Part shown: piece by piece, positions 1-64,000 of the stretch
Position numbering within the stretch: position 1 is the first letter of the stretch
Layout: the number at the start of each line of letters is the position of its first letter
From: Hyaloperonospora brassicae
Lineage: Eukaryota; Oomycota; Peronosporomycetes; Peronosporales; Peronosporaceae
NCBI GenBank assembly: GCA_947650285.1
Contig: CANTFL010001111.1
Coordinates: 1 to 64,000, forward strand
Direction of reading: 5' to 3'
Length of the DNA stretch: 64,000 nt
The notes under the pieces: generated by a model
Told to the model about the DNA's origin: nothing
Databases searched by the model: none
Seen by the model: only the letters and a program-made list of their open reading frames with translations
Program-made: the position numbers and the translations under genes

Positions 1-61
1 CCCCTCTCTTGTGTGCACCGCGCCTATCGTCGACTACCAGCCGACGTGTAACCCCGTTACA
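1..61. repeat. Possible LTR 3' end cut by the window edge
   Basis: The first 61 bases end with TGTAACCCCGTTACA. The complete Gypsy element further on starts its LTR with TGTAACGGGG and ends it with CCCGTTACA, so this terminus has the same flavour. No internal sequence is visible because the window starts here. It could equally be a chance palindrome. Confidence 0.25.
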
Positions 62-1837
62 TACATACCATGAGAAGGTGATATGCAGGTTAAAATGCTA
101 TTGAGCTGCCTCATCCTGATAGCCTTTACAGCAAAATCCCCGATAGCGATAGCTTTGGTGGATGACAATATCCAATTGTGACCAAGCTCAGTCACATCGT
201 GTATGCAATCAACGAAAGAGGCGTGTCATTTGTTCCTCCACGACTTTTGCCAGCGCAGTAAATTTTTCTTCATACCGCATTTTTTAGCGTTAGAAACGGA
301 AGAAGATTCGCTGTTTGTTTTTCTTTAGTGCTGTATTTACAATAAAATTTGCGTCTGAATCCGAAAAGATCCTGTCAAAAATAATATTGACTTCTCAATC
401 TTATTTATATAAAAACAAATAATGCGCTGCTAGATTGGAAATCCATACATGTCATCAATTTTTTTAGATAAACCATTAGCAGATTACTCCAGCACGGTAT
501 ACAAATATACCTTTAAATATACACATGAGCAGGTCTACATCGCAAGAACGCAATGTCTCGATGTTATTCATCCAAACGTCATAGAACTTCGTGAATTGAG
601 CCCTCGCTAAGGTATGATGTTCTATGTCATGTTGCTTGCGTAACTGTCCACTACCGAATTTTTCACCATGAGGTTTGTCGAAACGCAAAAAAACTCTTCG
701 TTTTGTAAATACTTTCGACCCAGGAATAAAGTTTAAACTGTAGTATAGAAGGGACGCCGAGAACATCAAACATACAGCATTGTAACTACCGGTGTTCTGT
801 CTACATATCCGATGTGAACAGAAAGGAGCAAAGTTTTGAAAGCGTGTACTATATTCTCCATTGCAAGAACGAGATTTATCTGTCTTCCAACTCCCGGAAA
901 ATCTGATTGTAGATCAAAACCAAATCAGGACTGACAGAAGCAGCTGCTCTTGAAGCGACCATAACACTTTATCGTCAACATTCAATTTCTATTTAGCGAC
1001 CTTCAGTGCTACGCCAGAGGAAGGCTTGAAGATCATTCATCGACTTAGTTTATAGCGAAGAGCACGACGTTAAGAGTAAATAGGCTCAAGTGGACGCAAA
1101 GGCTTGAGCGGCTAGGTTTCAACACGCTCACAGAGTAATTCACCGATACATATATCAAGCAACAGTAAATTGCCCAAGTGTTATGTAAAAAGATGCGTTT
1201 GTTTCATGTTATTAACATCAAATTGGGTCAATGTGAATTTTATCTGTATTAAAGCATTCTTCATTACTTATGTTGGTACGTAAATAGTGAATGAGTGTAG
1301 CCTATGCATATGATATTCGGCACTGCAGCGCTTTGTATATCTTTGAACTAAAGCATCAATTGATGAACTAGGCGCGCGAAAGGGATGATGAGAATATAGA
1401 TCTATTGTATATCTGTAGTTTGCTCTAGTTAATGTAAGATTTGCTAGATTTGTACGAAGGCTTGAACTATAGGTTAAGGTTATGAACTACTTATACCCTT
1501 TACGAAAGATCTTCGTTTAGTGGATCAACCATCCTCTGGCCGTACATATACGTAAAATTTTTGGGCAATCACTCACATTGGTCAGTGTAGGTAGCTTTTT
1601 ACGTAGCAGTGTAAGCGTTCCGTACCCCTTTACAATAACGTACCAATGAAGTCACATTCCGCTAAATGCATATAACAGAGTTATAAGTATTAGTTAAAAC
1701 GGTGAGTATCACCCAAATAGATACGTCAATTCTGGTGTTTTGCTGAATAACCTTGTATACTGTGGGAAATGTCTGTGTAGGTGGCTAGCATGTGTTATAG
1801 TCATTGTTTGACGGAATTTTTAATGCAGACATGTATG
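62..1837. other. AT-rich gene-free stretch
   Basis: I see no recognisable gene or RNA. Frames are short (the longest is about 97 codons) and not protein-like. The sequence is AT-rich and resembles the other decayed spacers of the window. The last five bases, GTATG at 1833-1837, are the left target-site duplication of the Copia element that follows. Confidence 0.6.
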
Positions 1838-2011
1838 CGTTGAAAAGGGCTTGTAGTAAGGGGGCTTGCGCTGCTGCTATTATTTTTCTTACTGATACAT
1901 TATCTTTGTTATATCCTATACGCACCAAATCTGGTACGCATCTGATTCTCCATCAAATCAGGTAACTTCTGAACTTTTGGGTCGTGTAATATCCTATCTC
2001 TCTTTCCAACA
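1838..2011 (-). repeat. 3' LTR of the Copia element
   Basis: 174 bases, alignable along its length to 7163-7338. On the minus strand it begins TGTTGGAAAGAG and ends in CAACG, where the partner copy ends in CAACA. The shared core includes the run GTACCAAATCTGGTAC-like (a mutated G in this copy) and the stretch CTTCTGAACTTTTGGG. It is preceded on the plus strand by the GTATG duplication. Confidence 0.88.
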
Positions 2012-2392
2012 CTCGTCCCACTGCGCTCTTGTTCGTCTCAATCCAATCTCCTCCCGTTATTCCATTATCCTTGGCGCTGGAAGGCTTTTAGTTAGCACAT
2101 CTGCGAGCATCGTTTTAGTACACACGTACTATGGTTTCGCCATTCCTTTTTAGCTCGTTTCTCGCATGAACTTTAATTTCACGACCACGTGCTTCTGGCT
2201 GCTCGATGCAGCTTCATTCGCTATCTTCTTGATAGCCGCTTGATTGTATATCAGTATTCTCATCGGCATCTTCACACTCACCCCAAGCTAGCTCAGTAGA
2301 ATATTTACTCCGATTAACTATTTTACTCCCATGTCCGCCGAAACATATTCTGCCTCGGCGGTAGACAGCGCCACGTATAATTGCTGCTTAAC

Positions 2393-5330
2393 TTACCATC
2401 CTACCAGTATTCCTGCTACCAGCATTAGTGCTACGCTTACTATTTGTCTGGTGCTCTTGTTAGCAGCATAGCCAGCGTCGGTATAGCTCATCAATTCCAC
2501 ACTTTCGCAACATGTGGCTCCTTTCATGTGAAGATTTAACCCTGCAGTTCCCGCAAGGTATCGCAATATGCGCCTGGCTACCTTCATGTATTGTTCAGTC
2601 GGCGCATGACTGTGTCTTGTGGATCGACGTACTGCGTACGCTATATCTGGCCTGCTACATCGAGCCGCCCACAGTAAAATGCTCACTAGTGATTGGAAGC
2701 TTTTCACGCTCGGCATCTCCGGCGTTCTAAGTCCTCTCACAGGCAAGAGTTTTGCTTCCTCACTCTCCGACTCCAATGTTGACTCGTCTGAAATCTGCGC
2801 TCGTACCGCGTTCGCGTTTTCCAGTAGATTTCAATCCAATGATTCCAATACCGTCTGCTCCTGGTCCACTGTGTATTCATCTTCCATATCGTACGAAAAA
2901 ATCATTCCAAGGAAATTCCCAAGAGATCCCAGATCCTTAAGTTATCGACTCACCATGTCTATTTCAAACTAGTCCGAAAGTCCCTCGCCGGTCGCTGTAG
3001 CTAACAAATCACCCACATACACGCCCATCACTATAGTCCCACAGCCAATCATCTTAAAATACACACACGTCGGTTACGGACTGTTTGAAACCCGCCTGCA
3101 CTAACGTTTGGTGCAGCAGTTGGTTCCGGAGCCTCCCAGCTTGCATTAGCCCGTAGAGGCGCATACCAAGACGGAGGCACACATCTTTATTGTCTTTTGC
3201 TCCTCCGGATAAGTTCTTTGCCGGGGATGCTCATCCCCTCGGGAATGCGTAGGCAAATTTAAATGTCTTCCGCTAAATAGGCCTTTAAAAAGGCGCTGGG
3301 AACATCGTAGTGTCGCGCACGTGTACCCCATGATCTTGCCACTGCCAAGATGGACTTACCGATCGTCATGTCAAGCACTGCGAAGAAGGTGAAGTTATAG
3401 TCTCTTCCGAGGTCTTGCTCATACCCACGTGCGAATGGACAGACCTTATGGCGCTCGACAGCACCGTTTTCATCTTTCTTCTTTAATACCCACTTGCTTC
3501 GCAAAAGGTGCATTTTGGGGCCACGTATGATTACTTGCCAAGTCTAATTCGTGACGAGTGAGGCGATCTCTTCCGATAGCGCCTGTTCCCAGAGCTGCGC
3601 GTCTGCCACCTCGAGTGAAGCTTTGTAGGACTTGGGGTCAGGCTATTCTGCGCACGTCTCCTTCCTTGCCCCCACGGCCGACAGAGCATCGAGTGAAGCA
3701 ATAGTAGCACATTGTGCGGTATCATTCGCGACCTCATGCGCATCGGAATCGTTCGCGGTCTCAAGTGCTTCGTCAGCTTCTTGCTGGCGTCTCAACTTTG
3801 TGCGTTGTCTTCCCGAGCGTCTCACACTCAAGCTCGATCCGTCGTCGCCTTCTTCGTGGTCGGCTGTTGTCAATGTGCTATTGACTCCTATAACGCGGAC
3901 ACTCCCCTCCCGTTCTCGAGTGCGCTGTCTGTCAAGCGCGATCTGTTCTAAAGCGTCCTCTGCATCATCGTGAAGAACTTGATGAAACTGCTCGTTACCG
4001 TCCATCGTGATATTTTCGATCTGGCTGACGCGACGTGTCGTAATCACGGTCTTAAATCCAGGCAGATAGACCTGGTACCCTTTTGTCTCCTCATTTTTTC
4101 CGATAATTATCCCCACGGCGCTTCGTTTGCGCGTCGACTAGTGCGTAGGAATCTGGTAAACCTTTCACGGTGACCCAAACACTTCGGCATCAATCACACG
4201 GACCGGGTCCCCCATTAATACCTCCAGTGGCGGCTTTCGTCCCACCTTGGAGCGTGTAGACATACGGTTAAGGACATACGCTGTGTATCCTGATGCGTAG
4301 CCCCAAAAGCTAATTGGTAATCCAGATCCAAAGAGCATTTATCGCACCATGTTAATTATGGTGCGGTGCATTCGTTCCGCCTCCCCGTTTGATGCAAACG
4401 CGTGTGGATTTATAACTTGCCGTCCGATGCCCGTGTTCTGACAAAACAGGTCAAGGTTACAGTATTCGCCGCCGCCGTCGGTGCGCAAATATGCACACGT
4501 ACATGAAACTGTTCCTCGAAGAACACCATATAATGTTCGAGCTTTTTTTTGCTTCACTTTTTATTTTAGCCACAAATATGCGGACGTAATTGGACTCACG
4601 ATTTACAAATTTAGCCAAATACCAGTTTCTCTTGCGATTCATGGGGATAAATGGTCCTTTGAGGTCGCTGCAAATTACCCCACCCACCACATCAATCGGT
4701 GAATTTTCCCCGCTATCCTTTCGTGGCTGAGCAGTCTTCGCATGTTTGCCTTAGGCACAAGTCAAACAGTTCTCCCTGACTCGATTTGTGAGCTCGATTC
4801 TATTGCCAGGATCGGAAGCCATCCGCTCAACGTCACCATTGTTAAGGTGTCCAAAGCGTCTATGAAAGCGACCTAAACTTCCTTTCAAAACGTTATCTCA
4901 TTAGGTGCGAACGCTTGAGCTGCATTCATCACAAAGTCGCGCACTCCCTTTCTTTCTGTCTTGGAGTGCCTGGATGCAAAACCAGGACATTGTACTCGAT
5001 CTGCACATACATGACCACGCTGCCAATTTTACGATGGCGAATATCTTGCTCTTGTCACTTAGCTTACATCCTTGCATCATCAACGTACCCAGCGATATCA
5101 TAATAATGCCGAGCGTTGGCGCATAACATGTCTATATCAGCTCCACATAATATGTATCGTCATCAACTTGCACTCTGAACCTCGACTTTGCGCGTCGAAT
5201 CACTCTCAGCGTGCTTTTGTCCAGCAGGACTTTTCCCCCGGGCTCGTCACATTCTTCCCACTTGTAAAGCATGCTCGCATCTCGTACTAGGTGCGTGCTC
5301 GCCTCTGAATCCGCTATCTAGTCCTGGTCT
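2393..5330 (-). pseudogene. Copia pol remnant: protease, integrase, RT, RNase H
   Basis: Read from right to left. A protease-like site near 5290-5320 shows ADSEAS followed by THLVRDA, where the usual motif is DSGAS, so the glycine has become glutamate. The integrase core is split between 4457-4690 (CSDLKGPF followed by YLAKFVNRES) and 4339-4557 (LRTDGGGEY, then NGEAERMHRT). The linker to RT is at 3643-4116. RT motifs at 3259-3513 include KWVLKKKDENGAV and ARHYDVPSAFLKA. The C-terminal RT/RNase H part at 2393-2776 has SRPDIAYAVRR, RILRYLAGTAGL and SYTDAGYAANKSTR. The pieces are in different frames and separated by stops, so no polyprotein can be made. Confidence 0.88.
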
Positions 5331-5398
5331 GTAAGGTCTCCAGCGACCAGACCCACCAGCGCCCATCGTGGATTTTCACTTCTTTCTTTTTTATTTGG

Positions 5399-7106
5399 GC
5401 AGTTTTGCGCGATATGTCCCACTGTGCTGCAGATCACGCAGGTTCTTGTTTCGGTCTACCTCCCGTTGGCGGCTGTGGCGACTATGACTGGCCTTACAGA
5501 CCGGCTTTCGTTGTTCTCGTACGTTCGAGCCCTATGAGTTATTTCAAGCGCGTGGACAACGTAATCTGTTCTCTCCTTGTCATATTGATGCGTCAGCACT
5601 GGCCTCAACTCAGGAATGGCACGCAGCACTAGGCTTTCTGGTATCAGCGACGACGACTCCCCTGTAGCATTTAGCCCCGCTATAAGGTACAGGTAGTGCG
5701 AGTGCCACGTGTCCCCATTGCTCTTTTTCGTTTAAAGGAATTTGAACACTTGCGCGCTTGCAAAGCTTCCGGAGAACGCTGACTCCATTTTTTCAAGTGC
5801 GTAGCTAAGTGTCGGCTTGATCTTCCACCATTCATCTCGAAGTCCATTAAATACTCTTCTTCCTCTCCACGGAGGCATCCTCCCAATTTGCTAATCTTGA
5901 ACTTCTCTGCCCATCGGTATCCAAAAACTTGCTGTGCCATTTCAATCTCTTCTCGAAAGGCTCGTACCCAATTATTAAACTCATCATCCAAGCATTTATG
6001 TAGTTCCTTTCTCGTGAACACCCTCATGCTGATATTCGCATCATTGGCTGGTGGGATCCGCGTTCCTCCTCAGCCTTCCAATATCTAATCTTCGTCGCTA
6101 ATAGCGCTCGCCCGCGAGGTTTCATTAGCTAGGGCGGCGGTTGCGGACCTTAACCTTCTGGGATCCTCTTTTACTATTGTGTGGACAGCCGCTTCCGACC
6201 TGCCGCGCGCATAGCCGCTCTCCTCTGCACCTCGCACCCTTTGCTCGACGTGCGCGGCTGTTATTTTCGCTTGTCGCCACGCCGCCCCAGCCTCGGCTTG
6301 AGCTTGCTGTACACGGCGAGCTTCCTCACTCAACACAGCTTTTCCTTGGAGTTGCGATTCTTCGGCTCTACTAGCTTCTACACACGATGCTTGTTCTAGG
6401 TGGCGTTGGGCTTCTCGCTCGTTCAGCACTTATTGCTTGTTTCTTGCAAGGCTCTGCTTCTTATCTCTCACGATGCGTAGTTGCTCCTCGTGTCTTCTGA
6501 CGAATTCCTCTCGTTCCGACTGCAACCTTGCTTGCAAATTCGCGACTCTCTGCGCTTGTAGCTCCGCATGATCTCTCAATGACTCGCAATCCTGCCTCTG
6601 CAGTTTAGCCTCTCCCTGCAGCTGTCCATGTGCCCTAGCAATTGCCGCGTGGTATACAACCTGCTGTTGAGTGTGAGCATCTGCTGCCGCCCGCAGCGCC
6701 TCCCGTGCAGCGGCATACTTTGTGTAGTGCTGCTGCTATTCCTGTCTCAAAGCTCGTCTTTAAGTCCGCAATCTTGCGTCGTGGACCCGGGACTCGGTCC
6801 CGAATACATCCCCTCAGTCATCAACATCAATGGGTATTGCTGAAGCCGCCCCTCCGACTTGTGGGGCGGCCTCTATCAGCATCAGGCGCTATCCTCGGGT
6901 CGGATCTCTTCTCGTCCAAATGTGAGACCTGTCGGGTCGGGTTAGGCGTGTCTCTGCACCTTTAGCTCTTCCACTCTGACCATCAGTACAGCTTGCTGCT
7001 CCATCATGATGAATAACTCTGGCCAAAGTCCCTCCCCGCTGTTGCTGCTTATGCTTTCAAATTGGGATCGAACGGCTCCTCGCCGTCTTGCCATCGAATT
7101 AGCCAT
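5399..7106 (-). pseudogene. Copia gag remnant with CCHC zinc knuckle
   Basis: The likely gag start is the ATG ending at 7106, reading MANSMARRRGAVRSQFES and then about 55 codons to a stop. Further gag pieces lie at 6085-6429 (Glu/Ala/Arg-rich, probably helical) and 5680-6027 (charged). A canonical zinc knuckle is encoded at 5399-5440: CVICSTVGHIAQNC, that is C-x2-C-x4-H-x4-C. This binds nucleic acid in retroelement Gag proteins. Several frameshifts separate the parts. Confidence 0.75.
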
Positions 7107-7162
7107 TAATCGTTAAATGGCGTCTCCCTGCGCTCTAGCCCCCCGGTTTATTAAGTATAATC

Positions 7163-7338
7163 TGTTGACAAAGGACTTGTTGTAAGGGGGGATTGCGCTG
7201 CTAATATTCTTTTCCTTCCTGATACATTATCTCTGTTTGATCCTACACGTACCAAATCTGGTACGCGGCTGACTCCCCATCCAATCAGGTATCTTCTGAA
7301 CTTTTGGGCCGTGTAACATCCTATCTCCCTTTTTAATA
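7163..7338 (-). repeat. 5' LTR of the Copia element
   Basis: 176 bases; partner of 1838-2011. On the minus strand it ends GTCAACA, the expected CA terminus. Its start reads TATTAAAAAGGG where the other copy has TGTTGGAAAGAG, so the terminal TG has been lost through G-to-A changes. It is immediately followed by GTATG, the right target-site duplication. Confidence 0.88.
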
Positions 7339-10300
7339 GTATGTTCCTAGTATAAGATAGTGTACAGGTTCATGAACATCTCCCATCAACTGTCATAGTA
7401 CTACCCAAAGTATACCACCGTACACATAATTCCTAATTATATAAATGGTACAAATTAACACTTGGCTTATTCCATCAAGGCGTCTTGGTAAAAAAATCAC
7501 CTAATTTTCATGTTTAACGCAAATTTTATATCAAAAACATCTGCGTTCTGCAACATGACGTTACCAGGAGGACAGCCAATGATTGCGATGTCGGCAAATT
7601 ACAATGCAATTTATGTAATAGGCAATTTAGCACGGGTACGCCTTAGCGAAAAAGCACGCCAATAATTTGCGAATTTTGAAGTCTAAATGATCATTGGGTA
7701 TTGTTTATTGGTCCCTATTACTGTGTTCTCAGACGCGGATGTTCTGATACTGCTTCGGCTATCGTCAATCCGATTACATATACCAAACGACGAATACATA
7801 CCCACCCGAGCTCATACATACTAGTGGGACCTGTTTTCAATTGCAAGCTAACATCTTCTGTGGCGATTAAATACGTCAAAGACATATAAACAATGAAAGG
7901 GAGTGTAATATGAAATAAATTAAAAATATCACATCCCCGAGAACTACAACATTTCACCAGATACTAATTTTGGCCTTTACAACTATGTCGACATAGTGAT
8001 TTCTCCTCGTGAGACTGGAGTTTCCAAACTTAGAGTAGGACAGGCCAGCGAAGATAAATTAATGATTTTTTACGTTGGAATTAATCCTATCCTATCAAGC
8101 TATACACAAATTCTAACAATTTTCTAAGCTAGCGGAACGCTTGGATTCGGTTTAACCAGCTGTAAGATCTAAGGAAAGGTTGAACGCGAATGGATGGTCA
8201 GCTGTATGTCCAGATGAGGATACATTAATGCGTAGCACAGCGGCCTTCTTTGGCGCGAATGCATCCATATTACCACAAGTTTGATGTTTATATGGATGGA
8301 GCAAGCCAACTTAAGACGCAACTTTTGTACGCGATTTGTGGTGATGTTTAACATTATACGCAAGAATTCGCTTTGCTAAAACAGGAAGTGTGCGGTATAT
8401 TCTGAGCGCAAATTTGTCGTACAGATAGCCGAAACTCAATAAATAGGTAGCTTTAGTATCAAGTAATAAATGGTTCATGTCCTCAAGGATTTCAACGTAT
8501 TCCGATTCCATTTAAATCAGATTGTTTTATTTGCTTCTATTGGCTTTCAGTATTTTTATCACGCAATATCATAACACATTACATAAGTCGCATCTCAAGA
8601 GCACATAGACGTGATTTTGAACATTGCTACGTAGATACCAGCACGTTCATCGACCATTACTCACCAAGAGAAGGTCCACTTAGTGGTAACATTGTCGGGT
8701 TATGTAGCTATGTGAAGCCGCTAACCACTAAAATAGAGGAAGTAGAGGCGCGAAACATGATGTGCATCTTATCGACAATGATCATAAAGGCTCTTCTTTC
8801 TGAGATATGAGAGTATACCTAGCATTTGCGTCACCAAATACGAGATTAAGGCTCTCTATTTTGACGTATGTTGGGCACATGATCCATCTTCAATCTGTCG
8901 AACCGGTTGACCAGCGCCTGGAGTGACGAATTTGAAAAATGTCTCAGCATAATGTGGACCCTATTATAGAGCAAAGCCATATATGTTCACGTTGATGCAA
9001 CAAAACTGAAATATCTGATCTGGCCCGTCGCATATACTGAATATAGCTTAGTCCATGTATGATCTTTTTTGCGTTAACATTAGACAGTATCACAGCATTG
9101 TCTATATGAAACAACCCTTGTAGGTCATATAGACACAAAAACCATACTTATGAACTGCCAATACCACGATTTGTAGAAATTTTAGCAAGCGGTTCAGCTG
9201 GACGATCTGAGCCTTTCATGTGATGACAGGCTAACTCATTCGCACAAACGCGGTCGACCCATTGATAAAGTTCGAGCGACCAATAGCGCTGGTTATATTT
9301 TCCATAGGCTTCCTTGCTATTGCTACCAAAAGGAAAACTCACTGCACGACCATGTTCATCATTTAGATTCCAGTACTCTTAGCCAACAATATAAATCATA
9401 CAATTAGCAAAAATGTATTTGAGTCTATGCATCATCACAGCATACCTTAACCGATGTAATAATTGATGTAGTCGCACACGCAATTGTACTGACCATTGTA
9501 ATTCCGACTTTCTATACCGTCTCTATCAAGGGCATGCAGCAAGTATGCACGAAAGGTTGTCACGAGCATAAGCCACACGGACCAAGGACGAAATGAAAGT
9601 CTACACGTCGTTTATAAGCAAGCACATAGTCTAGATTGATATGGTGATGCTGTATCCGAAGCAAATTGCTTACCCGGCTTATAATTTACCGTACAATTAT
9701 ACATTCTTCAAAGAATGGAGCCAACAATCTCATCTTTGCAAGAGGCAAGCCGACTGAGTTGCAGTGCGTTACAATATAGATTACTACAGATCACGAATGT
9801 TTGTAATCAACAAAATGGTCGCTGAAATGAGAGTGATTTTAATTTATCGATCGTAACTATTTGTGATAAATAGGATAATATTAGTGTAGGATTTAGCTGG
9901 CAAGATGCATTAGCGGCGACAAACGCGTAATTGTTTGAGATAGATAACGGCCAATGGCAAATTCAGAAATACGTCGCAGAGGACAACGAAAGCCCTCGAA
10001 TATTCGAGCAAATTTAAGCTCAGGCATGAAGAGAATTATTTTATTTCACTTTACATGCATCATCTTGCGTGGTGTTTCACCATCATTATTCGATGTAACG
10101 TATGGTGAGTAATGCTCGAACGATTTATGCGCAAAATACACTATACTCGTTTAAATTATTGGAACGGCCAAAACATTTACGATGAGCGCTTGGCTCTTCG
10201 GACCCGGCCAGTAAATATTGGCATCAACCTACCAGAATCGACAATTGCGACTAAATCTTTGGTAGCTCCCCCAGAAGTGTTATGGAGAGGGTTTTACAAA
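7339..10300. other. AT-rich gene-free stretch
   Basis: After the GTATG duplication I find no gene, RNA or clear repeat. Frames stay below about 80 codons and show no family signature. This is probably old, decayed transposon sequence. Confidence 0.55.
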
Positions 10301-10310
10301 ATTGCTGTTG

Positions 10311-11110
10311 TAACGGCGCCCATCCAATGGCGCTTAGACGACCGACTATCGGAGGGGACACTCTTTTCCGTGCTCGATTTCTTCCTCAGCTTGTGTACCC
10401 GTCGGTAGGTCGGGCTTCACTCTTCTCGGTGGACTCTTCTCGATGCCAAACTTGACCGTATTTGTGACGAGATTGATCGCGTGGAAGTATTCACGAGATC
10501 ACAAGTTACGTGTTGGTATTCGATATGAGCTACCTAGATATCAACGAGATCGCTATGTCCAGTACGTAGATCTTGACCTGCTTGACATTTTGACCACTCG
10601 AGACTTCTCGCGACCTTGATCACGCTTGCTTTCTTGCTGCGCCGTATTCTAGTAGTTGTGATGTTTGTGAGAGGCCTAAACACACCTAACCATATAATCC
10701 AGGTGCTACACTTGCATTGACGAGCGGCACAGCTCTTTCTTTCATCAAGAGGTCATATATCTAATCCGGGAGAGATGACGCGTACCTTTCGCAGTAAATT
10801 GAACTATGTTTAATCTTAACCAACCATCTCCCAAAACTTAATCTGTAGCCTTTCTATGCAGAAGGATTTCGCCACGCTTCGTTTAATGAATCACTATGTC
10901 TCTTGTACACCGTAAGCTCCTTGATTTATCCCCTACCCTGGATCAGGTCAGGACATAATCTCAAATCCGATCTTCTCTCGGATCGGATCTCTTCTTATAT
11001 TGAAAAATTTATCTCGATCGGATCCCTCTTGGTACGAACCCCCCCTTATGTCGTATCTCTTCTTAGATCGAATTCCCTCTCGGATCTGATTCGATTGTCA
11101 TGATCCACCC
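10311..11110. repeat. Eroded LTR-like dispersed repeat, copy 1 of 3
   Basis: The stretch around 10385-10430 (CTTGTGTACCCGTCGGTAGG followed by TCGGGCTTCACTCTT) recurs in diverged form at about 52980-53030 and 62855-62895. A second shared block, GATCGCGTGGAA plus a nearby 'TTTTGACCACT' and 'CTCGCGACCTTG', recurs near 53080-53230. Towards the 3' side (10960-11100) there are short imperfect tandem units built on CGGATCTCTTCT-like words. Length, order and recurrence suggest an LTR family, but I cannot define ends or a target duplication. Confidence 0.5.
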
Positions 11111-14100
11111 ATCCAAACCTCGTACCAATTTCGGGTACCAGGGTATCCCTTCTTTAGTCTATTCTTTATGCCATGCTTCGATCCGCTTCTCCACAGAAGC
11201 GAATTTATTAGCACAGAGATGCACTTCAATGCACAGCATATCGGTCGTTTGTACGCATGTACCCAATCACAGATCGTAAATGGTCATCAGGATTGTCCAG
11301 ATTGACGGACCTTAATCTGTTCTATTGAGAACAAATATTGTATCAAATCATGTCTGGGCGTAACCTTGACGAGTTCTAACGATTGCTTTACCAGAAGTTT
11401 CAATGAAGCGGGTACATTATATAGTCCTTGATTCATCGCAAGCTACTCTCAGAGCATCCCGCTTGGAATACAAACGCTGCCAGCGAGATGATATTGCTCG
11501 CATGTTTGCTCGGTAGTACCTATCGAATAAATCAAGCGCACCATATCTTTTTTCAGCCCATTGTATCATCTCAAATTCGTCCTCCATTTAGTGCTGCGGA
11601 TGTGCTATATTGATTGACGCATAAAGTCATTATAATTATGTACAATACGGTAGTCGCCAAATAATTAGAATGAAAGCGTGGTAGAGAGGCATAGTTTTAA
11701 ATCAACATACTTGCCTTACGCCCAGCACGACATAATTCGTCATTGACGTCATATTGGTTTTTCTATAGAGCAAACGACAAGCAGCACAGCATTTGGTTTC
11801 GAAAACGATGATATTTATACGACCTACACCTTTTTGGGGGGTAATATGGACGGTAAGTCATGGAACACTGCTTCCCAAAGATAATTTTGACTCGCCTTTT
11901 CGCGAACACATTTGATTGTCTACTGCGCCTTATTTTCGAGAATATAGTAGACGCGTAACGGGACTACCTAAATTTATCGAGGTGAGTGCATTTGCTCACA
12001 GAACACAGAAATGAATCAACGCAAAAACAGAAAGAACGAGCGGGGGTGTCGGAACATTAGTATTACGTCATAATGCATAGTGTTGATTGTATTCTACCGC
12101 GTCAGTTGTGAAGCGAAGCAAATGAATTTAATGCGTATACATGTATCAGTTCTACTGAGAGCGCGGGTAAAATAGTAGGGAGTTATCAATCAATATACAG
12201 GACTAGCAAAACCCGTCTTTCGGGGGATCGTTGCCTCTAGACTTTCGGAAAGCTAAACTAAATTCCGGTATAAAGGTTGAAGCCGTCACGTAAAACTGAG
12301 CTGAGAAAGGAGAACGAACGGAGGAAAAAAGTATTTGGAAAAAAGCAGCGCGACAGATTACGGGTATACTCTAAATATTCCATTTGATATCAAATTTAAC
12401 GAAAAGTAGACAGGTTTTTGTGGATGTATTGTATTGTATAGTTATTTATTTTAGGTTTCCGATCCCAAATACCCAGATACTTTGAGGTGCTACCGAGCGT
12501 TGCGACACAGCATGTCAAACATGACATACTCGTTAGGTTCTTGCAGCGACGTAGAGGGCCGTATTGAATGTTTGATCAGCTTCAGTGGGACTCCCGTACA
12601 ATGGAATGGAGACGATTAAAACATTTCATAAGCATGACATGAAGAGTGCGCTCGATGAAAAGCTTATTGATCAGATTGACATCTTCCGGGAATTCTTAGA
12701 TGTAAGCAGGAGTAAAACCGAGGCAAATGCGATTTCAAGAAGAAGCAGATTACGATTGAGATACTAAACTAAGGCTATATGTGCACAAAGTTTGTCGAGC
12801 AGTTGTTATGAAAAGTACAAGAACTGACATATAGACGGAGGTCATTTTGATCTACCAGGCATGCGATACCCGCTATGACTGTGCAGAAGGTGTACCGCTT
12901 GCATGCCAAATTACATCGAATGAACCCGCACAAAAGTAGAATTTCCGCAGTTATTTAAACGCTACCATATATCATACTTCAAGGTTCGGACTTGAAATTG
13001 TCTGTTAACGACATGCAAACGATGTATTATGTGTGGAGAAGTCTTTCTGAGCTGATTTCATCCTTATGTTTTGCGTCGTAAGATCTTGATAAGCTTCGAC
13101 ATGACAAAGTACACGCCATATTTTTATGGGATCCGAAAATAACCGCAGGATTGAGGTATGAAGACTAAGAATGAGATGTACGCCGCAATAAAGCAGAAAA
13201 AGGTCCAGAGATCGCAAGACGTACTGACAAGAAACTAGCTGATAAAAGTGAAAGTCGTAGCTGTATCCATAGCGTTTAAACCATTTAGATCGCGATTGTC
13301 CGGACTTGGAAGCGAATAGGAAGGCAAAGTCCAATCATGATCGGCCAGGTGACCCAATGGTGAAGGCAATACTTGAAGAAGTGCAGGTGGTTGCACAGCG
13401 TGAAGTTGTGATTGGATAAGTGACCAAGCTTAAGCTAATTGAAAGGGTGTATAATAACAGGTAATTATACAAATATGTAGAAACAGGAACAAGTGTACAT
13501 ACGACAGCGTGTGAGAAGTACTTAGCAATCCTCATAGCAAGGACGACATCGAATGAGAACCAATAAGTCTAGGATTTGCCGATGTTTTGATGCTGAGGAA
13601 GAAGGATATTGGCATATTCTTCTGGCCGTGTATCGTGATGAAAAAAATTATAATTTATTGTTCAAGATGTGCTGTATGTGCTGAGAGTAAGTTGTAATCT
13701 CTTTCAGCCCGGCTTAGCACTTGACCAACGATTTTGAATAACGTGGGCAATGATACGCGATTATTCGAGGTACAAAACATGAAATAGAGGTCGTACAAAC
13801 CGATTTGATATTCATCTGTGGACTTTTGCGACCCACAATATGTGAAGCTTCACTGCCTAAGAGAACAACGATACCACAAGAAGAAATTTGTCGCAAACTG
13901 CTGCTACGGATGGTGTTGCAGACATTGATGTCTGGCCCAAGCTACTTCTGAAAATATGCCCCAAGTATATTCGACTCATGGTGGACAGAATAATGGGGAA
14001 GTGCATAATTCGTAAGCGCTGCGGAATAATTTATTTTGTCGCATCGAAATTCAAATATGTAAGACTTGTTGTACAGCTTACGACAAGTAACTTAAGCAAG

Positions 14101-15900
14101 TCAATAAGTTAATATTTGATGATTAACTTCTCTCTGGACTTTACAATAAATAATCATGCTGATGCACATATGGTCATCATGGATCGGTACTCGCGATAAT
14201 TATGGACTTTCTTGTTACAATCGTAGAATGAGGGTAAACGTCTTGATCACGTGAAATAACACATCAAATGACTCAATTTCCAACACGGTCAAGGTGCTGA
14301 TCATCTTTTTTCTCGCGCCTTTATTGAAGTAGCGCGTATTTACGCCATCTTATAAAACAAGTTTTGATAGAAAGAGGCTAATTTTTCGCAATGGTACTAC
14401 GGAGACCTAGTATACCACCTATATTATCATGTACATTTAGGTCGGACCAAATGCGTTTTAGCTAAATTTGGTAAATAGCACACGTTAGACGCTATATCGA
14501 ATTACCCAGGCAAAATGAAATAGTTTAGATTCTCAATATTGCTTCGATTATATGATCTGGATTATGCTTTATACGTTTAGAATTGAATATAATACAAGTG
14601 CGCAGTACATACACTGTGAGAGTCTACGTTTGAGTGCGAAACCTTATCCATCATTGACAAGCGTTTGGTACTCCCTTTGCTTCTGTCATCCTGTAGGACA
14701 TCAAAAACAGATGAAACGCTCACGAATTACAATTCTGTATTTTTGTTAGGCTACCGTAAATACATTGCGAGGTATCACGTGTACATTCCGACAAAAGTTA
14801 GATGTGAATTATTCTAAATGCGAAACCTAATAATTCTGTCCAGTACAAGGATCCTACTTGGACTAAATATAGTGATACAATTTCTCATTGACGTATGTCC
14901 ACGTACGCATCTGTGGTAGATAGATTGTTTAGATGTGCGACGAATGCATCGAGGAGAGATAAGTTGATGGGTTTGCTATATATGAACAAGATGACTCATC
15001 TGGTTGAGAATGACAACGCTATAACTGTGCATGTTAACGACGTCGACATAAGATCAGAGCAGGGTGGTCAAATTAGTAACGCCGACAACGTAAACGCGGT
15101 CAATTGCATCAGTGCTGATCTGCAAATACCAGTTAGATGACACGATCTAGCTAGCAACGATCAGAGGATACGTCATCGAATCATGAATCAAAAGATGACG
15201 ATCGTCAGAGGTGGAACGATGTACTACAAATATTTCCATGTCTGCGTTGCGTGAGGATGATGCGATCTCGTCTGAAGGTGATATGATTAATAAGATTCTT
15301 ACATGCCTGTATTTAGCGAAGCTAAGCAAGGTCAACTGAAAGTGAAGGCGGTGAATAAGCCTCTAATGATGATTTCAGCTGTTGATGGAATACAGTATAT
15401 TAATTCATAATCTGATGGACCATGACAATTCCCCAATGATAACGTCCTTATAGTGAATCCAAAGTTGACGTTGAACATTGGAAGGCTAAGCCACTCGGTC
15501 ACATCACCTAATTGATCCCAACGGGCAACGATACAGTCGCAAGACGCGACTTAATACACGATCATGAATGTCATTTCGACACATTTAGTAAACGGGGAGC
15601 AATCGAATATTTGGTAGCCAAACGACAATTTGTTATACCTTCCGATTAAATAGACAAATATAGACGTCCACGAGATGTTGAAGTCCGTCGAACGCGTGGT
15701 ACGTAGCGTACTAAAATCGACAGAAAGTAATTTGAAATATCTGAGCATATCGCACACATTGAAGCGTTATCACTGAACAAAAAAGAGACGGAATTGGTAC
15801 AGTTTAAAGACTTCGAGATGTATTTCGCAATTTTCATAATGCACAGATCACCTTGGAAACGTACTTCGTAAAAGGAATATAAAATTTTCGTGGAACTATC
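11111..15900. other. AT-rich gene-free stretch
   Basis: No supported gene. The longest open frames are about 109 codons (13005-13334, minus) and 81 codons (14895-15140, plus), with no recognisable domain. The part after about 14.8 kb may belong to the decayed Copia element that becomes readable from 15.93 kb, but I cannot align it. Confidence 0.5.
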
Positions 15901-15929
15901 TCCAAGCTGTGCATTTAACAAGTACAATT

Positions 15930-17420
15930 GGGGCTCAAGGTCATGGATGTGGAAGTGACTGCCTTAAAAAGGTAAATAAGTGATGAGCGAATTTTCGCTC
16001 GAAAATGCCATGGACATCAACTTATCAGGGCACCATACGTCTTCGGTGTCACGACAGACAAGAATTTGGGATACGCGTGAGATGCAGGGCACGATTCGCT
16101 GCTTGGGGTGTTAAGCAGCGTCCATGTATCGAATTTAACATGCGATCTTGCGCATGAAACGCGTGGCCACGTTTCGATACTGTGTTGCGTTGTGTGCCAT
16201 TATTCTTAATATATATAGGCGATATAAATACTGCAAACCCTAATGCACTTTGATAAATAGGTCGTATCTGAAAGACTTCAGGGAACATTCGTGGGGCGAC
16301 AGAACTTTTCTCTGCATCATTGAGAAAGCTTTGTTCGGGCTACAGTAGTCTTGGAGAGAGTGTAATGCTAATGTACACAGCTAGTTTATTGAATACGTCT
16401 TTTTTTCAGTGTGCAATGGAACTTTATATCGACTTTTAGGAACGCGATGGAGAGCCTGACTGGATATGTTTGTACTGCAACAACGTTTTGTGTGGTGCTA
16501 GCATCGAAGTGCTCAAAAGATATATTTATATATGTGCAGCTTAACATCAAGTACATACTTAGGCTCCAACCAAGCTCATGCTTAGTTGTACAGGTTGAGC
16601 AAAATTATGAAGCGACTAAATTCCAATGGTCTACAAACTAAAAAAAATTAAGAACGATTTCACACAACAATGAACGCACATCCTAGTGCGTATTGATGGA
16701 GACAAATATATGATTGACTCTGAGGGCGGATGAGACGCATTTGTCAAGAGTAAGCGACTAGAAACGGCAAGACGTTTCTGTACATCGAACTGGTCGGTTC
16801 GCTGATTACAGTACGAAGTGTGCCAGGCCTGATCTCGCATATTGCATTGTACAGCTGAGCTGCTATGTGCATACTTCAAGACAGCAACGAAAAGGCGTAG
16901 CCAAACGGGTACTTCGTTACTCAATCGAAACAAAGAGGCATAAAATTGTGTATGTGAAAGGCAAGATGAACGTACCGGCAATAATTTTAATACTTGAAGG
17001 CTACTGCCATTTGAAATGGAAAAACGATCTTGAAACCCGCAAAGGTAGATCAATATTCGTAAATTGTCTCAGGGGTGTGTGATATGGTGGACATCGCAGC
17101 GCCAGAGCATCGTAGCTCATTCGACAGCGGAGGCAGAATTTGATGCATTTTGATGTGCATGTATGGATAGATAAGGCCTACGAAAATTGTTGATAAATTA
17201 TTTTCCATTGTCATAAGTGCTTTCCATATGGGCATCGATAACCAAGCCGCCTGTGGCATGGCGACAAATTTACTATTTAGTCTCAGTAAAATATATATTG
17301 AGCTACAATGACACAATGACAGAGACCAAGTGGCAAAATAGATTGTGGATATGTGGAAAGTGAAGAAAGATGACAATTTTTTCGACCCAATGACTAAGTC
17401 GCTGGCTACTAGATAACATA
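15930..17420 (+). pseudogene. Second Copia pol remnant (RT and RNase H)
   Basis: Short patches of Copia pol occur in the right order on the plus strand. About 15935 reads LGLKVMDVEVTALK (RT, compare MDVxTAFLxG). About 16308-16360 reads IEKALFGLQ, stop, SWRE (compare KALYGLKQxPRxW). About 16880-17080 reads AKRVLRYSIETKRHKIVY and then KWKNDLETRKGRSIFV (RNase H). About 17100-17147 reads RQSIVAHSTAEAEFDA. About 17230-17410 reads IDNQAACGMATN, later FFDPMTKSLAT. Frames shift repeatedly and stops are frequent. No LTR pair was found for it. Confidence 0.8.
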
Positions 17421-19428
17421 AATAGTTATGTGCACGTTTTGAAATACCGAAAAGACGTCATTCTAATATACGGACTAACTTTGGAGTAGGGACTGTCGCA
17501 GACCTTATATTACTCAGTGTATGTGGTTTGAAACTGTCATGGACAGCTGGTCTGGGAAAGGATGATGAATGGAGAAGACCGATATCCAGAACGAAGGTGG
17601 CGCGGTAGGGCACATTTATTATCGCCGTGTACGATAAAATGAAGACAAAGTTTTGCAAATAGAGGTCAGCACGGAACTATTGTGCCCTTGGCGAAGAGAC
17701 TAAATATACATTATGCACATACCAAATATGGATAATAGTTTCCATGCAACAAGTTACATCGACATTTAAACGCTGGACAAGACAAAAAGGTAGCAAGATC
17801 AGAATTTGTGTTTGAATGATATTTTGATACATTAATGGTGAATTACTACTCAGCGCTAGATGAAGGCCAGGATGTTAGTCAGAAAGGTTATGTGTAACGG
17901 AGTAAATGGCTGGTCGTGAGCAAAATAGATATATTATAAGAGTATTGCTCCACGGACAAGAATGATCAGGAAGGTGGAACAAAGTTGGTGGACGCAAACA
18001 AAAAGGCCATGAAAGGAAAACTGAACTCTCATCGATGCGTGGGGCATTGTTAATGCCGTCAGGGACCTACCCAATGAACTTGGTGAGGCTATGCGTAGCA
18101 TTCACAAAAATTATTAATGAAAGAAGTTTAGACATAGTAGCAAGAATTGAAGTCAAACGAAGGATGATACTGATAGAAGCTCTCAAATATGCTGAAGCGC
18201 TTTTTCGGTGAGGTATCTAAAATAATTATAGCGACGCAAAAGATGGTATGGTATTATTGAAGGCAAGAAAAATGGCATGCCTAAACAAAAGATATTTTGA
18301 GTGGAATATAATATAATTTCGCGATTGAGATTCGAAAGTCAGTGCGATGATGACAGTTGCTTTAAGTCATCGAAATCGAAGATCCTGTAAATCATGGATA
18401 TGATTCAATCGCTTATGTCAAAGCATAATGCGATCAAAATGAAACATAAGCCTACTTTCCGCAAGAACTGCAGATTGCTAAGATATAGAGAAGTAAATTA
18501 GATTGCTTTAGGTACTATTGATGTCGTATTCGAGATATACAGAGCTTCATAGGCTCATACAAGCAGGAAGACTTTCAATCAAATTGATAAGTTCGTGTTT
18601 TCTGGAAAGACGACGTTTTGCTACCTAGAAGTAGTGGAATCATATGCGCCTTTACTTAGAACGGCGTAAGTCATTAACACTGAAGACAACGTAAATGGGG
18701 CTCCGAAGCTTTAAGAACACGATGAAGTACAGAGAAAGTTAATTGAATAAACTAGTCAAGCTCAATGTAAGAAATCTGGAACTACATCTGAGATGTTGAT
18801 CTTCGCAAGATCATTTCCATCAGAATGTTTCGTTTCCTCTATCAAATCACAACTGTTTAATGTCAACTTGCTGCTTACCACACATTGCGCACATCCAGCA
18901 TTGTTTGGTGGGTTCATCGACTGACATCATGGCCTATATTATTGACAAAGGATATTATTCGCTGAGATATTATTTATATTGACATCTCGTTGATGCCGAT
19001 GTTCTGTACCAGGGTAATTTGGTGGCAAAAATATCGGCATCTTATTTTGCAAAGCTCATAAAAAAAGTCGGCATTAATGCGGTTGACACAGAATACTGCT
19101 ATTTGCATCGTGTACGTTATGTCTTCTGTGGTAAATGTACCTGTGTGTCAACCACTTGTCATTCTAAGTGATCAATGGATACAAACCGATCCGGCACCAC
19201 CAAACTACCGGATATGCTCTACCCGCAGAAAAATCAACGAAGTGTGTATGCATTGCAACGATTGAGAATGAGGGAATGTTGAATGCGATCTCAAGCAGAA
19301 GTATGCTTGTTTGTACAGTATACACAATTGAAGCACTGCTTCTGGGTTATGAGGTGCATATTGTACGCATCCATATTTTTGCGAAGAGAATGTCTCATTG
19401 ACACATATGTGAATGTCAAATACGTGCC
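17421..19428. other. AT-rich gene-free stretch
   Basis: No gene recognised. It probably contains the downstream part of the decayed Copia at 15.9-17.4 kb, or another old element. It ends with GGTGT (19429-19433), the left target-site duplication of the Gypsy element. Confidence 0.5.
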
Positions 19429-19433
19429 GGTGT

Positions 19434-19824
19434 TGTAACGGGGCACACCCTTGCGTGAACTTAACGCAAGGGTATCGGTGCCCCGACAGACGTACACAAG
19501 GCAAGCGAGGAAGCGTAGATAAGGTAAAAGCAGAACTGTTATATTAATATAATTAAGTCTTTTAACTACTGTCTCTCTGTTTGACTTAACTTAATTATGC
19601 TAATATAACTGAGTGTATGGTGACGTCTTGTCACCACTCAATGCGCGCGGCTTGCGGCGATTGATGGGTTGATATCGTCAAGATATCAACCAATGAACAG
19701 ACTCTTTGGTCGACCCTTCAATATCACCACTTCGGGGATATTGTTTAAAGAATATTCAACTTCATATTCTTTATTGTCACTTTCCTTAAAGTGACAATTC
19801 CATGTAACGGGCTGGCCCGTTACA
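19434..19824 (-). repeat. 3' LTR of the Gypsy element
   Basis: 391 bases starting TGTAACGGGG and ending CCCGTTACA, matched by 27017-27406. It contains at least seven perfect or near-perfect hairpins, for example CCCTTGCGT/ACGCAAGGG, GTTGATAT/ATATCAAC, AGAATAT/ATATTCT, GTCACTT/AAGTGAC and GTAACGGG/CCCGTTAC. Seen from the plus strand it lies directly upstream of the antisense frame starting at 19956, so it could act as that frame's promoter. Confidence 0.95.
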
Positions 19825-19837
19825 TCACCCTCCCTAA
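19825..19837 (-). other. Polypurine tract of the Gypsy element
   Basis: On the minus strand the bases next to the 3' LTR read TTAGGGAGGGTGA. This purine run directly abuts the LTR start, as expected for the plus-strand primer of reverse transcription. Confidence 0.7.
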
Positions 19838-19955
19838 CTGATAGTCACCATGTGACTATCGAAAATTATGGCGGCCACCCGTTGGTCACCATTGAGACAG
19901 GGAGCACTTGTTGGGTCCGTTCCATTCACTTTCCGCTCGACCTCGCATAGTTAAC

Positions 19956-21559
19956 ATGTCTATGCGAAGTGACTCAAGGCACACAAAGTCTGTGCCTGTG
20001 CCAGCTTCTGCGGCAGACGATTCGTCGTCTGCTGCTCGTTCTTCGCCTGCAGCAAGAGGTGCTGCAGGTGCACGCGGTACAGCACCGCGTGCGCATGATG
20101 ACTCTGACATTGAGGTCATCTACTCTGGCGAGTCAGACGTGTCTGACTCGGGCAATGCTGCAGAGGCGTCTCGATCACCGTCGATGCCTCTATATTCGCC
20201 AAGGCCAATGCCGAACGAACGGACTCGTGAGTTGCAACACAGTCTGTTCGGCAGTTATGACGAATCTGGTGATGAGTATGTTTGCTCATCACCGCAATCA
20301 GCTCGTGCTCCTTCGCACGAGCGACTTGACGATGGTGCAACCCATCGTCATACTGACAACCTGGTACCAACAAAGGTACCACCGTGAAGCGTGATGAGCT
20401 GAATCCGTGGCGTTTGCCCGAACGGCTCATCAATAGCCTGTCTCACGAGACAAGCCAACACCATCGAATACCCTTATTCGATGCGACTGATCTTCACGGC
20501 TTTAATCCCAGCGCGAGCAACTTTCGCGCTGAGGAAGACTTTTATCTCGATGTCTTCCTTAGACATCGATGGTACAACAGCAACCAAAAGCGTGACAAAG
20601 CCTCGCTTTTGGCTGCGTGGAACGCGTTCGTCTAAAACGTAAAGACTTTTGGACGAGAAGGGTGGCTCAAGAAACTTGAGGCGACACGCCTCAGGTTCGA
20701 AAAGCGAACGCCAACCTGTGCCAGGTACCAGTTTCACTGTTTGTAGAGTGAGGCAGACATTCCTTGCCTCACATGGGGAGACCCTTGTGCGAGTTGTGTT
20801 GACAACTCGCAGCGTGCACATAGGGACGTGTATTCCCTAAGTTCGCCCTGGGGAAGGGCACACATCTCGGAGGAGATGCGTGACGCGATTGCAATCTTGC
20901 AATACGTCTACAAGCGCCTAGGGCGCGTGTTTACCGATGGGCCCGAGGACTCATCGGATGAGTCTCGTCATACCGGCGGACGAGACCTTCAACATCCATC
21001 AACAGCTGGGAGCGGGGCTCGCAGCTGTTCCAAGAGGGTGGATACCCCCGCCACTGGACGAGGTAGCTCGTCCTTGATCCTGAATCTTCACGTTGATTCA
21101 AGATACGCTCCACTAGAAAGCGTTGATCACCGTGCGCATCCACCAAAGGATGTGGTGGAGGAGGAAAGACTTCCTCCAGAACCCCAGGCCCATAATCTCT
21201 ACCCTTACTAGATGGATCGCGCAATCGATGAATTGCGCGATGACTTGAAGCACGAGCGCGACCGGCGCTACGATTTGACTGATACCGTGCGGAAGAACCG
21301 CAATAATCACGAGGCTGATCGGGCGAGAGATCGTGCCGATTATGCCACAGCGCAGCTTCAGGTCGAGCGGGGTGACCGCTCCCTATTCGGCGAGCTGGCG
21401 ACAGCTCGCGGGGAGATATCTCGGTTAAGTTCCGAGGTATCATATCTGCGCGACCAGAAGGATCGTCTGAAGCGCGAACGCAAGAACTTGATGGATGTTC
21501 TTGAACGTGGGGGCTATCTTCACCGGAAGAAGAAGGCTCGTACTGACAGTACGGCCTGA
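19956..21559 (+). pseudogene. Antisense accessory ORF of the Gypsy element (about 530 codons, broken)
   Basis: This frame runs opposite to gag-pol. It starts at ATG 19956 (MSMRSDSRHTKSVPV) and runs in one frame to 20387. It then shifts by one frame near 20384 and stays in that frame to 21559, with three stops (20633, 20744, 21209), about the same level of decay as pol. The N-terminus is Ser/Ala/Asp-rich and contains SDIEVIYSGES, which resembles a SUMO-interacting motif in acidic surroundings. The middle has a hydrophobic-aromatic block (DFYLDVFLRHRWYN) and a Cys cluster spanning the second stop, with Cys codons at 20717, 20738, 20765, 20786 and 20795 (spacing C-x6-C-x8-C-x6-C-x2-C). The C-terminal 115 codons (21212-21559) are a strongly charged coiled coil ending in a basic KKKAR tail. 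The last 630 bases overlap the chromodomain frame on the other strand. I do not know its function; a nucleic-acid-binding or Gag-like accessory role is only an inference. Confidence 0.6.
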
Positions 21560-22870
21560 GCCTCCCTAAGTAAAACGTAGGATGCGTGCGCATCTTACGT
21601 GGCAATTCGAGTGTGTATGCATTTCCCTTGCGATGCAACACTCGAAATGGCCCAATGTACCTCGGCAGTAGTTTACTAATGCCAACACTAGTGACTGCGT
21701 GTCCAGGTAAGTTTACCGTAGACAGTAGTACTAGGTCGTTAACTTTAAATGAAAGAACATTTGCTCGTCCATTCTTGTCTGCGTTCCGTTTCTGACGGTC
21801 CACCGCAATTGCGATGGAGTCCTGAACGAAACGGACTACCGCTTCTCGAGTCAGCAGGAAGCTCTCTGCTGACTCTTTGTTTTGTCTTTCAGTGCGCTTC
21901 GTGCGCACTGCTAAGAGATTGTTCTCTTCTTCAGCGAGGTTGTCTTCTTCCTCGCTGGCATAATCGTTGACGATGCTGAATATACCAGCATCGTCATCAT
22001 CATCCGAGTCAATAATAGCGTCACCGCTATTGTTGAGGTGATCTTCTTCATCGATGTCGACTTGATCGACATCGGCATCATACGTGACGACGTTAGCGTC
22101 GACACGTGATGAGCAAGAGCCAAAACGGTTTTTTCTCGAGCGAGCCCCCCCCTTATCCAAGAGTCACACTCTAGAAGGGTGGGCACACGTGGATGGCGTA
22201 GGCCATTCACGTAAAACGGTGTGTGCTGTGTGGAAGCATGCACCGAATTATTGATGGCGAATTCCACCATGGGTAGGAATTCGCTCCAACTCGGAAACGA
22301 GTGGACTTATCCTCGAATGATTTCTTCGAGGACACGTTTCGCACGTTCCGTTTGACCATCTGTTCTGGGATAGTCAGAAGTAGACATCTTCAATCGTGTT
22401 CCGAGAAATCGGAACACGATTTGCCAAAATTCCGCCGTGAACCGAGGGTCTCGGTCGGATACGAGCTCACGGGGTAACCCGTGGAGTCTAAAGACCGTGT
22501 CTAGAAAGACACGAGCACAACCTTGAGCCTTGATCGACTCAGGGACTGCAGCAATATGCACCATCTTGCTGATTCGGTCAACAAACACAAGAATACCAAT
22601 ATTCTTGTGAGCGTCTTCGGGTTTCCCGAATACGAAGTCCATTGAAACGTACTGTTAACACTCTGTCGGAACAGGCAGAGGCTGCAATGGCGCATGGGAT
22701 GAAGGACTAGGCTTCACCCGTTGACAAACCTCGCAAGCACGTATGTACTTGCGGACAAACTGATACTGGCATGGCCAGTAAAAGTCACGACTTACCGTGA
22801 GGTAAGATTCTCTACCACGATGGCCACCTTTTGGGGCATCGTGACACTCATACATGATGCGTAAACGCAA
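20931..22870 (-). pseudogene. Gypsy integrase and chromodomain
   Basis: Continues pol. The zinc-binding H2C2 part is at 22655-22870 (HDAPKGGHRGRESY, then CEVCQRV). The catalytic core is at 22307-22642: VFVDRISKMVHIA holds the first Asp, SDRDPRFTAEFW the second and DGQTERAKRVLEE the Glu. The third part begins near 22270 (VEFAINNSVHASTQ). The 409-codon frame 20931-22160 carries the GPF module (RYIGPFRVLHR), a Pro/Ser/Arg-rich linker, and a chromodomain (RFLVERILNQRE, then YLVQWRGYPPSWNS) ending at 20931. Chromodomains target integration to marked chromatin. The Trp usually found in the SWEP motif is Cys here (SCEP). Frameshifts separate the three parts. Confidence 0.9.
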
Positions 22871-25840
22871 ATCATGATGAGCGGGTACGACGACACGAGG
22901 CGTGTCGTCGGCAACCCTGTATAGTACAGCAATCCGTTGCGTGTACTATAACGATCCGATGAGGATCGGTACAAAGCTGGTAAATCTCTCATGGATTTAC
23001 TGGATGGATTCACCAGATGATCCATCAATCGCAGAAGATCCTTATCTTCCGCGTATGCCTTTCGTACGTCGTCAAGTAAACTTGACGACGAGACACTGGC
23101 TCTCAGTGTCGCAACAGTGGGCTTATCCTCACTGTTGGATTGTTCGTACGGCTCGAAATCGGGCCGGCGATAAAGCGCATCAGCGACGACATTGAGTCGT
23201 CCTGGTTTATACTTCACGGAGAAGTTATACTCCGCGAAGAAAGACAGCCACCTCGCCGTCCTTTGCGAGAGGTGTGGGCTGTTTACGGCCGTGCGTAGTG
23301 ACGCATGGTCCGTATAGACAACAAACGGTCGATCTAACAAGAGATAGAAGCGAAACTTAGCCGGCGTGTACTTCATGGCAAGGAGTTTCTTGTCATGCAC
23401 TGGGTAATTACGCTCAGCTGCTTGCAGCTGACGCGACTGATAACAGATGACGCGCTCCGCGCCATCTGCATCGAACTGTATTAACGCACAGCCGATTGCA
23501 AAATCGCTGGCGTCACAGACCACATGAAATGGTCTGTCCTGATCTGGAATCGCCAAGATCGGCGATTGCATCAAGCTTTGCTTAATACCCTCAAACTAAC
23601 GCTGGCGATCCAGCGTTCCATGACTACTTGACATTTTTCTTGAGCAAGCAAGAAAGATGAACAGTCTTCTCGGCGTAGTTGCGCGAGTACTTGTGCAAGT
23701 ACGCCGCTAGACCAAGAGACTTCCCTAGTCCCTTGACATCGACTGGCACTGGTCATTCGGTGATAGCCTTGATCTTTTCGGGATCAGGGCGTACGCCGTG
23801 TTTACCCACGATGCACCCAAGAAGTGGTATTTCGCTAGACGCGAATATACACTTCTTGAGGTTGGCGTACAACTTATGCTTGCGCACAAGTTGAAGCACT
23901 TGACGAAGGTGAGTTGTGTGAACTTCAACGTCCGTCTTTCTGTCCATAGCCCGACAATGGGCGAACACATCGTCGAAGTAACTCGGTGCGAAGTCTCGCA
24001 CCGGTCTCAACAGATTTGTGACACATCTGTTGAATGTTGCAGGGGAATTGCTCAGCCCCTGTGGCATCACTAGCCACTCCCACAGCATCCCGCTGGGGGT
24101 ACTCACTGCTGTGAACGGGACGTCCCGTTCACGCATCAGGATCTGATAAAATCCATCCATCAGATCCATGGACAAAAAGATGGTACTCTTCGACATACCA
24201 TCTATGATTACGTCCTTCCTCGGTATCGGCGTCTGAGCCGGTACCGTTGCAGCTTTCAATTTGTTGAATGCGTGCACTATCCGCCACCCTCCTGTGGCCT
24301 TTCGCACACAGAAGGTCGGAGAGCTGTGAGGGGATGTTGATTCCCTCACATGGCCCGCTGCTAAGCGATCGGCAAAGAACTTGTCGATCGCTAGTACTTA
24401 TTCACGAGGCAGTGGCCACTGCTTCATGACACAGTACTTCGAGCCCGGTTTGAGCTCAATCTCGTGTCAAGTGCCTTTGTTCTTAGGCAACTCGCAAGGC
24501 ACGGATTCAGGGAACACATCCTTGAATTCGATCAAATCCTTATACAAAGGATTTGCCTGAAGTGACTCCCAGGATTGAGACGCGTATCGCTCAATCCGAG
24601 TCTTCTCATCGAGGACAGTTTCGTCCATCGATGAACTGCTGAGAACCCTCTCGGTCTCAGTAAACACCGTTGCCGACCGAATATCGACCACATATTCATC
24701 CTCTGTGACGAGTATGCAGATCTGCTTGACTTTGCCACTACGCAGATCACGCAAGAACCGTTTCGGTTCTAGCGTTGGCAACTGAGTTATCTCCGAAGTT
24801 AACTTCGGAGGCACAATCAGGTCAAGCGTATAAGCGCCTACGCTTGATCCACCATTAACCAAGACGTTCAACGTCTCGGTTACTTCCTGGGAACTTTTTT
24901 CCACAGGTCGATGAAGGCCTAATCCTTCAGCAAGTGACTCTTGAGGAATTCCTTCCTCAAGTACGTGGGGACTTATTCCCTCGACGTCTTCTGACTGTGG
25001 CTGTGCAACCACAGTCAGGGACTGATCCTATACGGTCGACTCTCCGGTCGACCTAGGATTTCTATGTTGCCCTTTGGGGGCAACAGGTTTCTTCTGTCTA
25101 AGATGCTGCCCGCTAGGCATGCATCCATGTCCCGGTCTACTCGACTTATTCGAGTGGTGGACCTTCGACGCAGCCTGTACTTCTGTACAGCCGCCGGGAG
25201 CTTGCTCCACAGTGTAGTGATCAACTACACTGTGATCTTGTGCAGTCGTGCTAACGACCGAATCGCAAGTGAGGCCATCGCACTCACTCGCAGAACATCC
25301 ACACGCTTATGAACGCTCCAAGATGTTCATCAGATGGTCATCTGATGAACAAGTGGCAGGCATCTTCACGGATTGATGCTGTTAGCTCACCCTTGGCTCG
25401 TACTTTCTGAGCCAAGGTAATCCCAGGATGACATCAAATTTGTCATCCAGATCTAGTACGATGAATCCATCATCGTACTGTTCGCCCTCTAAAGTGTAGT
25501 GGAATCCGACTACATGTTTCTTAACGGCAATCGATGCGCCTGTTGCAAGGCGCACCGTCATCCTCGTGAGGAGAATGTCGCGCTCAACGAACTTGAGTCT
25601 ACGACTCTCTAGTGACTGGCGTAGAACAAAGTTGTTCGACGCCCCACAGTCTACTAGGGCACGAAGCGACAAACCATTTTTCGCTTCCAACTTCAAGGTG
25701 ATGAGCGAAACGTCATCACTAGGTGCAGAGAGACACAATGATTGTGTATCTAGAGCAACTTTCGTCAAGAGATTTGCAAATTCTCTTGAGGTTGATGGAT
25801 CAGTAGGGCGCTCCACCCCTACTGACCCCGACCATTTTTT
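22792..25840 (-). pseudogene. Gypsy protease, reverse transcriptase and RNase H
   Basis: The pol frame begins just after the minus-one slippery site. Protease (25382-25816) has VDCGASNNF, where DSGA is usual, and later VILGLPWL. A linker runs to FKDVFPESVPCELP (about 24500). RT (23753-24349) shows FLSMDLMDGFYQI, MPQGLSNSPATFNR and a YFDD catalytic box (FDDVF). RNase H (22792-23574) shows VCDASDFAIGCAL and VYTDHASLR. Frame 1 is kept from protease to RT but interrupted by in-frame stops at 25382, 25028, about 24467 and near 24403. More stops and a frameshift fall between RT and RNase H. Several stops look like former Arg, Gln or Trp codons changed by a single transition. Confidence 0.92.
25800..25840 (-). 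promoter_or_regulatory. Candidate minus-one ribosomal frameshift signal at the gag-pol junction
   Basis: On the minus strand the gag frame reads TCA AAA AAT at 25842-25834, so A AAA AAT forms an X-XXY-YYZ slippery heptamer (25840-25834). After an 8-nt spacer there is a stem of TCAGTAGGG (25825-25817) and CCCTACTGA (25808-25800) with an 8-nt loop. The gag stop lies inside the stem, and the protease frame is minus one relative to gag. This is the textbook layout. The caveat is that hairpins are everywhere in this element. Confidence 0.6.
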
Positions 25841-26972
25841 GATGGTCCGTCTCGCTGTTGCGGCTTCGCAACAGCGCTGGACCCACGCCCGTTGCCCTTT
25901 CTGGTAATTGGTCGTCCATTTCGCTCAATACTGTTCGGTACTGGGCGTGGAGCACTACACTCGTATGCGTAGTGCCCTAACTTCTGACAGCGATTGCACC
26001 TCTGCAATCGCTTGTTGTTTGAAGAGCGAGGTCTCTCGCTCTCAACATAGCAGAGGTCCATTGGTTCTGGACCTCCGATCTCTTGTCGTCTCGGTTGACG
26101 GTAAGATTTTGAGCTAACATGAGCCTGTCTCATGCTAAAGTCTTACTGTTCCGCGGCTGATATCGCTTCTTCAAGCGTATTCAGCTCAAGGCGGAACAGG
26201 TGGCTCCTGACGGGCCCTTCTGCGAGCCCTTGCATGAACACCGTAATCAACGTGTGTTCATGAACTGGGTTAGCAGTTATACTACTCGCTAGGAGTCGTA
26301 TATGTTGTGCGTAAGCGTGCACATCACGCTTACCCTGCTTGAGTTTCAGGAGCTCAGAACGAGCCCTGAACTCAACTCGTGGCGGCTCAAACGTTTGTCT
26401 GAGCCGGGACTTGAAGTCATCTAGCGACCTAAACACATTTAGGTCGCTACTCTCGAGTCCCAGGGACCAAGTTTTGGCACGCCCTGCCAAGTGGGTCTGA
26501 GCAAATGTGAGTTTCATTTGCTCATCTTCGACGCGACGAGCCCTTAAGGCTCTGTCGAGTTCGACAAACCACAGTAACAGGGAGTCTTCCGGGACTCCAC
26601 TGTACTTGGAGATGTCAACCTTCATGACCTTGGGACGACGCGCATGTGCCGTCCCGCCCACAGCAGCATGGAATTGCTGCTGTCTCAACAGCTCTGTCTG
26701 TTGAGCACCGAGTTCTCTCAACTGCTCGGCCTGTTGAGAGCCTTGCTGGTGAAGCAAGGCTCCTTTCTCCCTTTCGGGACAAGTTCATTTTGGATGAACT
26801 TGGCTATAGCGGCATGTTGTTGGTATCTGTCTAGAGACTCCAACATGGCGCTAATGGCGAACTCGCCTACGGTAGAACTCATTCGTTCTACCGCACCCCA
26901 TTCGATGTCACTCAAATGGGTAAACTCTTCACGCGTGGCGTGAAAGGTCTCTTCATCATCCAACATGTTCAT
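25819..26972 (-). pseudogene. Gypsy gag with CCHC zinc knuckle
   Basis: The N-terminal part starts at 26972 (MNMLDDEETFHATREEF). One frameshift near 26720-26757 leads into a 204-codon frame with the Retrotrans_gag core (SGVPEDSLLLWFVELDRAL, FAQTHLAGRAKTWSL, FKSRLRQTFEPPR, LKLKQGKRDVHAYA). A single TAA at 26143 separates this from an in-frame continuation to 25819 that carries CNRCQKLGHYAYEC, a perfect C-x2-C-x4-H-x4-C knuckle, followed by an Arg/Gly-rich tail. The protein would coat and package the element RNA. The downstream pol frame is reached by a candidate frameshift signal. Confidence 0.9.
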
Positions 26973-27001
26973 GTTGAATTCTGTGGTCCTTGGAAGGACT
27001 A

Positions 27002-27014
27002 CAAAGTGCTACCA
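27002..27014 (-). other. Primer binding site of the Gypsy element
   Basis: Two bases inside the 5' LTR the minus strand reads TGGTAGCACTTTG. It begins with TGG, as a site pairing with the CCA end of a tRNA should. The matching tRNA 3' end would be CAAAGTGCTACCA. I cannot name the tRNA from this window. Confidence 0.6.
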
Positions 27015-27016
27015 GG

Positions 27017-27406
27017 TGTAACGGGGCACACCCTTGCGTGAACTTAACGCAAGGGTATCGGTACCCCGACAGACGTACACAAGGCAAGCGAGGAAGCGTA
27101 GGTAAGGTAAAAGCAGAACTGTTATATTAATATAATTAAGTCTTTAACCACTGTCTCTCTGTTTGACTTAACTTATTTATGCTAATATAACTGAGTGTAT
27201 GGTGACGTCTCGTCACCACTCATTGCGCGCGTCTTGCGGCGATTGATGGGTTGATATCATCAAGATATCAACCAACGAACAGACTCTTTGGTCGACCCTT
27301 CAATATCACCACTTCGGTGATATTGTTTAAAGAATATTCAACTTCATATTCTTTATTGTCACTTTCCTTAAAGTGACAATTCCATGTAACGGGCTGCCCC
27401 GTTACG
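27017..27406 (-). repeat. 5' LTR of the Gypsy element
   Basis: 390 bases, about 97% identical by eye to 19434-19824. Its final base is G where the partner has A. It keeps longer perfect stems at two places where the other LTR has a mismatch: CAATATCACC/GGTGATATTG and GGTGACG/CGTCACC. It is followed directly by the GGTGT duplication. Confidence 0.95.
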
Positions 27407-27411
27407 GGTGT

Positions 27412-28041
27412 GCTCATGTACAGCTGGATATCTGCCAAGGCAATATTTGCATTGACATTTAAATCATCACCATTACCAATATATTCGGATGGAGTAACCC
27501 ATTACACCACCCACCATTTCAATATCACCACAATGGCATGTATCCCCACGACGGGCGTCACAACTTCGCTCAAATCCCTGATTCTACGGCAGACGTCTTC
27601 AACGTCATTGGAAGAACCACGACGTGTTGTCGTGGCTAACTGGGCACCGTCCACGTACTCTTCTTTCTGGCAATGATATAAACTGAGAATAGCGAATGCT
27701 GCTTGCGTCGGGACATTGTAAAACACTCGAGTGCGGGACGTGCGCGAGCAAACTTGAACAAGTTCCACTCATGGGAAAGGAACTTGTCGTGAAGTCACGT
27801 GTGCACTGGACCACCACACACCCGATTGATCACGTCATCGTTATCACTATCCGCATCGTGTCTTTCTCTACCACATAAAGTCGTGCATCTGGGTCAGGGG
27901 TTGGTGTCATGGCCTGTACCAGCCAATAGAGAATGAGAGAGAGAGAGATCATCCCGGTCAATTGCGTCTCAATAATCGCATGCCCCTCTTCACCATCGCA
28001 AAATTTGGGTCGACTCTATCCAACAGCCTCACCCCCCGAGC
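27412..28041. other. Spacer between Gypsy element and gene island
   Basis: No gene recognised. It holds a GA-dinucleotide run near 27932-27948 and a hairpin CCACGAC/GTCGTGG near 27616-27636, reminiscent of the neighbouring Gypsy element, so a fragment of the same family is possible. A GTGA tetranucleotide run lies at 28077-28098, just before the thioesterase start. Confidence 0.5.
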
Positions 28042-28060
28042 CACACTTCAGTTTTTCCCA
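28042..28060 (+). promoter_or_regulatory. Oomycete-type initiator (INR plus FPR) of the thioesterase gene
   Basis: The sequence CACACTTCAGTTTTTCCC, about 41 bases before the ATG, resembles the oomycete core promoter: an initiator YCAYTYY followed by a flanking promoter region with TTT and pyrimidines. The first initiator base fits only approximately. Transcription would start here with a short leader containing the GTGA repeat. Confidence 0.45.
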
Positions 28061-28100
28061 CGTCGAACCCACTACCAGTGAGTGAGTGAGTGAGTGAGCG

Positions 28101-28853
28101 ATGGTACTTCGCATGCTCTGGAACATTGGCTCGGGTCTCGTGCATGGCGCTCTGAAACCAGCATCTCCCTCCCGCTTGGCGGGCTTGCATTATCCAGCGG
28201 TGTGGAGAGCTCGCTCGGGGTTTATGGACTGTGATGTGAACCTGCACCTGAACAACTCGTCGTACCTCTACAGCATGGAACTCGCTCGCTGGCACTTGAC
28301 AGCGTACGATGCTCGAGACGCGCTCGCTCAGTTAGCAGCAATAGATTGATCGTTGTGTTCATGTGTATTGTTGCACAGGGCAAACGGCGTCCTATGGCAA
28401 ACGCTGAAGCACCGGCGGATGTTCCTCGTGGCCTCCCAAGCCATTCGGTATCGCCACGGCATCCCTCCTTTCCATGCGTACCAAGTCAAGTCGCAGATGA
28501 TCTATTGGGACGGTCCTTGGATCTACTTTTTGCACCAGTTCCAAGATGCTTCGAGCGGCAAGATCTTTGCCGAAGGGTTGTGTCGCGCCATTGTGAAGCA
28601 GCGCGGAAAGGACGTGTCATTTACAAAACTGATCTCCGAAGTGCACGAGGGACCCCTTCCTCCCCAGCCGACAGAAGTGCCGGACGTTGTCAAGGGGTTC
28701 CTCGAGTGGGACGCTGCCAGTCGATCGAGTATGGAAGCGGCTCATGCACGCGAGAAAACTACTGCTACAAGTACCGCTGCACCACCAAAAACGCCACCGA
28801 GCGTTGGAGCTCGCGTCTGGACGGAACTGCAACGCTCGATGAACCGTCCATAG
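28101..28853 (+). CDS. THEM6-like acyl-CoA thioesterase (4HBT fold), two exons
   Basis: Exons 28101-28330 and 28379-28853 join to a protein of about 234 residues. The 48-bp intron begins GTTAGC and ends GCACAG, splitting a Gln codon, and the join restores LAQANGVLWQTL. The N-terminal half has GFMDCDVNLHLNNSSY, the hotdog-fold signature DxDxxxHxNNxxY shared with the THEM6/4HBT_2 thioesterases. The second exon supplies IRYRHGIPPFHAYQVK and YWDGPWIYF, matching the beta-strands of the same family. Members of the fold hydrolyse acyl-CoA or acyl carrier protein esters, but the physiological substrate of the THEM6 branch is unsettled. A short hydrophobic N-terminus (MVLRMLWNIGSGLVHG) might anchor it to membrane. 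The tail is Ala/Thr/Pro-rich and probably disordered. Confidence 0.85.
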
Positions 28854-29228
28854 CTGCAGCAGCACTCGGGCGGCAACGACGCCTGCCGTCAATCGACTGA
28901 GAACATGGCTTGCGGATTACATTGAGACCAACGCAAGCAACCACACGGCTCAGCTCAGCTCAGCTCCAACAACAACAAGACGAAACGCTGCAGGATATAA
29001 GATTCTGCAGGCCATGTACATCCACAGGAACCCTACACATTAGTTTCTGTCGTGGGCACTGTCTTTTCTCGGCACGCTCCCTCCCTATCTTGTTGTGTAT
29101 ACTTTTCCGACACCTCTTTTCCCTTCTCTCGATTGGTATACACCGCCCCGTCCCTGTCGCGCCTCGTCCTTACAACTACTTCACACGGCTTTGTCCCGCC
29201 CGCCACAAGCCCCACGCGCTCCGACCCA

Positions 29229-31933
29229 ATGCCGGCGCTCGAAGTCTTTGGGCGCCGCAGCCGCGTCGTCAGCAGCGACGACCTGTACTGCCCCGCACTG
29301 TTTCTGCTCTTCTACCACGTACCGCTCGTGCTCGTGTGCGTGCTGTACGTGACTGTATGGCGCAGCTGCTCGTCCACGGCGCTGGACAAGACGGGGCTGC
29401 CGCTGTGGTATCTGCTGGGCGCGACGCCGCTGCTGTTCTTCCGCGGGTGTACCTACCTCATGATCATGCACGTGTCGATGCGAGGGACGATCGTGCACCA
29501 CGAGCGCCGCGTGCTGATGCCACGAATGCTGCAAGTGCACACGCTCTGGTCGCTGGTGCTGGCAGCGTACGGACTGGTGGGGCTCGGGAGCTGGTACGCG
29601 TGCGACATGTGTCGTCCAGATGCTCGTTATGTATTGGTACGAGTGCAGTCGATGGGTGGTGTGCATTCATTCATTCGTGTGTTTGTAGTGTTAGCGTTGA
29701 TCGTTTAAATGTTTTTAGGCTGTACCTCTATGTATGATGTACCTCTATGTATGCTGTACCCACTTGTGATGCGGGACTGACTATGAGTGAATGGGTGTGC
29801 AGGCAGTTGGAGGGCTCGTGCTGGTGGAAGTGGGCTTTACGTTCTCGCTCGGAGTGTGTATCATGAGCGACGTGCGGCCGGAAGACGCGATCGTTCGAGG
29901 AAAACCGCCGTCAGTGACGAGTGCATTCGACTCGCACGGTAACGCTCTTGACCCCGAACGTCAGTCGCTGTTGGATGGTACGTGGGGCCTGGACAGCTGG
30001 GCCCTTGCCGATGTGATGCTAATAGAATGTTGGTGCGTATGTGTTCGCTGCAGAGGTAGACCACGCCGTGCGAACCTCGGACGTGTACGTGCCACACAGT
30101 CAGAGGCTGTGGAAGCAACGGTGCACACGTTGCTGCATGTGTCTGCGCTGCTTTACGTGCAACTTGTTTGGTGGAGCTGGCACTCGGCATGACAGCATGT
30201 CCTTGGTGGCAAAAGTGTTCTCGAGGTTGTTTTACGGCAGTCCAGACCTTGTGATATCGGACATTGTAGCTGGCTTTGTGCTCCTGGCAGCTGTTCAGGC
30301 GTACGAAGATCATCAAGAGGTGATGGCTACGTCACCGCATCGAAAAAGCGAAGAAGGAGAGGAGACGCTTGGTCAAATGCGTGCTAGAATTCGCGCTAGG
30401 CCGGACAAGATGAACTTCGACTTGCTTGACGACCGAGCTGTGGGCAGTGGAAAATCTGCTGCAGCGACGACGTCAGCGAGTAGTGCGTCGATGGTATCGA
30501 CGACGTCAGAGCGTTTGGCGATGAACGGTAGCAGTGCAGACCGGTTCGTCTCCATCGACATTCCTTCCTCTCTTGAATCCCAGCAACAACCGCGCGATGA
30601 GTCCGGAAAGCCGATCAGGCCCTTTTACTACCATCCGACAGATCCTCACCTCAATGACGTGGAGCTGACGGATACGTTGAAGGAGTTGGCGCACTTTTCG
30701 AAGTATGCTATTGGCATCTATGGTTGGATGCTGTTTGTATGGTCTCATCCATGGAGCGGCACGTTCCGACTGGCGTTCTCGTTTCTTCGTCGCAACTTGG
30801 GGTGGGTACACGGTGACAACTGGTTTCACCTCAGCCAGACGGCACTGCAGCTGGAAACAAAGGTGCACAGCGACGACATCGTGTACGCGAGTTTCCGCAA
30901 TTCGGTGTACCAGCCAGCATTTGCAGTGATGCTGGACCACGCGCGTAAGGAGGTTGTCATCGCCATCCGTGGCACGTTATCGTTGGAAGACTGCCTCACC
31001 GACGCCATCGCATACGGCATGTCGACGAACGACGTGTCTGACCGGTGGGGATGTGATGGTATTGGCGAGTATGCCCACCAGGGCTTTCTCACGTGTGCCG
31101 AGTCAGTGTACTTGGAGCTCAACCGTCTCAGGGTCCTTGAAATGCTCTTTGATGAGAAATCCACTGCGGCCATTGCCACCAACGAGGTCAACGCATGCGA
31201 TCGTGGTGCGTATCGTGACTACGGCCTCGTGGTTACCGGTCACTCGCTTGGAGCAGGCACGGCAGTTCTGCTAGCCGTTTTGCTTCGCTCCAAGTACCCG
31301 CAACTTCGTTGCTTTGCGTATAGCCCTCCGGGTTGCACAATGTCTCCCGGGCTTGCTGCTCGTTGTTCCGCCTTCACCGTCTCCGTCGTTGTGGGTGACG
31401 ACATCATTGCTCGGTCGTCGATCACATCAGCTGAGATACTGCGGGATAACGTTCTCGACTTGATCGGGAGGAGCAAGGTGAGCAAAGCGACTATCCTTCG
31501 ACAAGTCGTTTCTTGGCGGAACCCAGGTGAGCTACTTCACGGAAGCTTGGACGAGCACTCTGCATTCGACGATGAAGGAACAGGCAGCGATGTGGCCAGA
31601 GTACGCTCGCCGTTCATAGCGCATTTGTCCAGTTATCGCACGATGCTGCAACGCATTCAAGAATCCGAACCGATTCATGAGATGACCATCCCTGGACGTG
31701 TAGTGCATCTCAAGCGAGTCGTAGACGCCAAAGAGGTGGCTGGGTGCTGGGTTTGTTGCCGTCCTGGAGGCGGCGGTGTATGCTGCACCGCACGCACGCA
31801 TTATCGGTTCGGTTGGGCTGTTGAGGGTCAGTTTAAACAGATTCGCATTGGACGAACAATGCTGGACGATCACTTCCCGGACAAAGTACATTACGTGCTC
31901 CAAGACTGCGTGGAGCGCTTGCGTGGGAACTAG
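29229..31933 (+). CDS. sn-1-specific diacylglycerol lipase (class 3 lipase), three exons
   Basis: Exons are inferred at 29229-29636, 29803-29977 and 30054-31933, giving about 820 residues. The second intron has a GTACGT donor and a CTGCAG acceptor. The first donor could instead lie six bases earlier. The N-terminus has four hydrophobic segments (for example LFYHVPLVLVCVLYV and GLVLVEVGFTFSLGVCI), as in DAGL proteins. The lipase domain has VVIAIRGTLSLEDCLTD, the nucleophile elbow TGHSLGAG with Ser about residue 592, and CFAYSPPGC. GDDII further on is a candidate for the catalytic Asp. Such lipases cleave the sn-1 acyl chain of diacylglycerol at membranes, releasing 2-monoacylglycerol and a fatty acid. 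A Ser/Thr-rich linker (about residues 300-360) separates membrane and catalytic parts. It converges with the next gene, 141 bases away. Confidence 0.88.
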
Positions 31934-32074
31934 CACGAAAACGGAAATGAGTATCTGTAAGGTCGGATCGCACAAGTTCGGGCTTGCTCGTTGTAGCACG
32001 CACTGGCAACGAGGGCCGACTCGGTGGCACAGTCCGCTGATTGAAGTATGCGGCTTTCTTCTTCGGGTTACCGT

Positions 32075-34615
32075 TCATCGTGGCGTACGGCCGCACACGA
32101 CGCATTGGAGGACGCCGGCTGCATTAGTTTTGGTGCAAAGGCTGCATGTCCACGTGGTTGCCAACGATTGTGCTGATGCCGATTTGGACTTCATAGATGC
32201 TGTTGGTGCGTGCGGCGACACTGAAGGGGCAGTAGAAGCGTACACTGTCTCGTCACTGCTGCTACGGCCGAAAAGGTAATGTCCTGTCGTGCTGGTTTCT
32301 TGGTGTCGAGTATGTGGCTCGAGCTCGGATTTTTGCTGGATCTGCGCAGGCGTATCCAGTTCTGAGGACGTTGAATACAGTGGCGGATACGACATGGCCG
32401 ATGGCAATAGCGGAGGAGGGGGTGTTGCGGTTGCAGCGCTGAGTTTGTCCTCTAAAATGCGGATCCTGCGCAATGCTGCCTTCATTGCTGCCTCCATGTC
32501 TTCTTGTGCACCATTCGACAATGCGTTGCCTTCCCCCGAATCACTCACTGCGTACAATGGTGATGCGGGATTTCCCGCCGGCGATGGTGGAAATGGAGCT
32601 CCACGAAAGTAGTATGAGCTCCACAGTGTTACTTGGCGCAACACAGACGGTATATCTGGCAGCAACGCTGTTGTGCTGCTAGCTCGGTAGAACGGGTTCA
32701 CGAATCGATCGTCCTGGAAAACGGACGCATAGAGCGAGGGAGTCCGGTCACGCACGCCCCAGGCGCTGCGCTCGCGCTCACAATTACCTAAGAATGTGCC
32801 GTATCTGCCCGAGAACACCGCGTCCGCCAATGTCTCGAGCATGCGTTCATTGAACTCGAAGTATGTGGGAAACAAGCGAAACAGTTGCCACACGCAGTCC
32901 AGGAACTGGATGAAAATCGGCGCTTGCTGGTCGTCGTCGTCTTCACTTTTGCCAGGAGCGACGCGGTCCTGGAACTTGTGACCAGCACGAACCCATTCTT
33001 TCTCAATTACCTCGAGAAAACCTCGTCGTGTGCGGTAATGCGCGTCAACGAGCAGCTGCCCGAGACTACAGAGCTGAGCTGTCCGGTCCCACCCATCGCT
33101 ACAGTGCACGACCACGGTCGTGGCTTGGACCGCGAGGGCGTGCGCGACTTGCAGCGCCCCGCTCAGGACGCGACGCACGTGAGAAAGCCATTTGGTGTCT
33201 TCAACACGCGTACCCCACGACAGATCAGTCGACTCAGTGTTGTTCGATGAAGCCACGAATTCGCCCAGACTACGCACGGCCTCGATACTTTCGCGCATGG
33301 CGTGGATGTTTCCGATATTGAGGAACGACACATGTGCATGTGCTAGATTCCCGCTTTCCGTGCCGCCTCCCGTCAAGTTGTTCACCCGCGCATTCAACTC
33401 TGGACGACAATCTGCAATCCAGATCTTGCGAGCCCGTGTGCCGGAATACAGGGACGGTGAACCAGGTGAAGCGAGAGCAATGTAGAGCAGGTACTGTTCG
33501 TCTGCCGGGTTCTGCGTATGCAGAATACCGCGCTTTGGTTGCGCACATCGCCACAAGGAAGCCCCGTTGCGCGCATGAACGTAGCTGCAAATGGGCAATC
33601 GCCCCTTGGATCGAAACGAAGCCACTGCTTTAACGTGTGCGTCGCTCGCAGCTGCAGGCACAACAATCTGCCGAGGATACGTGGGGCACATGGTGAACGT
33701 CGCATTGAGCTCCGTCACGCGCAATGCACAGCTCGAGTCGCTTCCAAGAGCGACACCCATTCGGGCGAAGTCCGCGTACAGATCGTACAGCGCATGTCCT
33801 TGTGCATCCTGCTCTGTCGGTCGCGTAATGGACGAGAAGGCAAAGAAACTCATCGGCGAGTCCACAAACACGTGTCGATTCAGCGCGGGCAACAGCTTCA
33901 CCACGTCGCCTCCAAGCACCCACGACCTCAAGTCTTTGAACTTCACTTCCAGTCTCGTAAACATCCCCGCATCACTTCCTCCTCCTCCTCCGTTGCCCAT
34001 CGCCATACCACTCTGACCAATTGCACTGCCAAAAGTGCTCGTAAACGTACTTCCAAAAGCACTACTTAGGGCAGTAGTAGCCAGAGCACTACTTCCAACA
34101 GTCGTGTACGACGACGTCATTGCTGTCGGTGCAACCGGCGCGTACGATAACTTGGCCACTGCAGCACGTGGCATGCCGTGCATTGCCATGTCCACGAGCC
34201 GCTTACACGCGCCATCGAGCGCGTTCGTCCGACTGCTCTGCGGCGCAAACTGGAGGCGGAACGACGTGATGTAGAGCGTCCCGGGCACCTCACGGACGGC
34301 CAGCGCCGTCGGGAAGACAAACGACACGCACGCGATTGTCGCAACGACAGTCTCGCCTGGAAAAGGGGGCACCGTGCGACGCATTGCACCGGACAGAGCT
34401 ACAACGGGCGGCGTCGGCAGCGACGCAGTCGACGCGGAATGGGCCGAAGAGGGCGAGAGCGACGGCGTGGACGGCGGCGACAGCTTCGGGGCGAGCGCCA
34501 TGACGCGGGCCATGCGCGCGTGGTGCGGGCAGTGGCCGCTCGAGACGGTGGCCGCAGAGGCACAGCGCACGCCCGTGTGGGTCATGGCCGAGCACGTGTC
34601 GCCTCCGAACGACAT
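32075..34615 (-). CDS. Myotubularin-family phosphoinositide 3-phosphatase with RanBP2-type zinc finger
   Basis: A single exon of about 846 residues. I chose the ATG at 34615 (MSFGGDTCSAMTHTG) because the 112 codons upstream are low-complexity Pro/Thr/Asn sequence derived from a TTGGTACGGT-like repeat and look like leader. Domains in order: a small Cys/His cluster (residues about 8-33, C-x9-C-x10-C-x2-H), a GRAM/PH-like part with GTLYITSFRLQF, the myotubularin phosphatase with the C-x5-R loop VHCSDGWDRT (Cys about 505), a coiled coil (AAMKAALRRIRILEDKL), and a C-terminal W-x-C-x2-C-x10-C-x2-C finger ending VVCGRTPR. Active myotubularins dephosphorylate PtdIns3P and PtdIns(3,5)P2 on endosomes. 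Cys, both Asp and Arg are present, so this should be active. The terminal finger suggests ubiquitin or RNA binding, which is inference. Confidence 0.88.
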   Translation of the reverse strand: MSFGGDTCSAMTHTGVRCASAATVSSGHCPHHARMARVMALAPKLSPPSTPSLSPSSAHSASTASLPTPPVVALSGAMRRTVPPFPGETVVATIACVSFVFPTALAVREVPGTLYITSFRLQFAPQSSRTNALDGACKRLVDMAMHGMPRAAVAKLSYAPVAPTAMTSSYTTVGSSALATTALSSAFGSTFTSTFGSAIGQSGMAMGNGGGGGSDAGMFTRLEVKFKDLRSWVLGGDVVKLLPALNRHVFVDSPMSFFAFSSITRPTEQDAQGHALYDLYADFARMGVALGSDSSCALRVTELNATFTMCPTYPRQIVVPAAASDAHVKAVASFRSKGRLPICSYVHARNGASLWRCAQPKRGILHTQNPADEQYLLYIALASPGSPSLYSGTRARKIWIADCRPELNARVNNLTGGGTESGNLAHAHVSFLNIGNIHAMRESIEAVRSLGEFVASSNNTESTDLSWGTRVEDTKWLSHVRRVLSGALQVAHALAVQATTVVVHCSDGWDRTAQLCSLGQLLVDAHYRTRRGFLEVIEKEWVRAGHKFQDRVAPGKSEDDDDQQAPIFIQFLDCVWQLFRLFPTYFEFNERMLETLADAVFSGRYGTFLGNCERERSAWGVRDRTPSLYASVFQDDRFVNPFYRASSTTALLPDIPSVLRQVTLWSSYYFRGAPFPPSPAGNPASPLYAVSDSGEGNALSNGAQEDMEAAMKAALRRIRILEDKLSAATATPPPPLLPSAMSYPPLYSTSSELDTPAQIQQKSELEPHTRHQETSTTGHYLFGRSSSDETVYASTAPSVSPHAPTASMKSKSASAQSLATTWTCSLCTKTNAAGVLQCVVCGRTPR

Positions 34616-35165
34616 GGCGGACGCACGTGCCGAGCGTGGCGTGGCGTGTCGATTGCGTAGTGATGGGGGCGAACGGGCGAGTTGTAGGTCGTAGGTTGAC
34701 GTGGTGGACAATATTGGATGATTTGGTACGGTTTGGTACGGTTTGCTATCGTGTGTGGTTGGCTTTTGAGACCATATGCGACACATTGGCTGCGCGAAAC
34801 ATGTGGTTTGCGTTGATGCCGTTTGCGACCAATTGGGCGTGCGATTTGGTACAGTTTGAGATTGTAGCCTCGTCTTAGGTACGGGTCGGGTTGGGTTGGG
34901 ATCTATTTTGGTGGTATGCGGTGGATGGACGCATCGCAGTAAACACGCCATGGGGTAGTATAGTACAGGGACTGATCAGAGGATTGCAAAGGCACAGCTG
35001 AATGAAATACGACACAATGCAAACGCCCGGCACAAACCGGTTCAGGCAAATTGCGAAAAACGCGGACAGGTAGTATCATCGTGTGTCGTTTCGAGGCGAG
35101 TAATGATAGACACAGTGTTGTGGTCGACGCTTCTCGCGTCTACCTCTGCGTGCTCGTCATTGTGC
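34616..35165. other. Intergenic region between OGG1 and the myotubularin gene
   Basis: Serves as the 5' region of the myotubularin gene and the 3' region of OGG1 (both minus). Between about 34715 and 34870 the words TTTGGTACGG and TTTGG recur imperfectly. No further gene seen. Confidence 0.5.
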
Positions 35166-36665
35166 TCACATCGGCCCAACCGGTGGCTTTCGTGTCTTGT
35201 TCTTGGGGCTGGCCGGCACTCGAGGCGCACTCGTGAGCTTGCGTTTGACTTGCTGCCGTATCGGCTTGTGTACAAGATCAGTCTTGAAAGCGGAGAGATC
35301 GCCTGCGAACAAGACGCTGTGAGCCCAGCCAGCTTGCGGCGCGAAACGCGTTCGGAATAGATCGCCCACCATGCGGTACACAGTCGGCGTGATACTCTTC
35401 CGATCGCTGAGCGTCGCATCCAGCTCTCGACATGCGATCTGCCACACATGCGTGTCAACGGGAATGGCTTCCATCCTTTCCAGCGAAAAAAGCGCCACGC
35501 AGTCTGCGACTTTTCTTCCAACACCTGCAAATACCATCAGGTCCTCCTGATACGCATGATACGATGTCATGTGGTCCTGCAGCGCGTCGCTCGGTCCCTC
35601 GCGGCTCTTTCTCGCCTTCCGTTTCGTTCCCTCGTTCACACGACCAGCCTTTCCATCTCGAATATCGTCAAGATACGACGGTCCTCCCAGTTGCTGCAGC
35701 TGTTTTGCGGTCTTCACGACAAACGCCGCGCGGTAGCCAAACCCAAGCGCCCGCAGCACCGACTCTTCGCACTTGGCAGCCAGCGTCTCCACCGCAGGAA
35801 ACGCATACAGCAGTTGCTCGTCTCCGTCTTCTCCTTTGTAGATCAAGTCACCATACGTGGCTCGCAGTTTATCCACCATGGTTTGAATGCGAGCAATGTT
35901 GTTGTTCGATGAGCAGATGAAGGCAAACAGACACTCGACTGGGTCTTGCCGCACGATCCGCAGTCCCCGCAGTCGCGAGATACTCCCTGACATGCGATCA
36001 GCTACTGCTGTCCATCGCCTGTACAGCTGCTCTTCGTCCACCTACAGATGGAAAAGAGAAACACAACAAACAACAACCACATCAACAACCACAGCATCAG
36101 CACAGTTCACTGCTACAGGTCTCTCACTCTCCTTCTTCTTCTTCTTCTTCTTCTTCCTCTTCCACTACCATCATAGCAGGACGTACATCCAGTCGAAAGT
36201 AGTGCGAGAGCTCTGCTGCACTGTCTTTGACCGGTACTGTACACACAGCACCACAGTAGTCAGCAGAGCACGTGCCCCTCCCGCGCTTCACTGACAGTGC
36301 CCAGTGGGCCACGCACCGTCTGCCGGCCAGAGGCAGCGAAAGTGGACCACGTGGTCCCGTTCCTGTAGTGCAAAGACGCGACGCTGGACAACGCCGAGCC
36401 ACGTGGCCGCGTGTCGCGGGTGTCTCCGCCAGGCGAACACCTGTCCCGACTCCAACGTGAGGGCGCACGAGAGCGCGCGCGTGCTGCAGAGCGGCGTCCA
36501 CTCGGCAGTCGCACGTGTCTCCGCTTGGACTCGCGCGTGTTCAGCCGATGCTGCAGTCGGTGGCGCACAAGAGACGCGGGCGCTGGTCGAGGAAAAGAGA
36601 CCGTCGCGAGTCGCGCGTTTGGTGCTGTGCGCGGCGGCATAGGGCCGTCGCGTGGAGCGCCGCAT
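35166..36665 (-). CDS. OGG1: 8-oxoguanine DNA glycosylase OGG1, three exons
   Basis: Exons 36665-36317, 36236-36187 and 36041-35166 join in frame to about 424 residues. Introns are 80 bp (GTGCGT...TACAG) and 145 bp (GTACGT...TGTAG). The N-terminal OGG domain shows LTLESGQVFAWRRH, and the 50-base exon adds SHYFRLD, which continues with VDEEQLYRRW. The HhH-GPD part has FAGVGRKVADCVALF and IPVDTHVW. The catalytic Lys is about residue 310 and the Asp about 329, with the same 19-residue spacing as Lys249/Asp268 of human OGG1. The enzyme removes 8-oxoguanine opposite cytosine and nicks the strand in base-excision repair, in nucleus or mitochondria. An insertion of about 25 basic residues (KAGRVNEGTKRKARKSREG region) and a basic Pro-rich tail make it longer than the human protein (345). 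Confidence 0.9.
36042..36186 (-). other. OGG1 intron 2 with a GAA trinucleotide run
   Basis: On the sense strand the intron carries about nine GAA/GGA triplets (plus-strand TTC at about 36130-36162), followed by a stretch of TGTTGTTGATG-like words and the acceptor TCTGTAG. Reading through would add a poly-Glu tail and a stop, so splicing is required for the C-terminal catalytic domain. Confidence 0.6.
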
Positions 36666-37256
36666 GGCAGAGACTGGATAGACGACGGCAACGGTCGGTC
36701 GGGCAATGATGTATATGCAGTATAGATGATTGATGTCGGGATAAGGTGAATGCTTCGGCACAATAGCGCAGGTGGGCGAGGCTTGGCGAAACAGGATAAG
36801 AAGAGACTTAGTGTGGATTGGCTTCTATACGACGCATGCTACAATGTGTGTACACACCACACCCAGATACAAAGTACGAGCCTAATCACGCGACGTAAGG
36901 TGGCAGCTCAGTAAACGCGGCTACGGTCGCTCTTGCAAAAACAGAAAAAGAGCGTGTCGTGGTATGGTGTAAACTATCAGTGTAAGCACTTGTCATGCCA
37001 CACACGGGTCTTGACTAAACCTGACAAACACGACAGCGTCGTCTTTCATGTGTCCATCCGAGTGAGTGCTTATGCCTGTCAAGAGCACCTGCACTTCGTA
37101 TGACACGACGCAAGAGGACCATTTCGAAAAAGGACCCCTAAAGAGGACAATTTCTGGAATGGCAATCGTTAAATGGACAATTTGACAGCATCTCTGTACG
37201 TGATCCTCATGCTACAATATCATTTTCGCGTCTCGTACAGCTCGAATCGCCATTCG
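36666..37256. other. Intergenic region upstream of OGG1
   Basis: Contains the OGG1 promoter and the 3' end of the cap methyltransferase (both minus). AGGAC-AATTT words occur three times at about 37115-37185 (plus strand). I see no gene or RNA. Confidence 0.5.
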
Positions 37257-38441
37257 TTAGTAGGACTTTTTGAACGCTAGTACCTGGTAAAGCCCAGCTA
37301 TTTCCCACTCGGCATCCGAGATAGAGCCGCGGACGTTCGTCACGTGCATCTTTTCCAGCAGCGTGCGATTGTAGTCTTGGTCCTTGCGTTGGTGAATAAA
37401 CTGGTGGAAGTTCTGCTTCAGCAGGAGCTCAAAGCCGTGTCCCCGCAGGAGCTTTGCAACCAGATCGTCCGGTACCAGGTACTCTGGCAGGTCGACGGCC
37501 TGGCCGCCGCCACCGTCCGCGTCATCATCCACGCGATCACGCAGCGTGAAGTTGTAGCGCAGACCAAACGAGCCTTCCGGTGCTGCATTGGGCCCTGACA
37601 ACTGCGCACGCGTGTGCGCGTCAAAGCGGATGCAGCACACCTCACGGTCCTTCTCGTCCACGATGCTCACGTCCGGTTTGCGACCAGTTCGCTCGTCGGC
37701 CTCTTGCTCTGGTGGCCGCAGCCCCTGGTAGTACTTCATCAGCAGTTTGTTCGGGTCGACGGTCGTTGCAATCAGCACACCGCCATCTGCAAGCAGCTCA
37801 TGCACTGTCGAGAAGAAGCGGTTGGCGCGCTCGGCGTCGCCAAACATGTAGTGGAGTGAGAACTGCACCGACACGATGCTAAAGCTGCCAGCTGCGGAGC
37901 CCGGTAGCGGCACGGCGTCGTGCCAGCCGTCTGTCTCGTTCCAGCAGTGCATCTCGTCGCGCAGCAAGTCGACGACGCCGAGATCCCCTTGAATAAAGCG
38001 CGCATCCGTCTTCTTGCGGTGCCGATCCGCGCCGCCTTTTCCGCCGCGCGCAAACGAAGTGTACCGCTCGACGGCATCCTCGAGCGACTTTTGGGCAATG
38101 TCGACCCCCACGTAGAGCGCGAGGTTGCGCTTGGTCCACTTCATGAGGTCGCCGCCTTTGCCGCACGCCAAGTCCAGCACGCAGTCCCCGTCCCGTTGCG
38201 AGTACTCGTTGATCAGAATGGACTTCACCCAGTTGTTCAGCGCCCGCATGTGGAACAGCAGACTGTCGGCGCGGTCACTCTGGGCCCGGCGCTGCAGCTG
38301 GTTGTAAAACGCGGCGGCCGCGTCGTGGTCCTTCTCGTGGCGCCCATCGTCCGGTCCGTCCGTCACCATAGCGCTGTGCGAGCGCTTGCCACCACTTGAC
38401 AGCGGTCGGTCCGGGCCCGACACCAAATTGGAGATCTGCAT
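37257..38441 (-). CDS. mRNA cap guanine-N7 methyltransferase (Abd1/RNMT type)
   Basis: An open frame of 394 residues from the ATG at 38441. The class I methyltransferase core is clear: LNNWVKSILINEY, then SAM-binding VLDLACGKGGDLMKW (residues 88-102), YVGVDIAQKSLEDAV, VSVQFSLHYMF (the mRNA-capping substrate pocket), GGVLIATTVDPNKL and a C-terminal FELLLKQNFHQFI. It methylates N7 of the cap guanine using S-adenosylmethionine, in the nucleus. The frame remains open upstream of this ATG to at least 38529. A 55-bp intron (38584-38530, GTACTT...CTGCAG) would join it in phase to the WW-domain frame upstream, giving one protein of about 607 residues. The first Met is therefore uncertain. Confidence 0.9.
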   Translation of the reverse strand: MQISNLVSGPDRPLSSGGKRSHSAMVTDGPDDGRHEKDHDAAAAFYNQLQRRAQSDRADSLLFHMRALNNWVKSILINEYSQRDGDCVLDLACGKGGDLMKWTKRNLALYVGVDIAQKSLEDAVERYTSFARGGKGGADRHRKKTDARFIQGDLGVVDLLRDEMHCWNETDGWHDAVPLPGSAAGSFSIVSVQFSLHYMFGDAERANRFFSTVHELLADGGVLIATTVDPNKLLMKYYQGLRPPEQEADERTGRKPDVSIVDEKDREVCCIRFDAHTRAQLSGPNAAPEGSFGLRYNFTLRDRVDDDADGGGGQAVDLPEYLVPDDLVAKLLRGHGFELLLKQNFHQFIHQRKDQDYNRTLLEKMHVTNVRGSISDAEWEIAGLYQVLAFKKSY

Positions 38442-38535
38442 GGCCCTCGACGTCGGGACCGTCGACGGCCGTCGCGCCTCATTGCTGTCGTCGTCTTCTG
38501 CTGTACAGCACCGCGTTAGTCGATTGCTACTGCAG

Positions 38536-39135
38536 TCAGTCGTTGCAAAGGGTCAGTCCGACAACCCCGTCGAGCATCAAGTACGGGCTCTCTACCTCGT
38601 TGCAGCTTCTCTCCTCCTCCTCCTCCTCCTCCTCCTCCTCCTCCTCCTCGTCGTCGCCGAGCGCAGGCGGCGCTGGACTCAACAGGTCCATCAGCGAGTT
38701 GGACTTCTTGCATTCGAGTACCGGCGGCGCGCCCGCCTCGGGACGCACGTAGCCGTGCAGCACTTGGGGCGGGTAAGGCGACTCGGGCTTGTCGTAGGAC
38801 GGCGCTGGTACAGGCACTGGCTCGGGCGACGTGACAGTGTCGTTGCTGTTGCTGTGACTACTGTCGTCGATTGGCTCGAAGGGCTGCGCGTGGGCACTGG
38901 CGGCCCGCAGCACGGGCTTCTCGTACGTGAGAGTGCCGCTCTTGTCGCGCACGTGGAAGTAGAACCGGCGGCCGTCGCGGTCGAACTGGTGCGACCAGCC
39001 GCGCGGGAGCTCGTCGTCGACCCAGTAGACCTTTTGCGTCTGCACGTTGTAGTAGTACGGCATGTTCTTGGAGCGCGACATGGCGACTGTCCACTCGGAC
39101 GGAAGGGCTTCGGCCAGGACCTCAAGTGTCCCCAT
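38536..39135 (-). CDS. Two-WW-domain protein, possibly the N-terminal exon of the cap methyltransferase
   Basis: A 199-codon frame starting MGTLEVLAEALPSEW. WW domain 1 covers about residues 11-44 (LPSEWTVA, YYYNVQTQKVYWVDD). WW domain 2 covers about 42-75 (LPRGWSHQFD, FYFHVRDKSG, TYEKP). A Pro/Ser-rich linker and a run of 14 Glu residues follow. WW domains bind proline-rich peptides, among them the RNA polymerase II tail. As an independent gene it stops 95 bases before the methyltransferase ATG. As an exon it would end at 38585 and splice in frame to 38529. I favour the fusion slightly, because phases, splice sites and the open downstream frame all agree. Confidence 0.75.
   Translation of the reverse strand: MGTLEVLAEALPSEWTVAMSRSKNMPYYYNVQTQKVYWVDDELPRGWSHQFDRDGRRFYFHVRDKSGTLTYEKPVLRAASAHAQPFEPIDDSSHSNSNDTVTSPEPVPVPAPSYDKPESPYPPQVLHGYVRPEAGAPPVLECKKSNSLMDLLSPAPPALGDDEEEEEEEEEEEEERSCNEVESPYLMLDGVVGLTLCND
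38608..38652. repeat. CTC/GAG microsatellite coding poly-Glu
   Basis: About fourteen CTC triplets on the plus strand, read as GAG on the coding minus strand, giving a Glu run near the end of the WW frame. Confidence 0.9.
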
Positions 39136-39164
39136 GATGAGACAGACAGCTAGACAGACGCCAA

Positions 39165-39330
39165 AGAGTCGGGCGAGTGGGCGAGTGGGCGACTGGTCGG
39201 ACAGTTCGTCGATGGGTCCATTGGTCGATTGTTCGATTGATCGGATGATGATCGATCGATCGGGGGTCGATTGGTCGAACAGTTTGCTGATCGGTTGATT
39301 GGACGATTGATTGGCCGACTCGTGACGACG
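39165..39330. repeat. Imperfect short-period repeat upstream of the WW gene
   Basis: Words such as GATTGGTCGA, GATTGTTCGATT, GATCGATCGATC and GATTGGACGATT follow each other without a strict period. The block starts about 30 bases upstream of the WW start codon, so it lies in its promoter or leader. Confidence 0.7.
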
Positions 39331-40959
39331 TTACAGCGGTGAAAACCTTGTGTGACAAAACGTGCCTCTGCATGATGCGGGAAGCTGCGATTGTTACAAA
39401 ATGTAGGATGCATCGTGTGGTCCACAGGTGATGACGGATCGAGATGAAGAGATGTACAAGGACTGCGGTTAAGAGGCGACACGTTGATCGAGAGATTCAC
39501 TGGCCGTTTGGTACATTGTTGATGGCAATGTCTCACTGTATGTTGAATGCCGTTATCGTTTCCGATGCGCGACCTTGCCCTTGAACACGCAATCTAGAAA
39601 ACTAAGATGCAACCTTCCCTTGAACACGCATTCGTCTTCATTTTGCTTCGATCGCACTGTTTGCGGTTGATGTCTTTCGAATCGAAAGTAATTGTTGCGT
39701 CCGATGATTCCTACTCGTGGTGCACGAGAAATCACAAGGCGAGCACTATCGTGACGCAATGCAGTGCTGTTGCATACGACCGCGTCTTTGATTGTTTCCT
39801 GTCGTCACTGAGGTCGACATGTGCCTTCTTTTTTCATGACAATACTTTTCATCTTCTTCACCCACGCAATCTACGCTGCAGAAGGCAACGATACTAGCAG
39901 CAAAAATCGGTGCCTATGTCTCCCGAAGACACTTGTGCTGTAAGACGTATGCGTCGAAAATGGAATGGAGAGACTCAGGGTCATTTTACAGACTGGACTT
40001 CGATATGACCACACCGAGCGATTCTGCTATGTGGTGCAAATCCCCTGCTCCTCAGCTTACCACGTCGATGTCGGCGGTCATGGAAAGAAGTAAACTTTAT
40101 TGAGAAGGGTAAAAAACAAAGGTAATGAAAAAAGAAACCAGAAGATCGAAGATTACATCGTTCTGCACAAGATTTGACACATGTCTCGATGACTTACAAG
40201 ACTGAAACGGCCAACGAATGCACGAGAATGTATACCAAACGAATCGAAGCTGACGCCAAAATTACGAAGGATTTCTACCATTCGTACGAACAGGACAGCA
40301 AAAAGTATGAAGACTTCCTACACATATCTGGGATCATACAGATGGTTGCCACGTAGCTATTTGCACTTCCGCAGTAGCTTTGTTGTTCAGGTCATTCGCG
40401 ACTTTCCCACCGACGGTCATTTGCAAGCGCAAAAAGCACCACTGACACCACAAACGTAGACCTACAATTTCATCCATCCGTCGTCTAGAAGGCTGCGCTG
40501 TTTTTCTCTCGCCATTCAGGCTCAATAGGAGTAATACGGCATCCGAAGTATAGCAATCACCTGTAGTGTTACCGGTTGGCTGGACCACGAAAGGATGGCG
40601 CAATGTCAAAAGGTCTGTCGAGACTGGCACGGGGGTCATCGTCTAATACAAAGAGGTTAACTTGTCAAAGAAACGGTAAGCTTTGATGACACGTCTCGTG
40701 CGTTCACACGTACAAACACTTGGTCCGTCGAAGTGCTGATCCTGAAAACACAAGCAATATCATTCTCAGCCGTGACGAGATCACAAACTTTGGTACTGCA
40801 CCGAAGCATAATGCGATGTCCGCCAGTGTCGCGTTGCAATGCTGCGCAGGACGTTAAGAAAAGACAAAAGCAGCATAGACAATGGACAATCAAAGGCATA
40901 ACGAGAAGACTCTACCCTCGATTGCTACCAGAAACTTGTTCGTACGTCTGCTGCGATTC
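39331..40959. other. Intergenic region without a clear gene
   Basis: No gene recognised. A short tandem pair, CCTTGCCCTTGAACACGCA and CCTTCCCTTGAACACGCA, lies at about 39573-39630. A frame of about 101 codons (40334-40639, minus) has no family signature. Near the right end begins the ubiquitin relic. Confidence 0.5.
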
Positions 40960-41185
40960 ATGCAGATGCTTGCCGGCCAAGACCATCACGCTGGACGCAA
41001 AGTCGTCGAGCGGTATGAACATTGCAAAGCAAAAATGTCAGGAACAAAAAAGCATTCGACCCAATCAACAGCTTCTGATCACCGATGGCGGACAACTTGA
41101 TGACGGCCGATCGCACTTCGGCTACAACAGCGTTAGTAGAATGACGCTGCCAAATGACTGTATTACAATTAGATTGTGTCGATAA
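40960..41185 (+). pseudogene. Ubiquitin pseudogene
   Basis: After an ATGCAGATG-like start the frame reads AKTITLDAKSSSGMNIAKQK, QEQKSIRPNQQLLI, GGQLDDGRSHFGYN and ends ITIRLCR. This follows ubiquitin residue by residue from the TGKTITL strand to the C-terminus. The total is 226 bases, against 231 for a 76-residue unit with stop, and the first dozen codons are shortened and out of frame. Lys48 has become Gly, the Lys63 region has lost its Lys, and the terminal Gly-Gly needed for conjugation is absent. It cannot work as ubiquitin. It could derive from a polyubiquitin or a ubiquitin-fusion gene. Confidence 0.8.
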
Positions 41186-42177
41186 CTGAAAGGTTTCCTC
41201 AACTTTTTGTTCAGTCTTTTGACACCGCAGAAACGACGCCCCACTAGGTGTTGTGCCTGCAATGGTGCTATCGGGTACGCTTGCTGCCTGGCCGAGAAGA
41301 CGGAAATTGCAGAAAACAAATATGTTGCATCCGCTACGCATGCCTACCGCCTGACGCGATCAAAATTACCGCAGGAGTAATAACATTCAAGCAACCAGCT
41401 GCGCATCAAGGAGAGTGGATCGATGGCGTTTGCTTGCGGACACGTAAAATTGCATTGCACGCTGATAGAGTGCGCGATGCTGACGAGTCATTACATTCGG
41501 TCTTCGCATAAAAGGCTGCGAATGGTGATAGTGACGGCGGTGCTGATCTGGATAGTGGTCGTCTGTGAACTGTGTAGATGGACGTAATACTGCCATCTGT
41601 AAGGAAGGATGTAATACGCCGAAGCGTAGATGCGTTGATGCTCTCGGTCCACATTGAACATGTGGCACGACATACTACCAGTCACATGCGCTACATTCCT
41701 GACATCGTTGATCTGCTTGCGCTAACATAGACTAATAATGACCGCGTCATTGCAGATCTGTAGTACAAGCCAAGGTTATCGCTTCTCTTGGTAAACGGTC
41801 TGTTGTGATCATCGAATACACACACAGGCCGACCTGTCACCGCCAGACCACAGCAAATCTTCCATTTTTTCAGAGTGCAATGACATCTGTGCGAATATCA
41901 CCAACGAAGCGCATGTGTTTCGATGTGACCCTGAGCCTGTGTATCGTCGCGGGACCGTACGTAGTACGTATTGTTCACATCCCTTTTACAGGTGCTCGGT
42001 CAATCTTACAGCATGTGTATCGGTCACCGTATTTCGTTTATCTCTCGAATTACCGATCACCCAACGCAAATACTATACTGCCTTTGAACCGACGACCGCA
42101 GCACCTACCGCAAGCTTCCGTCTCCGTGAACGATCGTATCTCGCATCCCATTGGCTAAAACTCACCACACCACGCCC
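41186..42177. other. Intergenic region upstream of TRAPPC10
   Basis: No complete gene. At about 41218-41345 (plus) a Cys-rich frame reads RRPTRCCACNGAIGYACC, then ENKYVASATHAYRL, directly after the ubiquitin relic. It could be a decayed zinc finger once fused to ubiquitin, but the match is too weak to call. Confidence 0.35.
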
Positions 42178-45100
42178 ATGGCCGCCGCCACGACGTCGCT
42201 GTACGCGTCCGTCGCGCCGCAGTTCACGCGCGCGCTGCTGCGTCCAGGACTGTGCGTGGGCTACTCGGACGCAGGCGGCGTGTGGCAGCTCCTCTCCCCT
42301 TCGTTGCTGCAGCGGCTCCCCTACGCGCCATCGAGTGGCGCAATCTCGTGGGTGTGACGCAGCGCATCGATCAGCTTCTGCTCCACTTTGTCGAAGTGAC
42401 TGCCGTCGAAAAGGTCGACAGCGACCGGTTCTTGACGTGCGTTTATCTGGTCACATGCGAAGATCTGGACAAGTACAAGAGCATCGTGCGGCCTGCAGTA
42501 GCGGCGTGGGTAGCAGCGATGACTGCTGCTCACATGGAGTGGCTCGTGGTCTACGTGCCCCTCGGGACGCGGCCCAAAGCAGCTGGCACGAACGCACCCA
42601 ATGCTGTGTACAAGAAGATCTATGACCGTCTACGAGCTGACTGTGTGCACAAGAGGAACAGTGGAGCGGCGGCATCAAGTGCGTCGAGTGGGTCTCTGCT
42701 GCAAGAGAGAGTCTGCAAGATCGATGCGCTGGAAGGCACGAGTGTCGTGGGCCAGCGGCAGCAGCAGCATGAGTCCCAGTGGACGGAAGTGCTGCTGCGA
42801 CTGAGGCGGTGTGTCATGCACGCGTTCCAGACCAAGTGTTTTCAGTACGAAGAGAGGCTAAGGATGCTCGACACAAAGCGGGGGCTAGCAGGGTGGGACT
42901 TTGGCGCTTTCTTTGTCGCGAAAGAGAGACTAGCCTTGATGTACCAGCAAATGTGTCTACAAGACGATGCAATTCGACATGTAAGTCGTGGAGTGGCTGC
43001 TATGTGTAGACATGGCTCGCGACATGGAGTTAACGTTATGTCGCTGTTCAGTTGGACGAGCTGGACGCGATTTTTATCAACTCGAGTGCGACAGAAAAGC
43101 GAGCGTTTCAATCTGCCAACAGCACAGTGTTCGAGCGACACGACCCCATCTTCACACAGTCTCCGGTGCGGTTCATTTAGTCGGATGTGACCGTTGGGTA
43201 TCTCTCTCTCTCCTGACGAATTTTTGGGTTTGCTGTATAGCTGACACTAGACCTTTACGAAGTTCAGCAGCTCATTGCATCCAACCGCGCGTCAGCCCGA
43301 CATATCTTACTGTACTGTTTTTGTCGGCAGATCCGCACACTGTATGTCATGGGTAGTTATTGTCAGCTATTGGAGCGTGCCAGCTCGTTTATCGAGTTGT
43401 TTCTGAGCGAATTGAAGGAGCTAGCATCTGAAGGCATTCTGGATTGGCACCAACCCTTTTTGTGGGCGCTAGGCGCGTGTATGGAAGTTTCGCGTGCATG
43501 TGAGTTGTCGTGGAGTGGCCGTGATGATGAACGAGCGGCTTTCAGCGTACTTGAACAAACGACCCAAGCAAATTCTACCGCGGCAATGTCTCGCGCTCTT
43601 GGAAGTGTGTTCTACCTTGCACGACGAATACTCAAGAGCGCTGCGAAGTTTATACGAAACAGGAATAATTCTCATATGTCGCGTCCGAATACAACAAATG
43701 CCGATCCTGCAGACGTGTCGGTAACATGGTATCATCAACTCGAGCAAGCGTTCGTGTCTCCGGAATGGCAGCGATCAGGAACTTGTGGCTTCTACGAGCA
43801 TTGCCTATCCGAGATTACACGTCTCGCTTCGATGCACTTTTCACAGTCTGGCCGCCACCGTTTTGCTGTGTTTCTTGACGCGGAATGTGCACAGTACCAT
43901 ATTGCACGTGGGGAATACAAGAGTGCATTGCGACTTCTGCGTGCGCTTATGCAGCGAAGCAAGCAAGATGGTTGGTGGTCAATATATGGTGCTTGCGTGC
44001 AAAGTGTCTACCGTGCAGAGCTGAGCTTAGGGCGATTCTCACAAGCGATGGCGGCCTGCCTTACGTTGTTGCAGCTTGCGCAGAAAGGACAAGACAATGG
44101 GAGCAACGAACGGATGGCACAGCTTATGGTTGCTCATTTGGCTCGTCACGATAGTAGGAAAGCGGCAAGTGAAGTCGTTGTCTCAGCTGGAGATATCGGC
44201 AGCCTTCGCAGCGATCCGGCCATGGGCATGGACGAATTGTTCAAGTGTACGCTGGCAGTCGAGACAGCTCTGACTGGTGGCAGCGTACTAGAGCACGGGG
44301 ATATTTGTGCTGCCTTGGCCATCGCAAGTGCGTTTCCTGGGAACGTGCTGTTTGATAAAGTTTGCGTTCGGTTTGCAAAGACGATATGCCCGCGTAAGAC
44401 TTTGGCCACAAAAGCGTCATCGGACTGTGAGTATCCGGGACTGAATGAAAGCATTGATGTTGACGCTTGCGTTGTGAGCATTGCAGAAAAGGCGTCGGGT
44501 GACACGTTGGCACACGAGATCAACTGCCGTCACTCGAACAGGACTGTCATGGTCGAGTCAGCAACGACTTGTGACGATGCTACTGAGAACGTCCACGGGC
44601 AGGACACAGAATTGATACTGGAGAAGAACGACGTTCACGTCGATGACAAAACGGGTGTCAGTTTGGTGTTCCGACACGCAGACGTCCCGGTAGGGCAATA
44701 CACATGCACTGGTGTCGAGTGCGTCCTCGCGGGAAACACTTTTTGCTTGCTCTCGCCTAGCGCGCTTCCCCTCGTTGATTTCGAAATTTGTGCCGAAGGA
44801 AGCGCGATAGAAGTCGCTATTGACGGAGCCCCGCTACTTGTGCCGCGGCCGTTCGCAGAAGTGGAAACGGTTGCAGTCTCGATCGAGGCGAACAACGACA
44901 CGGCGACAAATGGAGTCCTCGATGTACGTGTTTTCAGACGAACTGATGGTGACGACAGAAACGAATGTATTATGCAAGGTTGTGGCAAAGTGAACAAAGG
45001 TAGAAGTAGTGGTGAAGAAGAGTGCAACATCCGATTGATGGGGATACGGCTGGTTGATGGGACAAGGCCGGGTGCTGCAGACTCGGAAGATGCCACCGAC

Positions 45101-46159
45101 CGTTGCCACTTTGCAAGTCACGAAGAGTCGAACAGGTCGTTAAGTGTTGCACTCCCGACATTGCTTCGCGGTGACTCACTCCGGTATATTGTATCGCTAG
45201 CCATACCGCGTGTCCGTTTCGTTGATGGCAGCTCTGATCCAGCGGGTCAGAACAGGGACGCCAACATCATTCATGTACAGGCAACAGTGCGATATCAACG
45301 GGATCGCTTGATGTCAAGTGTTTCAACAGCGCCGACAGAAGTGTGCTGTGCAGAGTCGACATTCCGCGTGCTGCAGCCGCTGACGGAGACCGTGCGTCTA
45401 AAACGCGTCGGCATGAGAATATTCGCGTCCATCACACTCGTGTGCAATCCTTTCATTTCCATTGTTCTTCAAGGATACCGACTGCGATGCCCCGGACAAG
45501 CTGGCAACCATCCGTCGATACGTGTAGAGCAAGACTTGAACGCAAAGTTGCGAGGCTCAACTCTGCAGCCGGATGACCGCCTGCATCTTGCGTTCACACT
45601 AGCCTGCAGCACAGATTTCGAGAAGGCGGTGTCTGACAGCTACTGCGCACTTCAACTCGATATCACGTTCGGTGGCAATGAAACATGGCTGAAGACCTTG
45701 ACTGTACGTGTGCCGCTGACGGCCGTTATAGGGCGATGCTACCGAATCGATATACGCCCAGAAGGCCAGGACGACGTGCAGATGTATACCGGCAAAATTG
45801 TCGAGACGTCTGCTAGCAAACCTGTCACCTTCCAAGTCCGGGTGCAAGAGGAAACGAAGAAGTCGAACGAGGCCACCACGGCAAACGACGACAGAACCAC
45901 GTTATCGTTACGTCTGGACGAAAGCAGCGAGCACGACTGGATTTTGCTGGGAAAGCAGCTCGAGCGCTTTCATTTCGACCGTTGCTCACAGAGTCATGAT
46001 GAAGATTGGCGCAAGTTCGAGACACAGAAAAGGTTCTTGGCCACCCGTTCAGGTCTACTGCGATTCCCTGCTTTCCTCCTTGAGGTCGACGGCAATCCGG
46101 TTCCGGCCGCACGCGTATACTGTCAACAGAGCTGCCGGCAAGTATTAGCAAGCGAATGA
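42178..46159 (+). CDS. TRAPPC10: TRAPP II subunit TRAPPC10 (Trs130-like), three exons, one apparent frameshift
   Basis: Exons 42178-42980, 43052-43165 and 43241-46159; introns 71 bp (GTAAGT...TTCAG) and 75 bp (GTGCGG...TATAG). The inferred product is about 1278 residues, close to human TRAPPC10 (about 1260). Recognisable N-terminal parts are VGYSDAGGVWQLLSPSLLQR and, after a shift of frame, LRAIEWRNLVGVTQRID. KIYDRLRADCVHKRN and GWDFGAFFVAKERLALMYQQ are the conserved TRAPPC10 segment. The second exon gives LDELDAIFINSS and the third HILLYCFCRQIRTLYV. The C-terminal half is beta-rich, as in the family. The frameshift sits at the CCCC run 42318-42321, where one more C would restore the frame. 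The complex activates Rab11/Ypt31 at the trans-Golgi. Confidence 0.85.
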
Positions 46160-46261
46160 ATTTGGGATGATGCTTCAGCTTCGAGCCACCACGAGGACCG
46201 GTTTCACTCATCGCATGTAAGCCAGCGGTATGGCGGTGGCAAATAGAGATTCGACGTCAGC

Positions 46262-48007
46262 TTATGCCGCATCACCATCAACCAGAATGCCAAGCTCACG
46301 CATTTGTTGCCGCTTGTCTTCGCAGTTCACGTACGAGTCGCCATTGCGAATGTGCCACAGAGCGCCACCTAAATTCACGCCCCAGGCTGCGCGTGGGTAC
46401 GGCGCTTCAGGCGGCACGAAATACCTTGTGCTCATCGAAGCACAAGTACCACCGTGCAGACTCGCATACGCTTGGAAAGCTGGTAGGATAATATCGTGCC
46501 AACGCTGATCGTTAGCATGCCAAACAAAGCCAACGTCATCCAGCTCTGCACGCAATTGAGGCGACAGTGCAACTTTGCCCGAGCGTACTCGTGTGATCCA
46601 TTGGCCAAGTTTGAAGCCCCGCGTGGGGACCGGCCAGTTAGGGTCGCGGTCGGGTACGATAAAGTCCGTCGTCACAAGAGCGTCGTTGCCGTGGAGTCTC
46701 CGGTACGTGGTCAGTGCCGGAATGACCACACTGCGGACGGTCTTCTCGACGCGGTGGCACGCATTCCAGACAAAACCTAGAGCGTCGAGCTCTTTTCGGA
46801 ATGCGTGTACTTGAGCATCAAATGCGCCGCGTCGCATGTTTTTCACCGTGTTCCCCAGCTTCATTCCCCATGAGTCCTGAGGCCAAGGCTCCTTCGAAGG
46901 CACGACAAAATCCTGCCCTACATTGCAGTGGCCATACTGCTCGGAGAAGACTACAAGCGCAGGAAAGATGCTTTCGGCCCACGCCTTGTCACTGAGTCGA
47001 AACGAGAATCCCAGATCCTCCAACTCCTTCCTGCTATCTCGAACTTGCGTTGCATAGCCCCCTGCACGCACCATGACCACCTGGCGTCCGAGCTTGTATC
47101 CCTTGAGTTCATCCGGCCACCTCGGGTCCTTGTCGTGAGACGGGATCGTAAACGTCAGCGGTACGTCTACATGGCCGTACAGCTCCCGGTACCGCCTCAA
47201 ACCGGGCAGAAAGAACGTATGCCACTTGGTATCTCCAACTCTCCACACGAACCCGAGCTCGTTCAGTGCATCCACCTGGTGCTTTGGCAAGGGCGGCAAC
47301 GCCGGACTGCCCAACCGCAGCTTCTTGTCCTTGCGCTCTCTCCTTTGCTGCTTGTCCTGCTGCGCTTGTTTCCTCATCTTGGCAACTGCAAGGCCCAATT
47401 TGTACCCATGTGTCGCACGCGGCCACAACGCCGCGGCCTCGTTGGATCGGGGTGGCACGACAAACTTCTGCGGCACAAACAGGTGGCCATAGAGCGCTGC
47501 GTAGGTCGTCAAGGCCGGCAGACACACTTGTTGGAACTGGTACTCGTGCCACGAGGCCAAGGGGAAGCCCATGGCCTGCAGCTCTTGCATCTGCTTGAGC
47601 GTTGGCTTGTTCTTTGGCTCGGACAGAGCCACTGCCGTCGCGTCGGTCTTGAGCGACTGCATGAACCGATGGACCTTTGCGCCCAGCGGCATCTCGTGCA
47701 CCTCCAGTGGCCACTCGTCGGTCGGCGGCACGACAAAGCTGAACGGCACTGCAAAGTGCGCTTCGAGGGCGTAGAACGTGCGCAACGCGAGCACCAGTTG
47801 GCTCCGAGCGCTTTTGCTGCGACCAGTGGACGTCGCGGGGGAGCGACTGGCGCAGGCGAACGCGCGCGCGATCGTCGGTGCGCACACGGAGTGGACACGC
47901 GCAGCAGGTGCGCCCCCGCGTGGCAGCGACAGGGGACGTATCAACTGCAGCAGCAGTAGACGACGCCGCGGCATTTCGACCAGTGCTTTTGTGGGCAAAG
48001 GGTACAT
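46262..48007 (-). CDS. Tandem helicase-associated-domain protein, probably mitochondrial
   Basis: About 581 residues from the ATG at 48007 (MYPLPTKALVEMPRRRL); 47974 (MPRRRLLLLQLIRPL) is the alternative start. The open frame extends to 48106, but an initiator-like signal overlaps that ATG, so I place translation downstream. Residues after the first 70 form six repeats of about 75 residues. Each runs through a pattern like W...LPAL..Y..LYGH..VP..FVVP...WP....G.KLG..V..MR and ends LGF. This is the helicase-associated (HA) domain, here without any helicase. The N-terminus is rich in Arg, Leu and Ser and lacks acidic residues, so it resembles a mitochondrial presequence. Function unknown. It converges with TRAPPC10, 102 bases away. 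Confidence 0.85.
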   Translation of the reverse strand: MYPLPTKALVEMPRRRLLLLQLIRPLSLPRGGAPAARVHSVCAPTIARAFACASRSPATSTGRSKSARSQLVLALRTFYALEAHFAVPFSFVVPPTDEWPLEVHEMPLGAKVHRFMQSLKTDATAVALSEPKNKPTLKQMQELQAMGFPLASWHEYQFQQVCLPALTTYAALYGHLFVPQKFVVPPRSNEAAALWPRATHGYKLGLAVAKMRKQAQQDKQQRRERKDKKLRLGSPALPPLPKHQVDALNELGFVWRVGDTKWHTFFLPGLRRYRELYGHVDVPLTFTIPSHDKDPRWPDELKGYKLGRQVVMVRAGGYATQVRDSRKELEDLGFSFRLSDKAWAESIFPALVVFSEQYGHCNVGQDFVVPSKEPWPQDSWGMKLGNTVKNMRRGAFDAQVHAFRKELDALGFVWNACHRVEKTVRSVVIPALTTYRRLHGNDALVTTDFIVPDRDPNWPVPTRGFKLGQWITRVRSGKVALSPQLRAELDDVGFVWHANDQRWHDIILPAFQAYASLHGGTCASMSTRYFVPPEAPYPRAAWGVNLGGALWHIRNGDSYVNCEDKRQQMRELGILVDGDAA

Positions 48008-48019
48008 TTGAAAGGCGAA

Positions 48020-48044
48020 GTGGTCGGTCGGTCGGTCGGTCGGT
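48020..48044. repeat. GGTC tetranucleotide run in the leader of the HA-repeat gene
   Basis: Five to six GGTC units on the plus strand just upstream of the chosen start codon. Confidence 0.8.
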
Positions 48045-48086
48045 TTTGTGGAGTTGGGATGTTCAATTGGTGTTGTGGCATGGGAG

Positions 48087-48106
48087 GGCGAAAGTGGGGA
48101 ATGCAT
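48087..48106 (-). promoter_or_regulatory. Initiator-like promoter element of the HA-repeat gene
   Basis: The minus strand reads GCATTCCCCACTTTCGCCC, similar to the oomycete INR plus FPR pattern (YCAYTYY followed by a TTT-containing pyrimidine stretch). It overlaps the most upstream ATG of the frame, which argues for one of the downstream starts. Confidence 0.4.
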
Positions 48107-48199
48107 ATACGTACTTTAGTGGCAGCAGGTACTGTGTGTAGTACGTTGTCGACGTATTGACTGAAATGGCAAATTTGTGGTGTCAGGAGAGGACAAATG

Positions 48200-48445
48200 C
48201 TACAGGTACGAGCCGTACTTGACCCTTCTTTTGTTTTCTTGTCGAAGGGGTCGAAGGACGAAGAGCCGTTGTGCTTGCTGCTGTGTTGGATCCACTAGAC
48301 GAACTTTGCCATTTTGGTGTGTATAGAGCCGTCGCGCACTGCTAGCACAGATGTCGCACAGCACTGGAAAAGAAGCGAGTTCGAATTTCCGCTGCGTCGG
48401 AAGCGCATGGACCAAATCATCGAGTTGCGTGGTATAGGTGACCAA
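48200..48445 (-). CDS. Unrecognised short ORF
   Basis: An 81-codon frame, open upstream to about 48487, contains PVLCDICASSARRLY and a basic end (RPLRQENKRRVKYGSYL). CxxC and a mixed charged composition make it look more protein-like than the surrounding frames. I do not recognise it. It may be the end of a decayed gene. Confidence 0.2.
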   Translation of the reverse strand: MVTYTTQLDDLVHALPTQRKFELASFPVLCDICASSARRLYTHQNGKVRLVDPTQQQAQRLFVLRPLRQENKRRVKYGSYL

Positions 48446-51400
48446 CGAGTCACGATGGATGTCGTGACCGTGCTTACCGCAGAGTGATCAATTGTTGAGC
48501 GTCCGAAGCTCGTCCATATCGTACGTAGAAGTCACTAGTGTCTGCATGCGCTATGTACAAAGTGCCTTTTCAAGGAGTAAAAACTACGTTAGAACGGTGT
48601 TCTCGTGTCGATGCAAACTGATTGGCAAGTTTATATGTGTACTCCCTCGAAGCCGGCTCATGTGTTGTAGATGCCTAGAAAGCGACACAGTAGCAGCAAA
48701 TAGCACCACACCGTCCGACCACACTAGCAGTAAGTTGCATGGCATTGTTTGACCTAACGTTATTGATCACTGGAATTTCTTCGTCGACGGGCACTGATGA
48801 GAATGTTCTCGTATGGTTGTTTCTGACGCAGTCTCTGGGGAGAAATACAGTAAGTCTGGTACGTGTTGTTATTGGCATCACACCAAATGTCAATGCGAGT
48901 ATCGACGTGTCCGATTATGTTACGTCTTATCCCGTTTGATGACACAGATCAGTATATCAGCAGCAAGTCGTCCAATGAGTGAAGGACGTGCGCAAAGAGT
49001 GGTCATCAGATAGCCATTGAGCAAGTTTGTATTTACATAGAAATAAAGTAAGTATGAACTCATTCATTGAGACGATCAGACATGATCCGCGTTGACTTTT
49101 TATTTCGACAGACAAGCATATCATTTTAGTTGTATTCGCTGCCTCTTTGCTCGCACGTAAGGTCTTAAGGCATCTATCTTCACTTTCATCAGTACAAGTT
49201 ATCTGACGCACTTCAGTATAAACGCAAGTGATCCATTACATTCGAGAAATCTCGTACAACGACCGGCGTACTCGAGCTTGGAACGTAAACAATAGACGAC
49301 TCCATCTGCCGTCTTGGTCGTTGTAAAAGTATAGCAGGAGCTGAGATCGCGTACGTAGATTAGAAACCTCATCTTGATGGGGCCTTGCACAGAAGCCTAT
49401 CGTGGGGCATAGCTTTTACAAGAAGATTATGATTCATTTATCGATTCGTCACACATGTTTTGCACCTCTTTCGAAGTGATTAAGATGAAGGGGTCTTCAT
49501 TGTTGGTATTCCAACTGCAGTAAGCATCGTTCGAACGAGCTGAGTCTAACTATTGTCACGCACAAACTCCTGCATACATGAAAAAGCACAAAGAACTGCA
49601 AATCTACTACAGTGCTCGATGAAGCGATCGCACTGCGTTTGACTCTTATCTATTCCGTTACCTATTCGCAAATGTTGCCTGAACTGTTTCATCTAGCTGA
49701 ACCGCTTACGATCGAGGTACCCGAACTGCTTGCACAGAGCGTTAGCAGTCTCATATAGCACCCCTTTTCACTGGATACAATGTCGCACAACGAATAATGA
49801 TATCGGATTGTTGTGAGAACGTTGTGTGCGTCTATCTTCTCGACGCGATCGGAAACAGATGCTTTTCGTAAAGCAATTTTGTACGGCACATGTGGTGAGG
49901 CTAGATACCTCGACGATACCTACGACGATCATTACAACGATCCGTGACACATGATTGGTTTTGCCTTTAATTTGAATCATTTATTTGTTCAGTTATAGTA
50001 ATAGGGAGATATGGACGTTGGGTATCATGCTCTCGTTGGCCCGTGGCAAGTCACTGATTCCCATTTTGGTATTCGTACACTTGAAGCACAACATCGATCG
50101 GTTCGTGGTTATGAGATTATGGCGCGTCACGAACGGAAGTGTATGCAACGGTGTTGCACGTCAATTCGGACATCCTCTGATTATTGCGTGGACAACTGTA
50201 GCATACAAGGAGTATTGTAGCACAAGGTGAACTGATATAGGGTTCCATCTCATATACCAAACCAAAGCACTATTTATGTACGGGCGGAACCCTACTGGTA
50301 TATATCGTGCTAAGTACGAATATCAGCTGCAGACATTGTCAGTTATCACACGTGTGTGTCTATTCATCTTCAACGGCAGAAACCGTCGTCTAAGGCCATC
50401 CCATGTAAGGTTGTACTACCTATTCGTTTACTTCACGGGATTGTATACCCTTATCTTGGCTTACATACGCTTGGTATATTGTCTTTGATAATTATAAACA
50501 AATTCAGTTTACATTTCGAGCAAAACAGGCCAGGTGCTAAGGAAGTCGCATTCGCGAAAATGCTATTAATTTATGGACATTTTCACTGCTATACGAGCTA
50601 GTTCAAAATTTGAGTCGTTAGGTTAGCAGACCCTGCGAGCTGAGTGGATCGTTGATCCGCAGTTATCCTCTGTATCAGTAATTATAGTAGCTACTCTTCA
50701 CTGCTAATCACAGATATAGCTGATCAACATCACAATAACACCGCAATTTAGTAAGGACGGAATTGTCAATATGGATACCCTCAAACCCAGATCAATGGCC
50801 AGTTTTGTGACCGAGTATCACGCAATATTAGCCCAGTGCCTAACACAAAAATGTGGACATTCGCCACACTAGTTCAATACATGTCGTACTATGTATCCGC
50901 TCTTTCCATCTTGAATGGCGTCACCTTTGACGAATAGTCTTCACAAACACATAAGCGTAACATTTGTATGCTTTTTCTTGTCTACCCTATCACTTGGCCG
51001 ATTGTTGATTTCGAGGTTTGGCTCACCCAAGATCGACAAAAGGGGCCTTTAACGAAATGAAGATGATGCATGATCCAAATTGTCGGATGTGATTGACCCG
51101 AACCTCGAAAGTGATGATATGCCAAGTGTAAGAGCAAATATATAAACACTTGATATTCGTGCGACGATGATCTCACCGACTCATATTCCTTCGAGTCGAC
51201 ATATGAATGAGTTCAATGTCGAATGGTAGATGCAGACACGAAAGCGTTAGACCGTTTGGATAAGTATTGACTTCATTGTTGGTCCAATATTCAGCAATCA
51301 GGATACGGGATGTCAAGAGCATATAATGCTTACCATAGTTCTAACCACCAAATTATTCTGCATTGCAATCTACTTCAACTGTACAGATCGCGGAGCAGTC

Positions 51401-51907
51401 TCGTTCGATCAGTGTCATTTGTCCACCGATGGGAAGAAGGTGCATTGACTTTACAAATTTGATATCGTTACACATGTCTTATTTCATTGTTTGGGATGGA
51501 TACTGTCGTCTTTGGAATTAGTCATGATTATCGTCCAAGACGCGCACCAGCTAAATTCGAATTACGATTAAGACGTAATCTAGCATTGACATTACGTACG
51601 AATCTCCTCTCATCTTTAGGGTGTTGATATCAATGAAAGTCACGACACCAATGAAAGATTCAAATGAGCAAATTGAGTTTGATAATAGAAGATTCTGATT
51701 GTCGACGAGGTCTGACAGACGACACGCTTGAAGCTGTATAAAGTCTAAATTTAGCGCAGTAGCAGTAGAGGTCGGTAAGCTTGTGCTAATTTTTTTAACA
51801 GTGGCCGGAGATGTTCTGTATACATAATACATTTTAGAGCGTATTAAGCTGCAGCAAAGGTTAAGGCAAGAGAAGAGAGCTTTATGCTATTTATGATTGA
51901 GCAATAA
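48446..51907. other. AT-rich gene-free stretch right of the gene island
   Basis: Composition drops back to AT-rich. No gene, RNA or element that I can identify; frames are all under about 95 codons. Confidence 0.5.
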
Positions 51908-52165
51908 TGTTCTGGAGGCTTACTAAAGAGATGAGTGCACTTGCACTACACCGACACAGCGGTTAGAGCCGAATGCAGTCCGTTTAAATCAGTTAAGATC
52001 ATTTGTATTAGATCCAGTGAACCAACTGTCCGAAAAAACATTTCAAGGAGAAACAATAGATTAAACATGCATAATAATAAAGCCATCCGAAAAATACTCT
52101 TCGCGTGAAATTTCTATTGCGTCAAGACTGTGTCAGCAGATTGTGAGACCAATTAGCTAAGCAAG
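51908..52165 (+). repeat. 5' LTR of the third Copia element (approximate)
   Basis: Starts TGTTCTGGAGG and reads TACTAAAGAGATGAGTGCAC shortly after. Alignable to 58496-58745 with many differences. Confidence 0.6.
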
Positions 52166-52889
52166 CTAGACTCGTGAATTTGCATTCATGCATGCGTCAC
52201 CGGTGTCTCTCGCAAGACGTCGCACAGATGCACAGACTGTCGTATCGATCCAGCACTTACAGCGATAACAGCAGGAATATTCTGCGTCCGGATCTATGTA
52301 ATCGTTAAAAAAACAACAAGGATTAATAATGATAAGCTCGGAGACCCTTAAAACAAGAGACGGCTCGCACTACAAGCCCAAACTGACCGGTCGTTTGAAC
52401 TGGCGTTGTTGAAGAACGTGTAAACTCAAGGCAATCGGCGGGAGCCAAGAATGACTCGATTGGTGACACAACGACTTCGGGTGATTACAGCAACATCAAC
52501 GGAGAATACGAGCTCGGTACAGTAGAGGCAAAAAATTAAGGGTTCAAGACACAATTGTGTGACCTCAGCTACGCGCGATGCGAAAAAAGCAGAGGCGACA
52601 CGACAAAGAGCTTGCAGAAACGTTCACAATGCTGCAAGCAGAGATAGTAGCCCAGAAGCCGCAGCAGGAAAAACACCACGAAGCGTATGCAGTCACGCGA
52701 GAGCCACTCAAGTAGGTAAATCGACATCTTTCGGCAGAAGCGAGCTGTAGATTGATCATCGAAGCTCTACAAGTGCAGTCGCAAGTGCTATCGAACAAAA
52801 TTGCCACAATCTTAGCATATTTGCAAGGTGATCTACAAGATATTGCGCGCCAGCATCATTTGCAGATGCGAGTGTGGAGGAGTGGCGAT

Positions 52890-53710
52890 AACATGATTCT
52901 TGTAATCCAAACTTTCCACTGGCGCCCAGACAAACTCCTGTCGGACGGTATACTACGTTTACATGATTTTTTTCCTTCCTGGCCTTGTGTACCAGTTGAT
53001 AGGTCGGGCTGCACTCTTCCAGGTGGTCTCGAGTCGAATATAACTAAAACGTATTTATGATAATTTGGTGATCGCGTGGAAATTTTTGCGCGATCACAGG
53101 ACGCTTGTAAATTGCGCAATATGAGTCATTCTGATATCTACAAGACAGCCTTGCGTAAAGCAGATGATTGTTTCACTTGACGTTATGACCACTTGAGTCG
53201 TCTCGCGATCTTGCACTCTGCGTCGAATTGTAGTCGTGAAAATTTTAAGATATTAGGCACGCCTGAACAAATTATTTACGAGTGATCTTTTTCATGTCCG
53301 GGATCTTCTCAGCCTTCGGGAGGCCAAACAATCCTACCCGCAAATAGGAAAGCCACTTGTGCACTTAAAAGTAAATTGATTTATCATCAAATATTATTTA
53401 ACCAAATTCTTAGCCTCTGACCAAGCCGATTCCATTTTTGGGGGTAAAGCACAACGCGTCACTTTGTTCCATCGTGATTTAATTTTCCATCATATTCGGA
53501 GGTACACGCCATATTACCGTGGCCTGGTCATACCCACATCGGGCGCGGAGATTACTTCACCAAAATCACATCTTTCAAGATCACATCATTCAAGACGGCG
53601 GCTTCACAATCGCATCATACAAATCGCGGTGTCCAAGATTGCGGTGTTTAGATCGCTAGGCCCAAGATCGCGATGTGTGGCTCACCTCATTGTGTGGCTC
53701 ACGCTTACAT
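52890..53710. repeat. Eroded LTR-like dispersed repeat, copy 2 of 3
   Basis: Shares CTTGTGTACCAGTTGATAGG and TCGGGCTGCACTCTT with 10385-10430, GATCGCGTGGAA with 10478, and GGGAGGCCAAACAATCCT with the copy near 63465. Towards its 3' side (53560-53690) it has short units such as AAGATCACATC and AAGATCGCG, again GATC-based. Confidence 0.5.
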
Positions 53711-56700
53711 TAAAACTAGTACTTATTTGCAGCACGATCTGCGGTCCCACTTCTTGATCCGCTTCACCACACGAGTGATCGAGGAAAAGGACGGTATATA
53801 GATATTAATAAAACGCAAGTTTACGACGAGTAAGAAGCGTAAATTCACGGAGAAATAGAGTAAATTTTTAAGACGCGTCATCACAAAGCAGTACAATGCC
53901 AACATGAGGCAGAATCAGGAAAGAAAGCGCATCGTATGAGACAAGTCCAAGTTAGAATTGCAGCATCCCAGCTCACGGTCAAGCATCTGTAACTGCGTTT
54001 GCATGATAAAGAAGAGCAAAGATATGATTTTTCTGTATATAATATAAAGATTGCGAAATATCAGCGAGGATCGTTTGAGATCGACATACTGACGGAGCGC
54101 AATGCCGAAAACGTCGGTCAAGCAAATCGAGAGGTAAAAGGATAAGTAGTTTAAATTATTTAGAAACAGGATAAGAAGACATAACGAGAGTGTTTGAAGA
54201 CAAAATTCTATGCGACGGTCCCGGCGCAGGATAAACGATCGTTCGCGTCGGTTTCGTGATGCCATTAAATTGACTCAACATGATTTTATTAGCCTTTGGA
54301 CAGAGAAGTATACAATCAGCAAAATTTGAGGATTTCCACGCAGGTTATACAAGGGCTTTATCAATGTAACGTGATGTATGTTAAGAAATGATTCGTGCAA
54401 TAAAATACGTGCTTGTAGAATCGTAGGTGAATATGTTTATAAAATTAAATGACGCACCGATAAAAAAATCATTGATGAAAATAAGCGCAGTAGACGCACG
54501 GCATTACCTCTACTAGCATATAATATCGGTAAAGCACGCAATTGAGAGCCAGATATAGAGATCCGAGAGAGCCTCGTGTTAAAGGCAAGTACAGATATGA
54601 GGCCGGTACTGACAAGTCAATATTACAAAAAGCGCACAGACTACATCATGCCACACTCGAGATCATTTACTGGGCGCATATACACGATAACAACAAGTTC
54701 AGAACGAGTATACTGGTCAGGAAAGACAACAGTCGGACCCGCCTCTATAGAGCAATCAGCAACTACTAGAAAGTGCAATGTGTGTGACGAAGTCGGAAAT
54801 ATCGTAAGATAACGCATGAACAAAGAAGAAGGTTGTAGCTCGACAGCAAAATATGGACCTTTGGCTAATGAGGTAGCGGGAGAGCTCACATATGCCGAAA
54901 AGTATATTCTCTGTCACCAACGCGCATTTGGTGCGCGAATCTACCATGCTGTAGAATGAGTAGGGATTTGACGATCCAATTGGTGTCACTTTACCAGATA
55001 AAAACAATTCGTGCTTTATCTAACGAGAAAATGCGCAAATAAAAGTGCACACAGATGGATAGAGATGCTGGATCTATCTTAAAGACGGTCGATAAACGCA
55101 TCAGCTCTTCATTAACCTTTTTTGGAAAATGCAGATGCTGTAATCGTTTGGACTATGTAAACTTTATAAGTAATGCGTAGTAGTTCGAGGGAAAAGACTG
55201 GCGTTGTATTTGCTCCTACAAAGCAATGGGTTGATAGTTGAACGAGGAGAGCCAACCCATCGACTTCGAAAATGACGCGAAATCGCGATCAGTGCGGGTC
55301 GAGTCGTCGACACCATCTGTCCGAGCATTTAAAAAGCCACATGGACATACTTTTGCCGTACATTCGGATGTAAGAGTAATGATGTAAAAAACTTACAGGG
55401 AACCCATGCAATGACTTCAATATCACCATCCGGATTCTCGATCTGTCTCACATATAAAGGTAAGCAGTCAAGTAAGACGTGCCTAAAACAATATAAGAAA
55501 AAATATTAACGACGGAAGTTTCCGGTGGCGTGATCTGCAGTAATTGTGTAGTTTCAATTATGCCTTCGAATAAAGAAGCAGTGATACATGGAAGCAACTC
55601 GTCGTCGTTATAATATAAAATTACGTTATCGTGTTCGAAGTCAAAACAAATAGTGAAGCACCGAGAATAGTGAGCCCTTAATATAGTACCTTGAGAGGCA
55701 ATTCAATGTGCAGGTGCGCATATTGAGATCCAATGGTAACAAGAATTACCGTTATATGATATTGTTCTACTAGCGACTTGGGATCGGCTTTCAATCAAAG
55801 GAGCTAAATACCTGCTTTGAGCACAAAAGCCGAATAATCTACCGCTTAATCATGGATATGATTCGATGTACAATTAGTAGTCAGGGTTGCCTTCCATGTA
55901 TAGGGGGTAAGCAGCTGAAGATGCTGCCGACACCCTCAATCGGATGCCGATGAGAGACGATTGGGGCGTCAATCGCCACTAGAGTGCTAAAACGAAAGGT
56001 CAATATACAGCTGACGTGACAGTATTCGGGCCATAGTGAAGTTCGTGCCAGGCACCGAATTTAAGTCCATCACAAAGCGCAGCACCGTATAAAATGTCAT
56101 CAGTAATAACTCAAAGACAAAAAAGTACAGTTTTTTTAGTCACCGAGCTACATAGCATGAATTTACACACGATATTTCGCGTAAGCTGGACCTTTGACAG
56201 TAGAGGCGATTCAACAGATCAAGCGAGCATTTAGAGATGAACCGATGTCCAACTCGAGCATGTAGACCGACCGAGGAAAAGGTACTAATAACAGGGGAGT
56301 TGGCACCTTTGCTGAATCCCACGACGATGACGATTCGACGTCAAAAAAGGGTACAGAGTCGACAATCGGAGGAGTCAAAAATTGGCGCGCAAGTGCAATA
56401 ATGTTTCCAACTCAAGTGTAGAGCGTAATATTGAGACGCGACGGGAAGATTGCAAAATTACAAAGTACACGAAGCGGGGGGAACGGATGAAGCTCAAGCT
56501 AGCGCGAGTACTCGTACCCCGCCATTCGTACCATCTACCACATTTTATAAAAGACTGACCCTTAGAGTTGCGATAGCGGCGACGCAGACGCTCGCAATAT
56601 TGGCGTCAGGATGAGGGAAGGAGGTATACACAAATATCGTGTGATCTATTCTGCAAAACAACGCGTTGAACGACGAAAGATAATTTATGGGAGATCACAA

Positions 56701-56896
56701 GTCCAGAGGGATTGCTTCCCATAAGAAGAACGATAAGTTAAAGCATAGGAATTGTGAGAGCAACATACACGTGTTGAGTATCAAACGGAAAAATGTAAAG
56801 TACGACGTACACGGTGCAATTAAGCGATAAAAGGCACAATAGCTGCGGGTAGAGAGAATTAGACATTTAAACACGACTGCGTCTACTTTTGAAGCA

Positions 56897-58122
56897 GTGC
56901 GCGACATAGCTGGCGGAAAGTCGCTGCTGGCCGCATTTCGAATGTGCAAAGTGCGCGCGAGGCACTACGACGCTCTTAGTGCCAACCTATTTAAATGCGT
57001 ACAAAGAAGAAGAAACATATTAAAGGAACGGTCGAATTAATGAATGTAAGCACGAGAGTATGTTTTTAAACATAACAGTTTACAAACGACAACGCTCTCA
57101 TACTTTCCTGTTGCGCACTAGTGATTGTTACAGCTAATGTGCAGTCATCAGATATTATCTACCAAATACGGTGTCTAAAGAAAATGAACTGTCGTAACAC
57201 GTAAACTGTCGCAGCTCATCCGTACGCTTTGGGTCCTGTCGCTGCGTATCAGTTAAAATACAACAAATTATAGATCTATCTACGAGTACCGAGTGGCACG
57301 AAATCGAGTGACGACGAAATGCGCAAGACTGGAGAGAGAGACGTGAGTGACATGTGTCTGCCTCCAGCGAAGCTTTTATACGGCTAAAAAGAAGCAGAAA
57401 GAATTCGGAACTAGCCTCTGTATCGCACGCTAGAAGAAGCAGGGTATACACAAGCAGCAACTGATTCGTGAATGATTGATCTAGATCGGATGAGACAGGG
57501 ATAATTTGATGAATTTGGATAGCTTGTTGGCAGTCTCGACGCGCAATGAACTTATCGACGAATTTGGCAGCGCGATAGACATCATGTACTACAAGTGCCT
57601 TGGTCCTATGAGAAAGCTCCTTGAAACATGCATAATTTCAACAACGCAACCAATTAAATCATCTAATTAGAGTAAATGAGATCAGAATTTTTGCACAAGA
57701 TCCGTGTCGAGAAGGTCAATGTAGTGCAAGCGCCAATAGCTGACATCTCGTCACTGAAGCTAGAAAACGAGGAATTGATGACCCTTACTAAAGGTAAATT
57801 TGGAGCAGCAGAGAAGTTAATTGTGAAAATTTGCGTTATCTCATCATCAATATTCTATAGCTTGCCAAATGCTGTCGATCCGAAGAGGCGTATGCAGTAC
57901 ACAATGCCAGCACCGAAGCTACGCGCCGACAAATGACGACTTTATAGGCGCAGGTTTATATTATCTGACAGGAACATTGGGCGTGATCTGCATATGAAAT
58001 AAGACCTTGCGAGATGCAGAATTAGACGAAAGAGCTACACCGACGCCGAATTATACGCTGCTGACAGCCGCAACATCGACTATATCAGCGGCGCGATTGC
58101 CAAAATGAATGGCATACCAGTA
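56897..58122 (+). pseudogene. Copia RT and RNase H fragments of the third element
   Basis: At 56897-57010 the frame reads GGKSLLAAFRMCKVRARHYD, then ALSANLFK. This matches the RT segment of the first Copia element (GKSILAVARSWGTRARHYDV). At 58033-58122 it reads SYTDAELYAADSRNIDYISG, then MNGIPV, matching the RNase H segment of Copia pol. Everything between is too degraded to read. Confidence 0.75.
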
Positions 58123-58495
58123 GATGACCGGTTTTCAGCACTCTTGACTAGTGAAGTTAAAAATATATATTATTTTAATGGGGAAAAAGAGATGCTCGGT
58201 ATTTTCAATCTGCTGTGTGCGTTGTGGCTATGCGTGAACTATTTATGGCGATGATGATTGACAATGAAGCAGTCATATGGCAAAACGAAAAGAGCGACGT
58301 CGATGAGTCGAAGGCACGTTGACGAAAAGCTTTAATTTGCGTGATTACAGATAAAGAGGGATCGTTCAACTATAATTACTAGAAGCGGAGAAAATCATGA
58401 TAGACTTGATCACGAACCCTTAACCAGCGTCAAGGTTGATACAACTATGAAACAAGATTGGGTACATTTGTAGGTGCAGGTTTAATGGAAGAAGT

Positions 58496-58745
58496 GTTGA
58501 AAGTGTACTAGAGACATGAGTGCACTTGCACTGCACCGGCTCAGTATACAGGGCGGAACGTGGTCAGTCTTAATCAATTATGATCAGTCTGGAGCAGATC
58601 TGCGCAACCACCTATTGAGAGCAGAAATATAAATCTACTTTAGCCTAATCAGGTGATAAGTATTAATTATTGATTATAAAAATAAGCACTTAGCGTGCAG
58701 GTTTTTATTGCGTTAGTCCCTCAGCAACTTTGATTGCCTATTAGT
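58496..58745 (+). repeat. 3' LTR of the third Copia element (approximate)
   Basis: Starts TGTTGAAAGTG after the purine run GGAAGAAG and reads TACTAGAGACATGAGTGCAC. It pairs with 51908-52165. Confidence 0.6.
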
Positions 58746-60920
58746 ACCCAATTAAAATTTGATATAATGGAATGAACGGTAAGCCCAGAAAAGGAACATG
58801 TGATCGGTAACAAGGCCTGGTACATCAAGGATGCAGAGGCGCAGATATGGACACTGGGTTGCTACGTCGAGGGTGACCTAAATATGCAGTTCCAGGTCTC
58901 GGGCATGTGCCGCAGTACTTAAACGACCAAATATCGATTCGAATATGTAGGTGTAGAAAATGACACGAAGAGCAGAAGTAGTATTGTTTGATCGACCTCT
59001 AATAGCTTTTCTTACATTTCGCTACCATCCAATCAATTTTTATCGATACAAAAAATGCGGCTAAACCTATATGCCGACAGTGGTCGGCCAAGATTTCACA
59101 TACTCTCAACATCTTGCATTTATTCTATAAAAAGAATGTCTCTACGCAATTTCACTCGGTAGACAAAGAATCCACGCTTGGCTAAAGGGTCGCCGACTTT
59201 CTAGCAAAGAGAAAAAAAATAATGGTACATTTGTTGAAGGTAGATGATACTCTGCCGTAAAAGCACAACTATGTTTTCGTGTCTATCGTTTGAGTTTGGT
59301 CTACTCTAAGCTGCAATCCATACAGTGCACGAAGCAGAAAAAAGGGACCACTTAGATGACCCTTGTTACCACAAATGGGGTCAAATATACCGGCTAGCAT
59401 GTGGGGCGCTATTTGTTTTAGCGAATCGGGGGGTTGTGCATTGAAAAACTGCTAGGTCATCCGTAACAAGCCGATATTCTATCATCATTTAAAAGCCCAA
59501 CATCATCTCTTCTTGACATTGTACATAAATATGTTCGGATCACGTACGAATAAACGATATTATGATCACGTGCTGAATAAAGCTGAAGTTTACACGCTAT
59601 AACAAATTATTACATCGCCCCAAATATATAAACAATACACCACAAGACATGTAAAATAAAATGTAATCTGATGATGGAGTAAAGCAAAAATGCACTGTTG
59701 ATGTATATTATTCGATTGAATGTACAATTACTTGCGATCATTCACGTACATCCACGTATACCTGTTACATTTTCTCTCTTATTAAATATATCAGAAACAC
59801 ATACCTTGTAATTGTCGAAAGTCGTATCGCAAGAAGGGATAGCATTTAACGCGTAGAAGTTGCTGATGGAGGTAGTGATGTCAGTTTTGATGTGGACATT
59901 CGTTAAGATGCTGCAATTGTAGAATCATTATTGTTATCTGGAGTGGTTGATACAACGCACATAATAGAACAGCTCGGTCCCCTGTTTCAAGTCAAACATG
60001 AGATCCAATGTACTGATTCATTATTGTGCTACACAAATTCATCAAAGCCTGTCTACCTGCAAGAAGATTGAACGATATAACTCGCGTCGTAAAGATCACG
60101 TGTGTCTTGTGTTAAATGTACCGGCCTAGGTACAACTTTCATGTTGTATAACTACATGGTTAAAGGAGACAATACTGATCCGGCGCCTTCCAAATCTTAG
60201 AATATCTCCCAAACGATAATTAGCTACAATACTTTCTCGCACATTATCATAAATAATTAAAATCCAGGCGACCTTTAGCATTTGTATATTCGATCGTATA
60301 GTATTCATCAATGCATCATCACTGTATCTTCTTCTACGTTGATGTGTATCTGCACATTACTGCTATTTGATAGCAACTAATGGGCTCTTATTGCATATTT
60401 CAATTTCTAACCTTGTATTGCTATTGCAAAAATTTCATTTGTTTGATTAAATAGCATACTTTATTCATCTCCTCGATAAATTGTACATCCTAAACCTAGT
60501 TACATTGCTTCTCCGTCGGTATACCATTTCAACATTACAGGCCAAATCATACAGACGATTGAGATGAAAAACTTGCCGATCGTTGAGGTCAAAATTAAGA
60601 GCAACGAAGCAGGCACGACGCTGCGAATGAACAAACAAAACTTTTTTGCGAAGTTTTACTCCACTTCTCTCGCTGCCGCTGTCTCTAGCACTCTCAACCC
60701 GTGACGCAGCATTGTAGGGAAGAGGATGAATTCTTCGGGCATAATTGCTAAACGCATTAGCGCCTAATCATTAGACTCAATCTTTCTATGGCCATAGTTG
60801 TATCACATTCAGGCCACGTCGATTCGAATATTACAGTATAAGCTAAGTAGAAAAGCGGCTGTAACATAGACATGTCAATTCGATAAGAAATCCTCCGTTG
60901 TCTAATGCATGATGATGAGC
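58746..60920. other. AT-rich gene-free stretch
   Basis: No gene or element recognised; open frames do not exceed about 61 codons. Probably decayed repeat. Confidence 0.5.
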
Positions 60921-60929
60921 CCTTCATCC

Positions 60930-61452
60930 ATCTAAACTACTGCTGCTGCTGCCATTGCTACGGTCGTTGATGCTGATACTAATTCTGTCGTTGCTGACAA
61001 TCAGTCAACGTTTCAAGTTGATGCTAGCCCTATCCTGCCACCACTAATTTCACACGGATCTGTGAAGAATCTCCACCGGTCGGGCTTTTGCCAGTCAAAA
61101 GACGTCTGTAGAGGCTTTAAAGCAGTACGCCGTACGCCAAGGCTTTGCTATTAGTGTATCCAGCAGCTGTTCGATTGGTCTCAAGCGCAGTTTTGTCACA
61201 TGTTCACAGGAAAAACATTATAAGAGATCCCACAGTCGACACGCTTTAATGCGAGGTCGCGGAACAAAAAAGTTCTGCTGTTCATACGAGCTCATGATCA
61301 TGTATGAAAAGCACGCCCCCGAAAAAAATGATGGTCAACGTTTTTGGTGGACAACTGATACACCGGCCACTATCGTTGTATCCGCAAGACCATGCTCTCA
61401 GCGCTACCAGCGGCGCGACGTGCGACGAGAGAAATTGACGATGTCAATTTAA
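60930..61452 (+). pseudogene. FAR1/Mutator-type transposase N-terminal fragment
   Basis: In one frame an Ala-rich start (about 60945 on) leads to LPPLISHGSVKN. After a one-base shift near 61080 another frame reads RAFASQKTSVEALKQYAVRQ, GFAISVSSSCSIGLKRSF, TKKFCCSYELMIMYEK and GQRFWWT. This is the pattern of the FAR1 (WRKY-GCM1-like) zinc domain: F-x-S...A...YA...GF, then a Cys, a basic stretch, a second Cys cluster and a WxV/WWT strand. The domain is used by MULE transposases and by the plant FAR1 factors derived from them. The MULE catalytic domain is not present downstream. Confidence 0.55.
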
Positions 61453-61589
61453 AGGTCGTACATATACATAAAGATGGAGAGGCTCCACGGGTATGTGTGC
61501 GTGTTTAAATCATAAACAGCAGGTCGTCATCTGTTTTTTGTCTGTATGTATTTATTATAGGCTGTTGGTAACCAAATTAAGGAGGCGGA

Positions 61590-61756
61590 TGTCCTTATTA
61601 ATACCAAAAGTGTCCACAATATCGTTTGATGTGTCGACCTCTACAGTTCTACTTGATGACCAACGGAATCGCCAATTTCATGTAGAGAAACTACTGAAGC
61701 GACGCCTTCGCAGCGGGCGAGAACCAGTAACTGGTGAATCGGCGTGGATACCATGA
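61590..61756 (+). pseudogene. Possible chromodomain relic of a Gypsy element
   Basis: The frame contains LLDDQRNRQFHVEKLLKRRL, close to the RFLVERIL strand that opens the chromodomain of the Gypsy element in this window. It breaks off after GESAWIP. The rest of pol is not seen, so this may be coincidence. Confidence 0.3.
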
Positions 61757-62829
61757 GTCATCAAACGCGTGGAAATACATACTCCCGCTGCGCTGAAACA
61801 TGTCCCTTTACTGTTGACGATTTTAGCGTCGCTTTCGGGGTAGCTTTGAGACAATATACGCTTCCCACCAGTAGTGTCTATGGGAAAGCGGGTTGCTGAG
61901 CAACTCACGGACACAAGTCCGCGGCTACCGGCGTATCCGAAGTGTAGCGCGAATGCGTACGCCGTTCACCTCTGGCCTTGAGCTATGCGTATTTATACCG
62001 ATGCTTTCGTTCTGTAAGAACATCGGCCACGCTGGAAATTTGCTTGTAGAGCCACCTTTTACTGAGGTGACGACTTCTATAGACCCAGTATATGAAGTAG
62101 CAGTTTTCCTCCTCAGACATATCGCCTGAAAACAGGAGTATGGGCACGCTTTTGGTAGTTGGAACCGGTGCGCAACGTGCTTGACTTATAAGGTGAGCTT
62201 TATATTGACTATCGTGTGTTCAAATAAGGCTCGAGATACCTCTCATGTAGTTCCTGACGAGATGCAATGTCCTCAGGGTAAGTAGACTTTAGGCTGATGG
62301 CCCACCCCGGCAAAATCGACCAATTGTATGACTGAGCCGTTCTTCAGCTCAAGTAGAGTGAGCACATAGCTGCAATGGCTTTGAGTGGTTTGACGAAGTG
62401 CGAACGGCGCAAAGCACTATTTATCCTGCTGGATATTTAGCTGTGTTTGCCTAGTGATGCGGTAGATGATAATAGTATTTTTCGCATATGATGAATGATG
62501 CTGCGCCGATGGCGCGTTAGCTTTGCCACGCTTTGAATATGAATTATGAGCCGAAGAAGGTCTTGCCTCATCTATTGGTGGATTGAACGCTGTCCCTCCT
62601 TCACCATGGACACTGATATCGCTACCATAGCCAACCTCCTTATCAAAATAAAGATAGGAAGAATAAGTCGGAGACTCGTTATGTAACGACGCCATAATGT
62701 TTAGTGCTTTGTACAACCTGGAAAATAAGCGTACTTGTGGCGAAGTCGATCTCACAAAATTACTTTAGTGAGTGTCGATATTCCACTTGCCCAGACTTGC
62801 CGACTCACGGAGGGGGTACTCCGATCCGT
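61757..62829. other. Gene-free stretch
   Basis: No gene called. A 112-codon frame (62417-62755, minus) contains DEARPSSAHNSYSKRGKANA, which looks protein-like and Gag-like, but no motif settles it. Confidence 0.4.
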
Positions 62830-63560
62830 GCCTTGCTGTATAACCTTGTGCTCACCTTGTGTACCCGCCGGTTGGTCTGGCTTGAGCTCTTCGTAATGGC
62901 TTTGGGAGATGTCGATCTCGCTGAGGGTTTGGGGTTGAGCGTTCGCTTCCGGTTCGGAAATCTTCACACCACGAACGGGGTTCTGCAATCCTGATCGTGA
63001 GTATCGGCGATCTCTATTTGGAGATGTCGCGATCTCGATCTTGAATCACGCCGATCTCGATTCGTCTTCGGGATAGGGGTCCTTGCTGTGCGGAAATCTT
63101 CACTCAGCAAATAGTAGTGTTGCGTCGATCTTGCGTTGGGATCGGTCCGATCTGGTCTTGGGATCGGCCGATCTTGCCGGAAGTGCGCAATGTGGGTGGA
63201 TCAATTGCTTGTTTCGCCAAAATGAAACGTGCCGATCTGCCCTGTAGATCGCTTCGGTCTTGCTCGGTCTTGTCTTGAACTCCTTGTCCAGATCTTTTGA
63301 CCGCTTGATCCGCCTCGCGATCTTGTAACCAAAATCCTTTTCCTTTACCGTTGTTTGCTGCTACCCTAGCAGTTTGAGTTGAGTTGAGTTACCTTATCCC
63401 CACCTTGGCCAAACAATCCAAGGTGAGTACACGAAACCACGGCGCGTGCAACGTCTCTTGATCGACGGGAGGCCAAATATCCTGCCCGGAAGAGAAGTCT
63501 GCGACGTGCTTTATATGTAAAAACGGTAACTGTTTTATTATCCAACCAAATATAATAGCC
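62830..63560. repeat. Eroded LTR-like dispersed repeat, copy 3 of 3
   Basis: Contains CTTGTGTACCCGCCGGTTGG and CTCGCGATCTTGTAACC, and further on GGGAGGCCAAATATCCTGCC, in the same order as copy 2. The middle (62990-63310) is dense in GATCT words (CGATCTCGATCTTG, GGATCGGTCCGATCTGG), a short-period repeat seen also in copies 1 and 2. Confidence 0.55.
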
Positions 63561-64000
63561 ATCCTATCCTTAAGCCTATTCCAAACTGTAGGTCACTTTC
63601 CAAACCGATATCACCTTTAAGCTTGACCGCCCCCTTGAACACGTGTCGAAATCTCGTGACCTGTGCTCCAAAGATAGCGCCAATACTCCCGATATCGTAC
63701 CTAGACACCAAAAAGGGAGCAAATTCCAAATGCGGTACCTAATACCCATTTTGGTACCGAAAAGTCCAAAAAAGTATCCAAATGCCGAATGTGTCTAAAT
63801 CCATTTTGCGACGTCAATTCGACCGGCTTCCACTGGCTCTTTCGGTCCAAACTTTTGCGACATCACTCATGGACCTTCAACAAGCATGTATATCACAATA
63901 TAATAGCTCCATCATCGATATATCCATAATCAGCAGGGAACATGACCGATCTGATGCCCAATTCGAGATCGTTGAGGATCGACACAGTGCGATCCGGCCC
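63561..64000. other. Gene-free end of the window
   Basis: No gene seen. It may still belong to the LTR-like repeat before it, since AACCAAATATAATAGCC resembles AACCAAATTCTTAGCC at about 53400. Confidence 0.4.

What the first reader, a model, noticed from the sequence alone, without database searches (positions are those of the whole stretch)
19434..27406. A Gypsy retrotransposon saturated with short perfect inverted repeats
Seen directly: almost every 30-40 bases the element contains a short palindrome with a small loop. In about 1 kb (19840-20815) I traced thirteen perfect stems of 8 or 9 bp with loops of 11 nt or less. Examples are GCAGACGA/TCGTCTGC at 20013-20032, CCTGCAGCA/TGCTGCAGG at 20046-20068, GCACGCGGT/ACCGCGTGC at 20070-20092, GAGTCAGAC/GTCTGACTC at 20130-20149 and CATCGAATA/TATTCGATG near 20464. 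By chance about 11 loop sizes times 4^-8 gives roughly 0.2 per kb. The pattern continues through gag (AGCCTTGCT/AGCAAGGCT), pol (CACAGTGTAGT/ACTACACTGTG at 25208-25234) and both LTRs. It is not apparent in the Copia elements or the cellular genes of this window. Coding constraint must be met at the same time, so codon choice seems to be shaped by pairing. Possible causes: repeated quasi-palindrome correction by template switching during reverse transcription; selection for genome-scale ordered RNA structure, as described for some RNA viruses; or production of small double-stranded RNAs.
Basis: partly seen in the sequence, partly recalled or inferred. Interest (0 to 1): 0.9.

Follow-up and report, generated by a model that had tools for sequence, protein, structure and literature searches.

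The report
Retrotransposon families saturated with tiny hairpins
A Ty3/Gypsy retrotransposon in what is likely an oomycete genome carries a perfect short hairpin about every 75 to 100 bases, protein-coding parts included, some fifty times above chance, and two related families carry hairpins of other sizes; selection likely keeps them, perhaps because they would hold each strand folded on itself.

Summary
Perfect stems of 8 bp or more (loop 2-12) number 80 in the 7,973-bp element against 11 in the other 56 kb. The window copy is decayed: 29 other copies carry 12.2-14.0 stems/kb, this one 9.1 over the same stretch. One open pol frame has 47 stems against 1.3 after codon shuffling.

Two related Gypsy families differ. 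Family B has 2.3-5.8 stems/kb. Family C has no 8-bp stems but a three- to fourfold excess of mini-hairpins, modally 13 nt. Distant Gypsy elements, 30 other reverse-transcriptase loci and host genes lack the long stems.

The excess is confined to short-loop inverted repeats and is similar on both strands, with no clear G-U preference. Silent variants shared between copies avoid stems (24 of 161, against 33% expected). Stems shared within B keep 22 of 24 third positions, against 43 of 100 in flanks.

I favour selection for self-folding single strands. Palindrome conversion by template switching, proposed for nematomorph mitochondria, is the main rival. Function is untested.

The parts
19434..27406 (-). 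Complete but decayed Ty3/Gypsy element (family A) with 80 perfect stems of 8-13 bp
   Evidence: Stem scan; LTRs and target duplication; Pfam gag, RT, RNase H, Tf2-type SH3, chromodomain
27017..27406 (-). 5' LTR, 7 stems of 8 bp or more
   Evidence: Local alignment of the two LTRs, 378 of 389 identical; count
19434..19824 (-). 3' LTR, 4 stems of 8 bp or more
   Evidence: last base read from the TGTAAC start
19429..19433 (.). Target-site duplication GGTGT, left copy
   Evidence: Sequence
27407..27411 (.). Target-site duplication GGTGT, right copy
   Evidence: Sequence
26143..26757 (-). Gag fragment (Retrotrans_gag, Ty3_capsid)
   Evidence: Pfam
23753..24349 (-). Reverse transcriptase fragment (RVT_1)
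   Evidence: Pfam E 1.1e-26
22792..23574 (-). RNase H fragment
   Evidence: Pfam
20931..22160 (-). Integrase C-terminal part with Tf2-1-type SH3 domain and chromodomain
   Evidence: Pfam
22392..22421 (.). Example stem, 13 bp, loop 4
25324..25351 (.). Example stem, 13 bp, loop 2
20129..20150 (.).

Best explanation
This is a decayed copy of a retrotransposon family whose sequence, coding parts included, is packed with short Watson-Crick hairpins that are likely maintained by selection for local self-folding of the element's single strands. Shown by the calls: the hairpins exceed codon-preserving controls many-fold, occur in gag, pol and LTRs, are present in 29 other copies, and are avoided by silent variants that have spread between copies. 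Inferred: most were built by silent or nearly silent point changes, each family settling on its own hairpin size. Inferred and untested: because the pairing is Watson-Crick and similarly stable on both strands, the thing selected would be that both the sense RNA and its complement (antisense transcript or first-strand cDNA) fold locally, which would compact the RNA and hinder sense-antisense annealing into long double strands, the substrate of Dicer-type silencing; no stem exceeds 13 bp. The host genome encodes Argonaute-like and paired RNase III domains.
For: Excess over codon shuffles: 47 against 1.27. Folding energy of 150-nt pieces against shuffles that keep protein, codons and dinucleotides: z -21.6 sense and -17.8 antisense for L007, -7.1 and -7.1 for L061 (B), -4.7 and -10.8 for L062 (C); the five other RT elements range from -2.0 to 0.4 and the four host genes from -2.1 to 2.7. 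Excess only for inverted repeats with loops up to about 20 nt, none for direct repeats. Purifying selection: shared silent variants lie in stems in 24 of 161 cases and private silent ones in 48 of 225, against 33% of opportunities (p 2e-7 and 2e-4), while private amino-acid-changing variants, mostly post-insertion decay, show none (92 of 300 against 32%, p 0.66). In B, 5 stems of L061 coincide with L064 stems against 0.74 expected, with arms 74 of 78 identical and third positions 22 of 24, against 43 of 100 in flanks; one pair there has changed on both sides. In L010 an 8-bp stem absent from 29 of 29 other copies differs from them by five silent changes spread over both arms (silence read by me from the gag frame). 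Centre phases favour wobble freedom. Host: three Piwi-domain places, six RNase III places including two tandem pairs.
Against: No clear G-U preference: 19 stems with G-U against 12 with A-C controls in L007, and first non-WC pair outside 19 GT against 9 AC in A (p 0.09), 1 against 5 in B, 18 against 18 in C; a sense-RNA constraint should tolerate G-U. The private-versus-shared silent test alone is weak (p 0.11, 0.057, 0.040 by inclusion threshold). Private silent variants are depleted too, which I read as selection before insertion but cannot prove. In L061 imperfect stems are not in excess (3 against 2.6), as a copying mechanism would give, and arms of its newer stems carry extra codon-position 1+2 changes (43 of 157 against 192 of 1193). 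Stem positions in A and B do not coincide (2 against 2.95), so no site is conserved across families. Spacing is random. The silencing-evasion purpose rests on no expression or small-RNA data; the RdRP search did not complete.
Confidence: 0.45

Rival explanations
1. Palindrome conversion: the element's reverse transcriptase (or host repair) repeatedly switches template within a nascent hairpin, turns imperfect into perfect inverted repeats and keeps the arms identical; protein selection only filters the outcome. No function of the hairpins is needed, and each family's hairpin size would reflect its own enzyme.
For: Watson-Crick perfection, abrupt ends and strand symmetry. In L061 stems are nearly binary, perfect or absent (7 perfect, 3 one-mismatch against 2.6 expected). 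Some newer L061 stems differ from L064 mostly in one arm (5 to 1, 4 to 0, 7 to 1, 8 to 3); summed asymmetry 29 against 20.5, P 0.055, and extra amino-acid-position changes in the arms. Same phase bias as in nematomorph mitochondrial palindromes, for which this mechanism was proposed (PMC6649704, abstract, passages and first part of the Results seen).
Against: The other five arm-asymmetry comparisons give P 0.20-0.92. Family A has a strong excess of one-mismatch stems. Between L007 and L010 single-sided changes outnumber paired ones 23 to 6, so correction is not efficient. Unbiased conversion lets arms co-diverge at the neutral rate, yet the five shared B stems are conserved (third positions 22 of 24). 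No excess of direct repeats. Few recent gains among 35 copies.
Confidence: 0.3
2. Dispersed packaging or assembly signals: hairpins in the sense RNA are bound by Gag, and each family's hairpin size matches its own Gag.
For: Family-specific sizes (L061 19-23 nt in 21 of 25 stems; L007 mean 24.6; C modal 13); hairpins throughout gag, pol and LTRs; stems in L007 slightly favour G-U over A-C.
Against: No sequence motif in loops or tetraloops, random spacing, structure as strong on the antisense strand and stronger there in C.
Confidence: 0.12
3. The hairpins feed or mimic host small RNAs: spans near 21 nt (B) and 24-25 nt (A) would match the 21- and 25-nt classes reported in Phytophthora.
For: Span means; small-RNA classes of 21 and 25/26 nt, the latter mainly from transposable elements (PMC3804510, passages seen).
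Against: Family C's 13-nt hairpins fit no class; A spans range from 18 to 41; stems of at most 13 bp are short for Dicer (recalled); no small-RNA data here.
Confidence: 0.05
4. Chance, composition, or an assembly artefact.
For: None found.
Against: Codon- and dinucleotide-preserving controls; same stems in 29 separately placed copies; other sequences of like G+C lack them.
Confidence: 0.01

Closest known systems
Coding palindromes in mitochondrial genes of Nematomorpha (PMC6649704)
   Same: Perfect inverted repeats inside functional coding sequence, depletion of the phase that ties wobble to wobble, gains and losses between relatives.
   Different: There: mitochondrial, 110 repeats of at least 15 bp (mean 43) in four genomes, authors report no excess of imperfect repeats. 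Here: nuclear LTR retrotransposons, stems of at most 13 bp, about one per 75 bp in well-preserved copies, imperfect stems in excess in family A, family-specific sizes.
Genome-scale ordered RNA structure of RNA viruses (recalled; listing only)
   Same: Folding energy beyond sequence-preserving shuffles along the whole coding sequence.
   Different: Here it takes the form of short-range perfect Watson-Crick hairpins and is equally present on the antisense strand.
Structured genomic RNA of yeast Ty3 and Ty1 (PMC11381356: abstract and one section seen)
   Same: Ty3/Gypsy genomic RNA with structured regions dispersed over coding sequence.
   Different: That paper describes a mosaic with stable regions making up at most about 30% of the RNA and an A-rich genome; no hairpin saturation is described in what I read.
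Perfect inverted repeats across 118,019 genomes (PMC13155455, passages seen)
   Same: Same kind of object (arms of at least 10 bp, spacer up to 8).
   Different: Eukaryotes there average 1.91 IR bp/kb and the highest whole genome has 180.33; by my reading of those parameters this element has 96 and copies L007, L002 and L030 have 118-129, spacer included.

Membership tests
Ty3/Gypsy LTR retrotransposon (chromovirus-like) | LTRs starting TG and ending CA, short target duplication | tested here: met
   LTRs 378 of 389 identical, TGTAAC...GTTACA ends (one terminal base changed in the 5' LTR), GGTGT duplication
Ty3/Gypsy LTR retrotransposon (chromovirus-like) | Domain order gag, protease, RT, RNase H, integrase | tested here: met
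   Copy L007, frames as they stand: Retrotrans_gag; then RVP_2 86-188, RVT_1 540-705, RNase H 769-899, Integrase_H2C2 1017-1074. The rve core was found in L061 above its cut-off and in L062 below it; the L007 stretch ends before it
Ty3/Gypsy LTR retrotransposon (chromovirus-like) | Chromodomain after integrase | tested here: met
   Window copy 20931-22160: Chromo E 1.2e-9
Nematomorph-type coding palindromes | Perfect inverted repeats inside translated coding sequence | tested here: met
   47 stems in an open pol frame; translation itself not testable
Nematomorph-type coding palindromes | Depletion of wobble-to-wobble phase | tested here: met
   9 of 59 against 27 and 23; p 0.011 against equal thirds
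Nematomorph-type coding palindromes | Binary identity: no excess of imperfect repeats | tested here: not met
   Family A: 23 and 22 one-mismatch stems against 3.5 expected; family B copy L061 does fit (3 against 2.6) but is small
Nematomorph-type coding palindromes | Repeats of at least 15 bp | tested here: not met
   Longest stem 13 bp in the element and in 29 copies
Genome-scale ordered RNA structure | Folding energy below sequence-preserving controls along the coding sequence | tested here: met
   z -21.6 (A), -7.1 (B), -4.7 (C) on the sense strand
Genome-scale ordered RNA structure | Structure formed by the genomic RNA strand in particular | tested here: inconclusive
   Antisense z equal or stronger in B and C, slightly weaker in A; no clear G-U preference
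Quasi-palindrome template-switch products | One arm rewritten as a tract from the other | tested here: inconclusive
   P 0.055 for L061 against L064; 0.89, 0.40, 0.78, 0.20 and 0.92 in the other five comparisons

The most novel reading that the evidence does not exclude
A clade of Ty3/Gypsy elements carries a second, structural code laid over its genes: each family keeps hairpins of its own fixed size (about 13, 21 or 24 nt) spread over the element and written by codon choice, so that both its RNA and its complementary strand fold on themselves, as a genome-wide defence against pairing and silencing.
Probability: 0.3. Interest if true: 0.9.

Novelty: new variant of a known kind. Interest (0 to 1): 0.8.

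Why it matters
If selection keeps the hairpins, a mobile element has bent its codon choice, and in places its amino acids, to a structural rule along its whole length, and comparison of families A, B and C in one genome shows that rule changing. That would give a natural system for asking how retroelement RNA and cDNA structure affects packaging, reverse transcription and silencing. If a copying mechanism makes them, the element shows a reverse transcriptase or repair process that writes palindromes into genes. Either way it offers a nuclear, many-copy counterpart to the unexplained coding palindromes of nematomorph mitochondria, where copies at many ages make the process datable.

Tried and rejected
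Direct repeats as part of the pattern: no excess. Regular spacing, as a lattice of coat protein might need: linkers have sd 34.5 against 33.5 for random placement. Sequence-specific hairpins: loops, tetraloops and triloops show no shared motif, though C closes on pyrimidine-purine pairs (73 of 104) and L061 on G-C (13 of 22). Known RNA families: none at Rfam gathering thresholds in the element or in L007, L061, L062. Stem positions shared between A and B: no more than chance. Divergence of arms against loops in C copies: set aside, because requiring perfect arms in the reference lowers arm divergence by itself. One search treated gag as non-coding; one search showed an open gag frame, and one search replaces it. 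One search, a threshold check, carries the same error and is not used. Relatives elsewhere: viral contigs gave none, genome contigs one distant locus, L075, with 2 stems of 8 bp or more in 5.4 kb, phage records none.

Controls that go partly against a clean picture: one other RT locus, L050, has a 1.86-fold excess of mini-hairpins and L031 1.38-fold; the myotubularin-like gene has 12 six-bp stems against 5.2.
Full report
WHAT WAS CHECKED. A scan of the whole window for maximal perfect stems with loops of 2-12 nt finds 80 of 8 bp or more in 19434-27406 and 11 in the other 56.0 kb. The 11 outside stems equal the chance rate of about 0.2/kb.

THE ELEMENT. It lies on the minus strand between GGTGT duplications, with LTRs at 19434-19824 and 27017-27406, 378 of 389 bases identical. 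Pfam finds gag, RT, RNase H, a Tf2-1-type SH3 domain and a chromodomain in its broken frames. A better-preserved copy, L007, has a gag frame and a pol frame that overlap by about 100 nt in a -1 relation, with protease, RT, RNase H and integrase zinc-binding domains in that order. The closest reverse transcriptases listed are from Peronospora matthiolae (up to 82% identity), then Peronospora effusa and several Phytophthora (the best 120 of 1,179 were shown), so the host is likely a peronosporalean oomycete. The genome held is 100.56 Mb in 898 contigs.

COPIES. A search of the genome scored 40 of 1,973 candidates; all 40 span the whole 1.5-kb query at 95-100% identity, and 30 were fetched, the window's own among them. 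The 29 others carry 12.2-14.0 stems/kb over 4.5 kb (mean 13.4) against 9.1 for the window copy. The window copy is thus a decayed one. Five further A copies, chosen from the RVT_1 list and more diverged or shorter, have 6.4-11.8/kb.

OTHER FAMILIES. Fourteen RT stretches taken by hand from the RVT_1 list (150 shown) gave, besides those five A copies, four of family B (L061, L064, L065, L073: 5.8, 3.2, 2.3, 2.7 stems/kb), two of family C (L062, L071: none) and three of distant Gypsy lines at 25-27% identity (0.5, 0, 0). A, B and C are 54-60% identical in protein. Thirty other RT loci have 21 stems in 111 kb, 0.19/kb. In the genome search B has 40 listed places at 83-100% identity to its RT query, and all 150 listed for C are at 89-100% (lists capped at 150 scored).

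CONTROLS. In pol of L007, 47 stems of 8 bp or more stand against 1.27 in codon shuffles (40 shuffles, maximum 5), and in B copy L061 22 against 0.8. With shuffles that keep protein, codon counts and dinucleotides, energies of 150-nt pieces are far below control in A, B and C, on both strands: L007 z -21.6/-17.8, L068 -11.9/-12.6, L061 -7.1/-7.1, L064 -2.2/-4.3, L062 -4.7/-10.8, L071 -5.3/-6.7. Five other elements range from -2.0 to 0.4 and four host genes from -2.1 to 2.7. The excess is confined to inverted repeats with loops up to about 20 nt; direct repeats show none.

HAIRPIN SIZE. Family C has 74 stems of exactly 5 bp with loops 3-10 against 20 expected and none of 8 bp or more. Its excess peaks at a total span of 13 nt: 24 against 2.2 for 5-bp stems and 12 against 0.6 for 6-bp stems. 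Hairpins of 5 bp or more spanning 11-17 nt are 3.1-4.0 times expectation in 6 of 6 C copies; A and B copies have 1.6-2.0; the controls L069, L063, L034, L075 and two host genes have 0.6-1.0, but L031 has 1.38 and L050 1.86. In L061, 21 of 25 stems of 8 bp or more (loops 0-24) span 19-23 nt. In L007, 66 such stems average 24.6 nt, sd 3.6. That each family has its own size rests on one or a few sequences per family.

UPKEEP. Using stems present in at least 2 of 30 copies, shared silent variants (2-15 copies) lie in stems in 24 of 161 cases and private silent ones in 48 of 225, against 33% of silent opportunities; private amino-acid-changing variants do so in 92 of 300, as expected from 32%. The last group is mainly decay after insertion and shows that stems are not mutational cold spots. 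The direct private-versus-shared silent comparison is borderline: p 0.11, 0.057 and 0.040 at thresholds of 2, 3 and 5 copies. Variants in the gag-pol overlap were left out. Within B, L061 and L064 are 69% identical in DNA, yet 5 stems coincide (0.74 expected from shifts) and their arms are 74 of 78 identical. Fourteen other L061 stems are absent from L064, with arms 125 of 212 identical. Stems defined in A and in B do not coincide (2 against 2.95). Stems are thus long-lived inside a family and renewed between families.

HOW STEMS ARISE. Among 35 A copies the gain list shows three stems in L010 and one site in L012 that differs by one or a few bases from others; one of the L010 stems could be compared with only one other copy. 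One L010 stem differs from the other 29 copies by five changes spread over both arms, all silent in the gag frame by my reading; the direction of change is not known. In L061 the arms of stems not shared with L064 carry more changes at codon positions 1 and 2 than the rest (43 of 157 against 192 of 1193, p 0.001). Three of four other comparisons agree (p 0.001-0.014) and L007 against L062 does not (p 0.95). So stems can cost amino acids. One-armed rewriting is suggested in a few L061 stems but not established (P 0.055; five other comparisons P 0.20-0.92).

STRAND. Hairpins are Watson-Crick with abrupt ends. G-U is not clearly preferred over A-C: 19 against 12 stems in L007; first non-WC pair outside 19/9 in A, 1/5 in B, 18/18 in C. 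This is unlike a constraint on sense RNA alone. It fits either a need for both strands to fold or a copying mechanism.

LITERATURE. Ten full-text searches were made; none of their listings named a hairpin-saturated LTR retrotransposon. The nearest case is coding palindromes in nematomorph mitochondria (PMC6649704; abstract, passages and first part of the Results seen), where the authors favour conversion by template switching because imperfect repeats are missing. Here imperfect stems are in excess in family A (23 against 3.5) but not in L061. Small RNAs of 21 and 25/26 nt, the latter mainly from transposable elements, are reported for Phytophthora (PMC3804510, passages seen). The present genome has three Piwi-domain places and six RNase III-domain places; the RdRP search did not complete.

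JUDGEMENT. The pattern is real and several families deep. Selection on self-folding explains the silent-site constraint, the conserved third positions, the imperfect class in A and the lack of arm co-divergence. Conversion explains perfection, symmetry and the binary state of L061. Both may act, conversion making stems and selection keeping them. The purpose, hindering strand annealing and silencing, is inference.

Noticed in passing
L007 1077-1179: gag and pol frames overlap by about 100 nt in a -1 relation, suggesting a frameshift for pol in family A.
   Followed up: partly
19825-19834 and about 27002-27014: Polypurine-like AGGGAGGGTGA just inside the 3' LTR and a primer-site-like TGGTAGCACTTTG just inside the 5' LTR (names by analogy; the tRNA was not identified).
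   Followed up: no
L062: Family C mini-hairpins close on pyrimidine-purine pairs (C-G 40, T-A 33 of 104), while L061 hairpins close on G-C (13 of 22): family-specific closing-pair habits.
   Followed up: partly
L050: One other reverse-transcriptase locus has a 1.86-fold excess of short hairpins without long stems.
   Followed up: no
L007 spans: Spans of family A stems peak at 20, 23 and 26 nt (7, 15 and 10 of 66), a period of three that may reflect codon phase.
   Followed up: no
L075: A contig filed under a Bacillota genome bin encodes a Gypsy-like reverse transcriptase 34% identical to the window's: likely eukaryotic contamination.
   Followed up: partly
30041-48106: Cellular genes without the pattern: class 3 lipase, myotubularin-like phosphatase, Foie-gras domain protein, helicase-associated-domain protein.
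   Followed up: partly
G000 contig C871:95352-104330: Two Piwi-domain genes lie about 8 kb apart on opposite strands with identical scores, perhaps a recent duplication.
   Followed up: no
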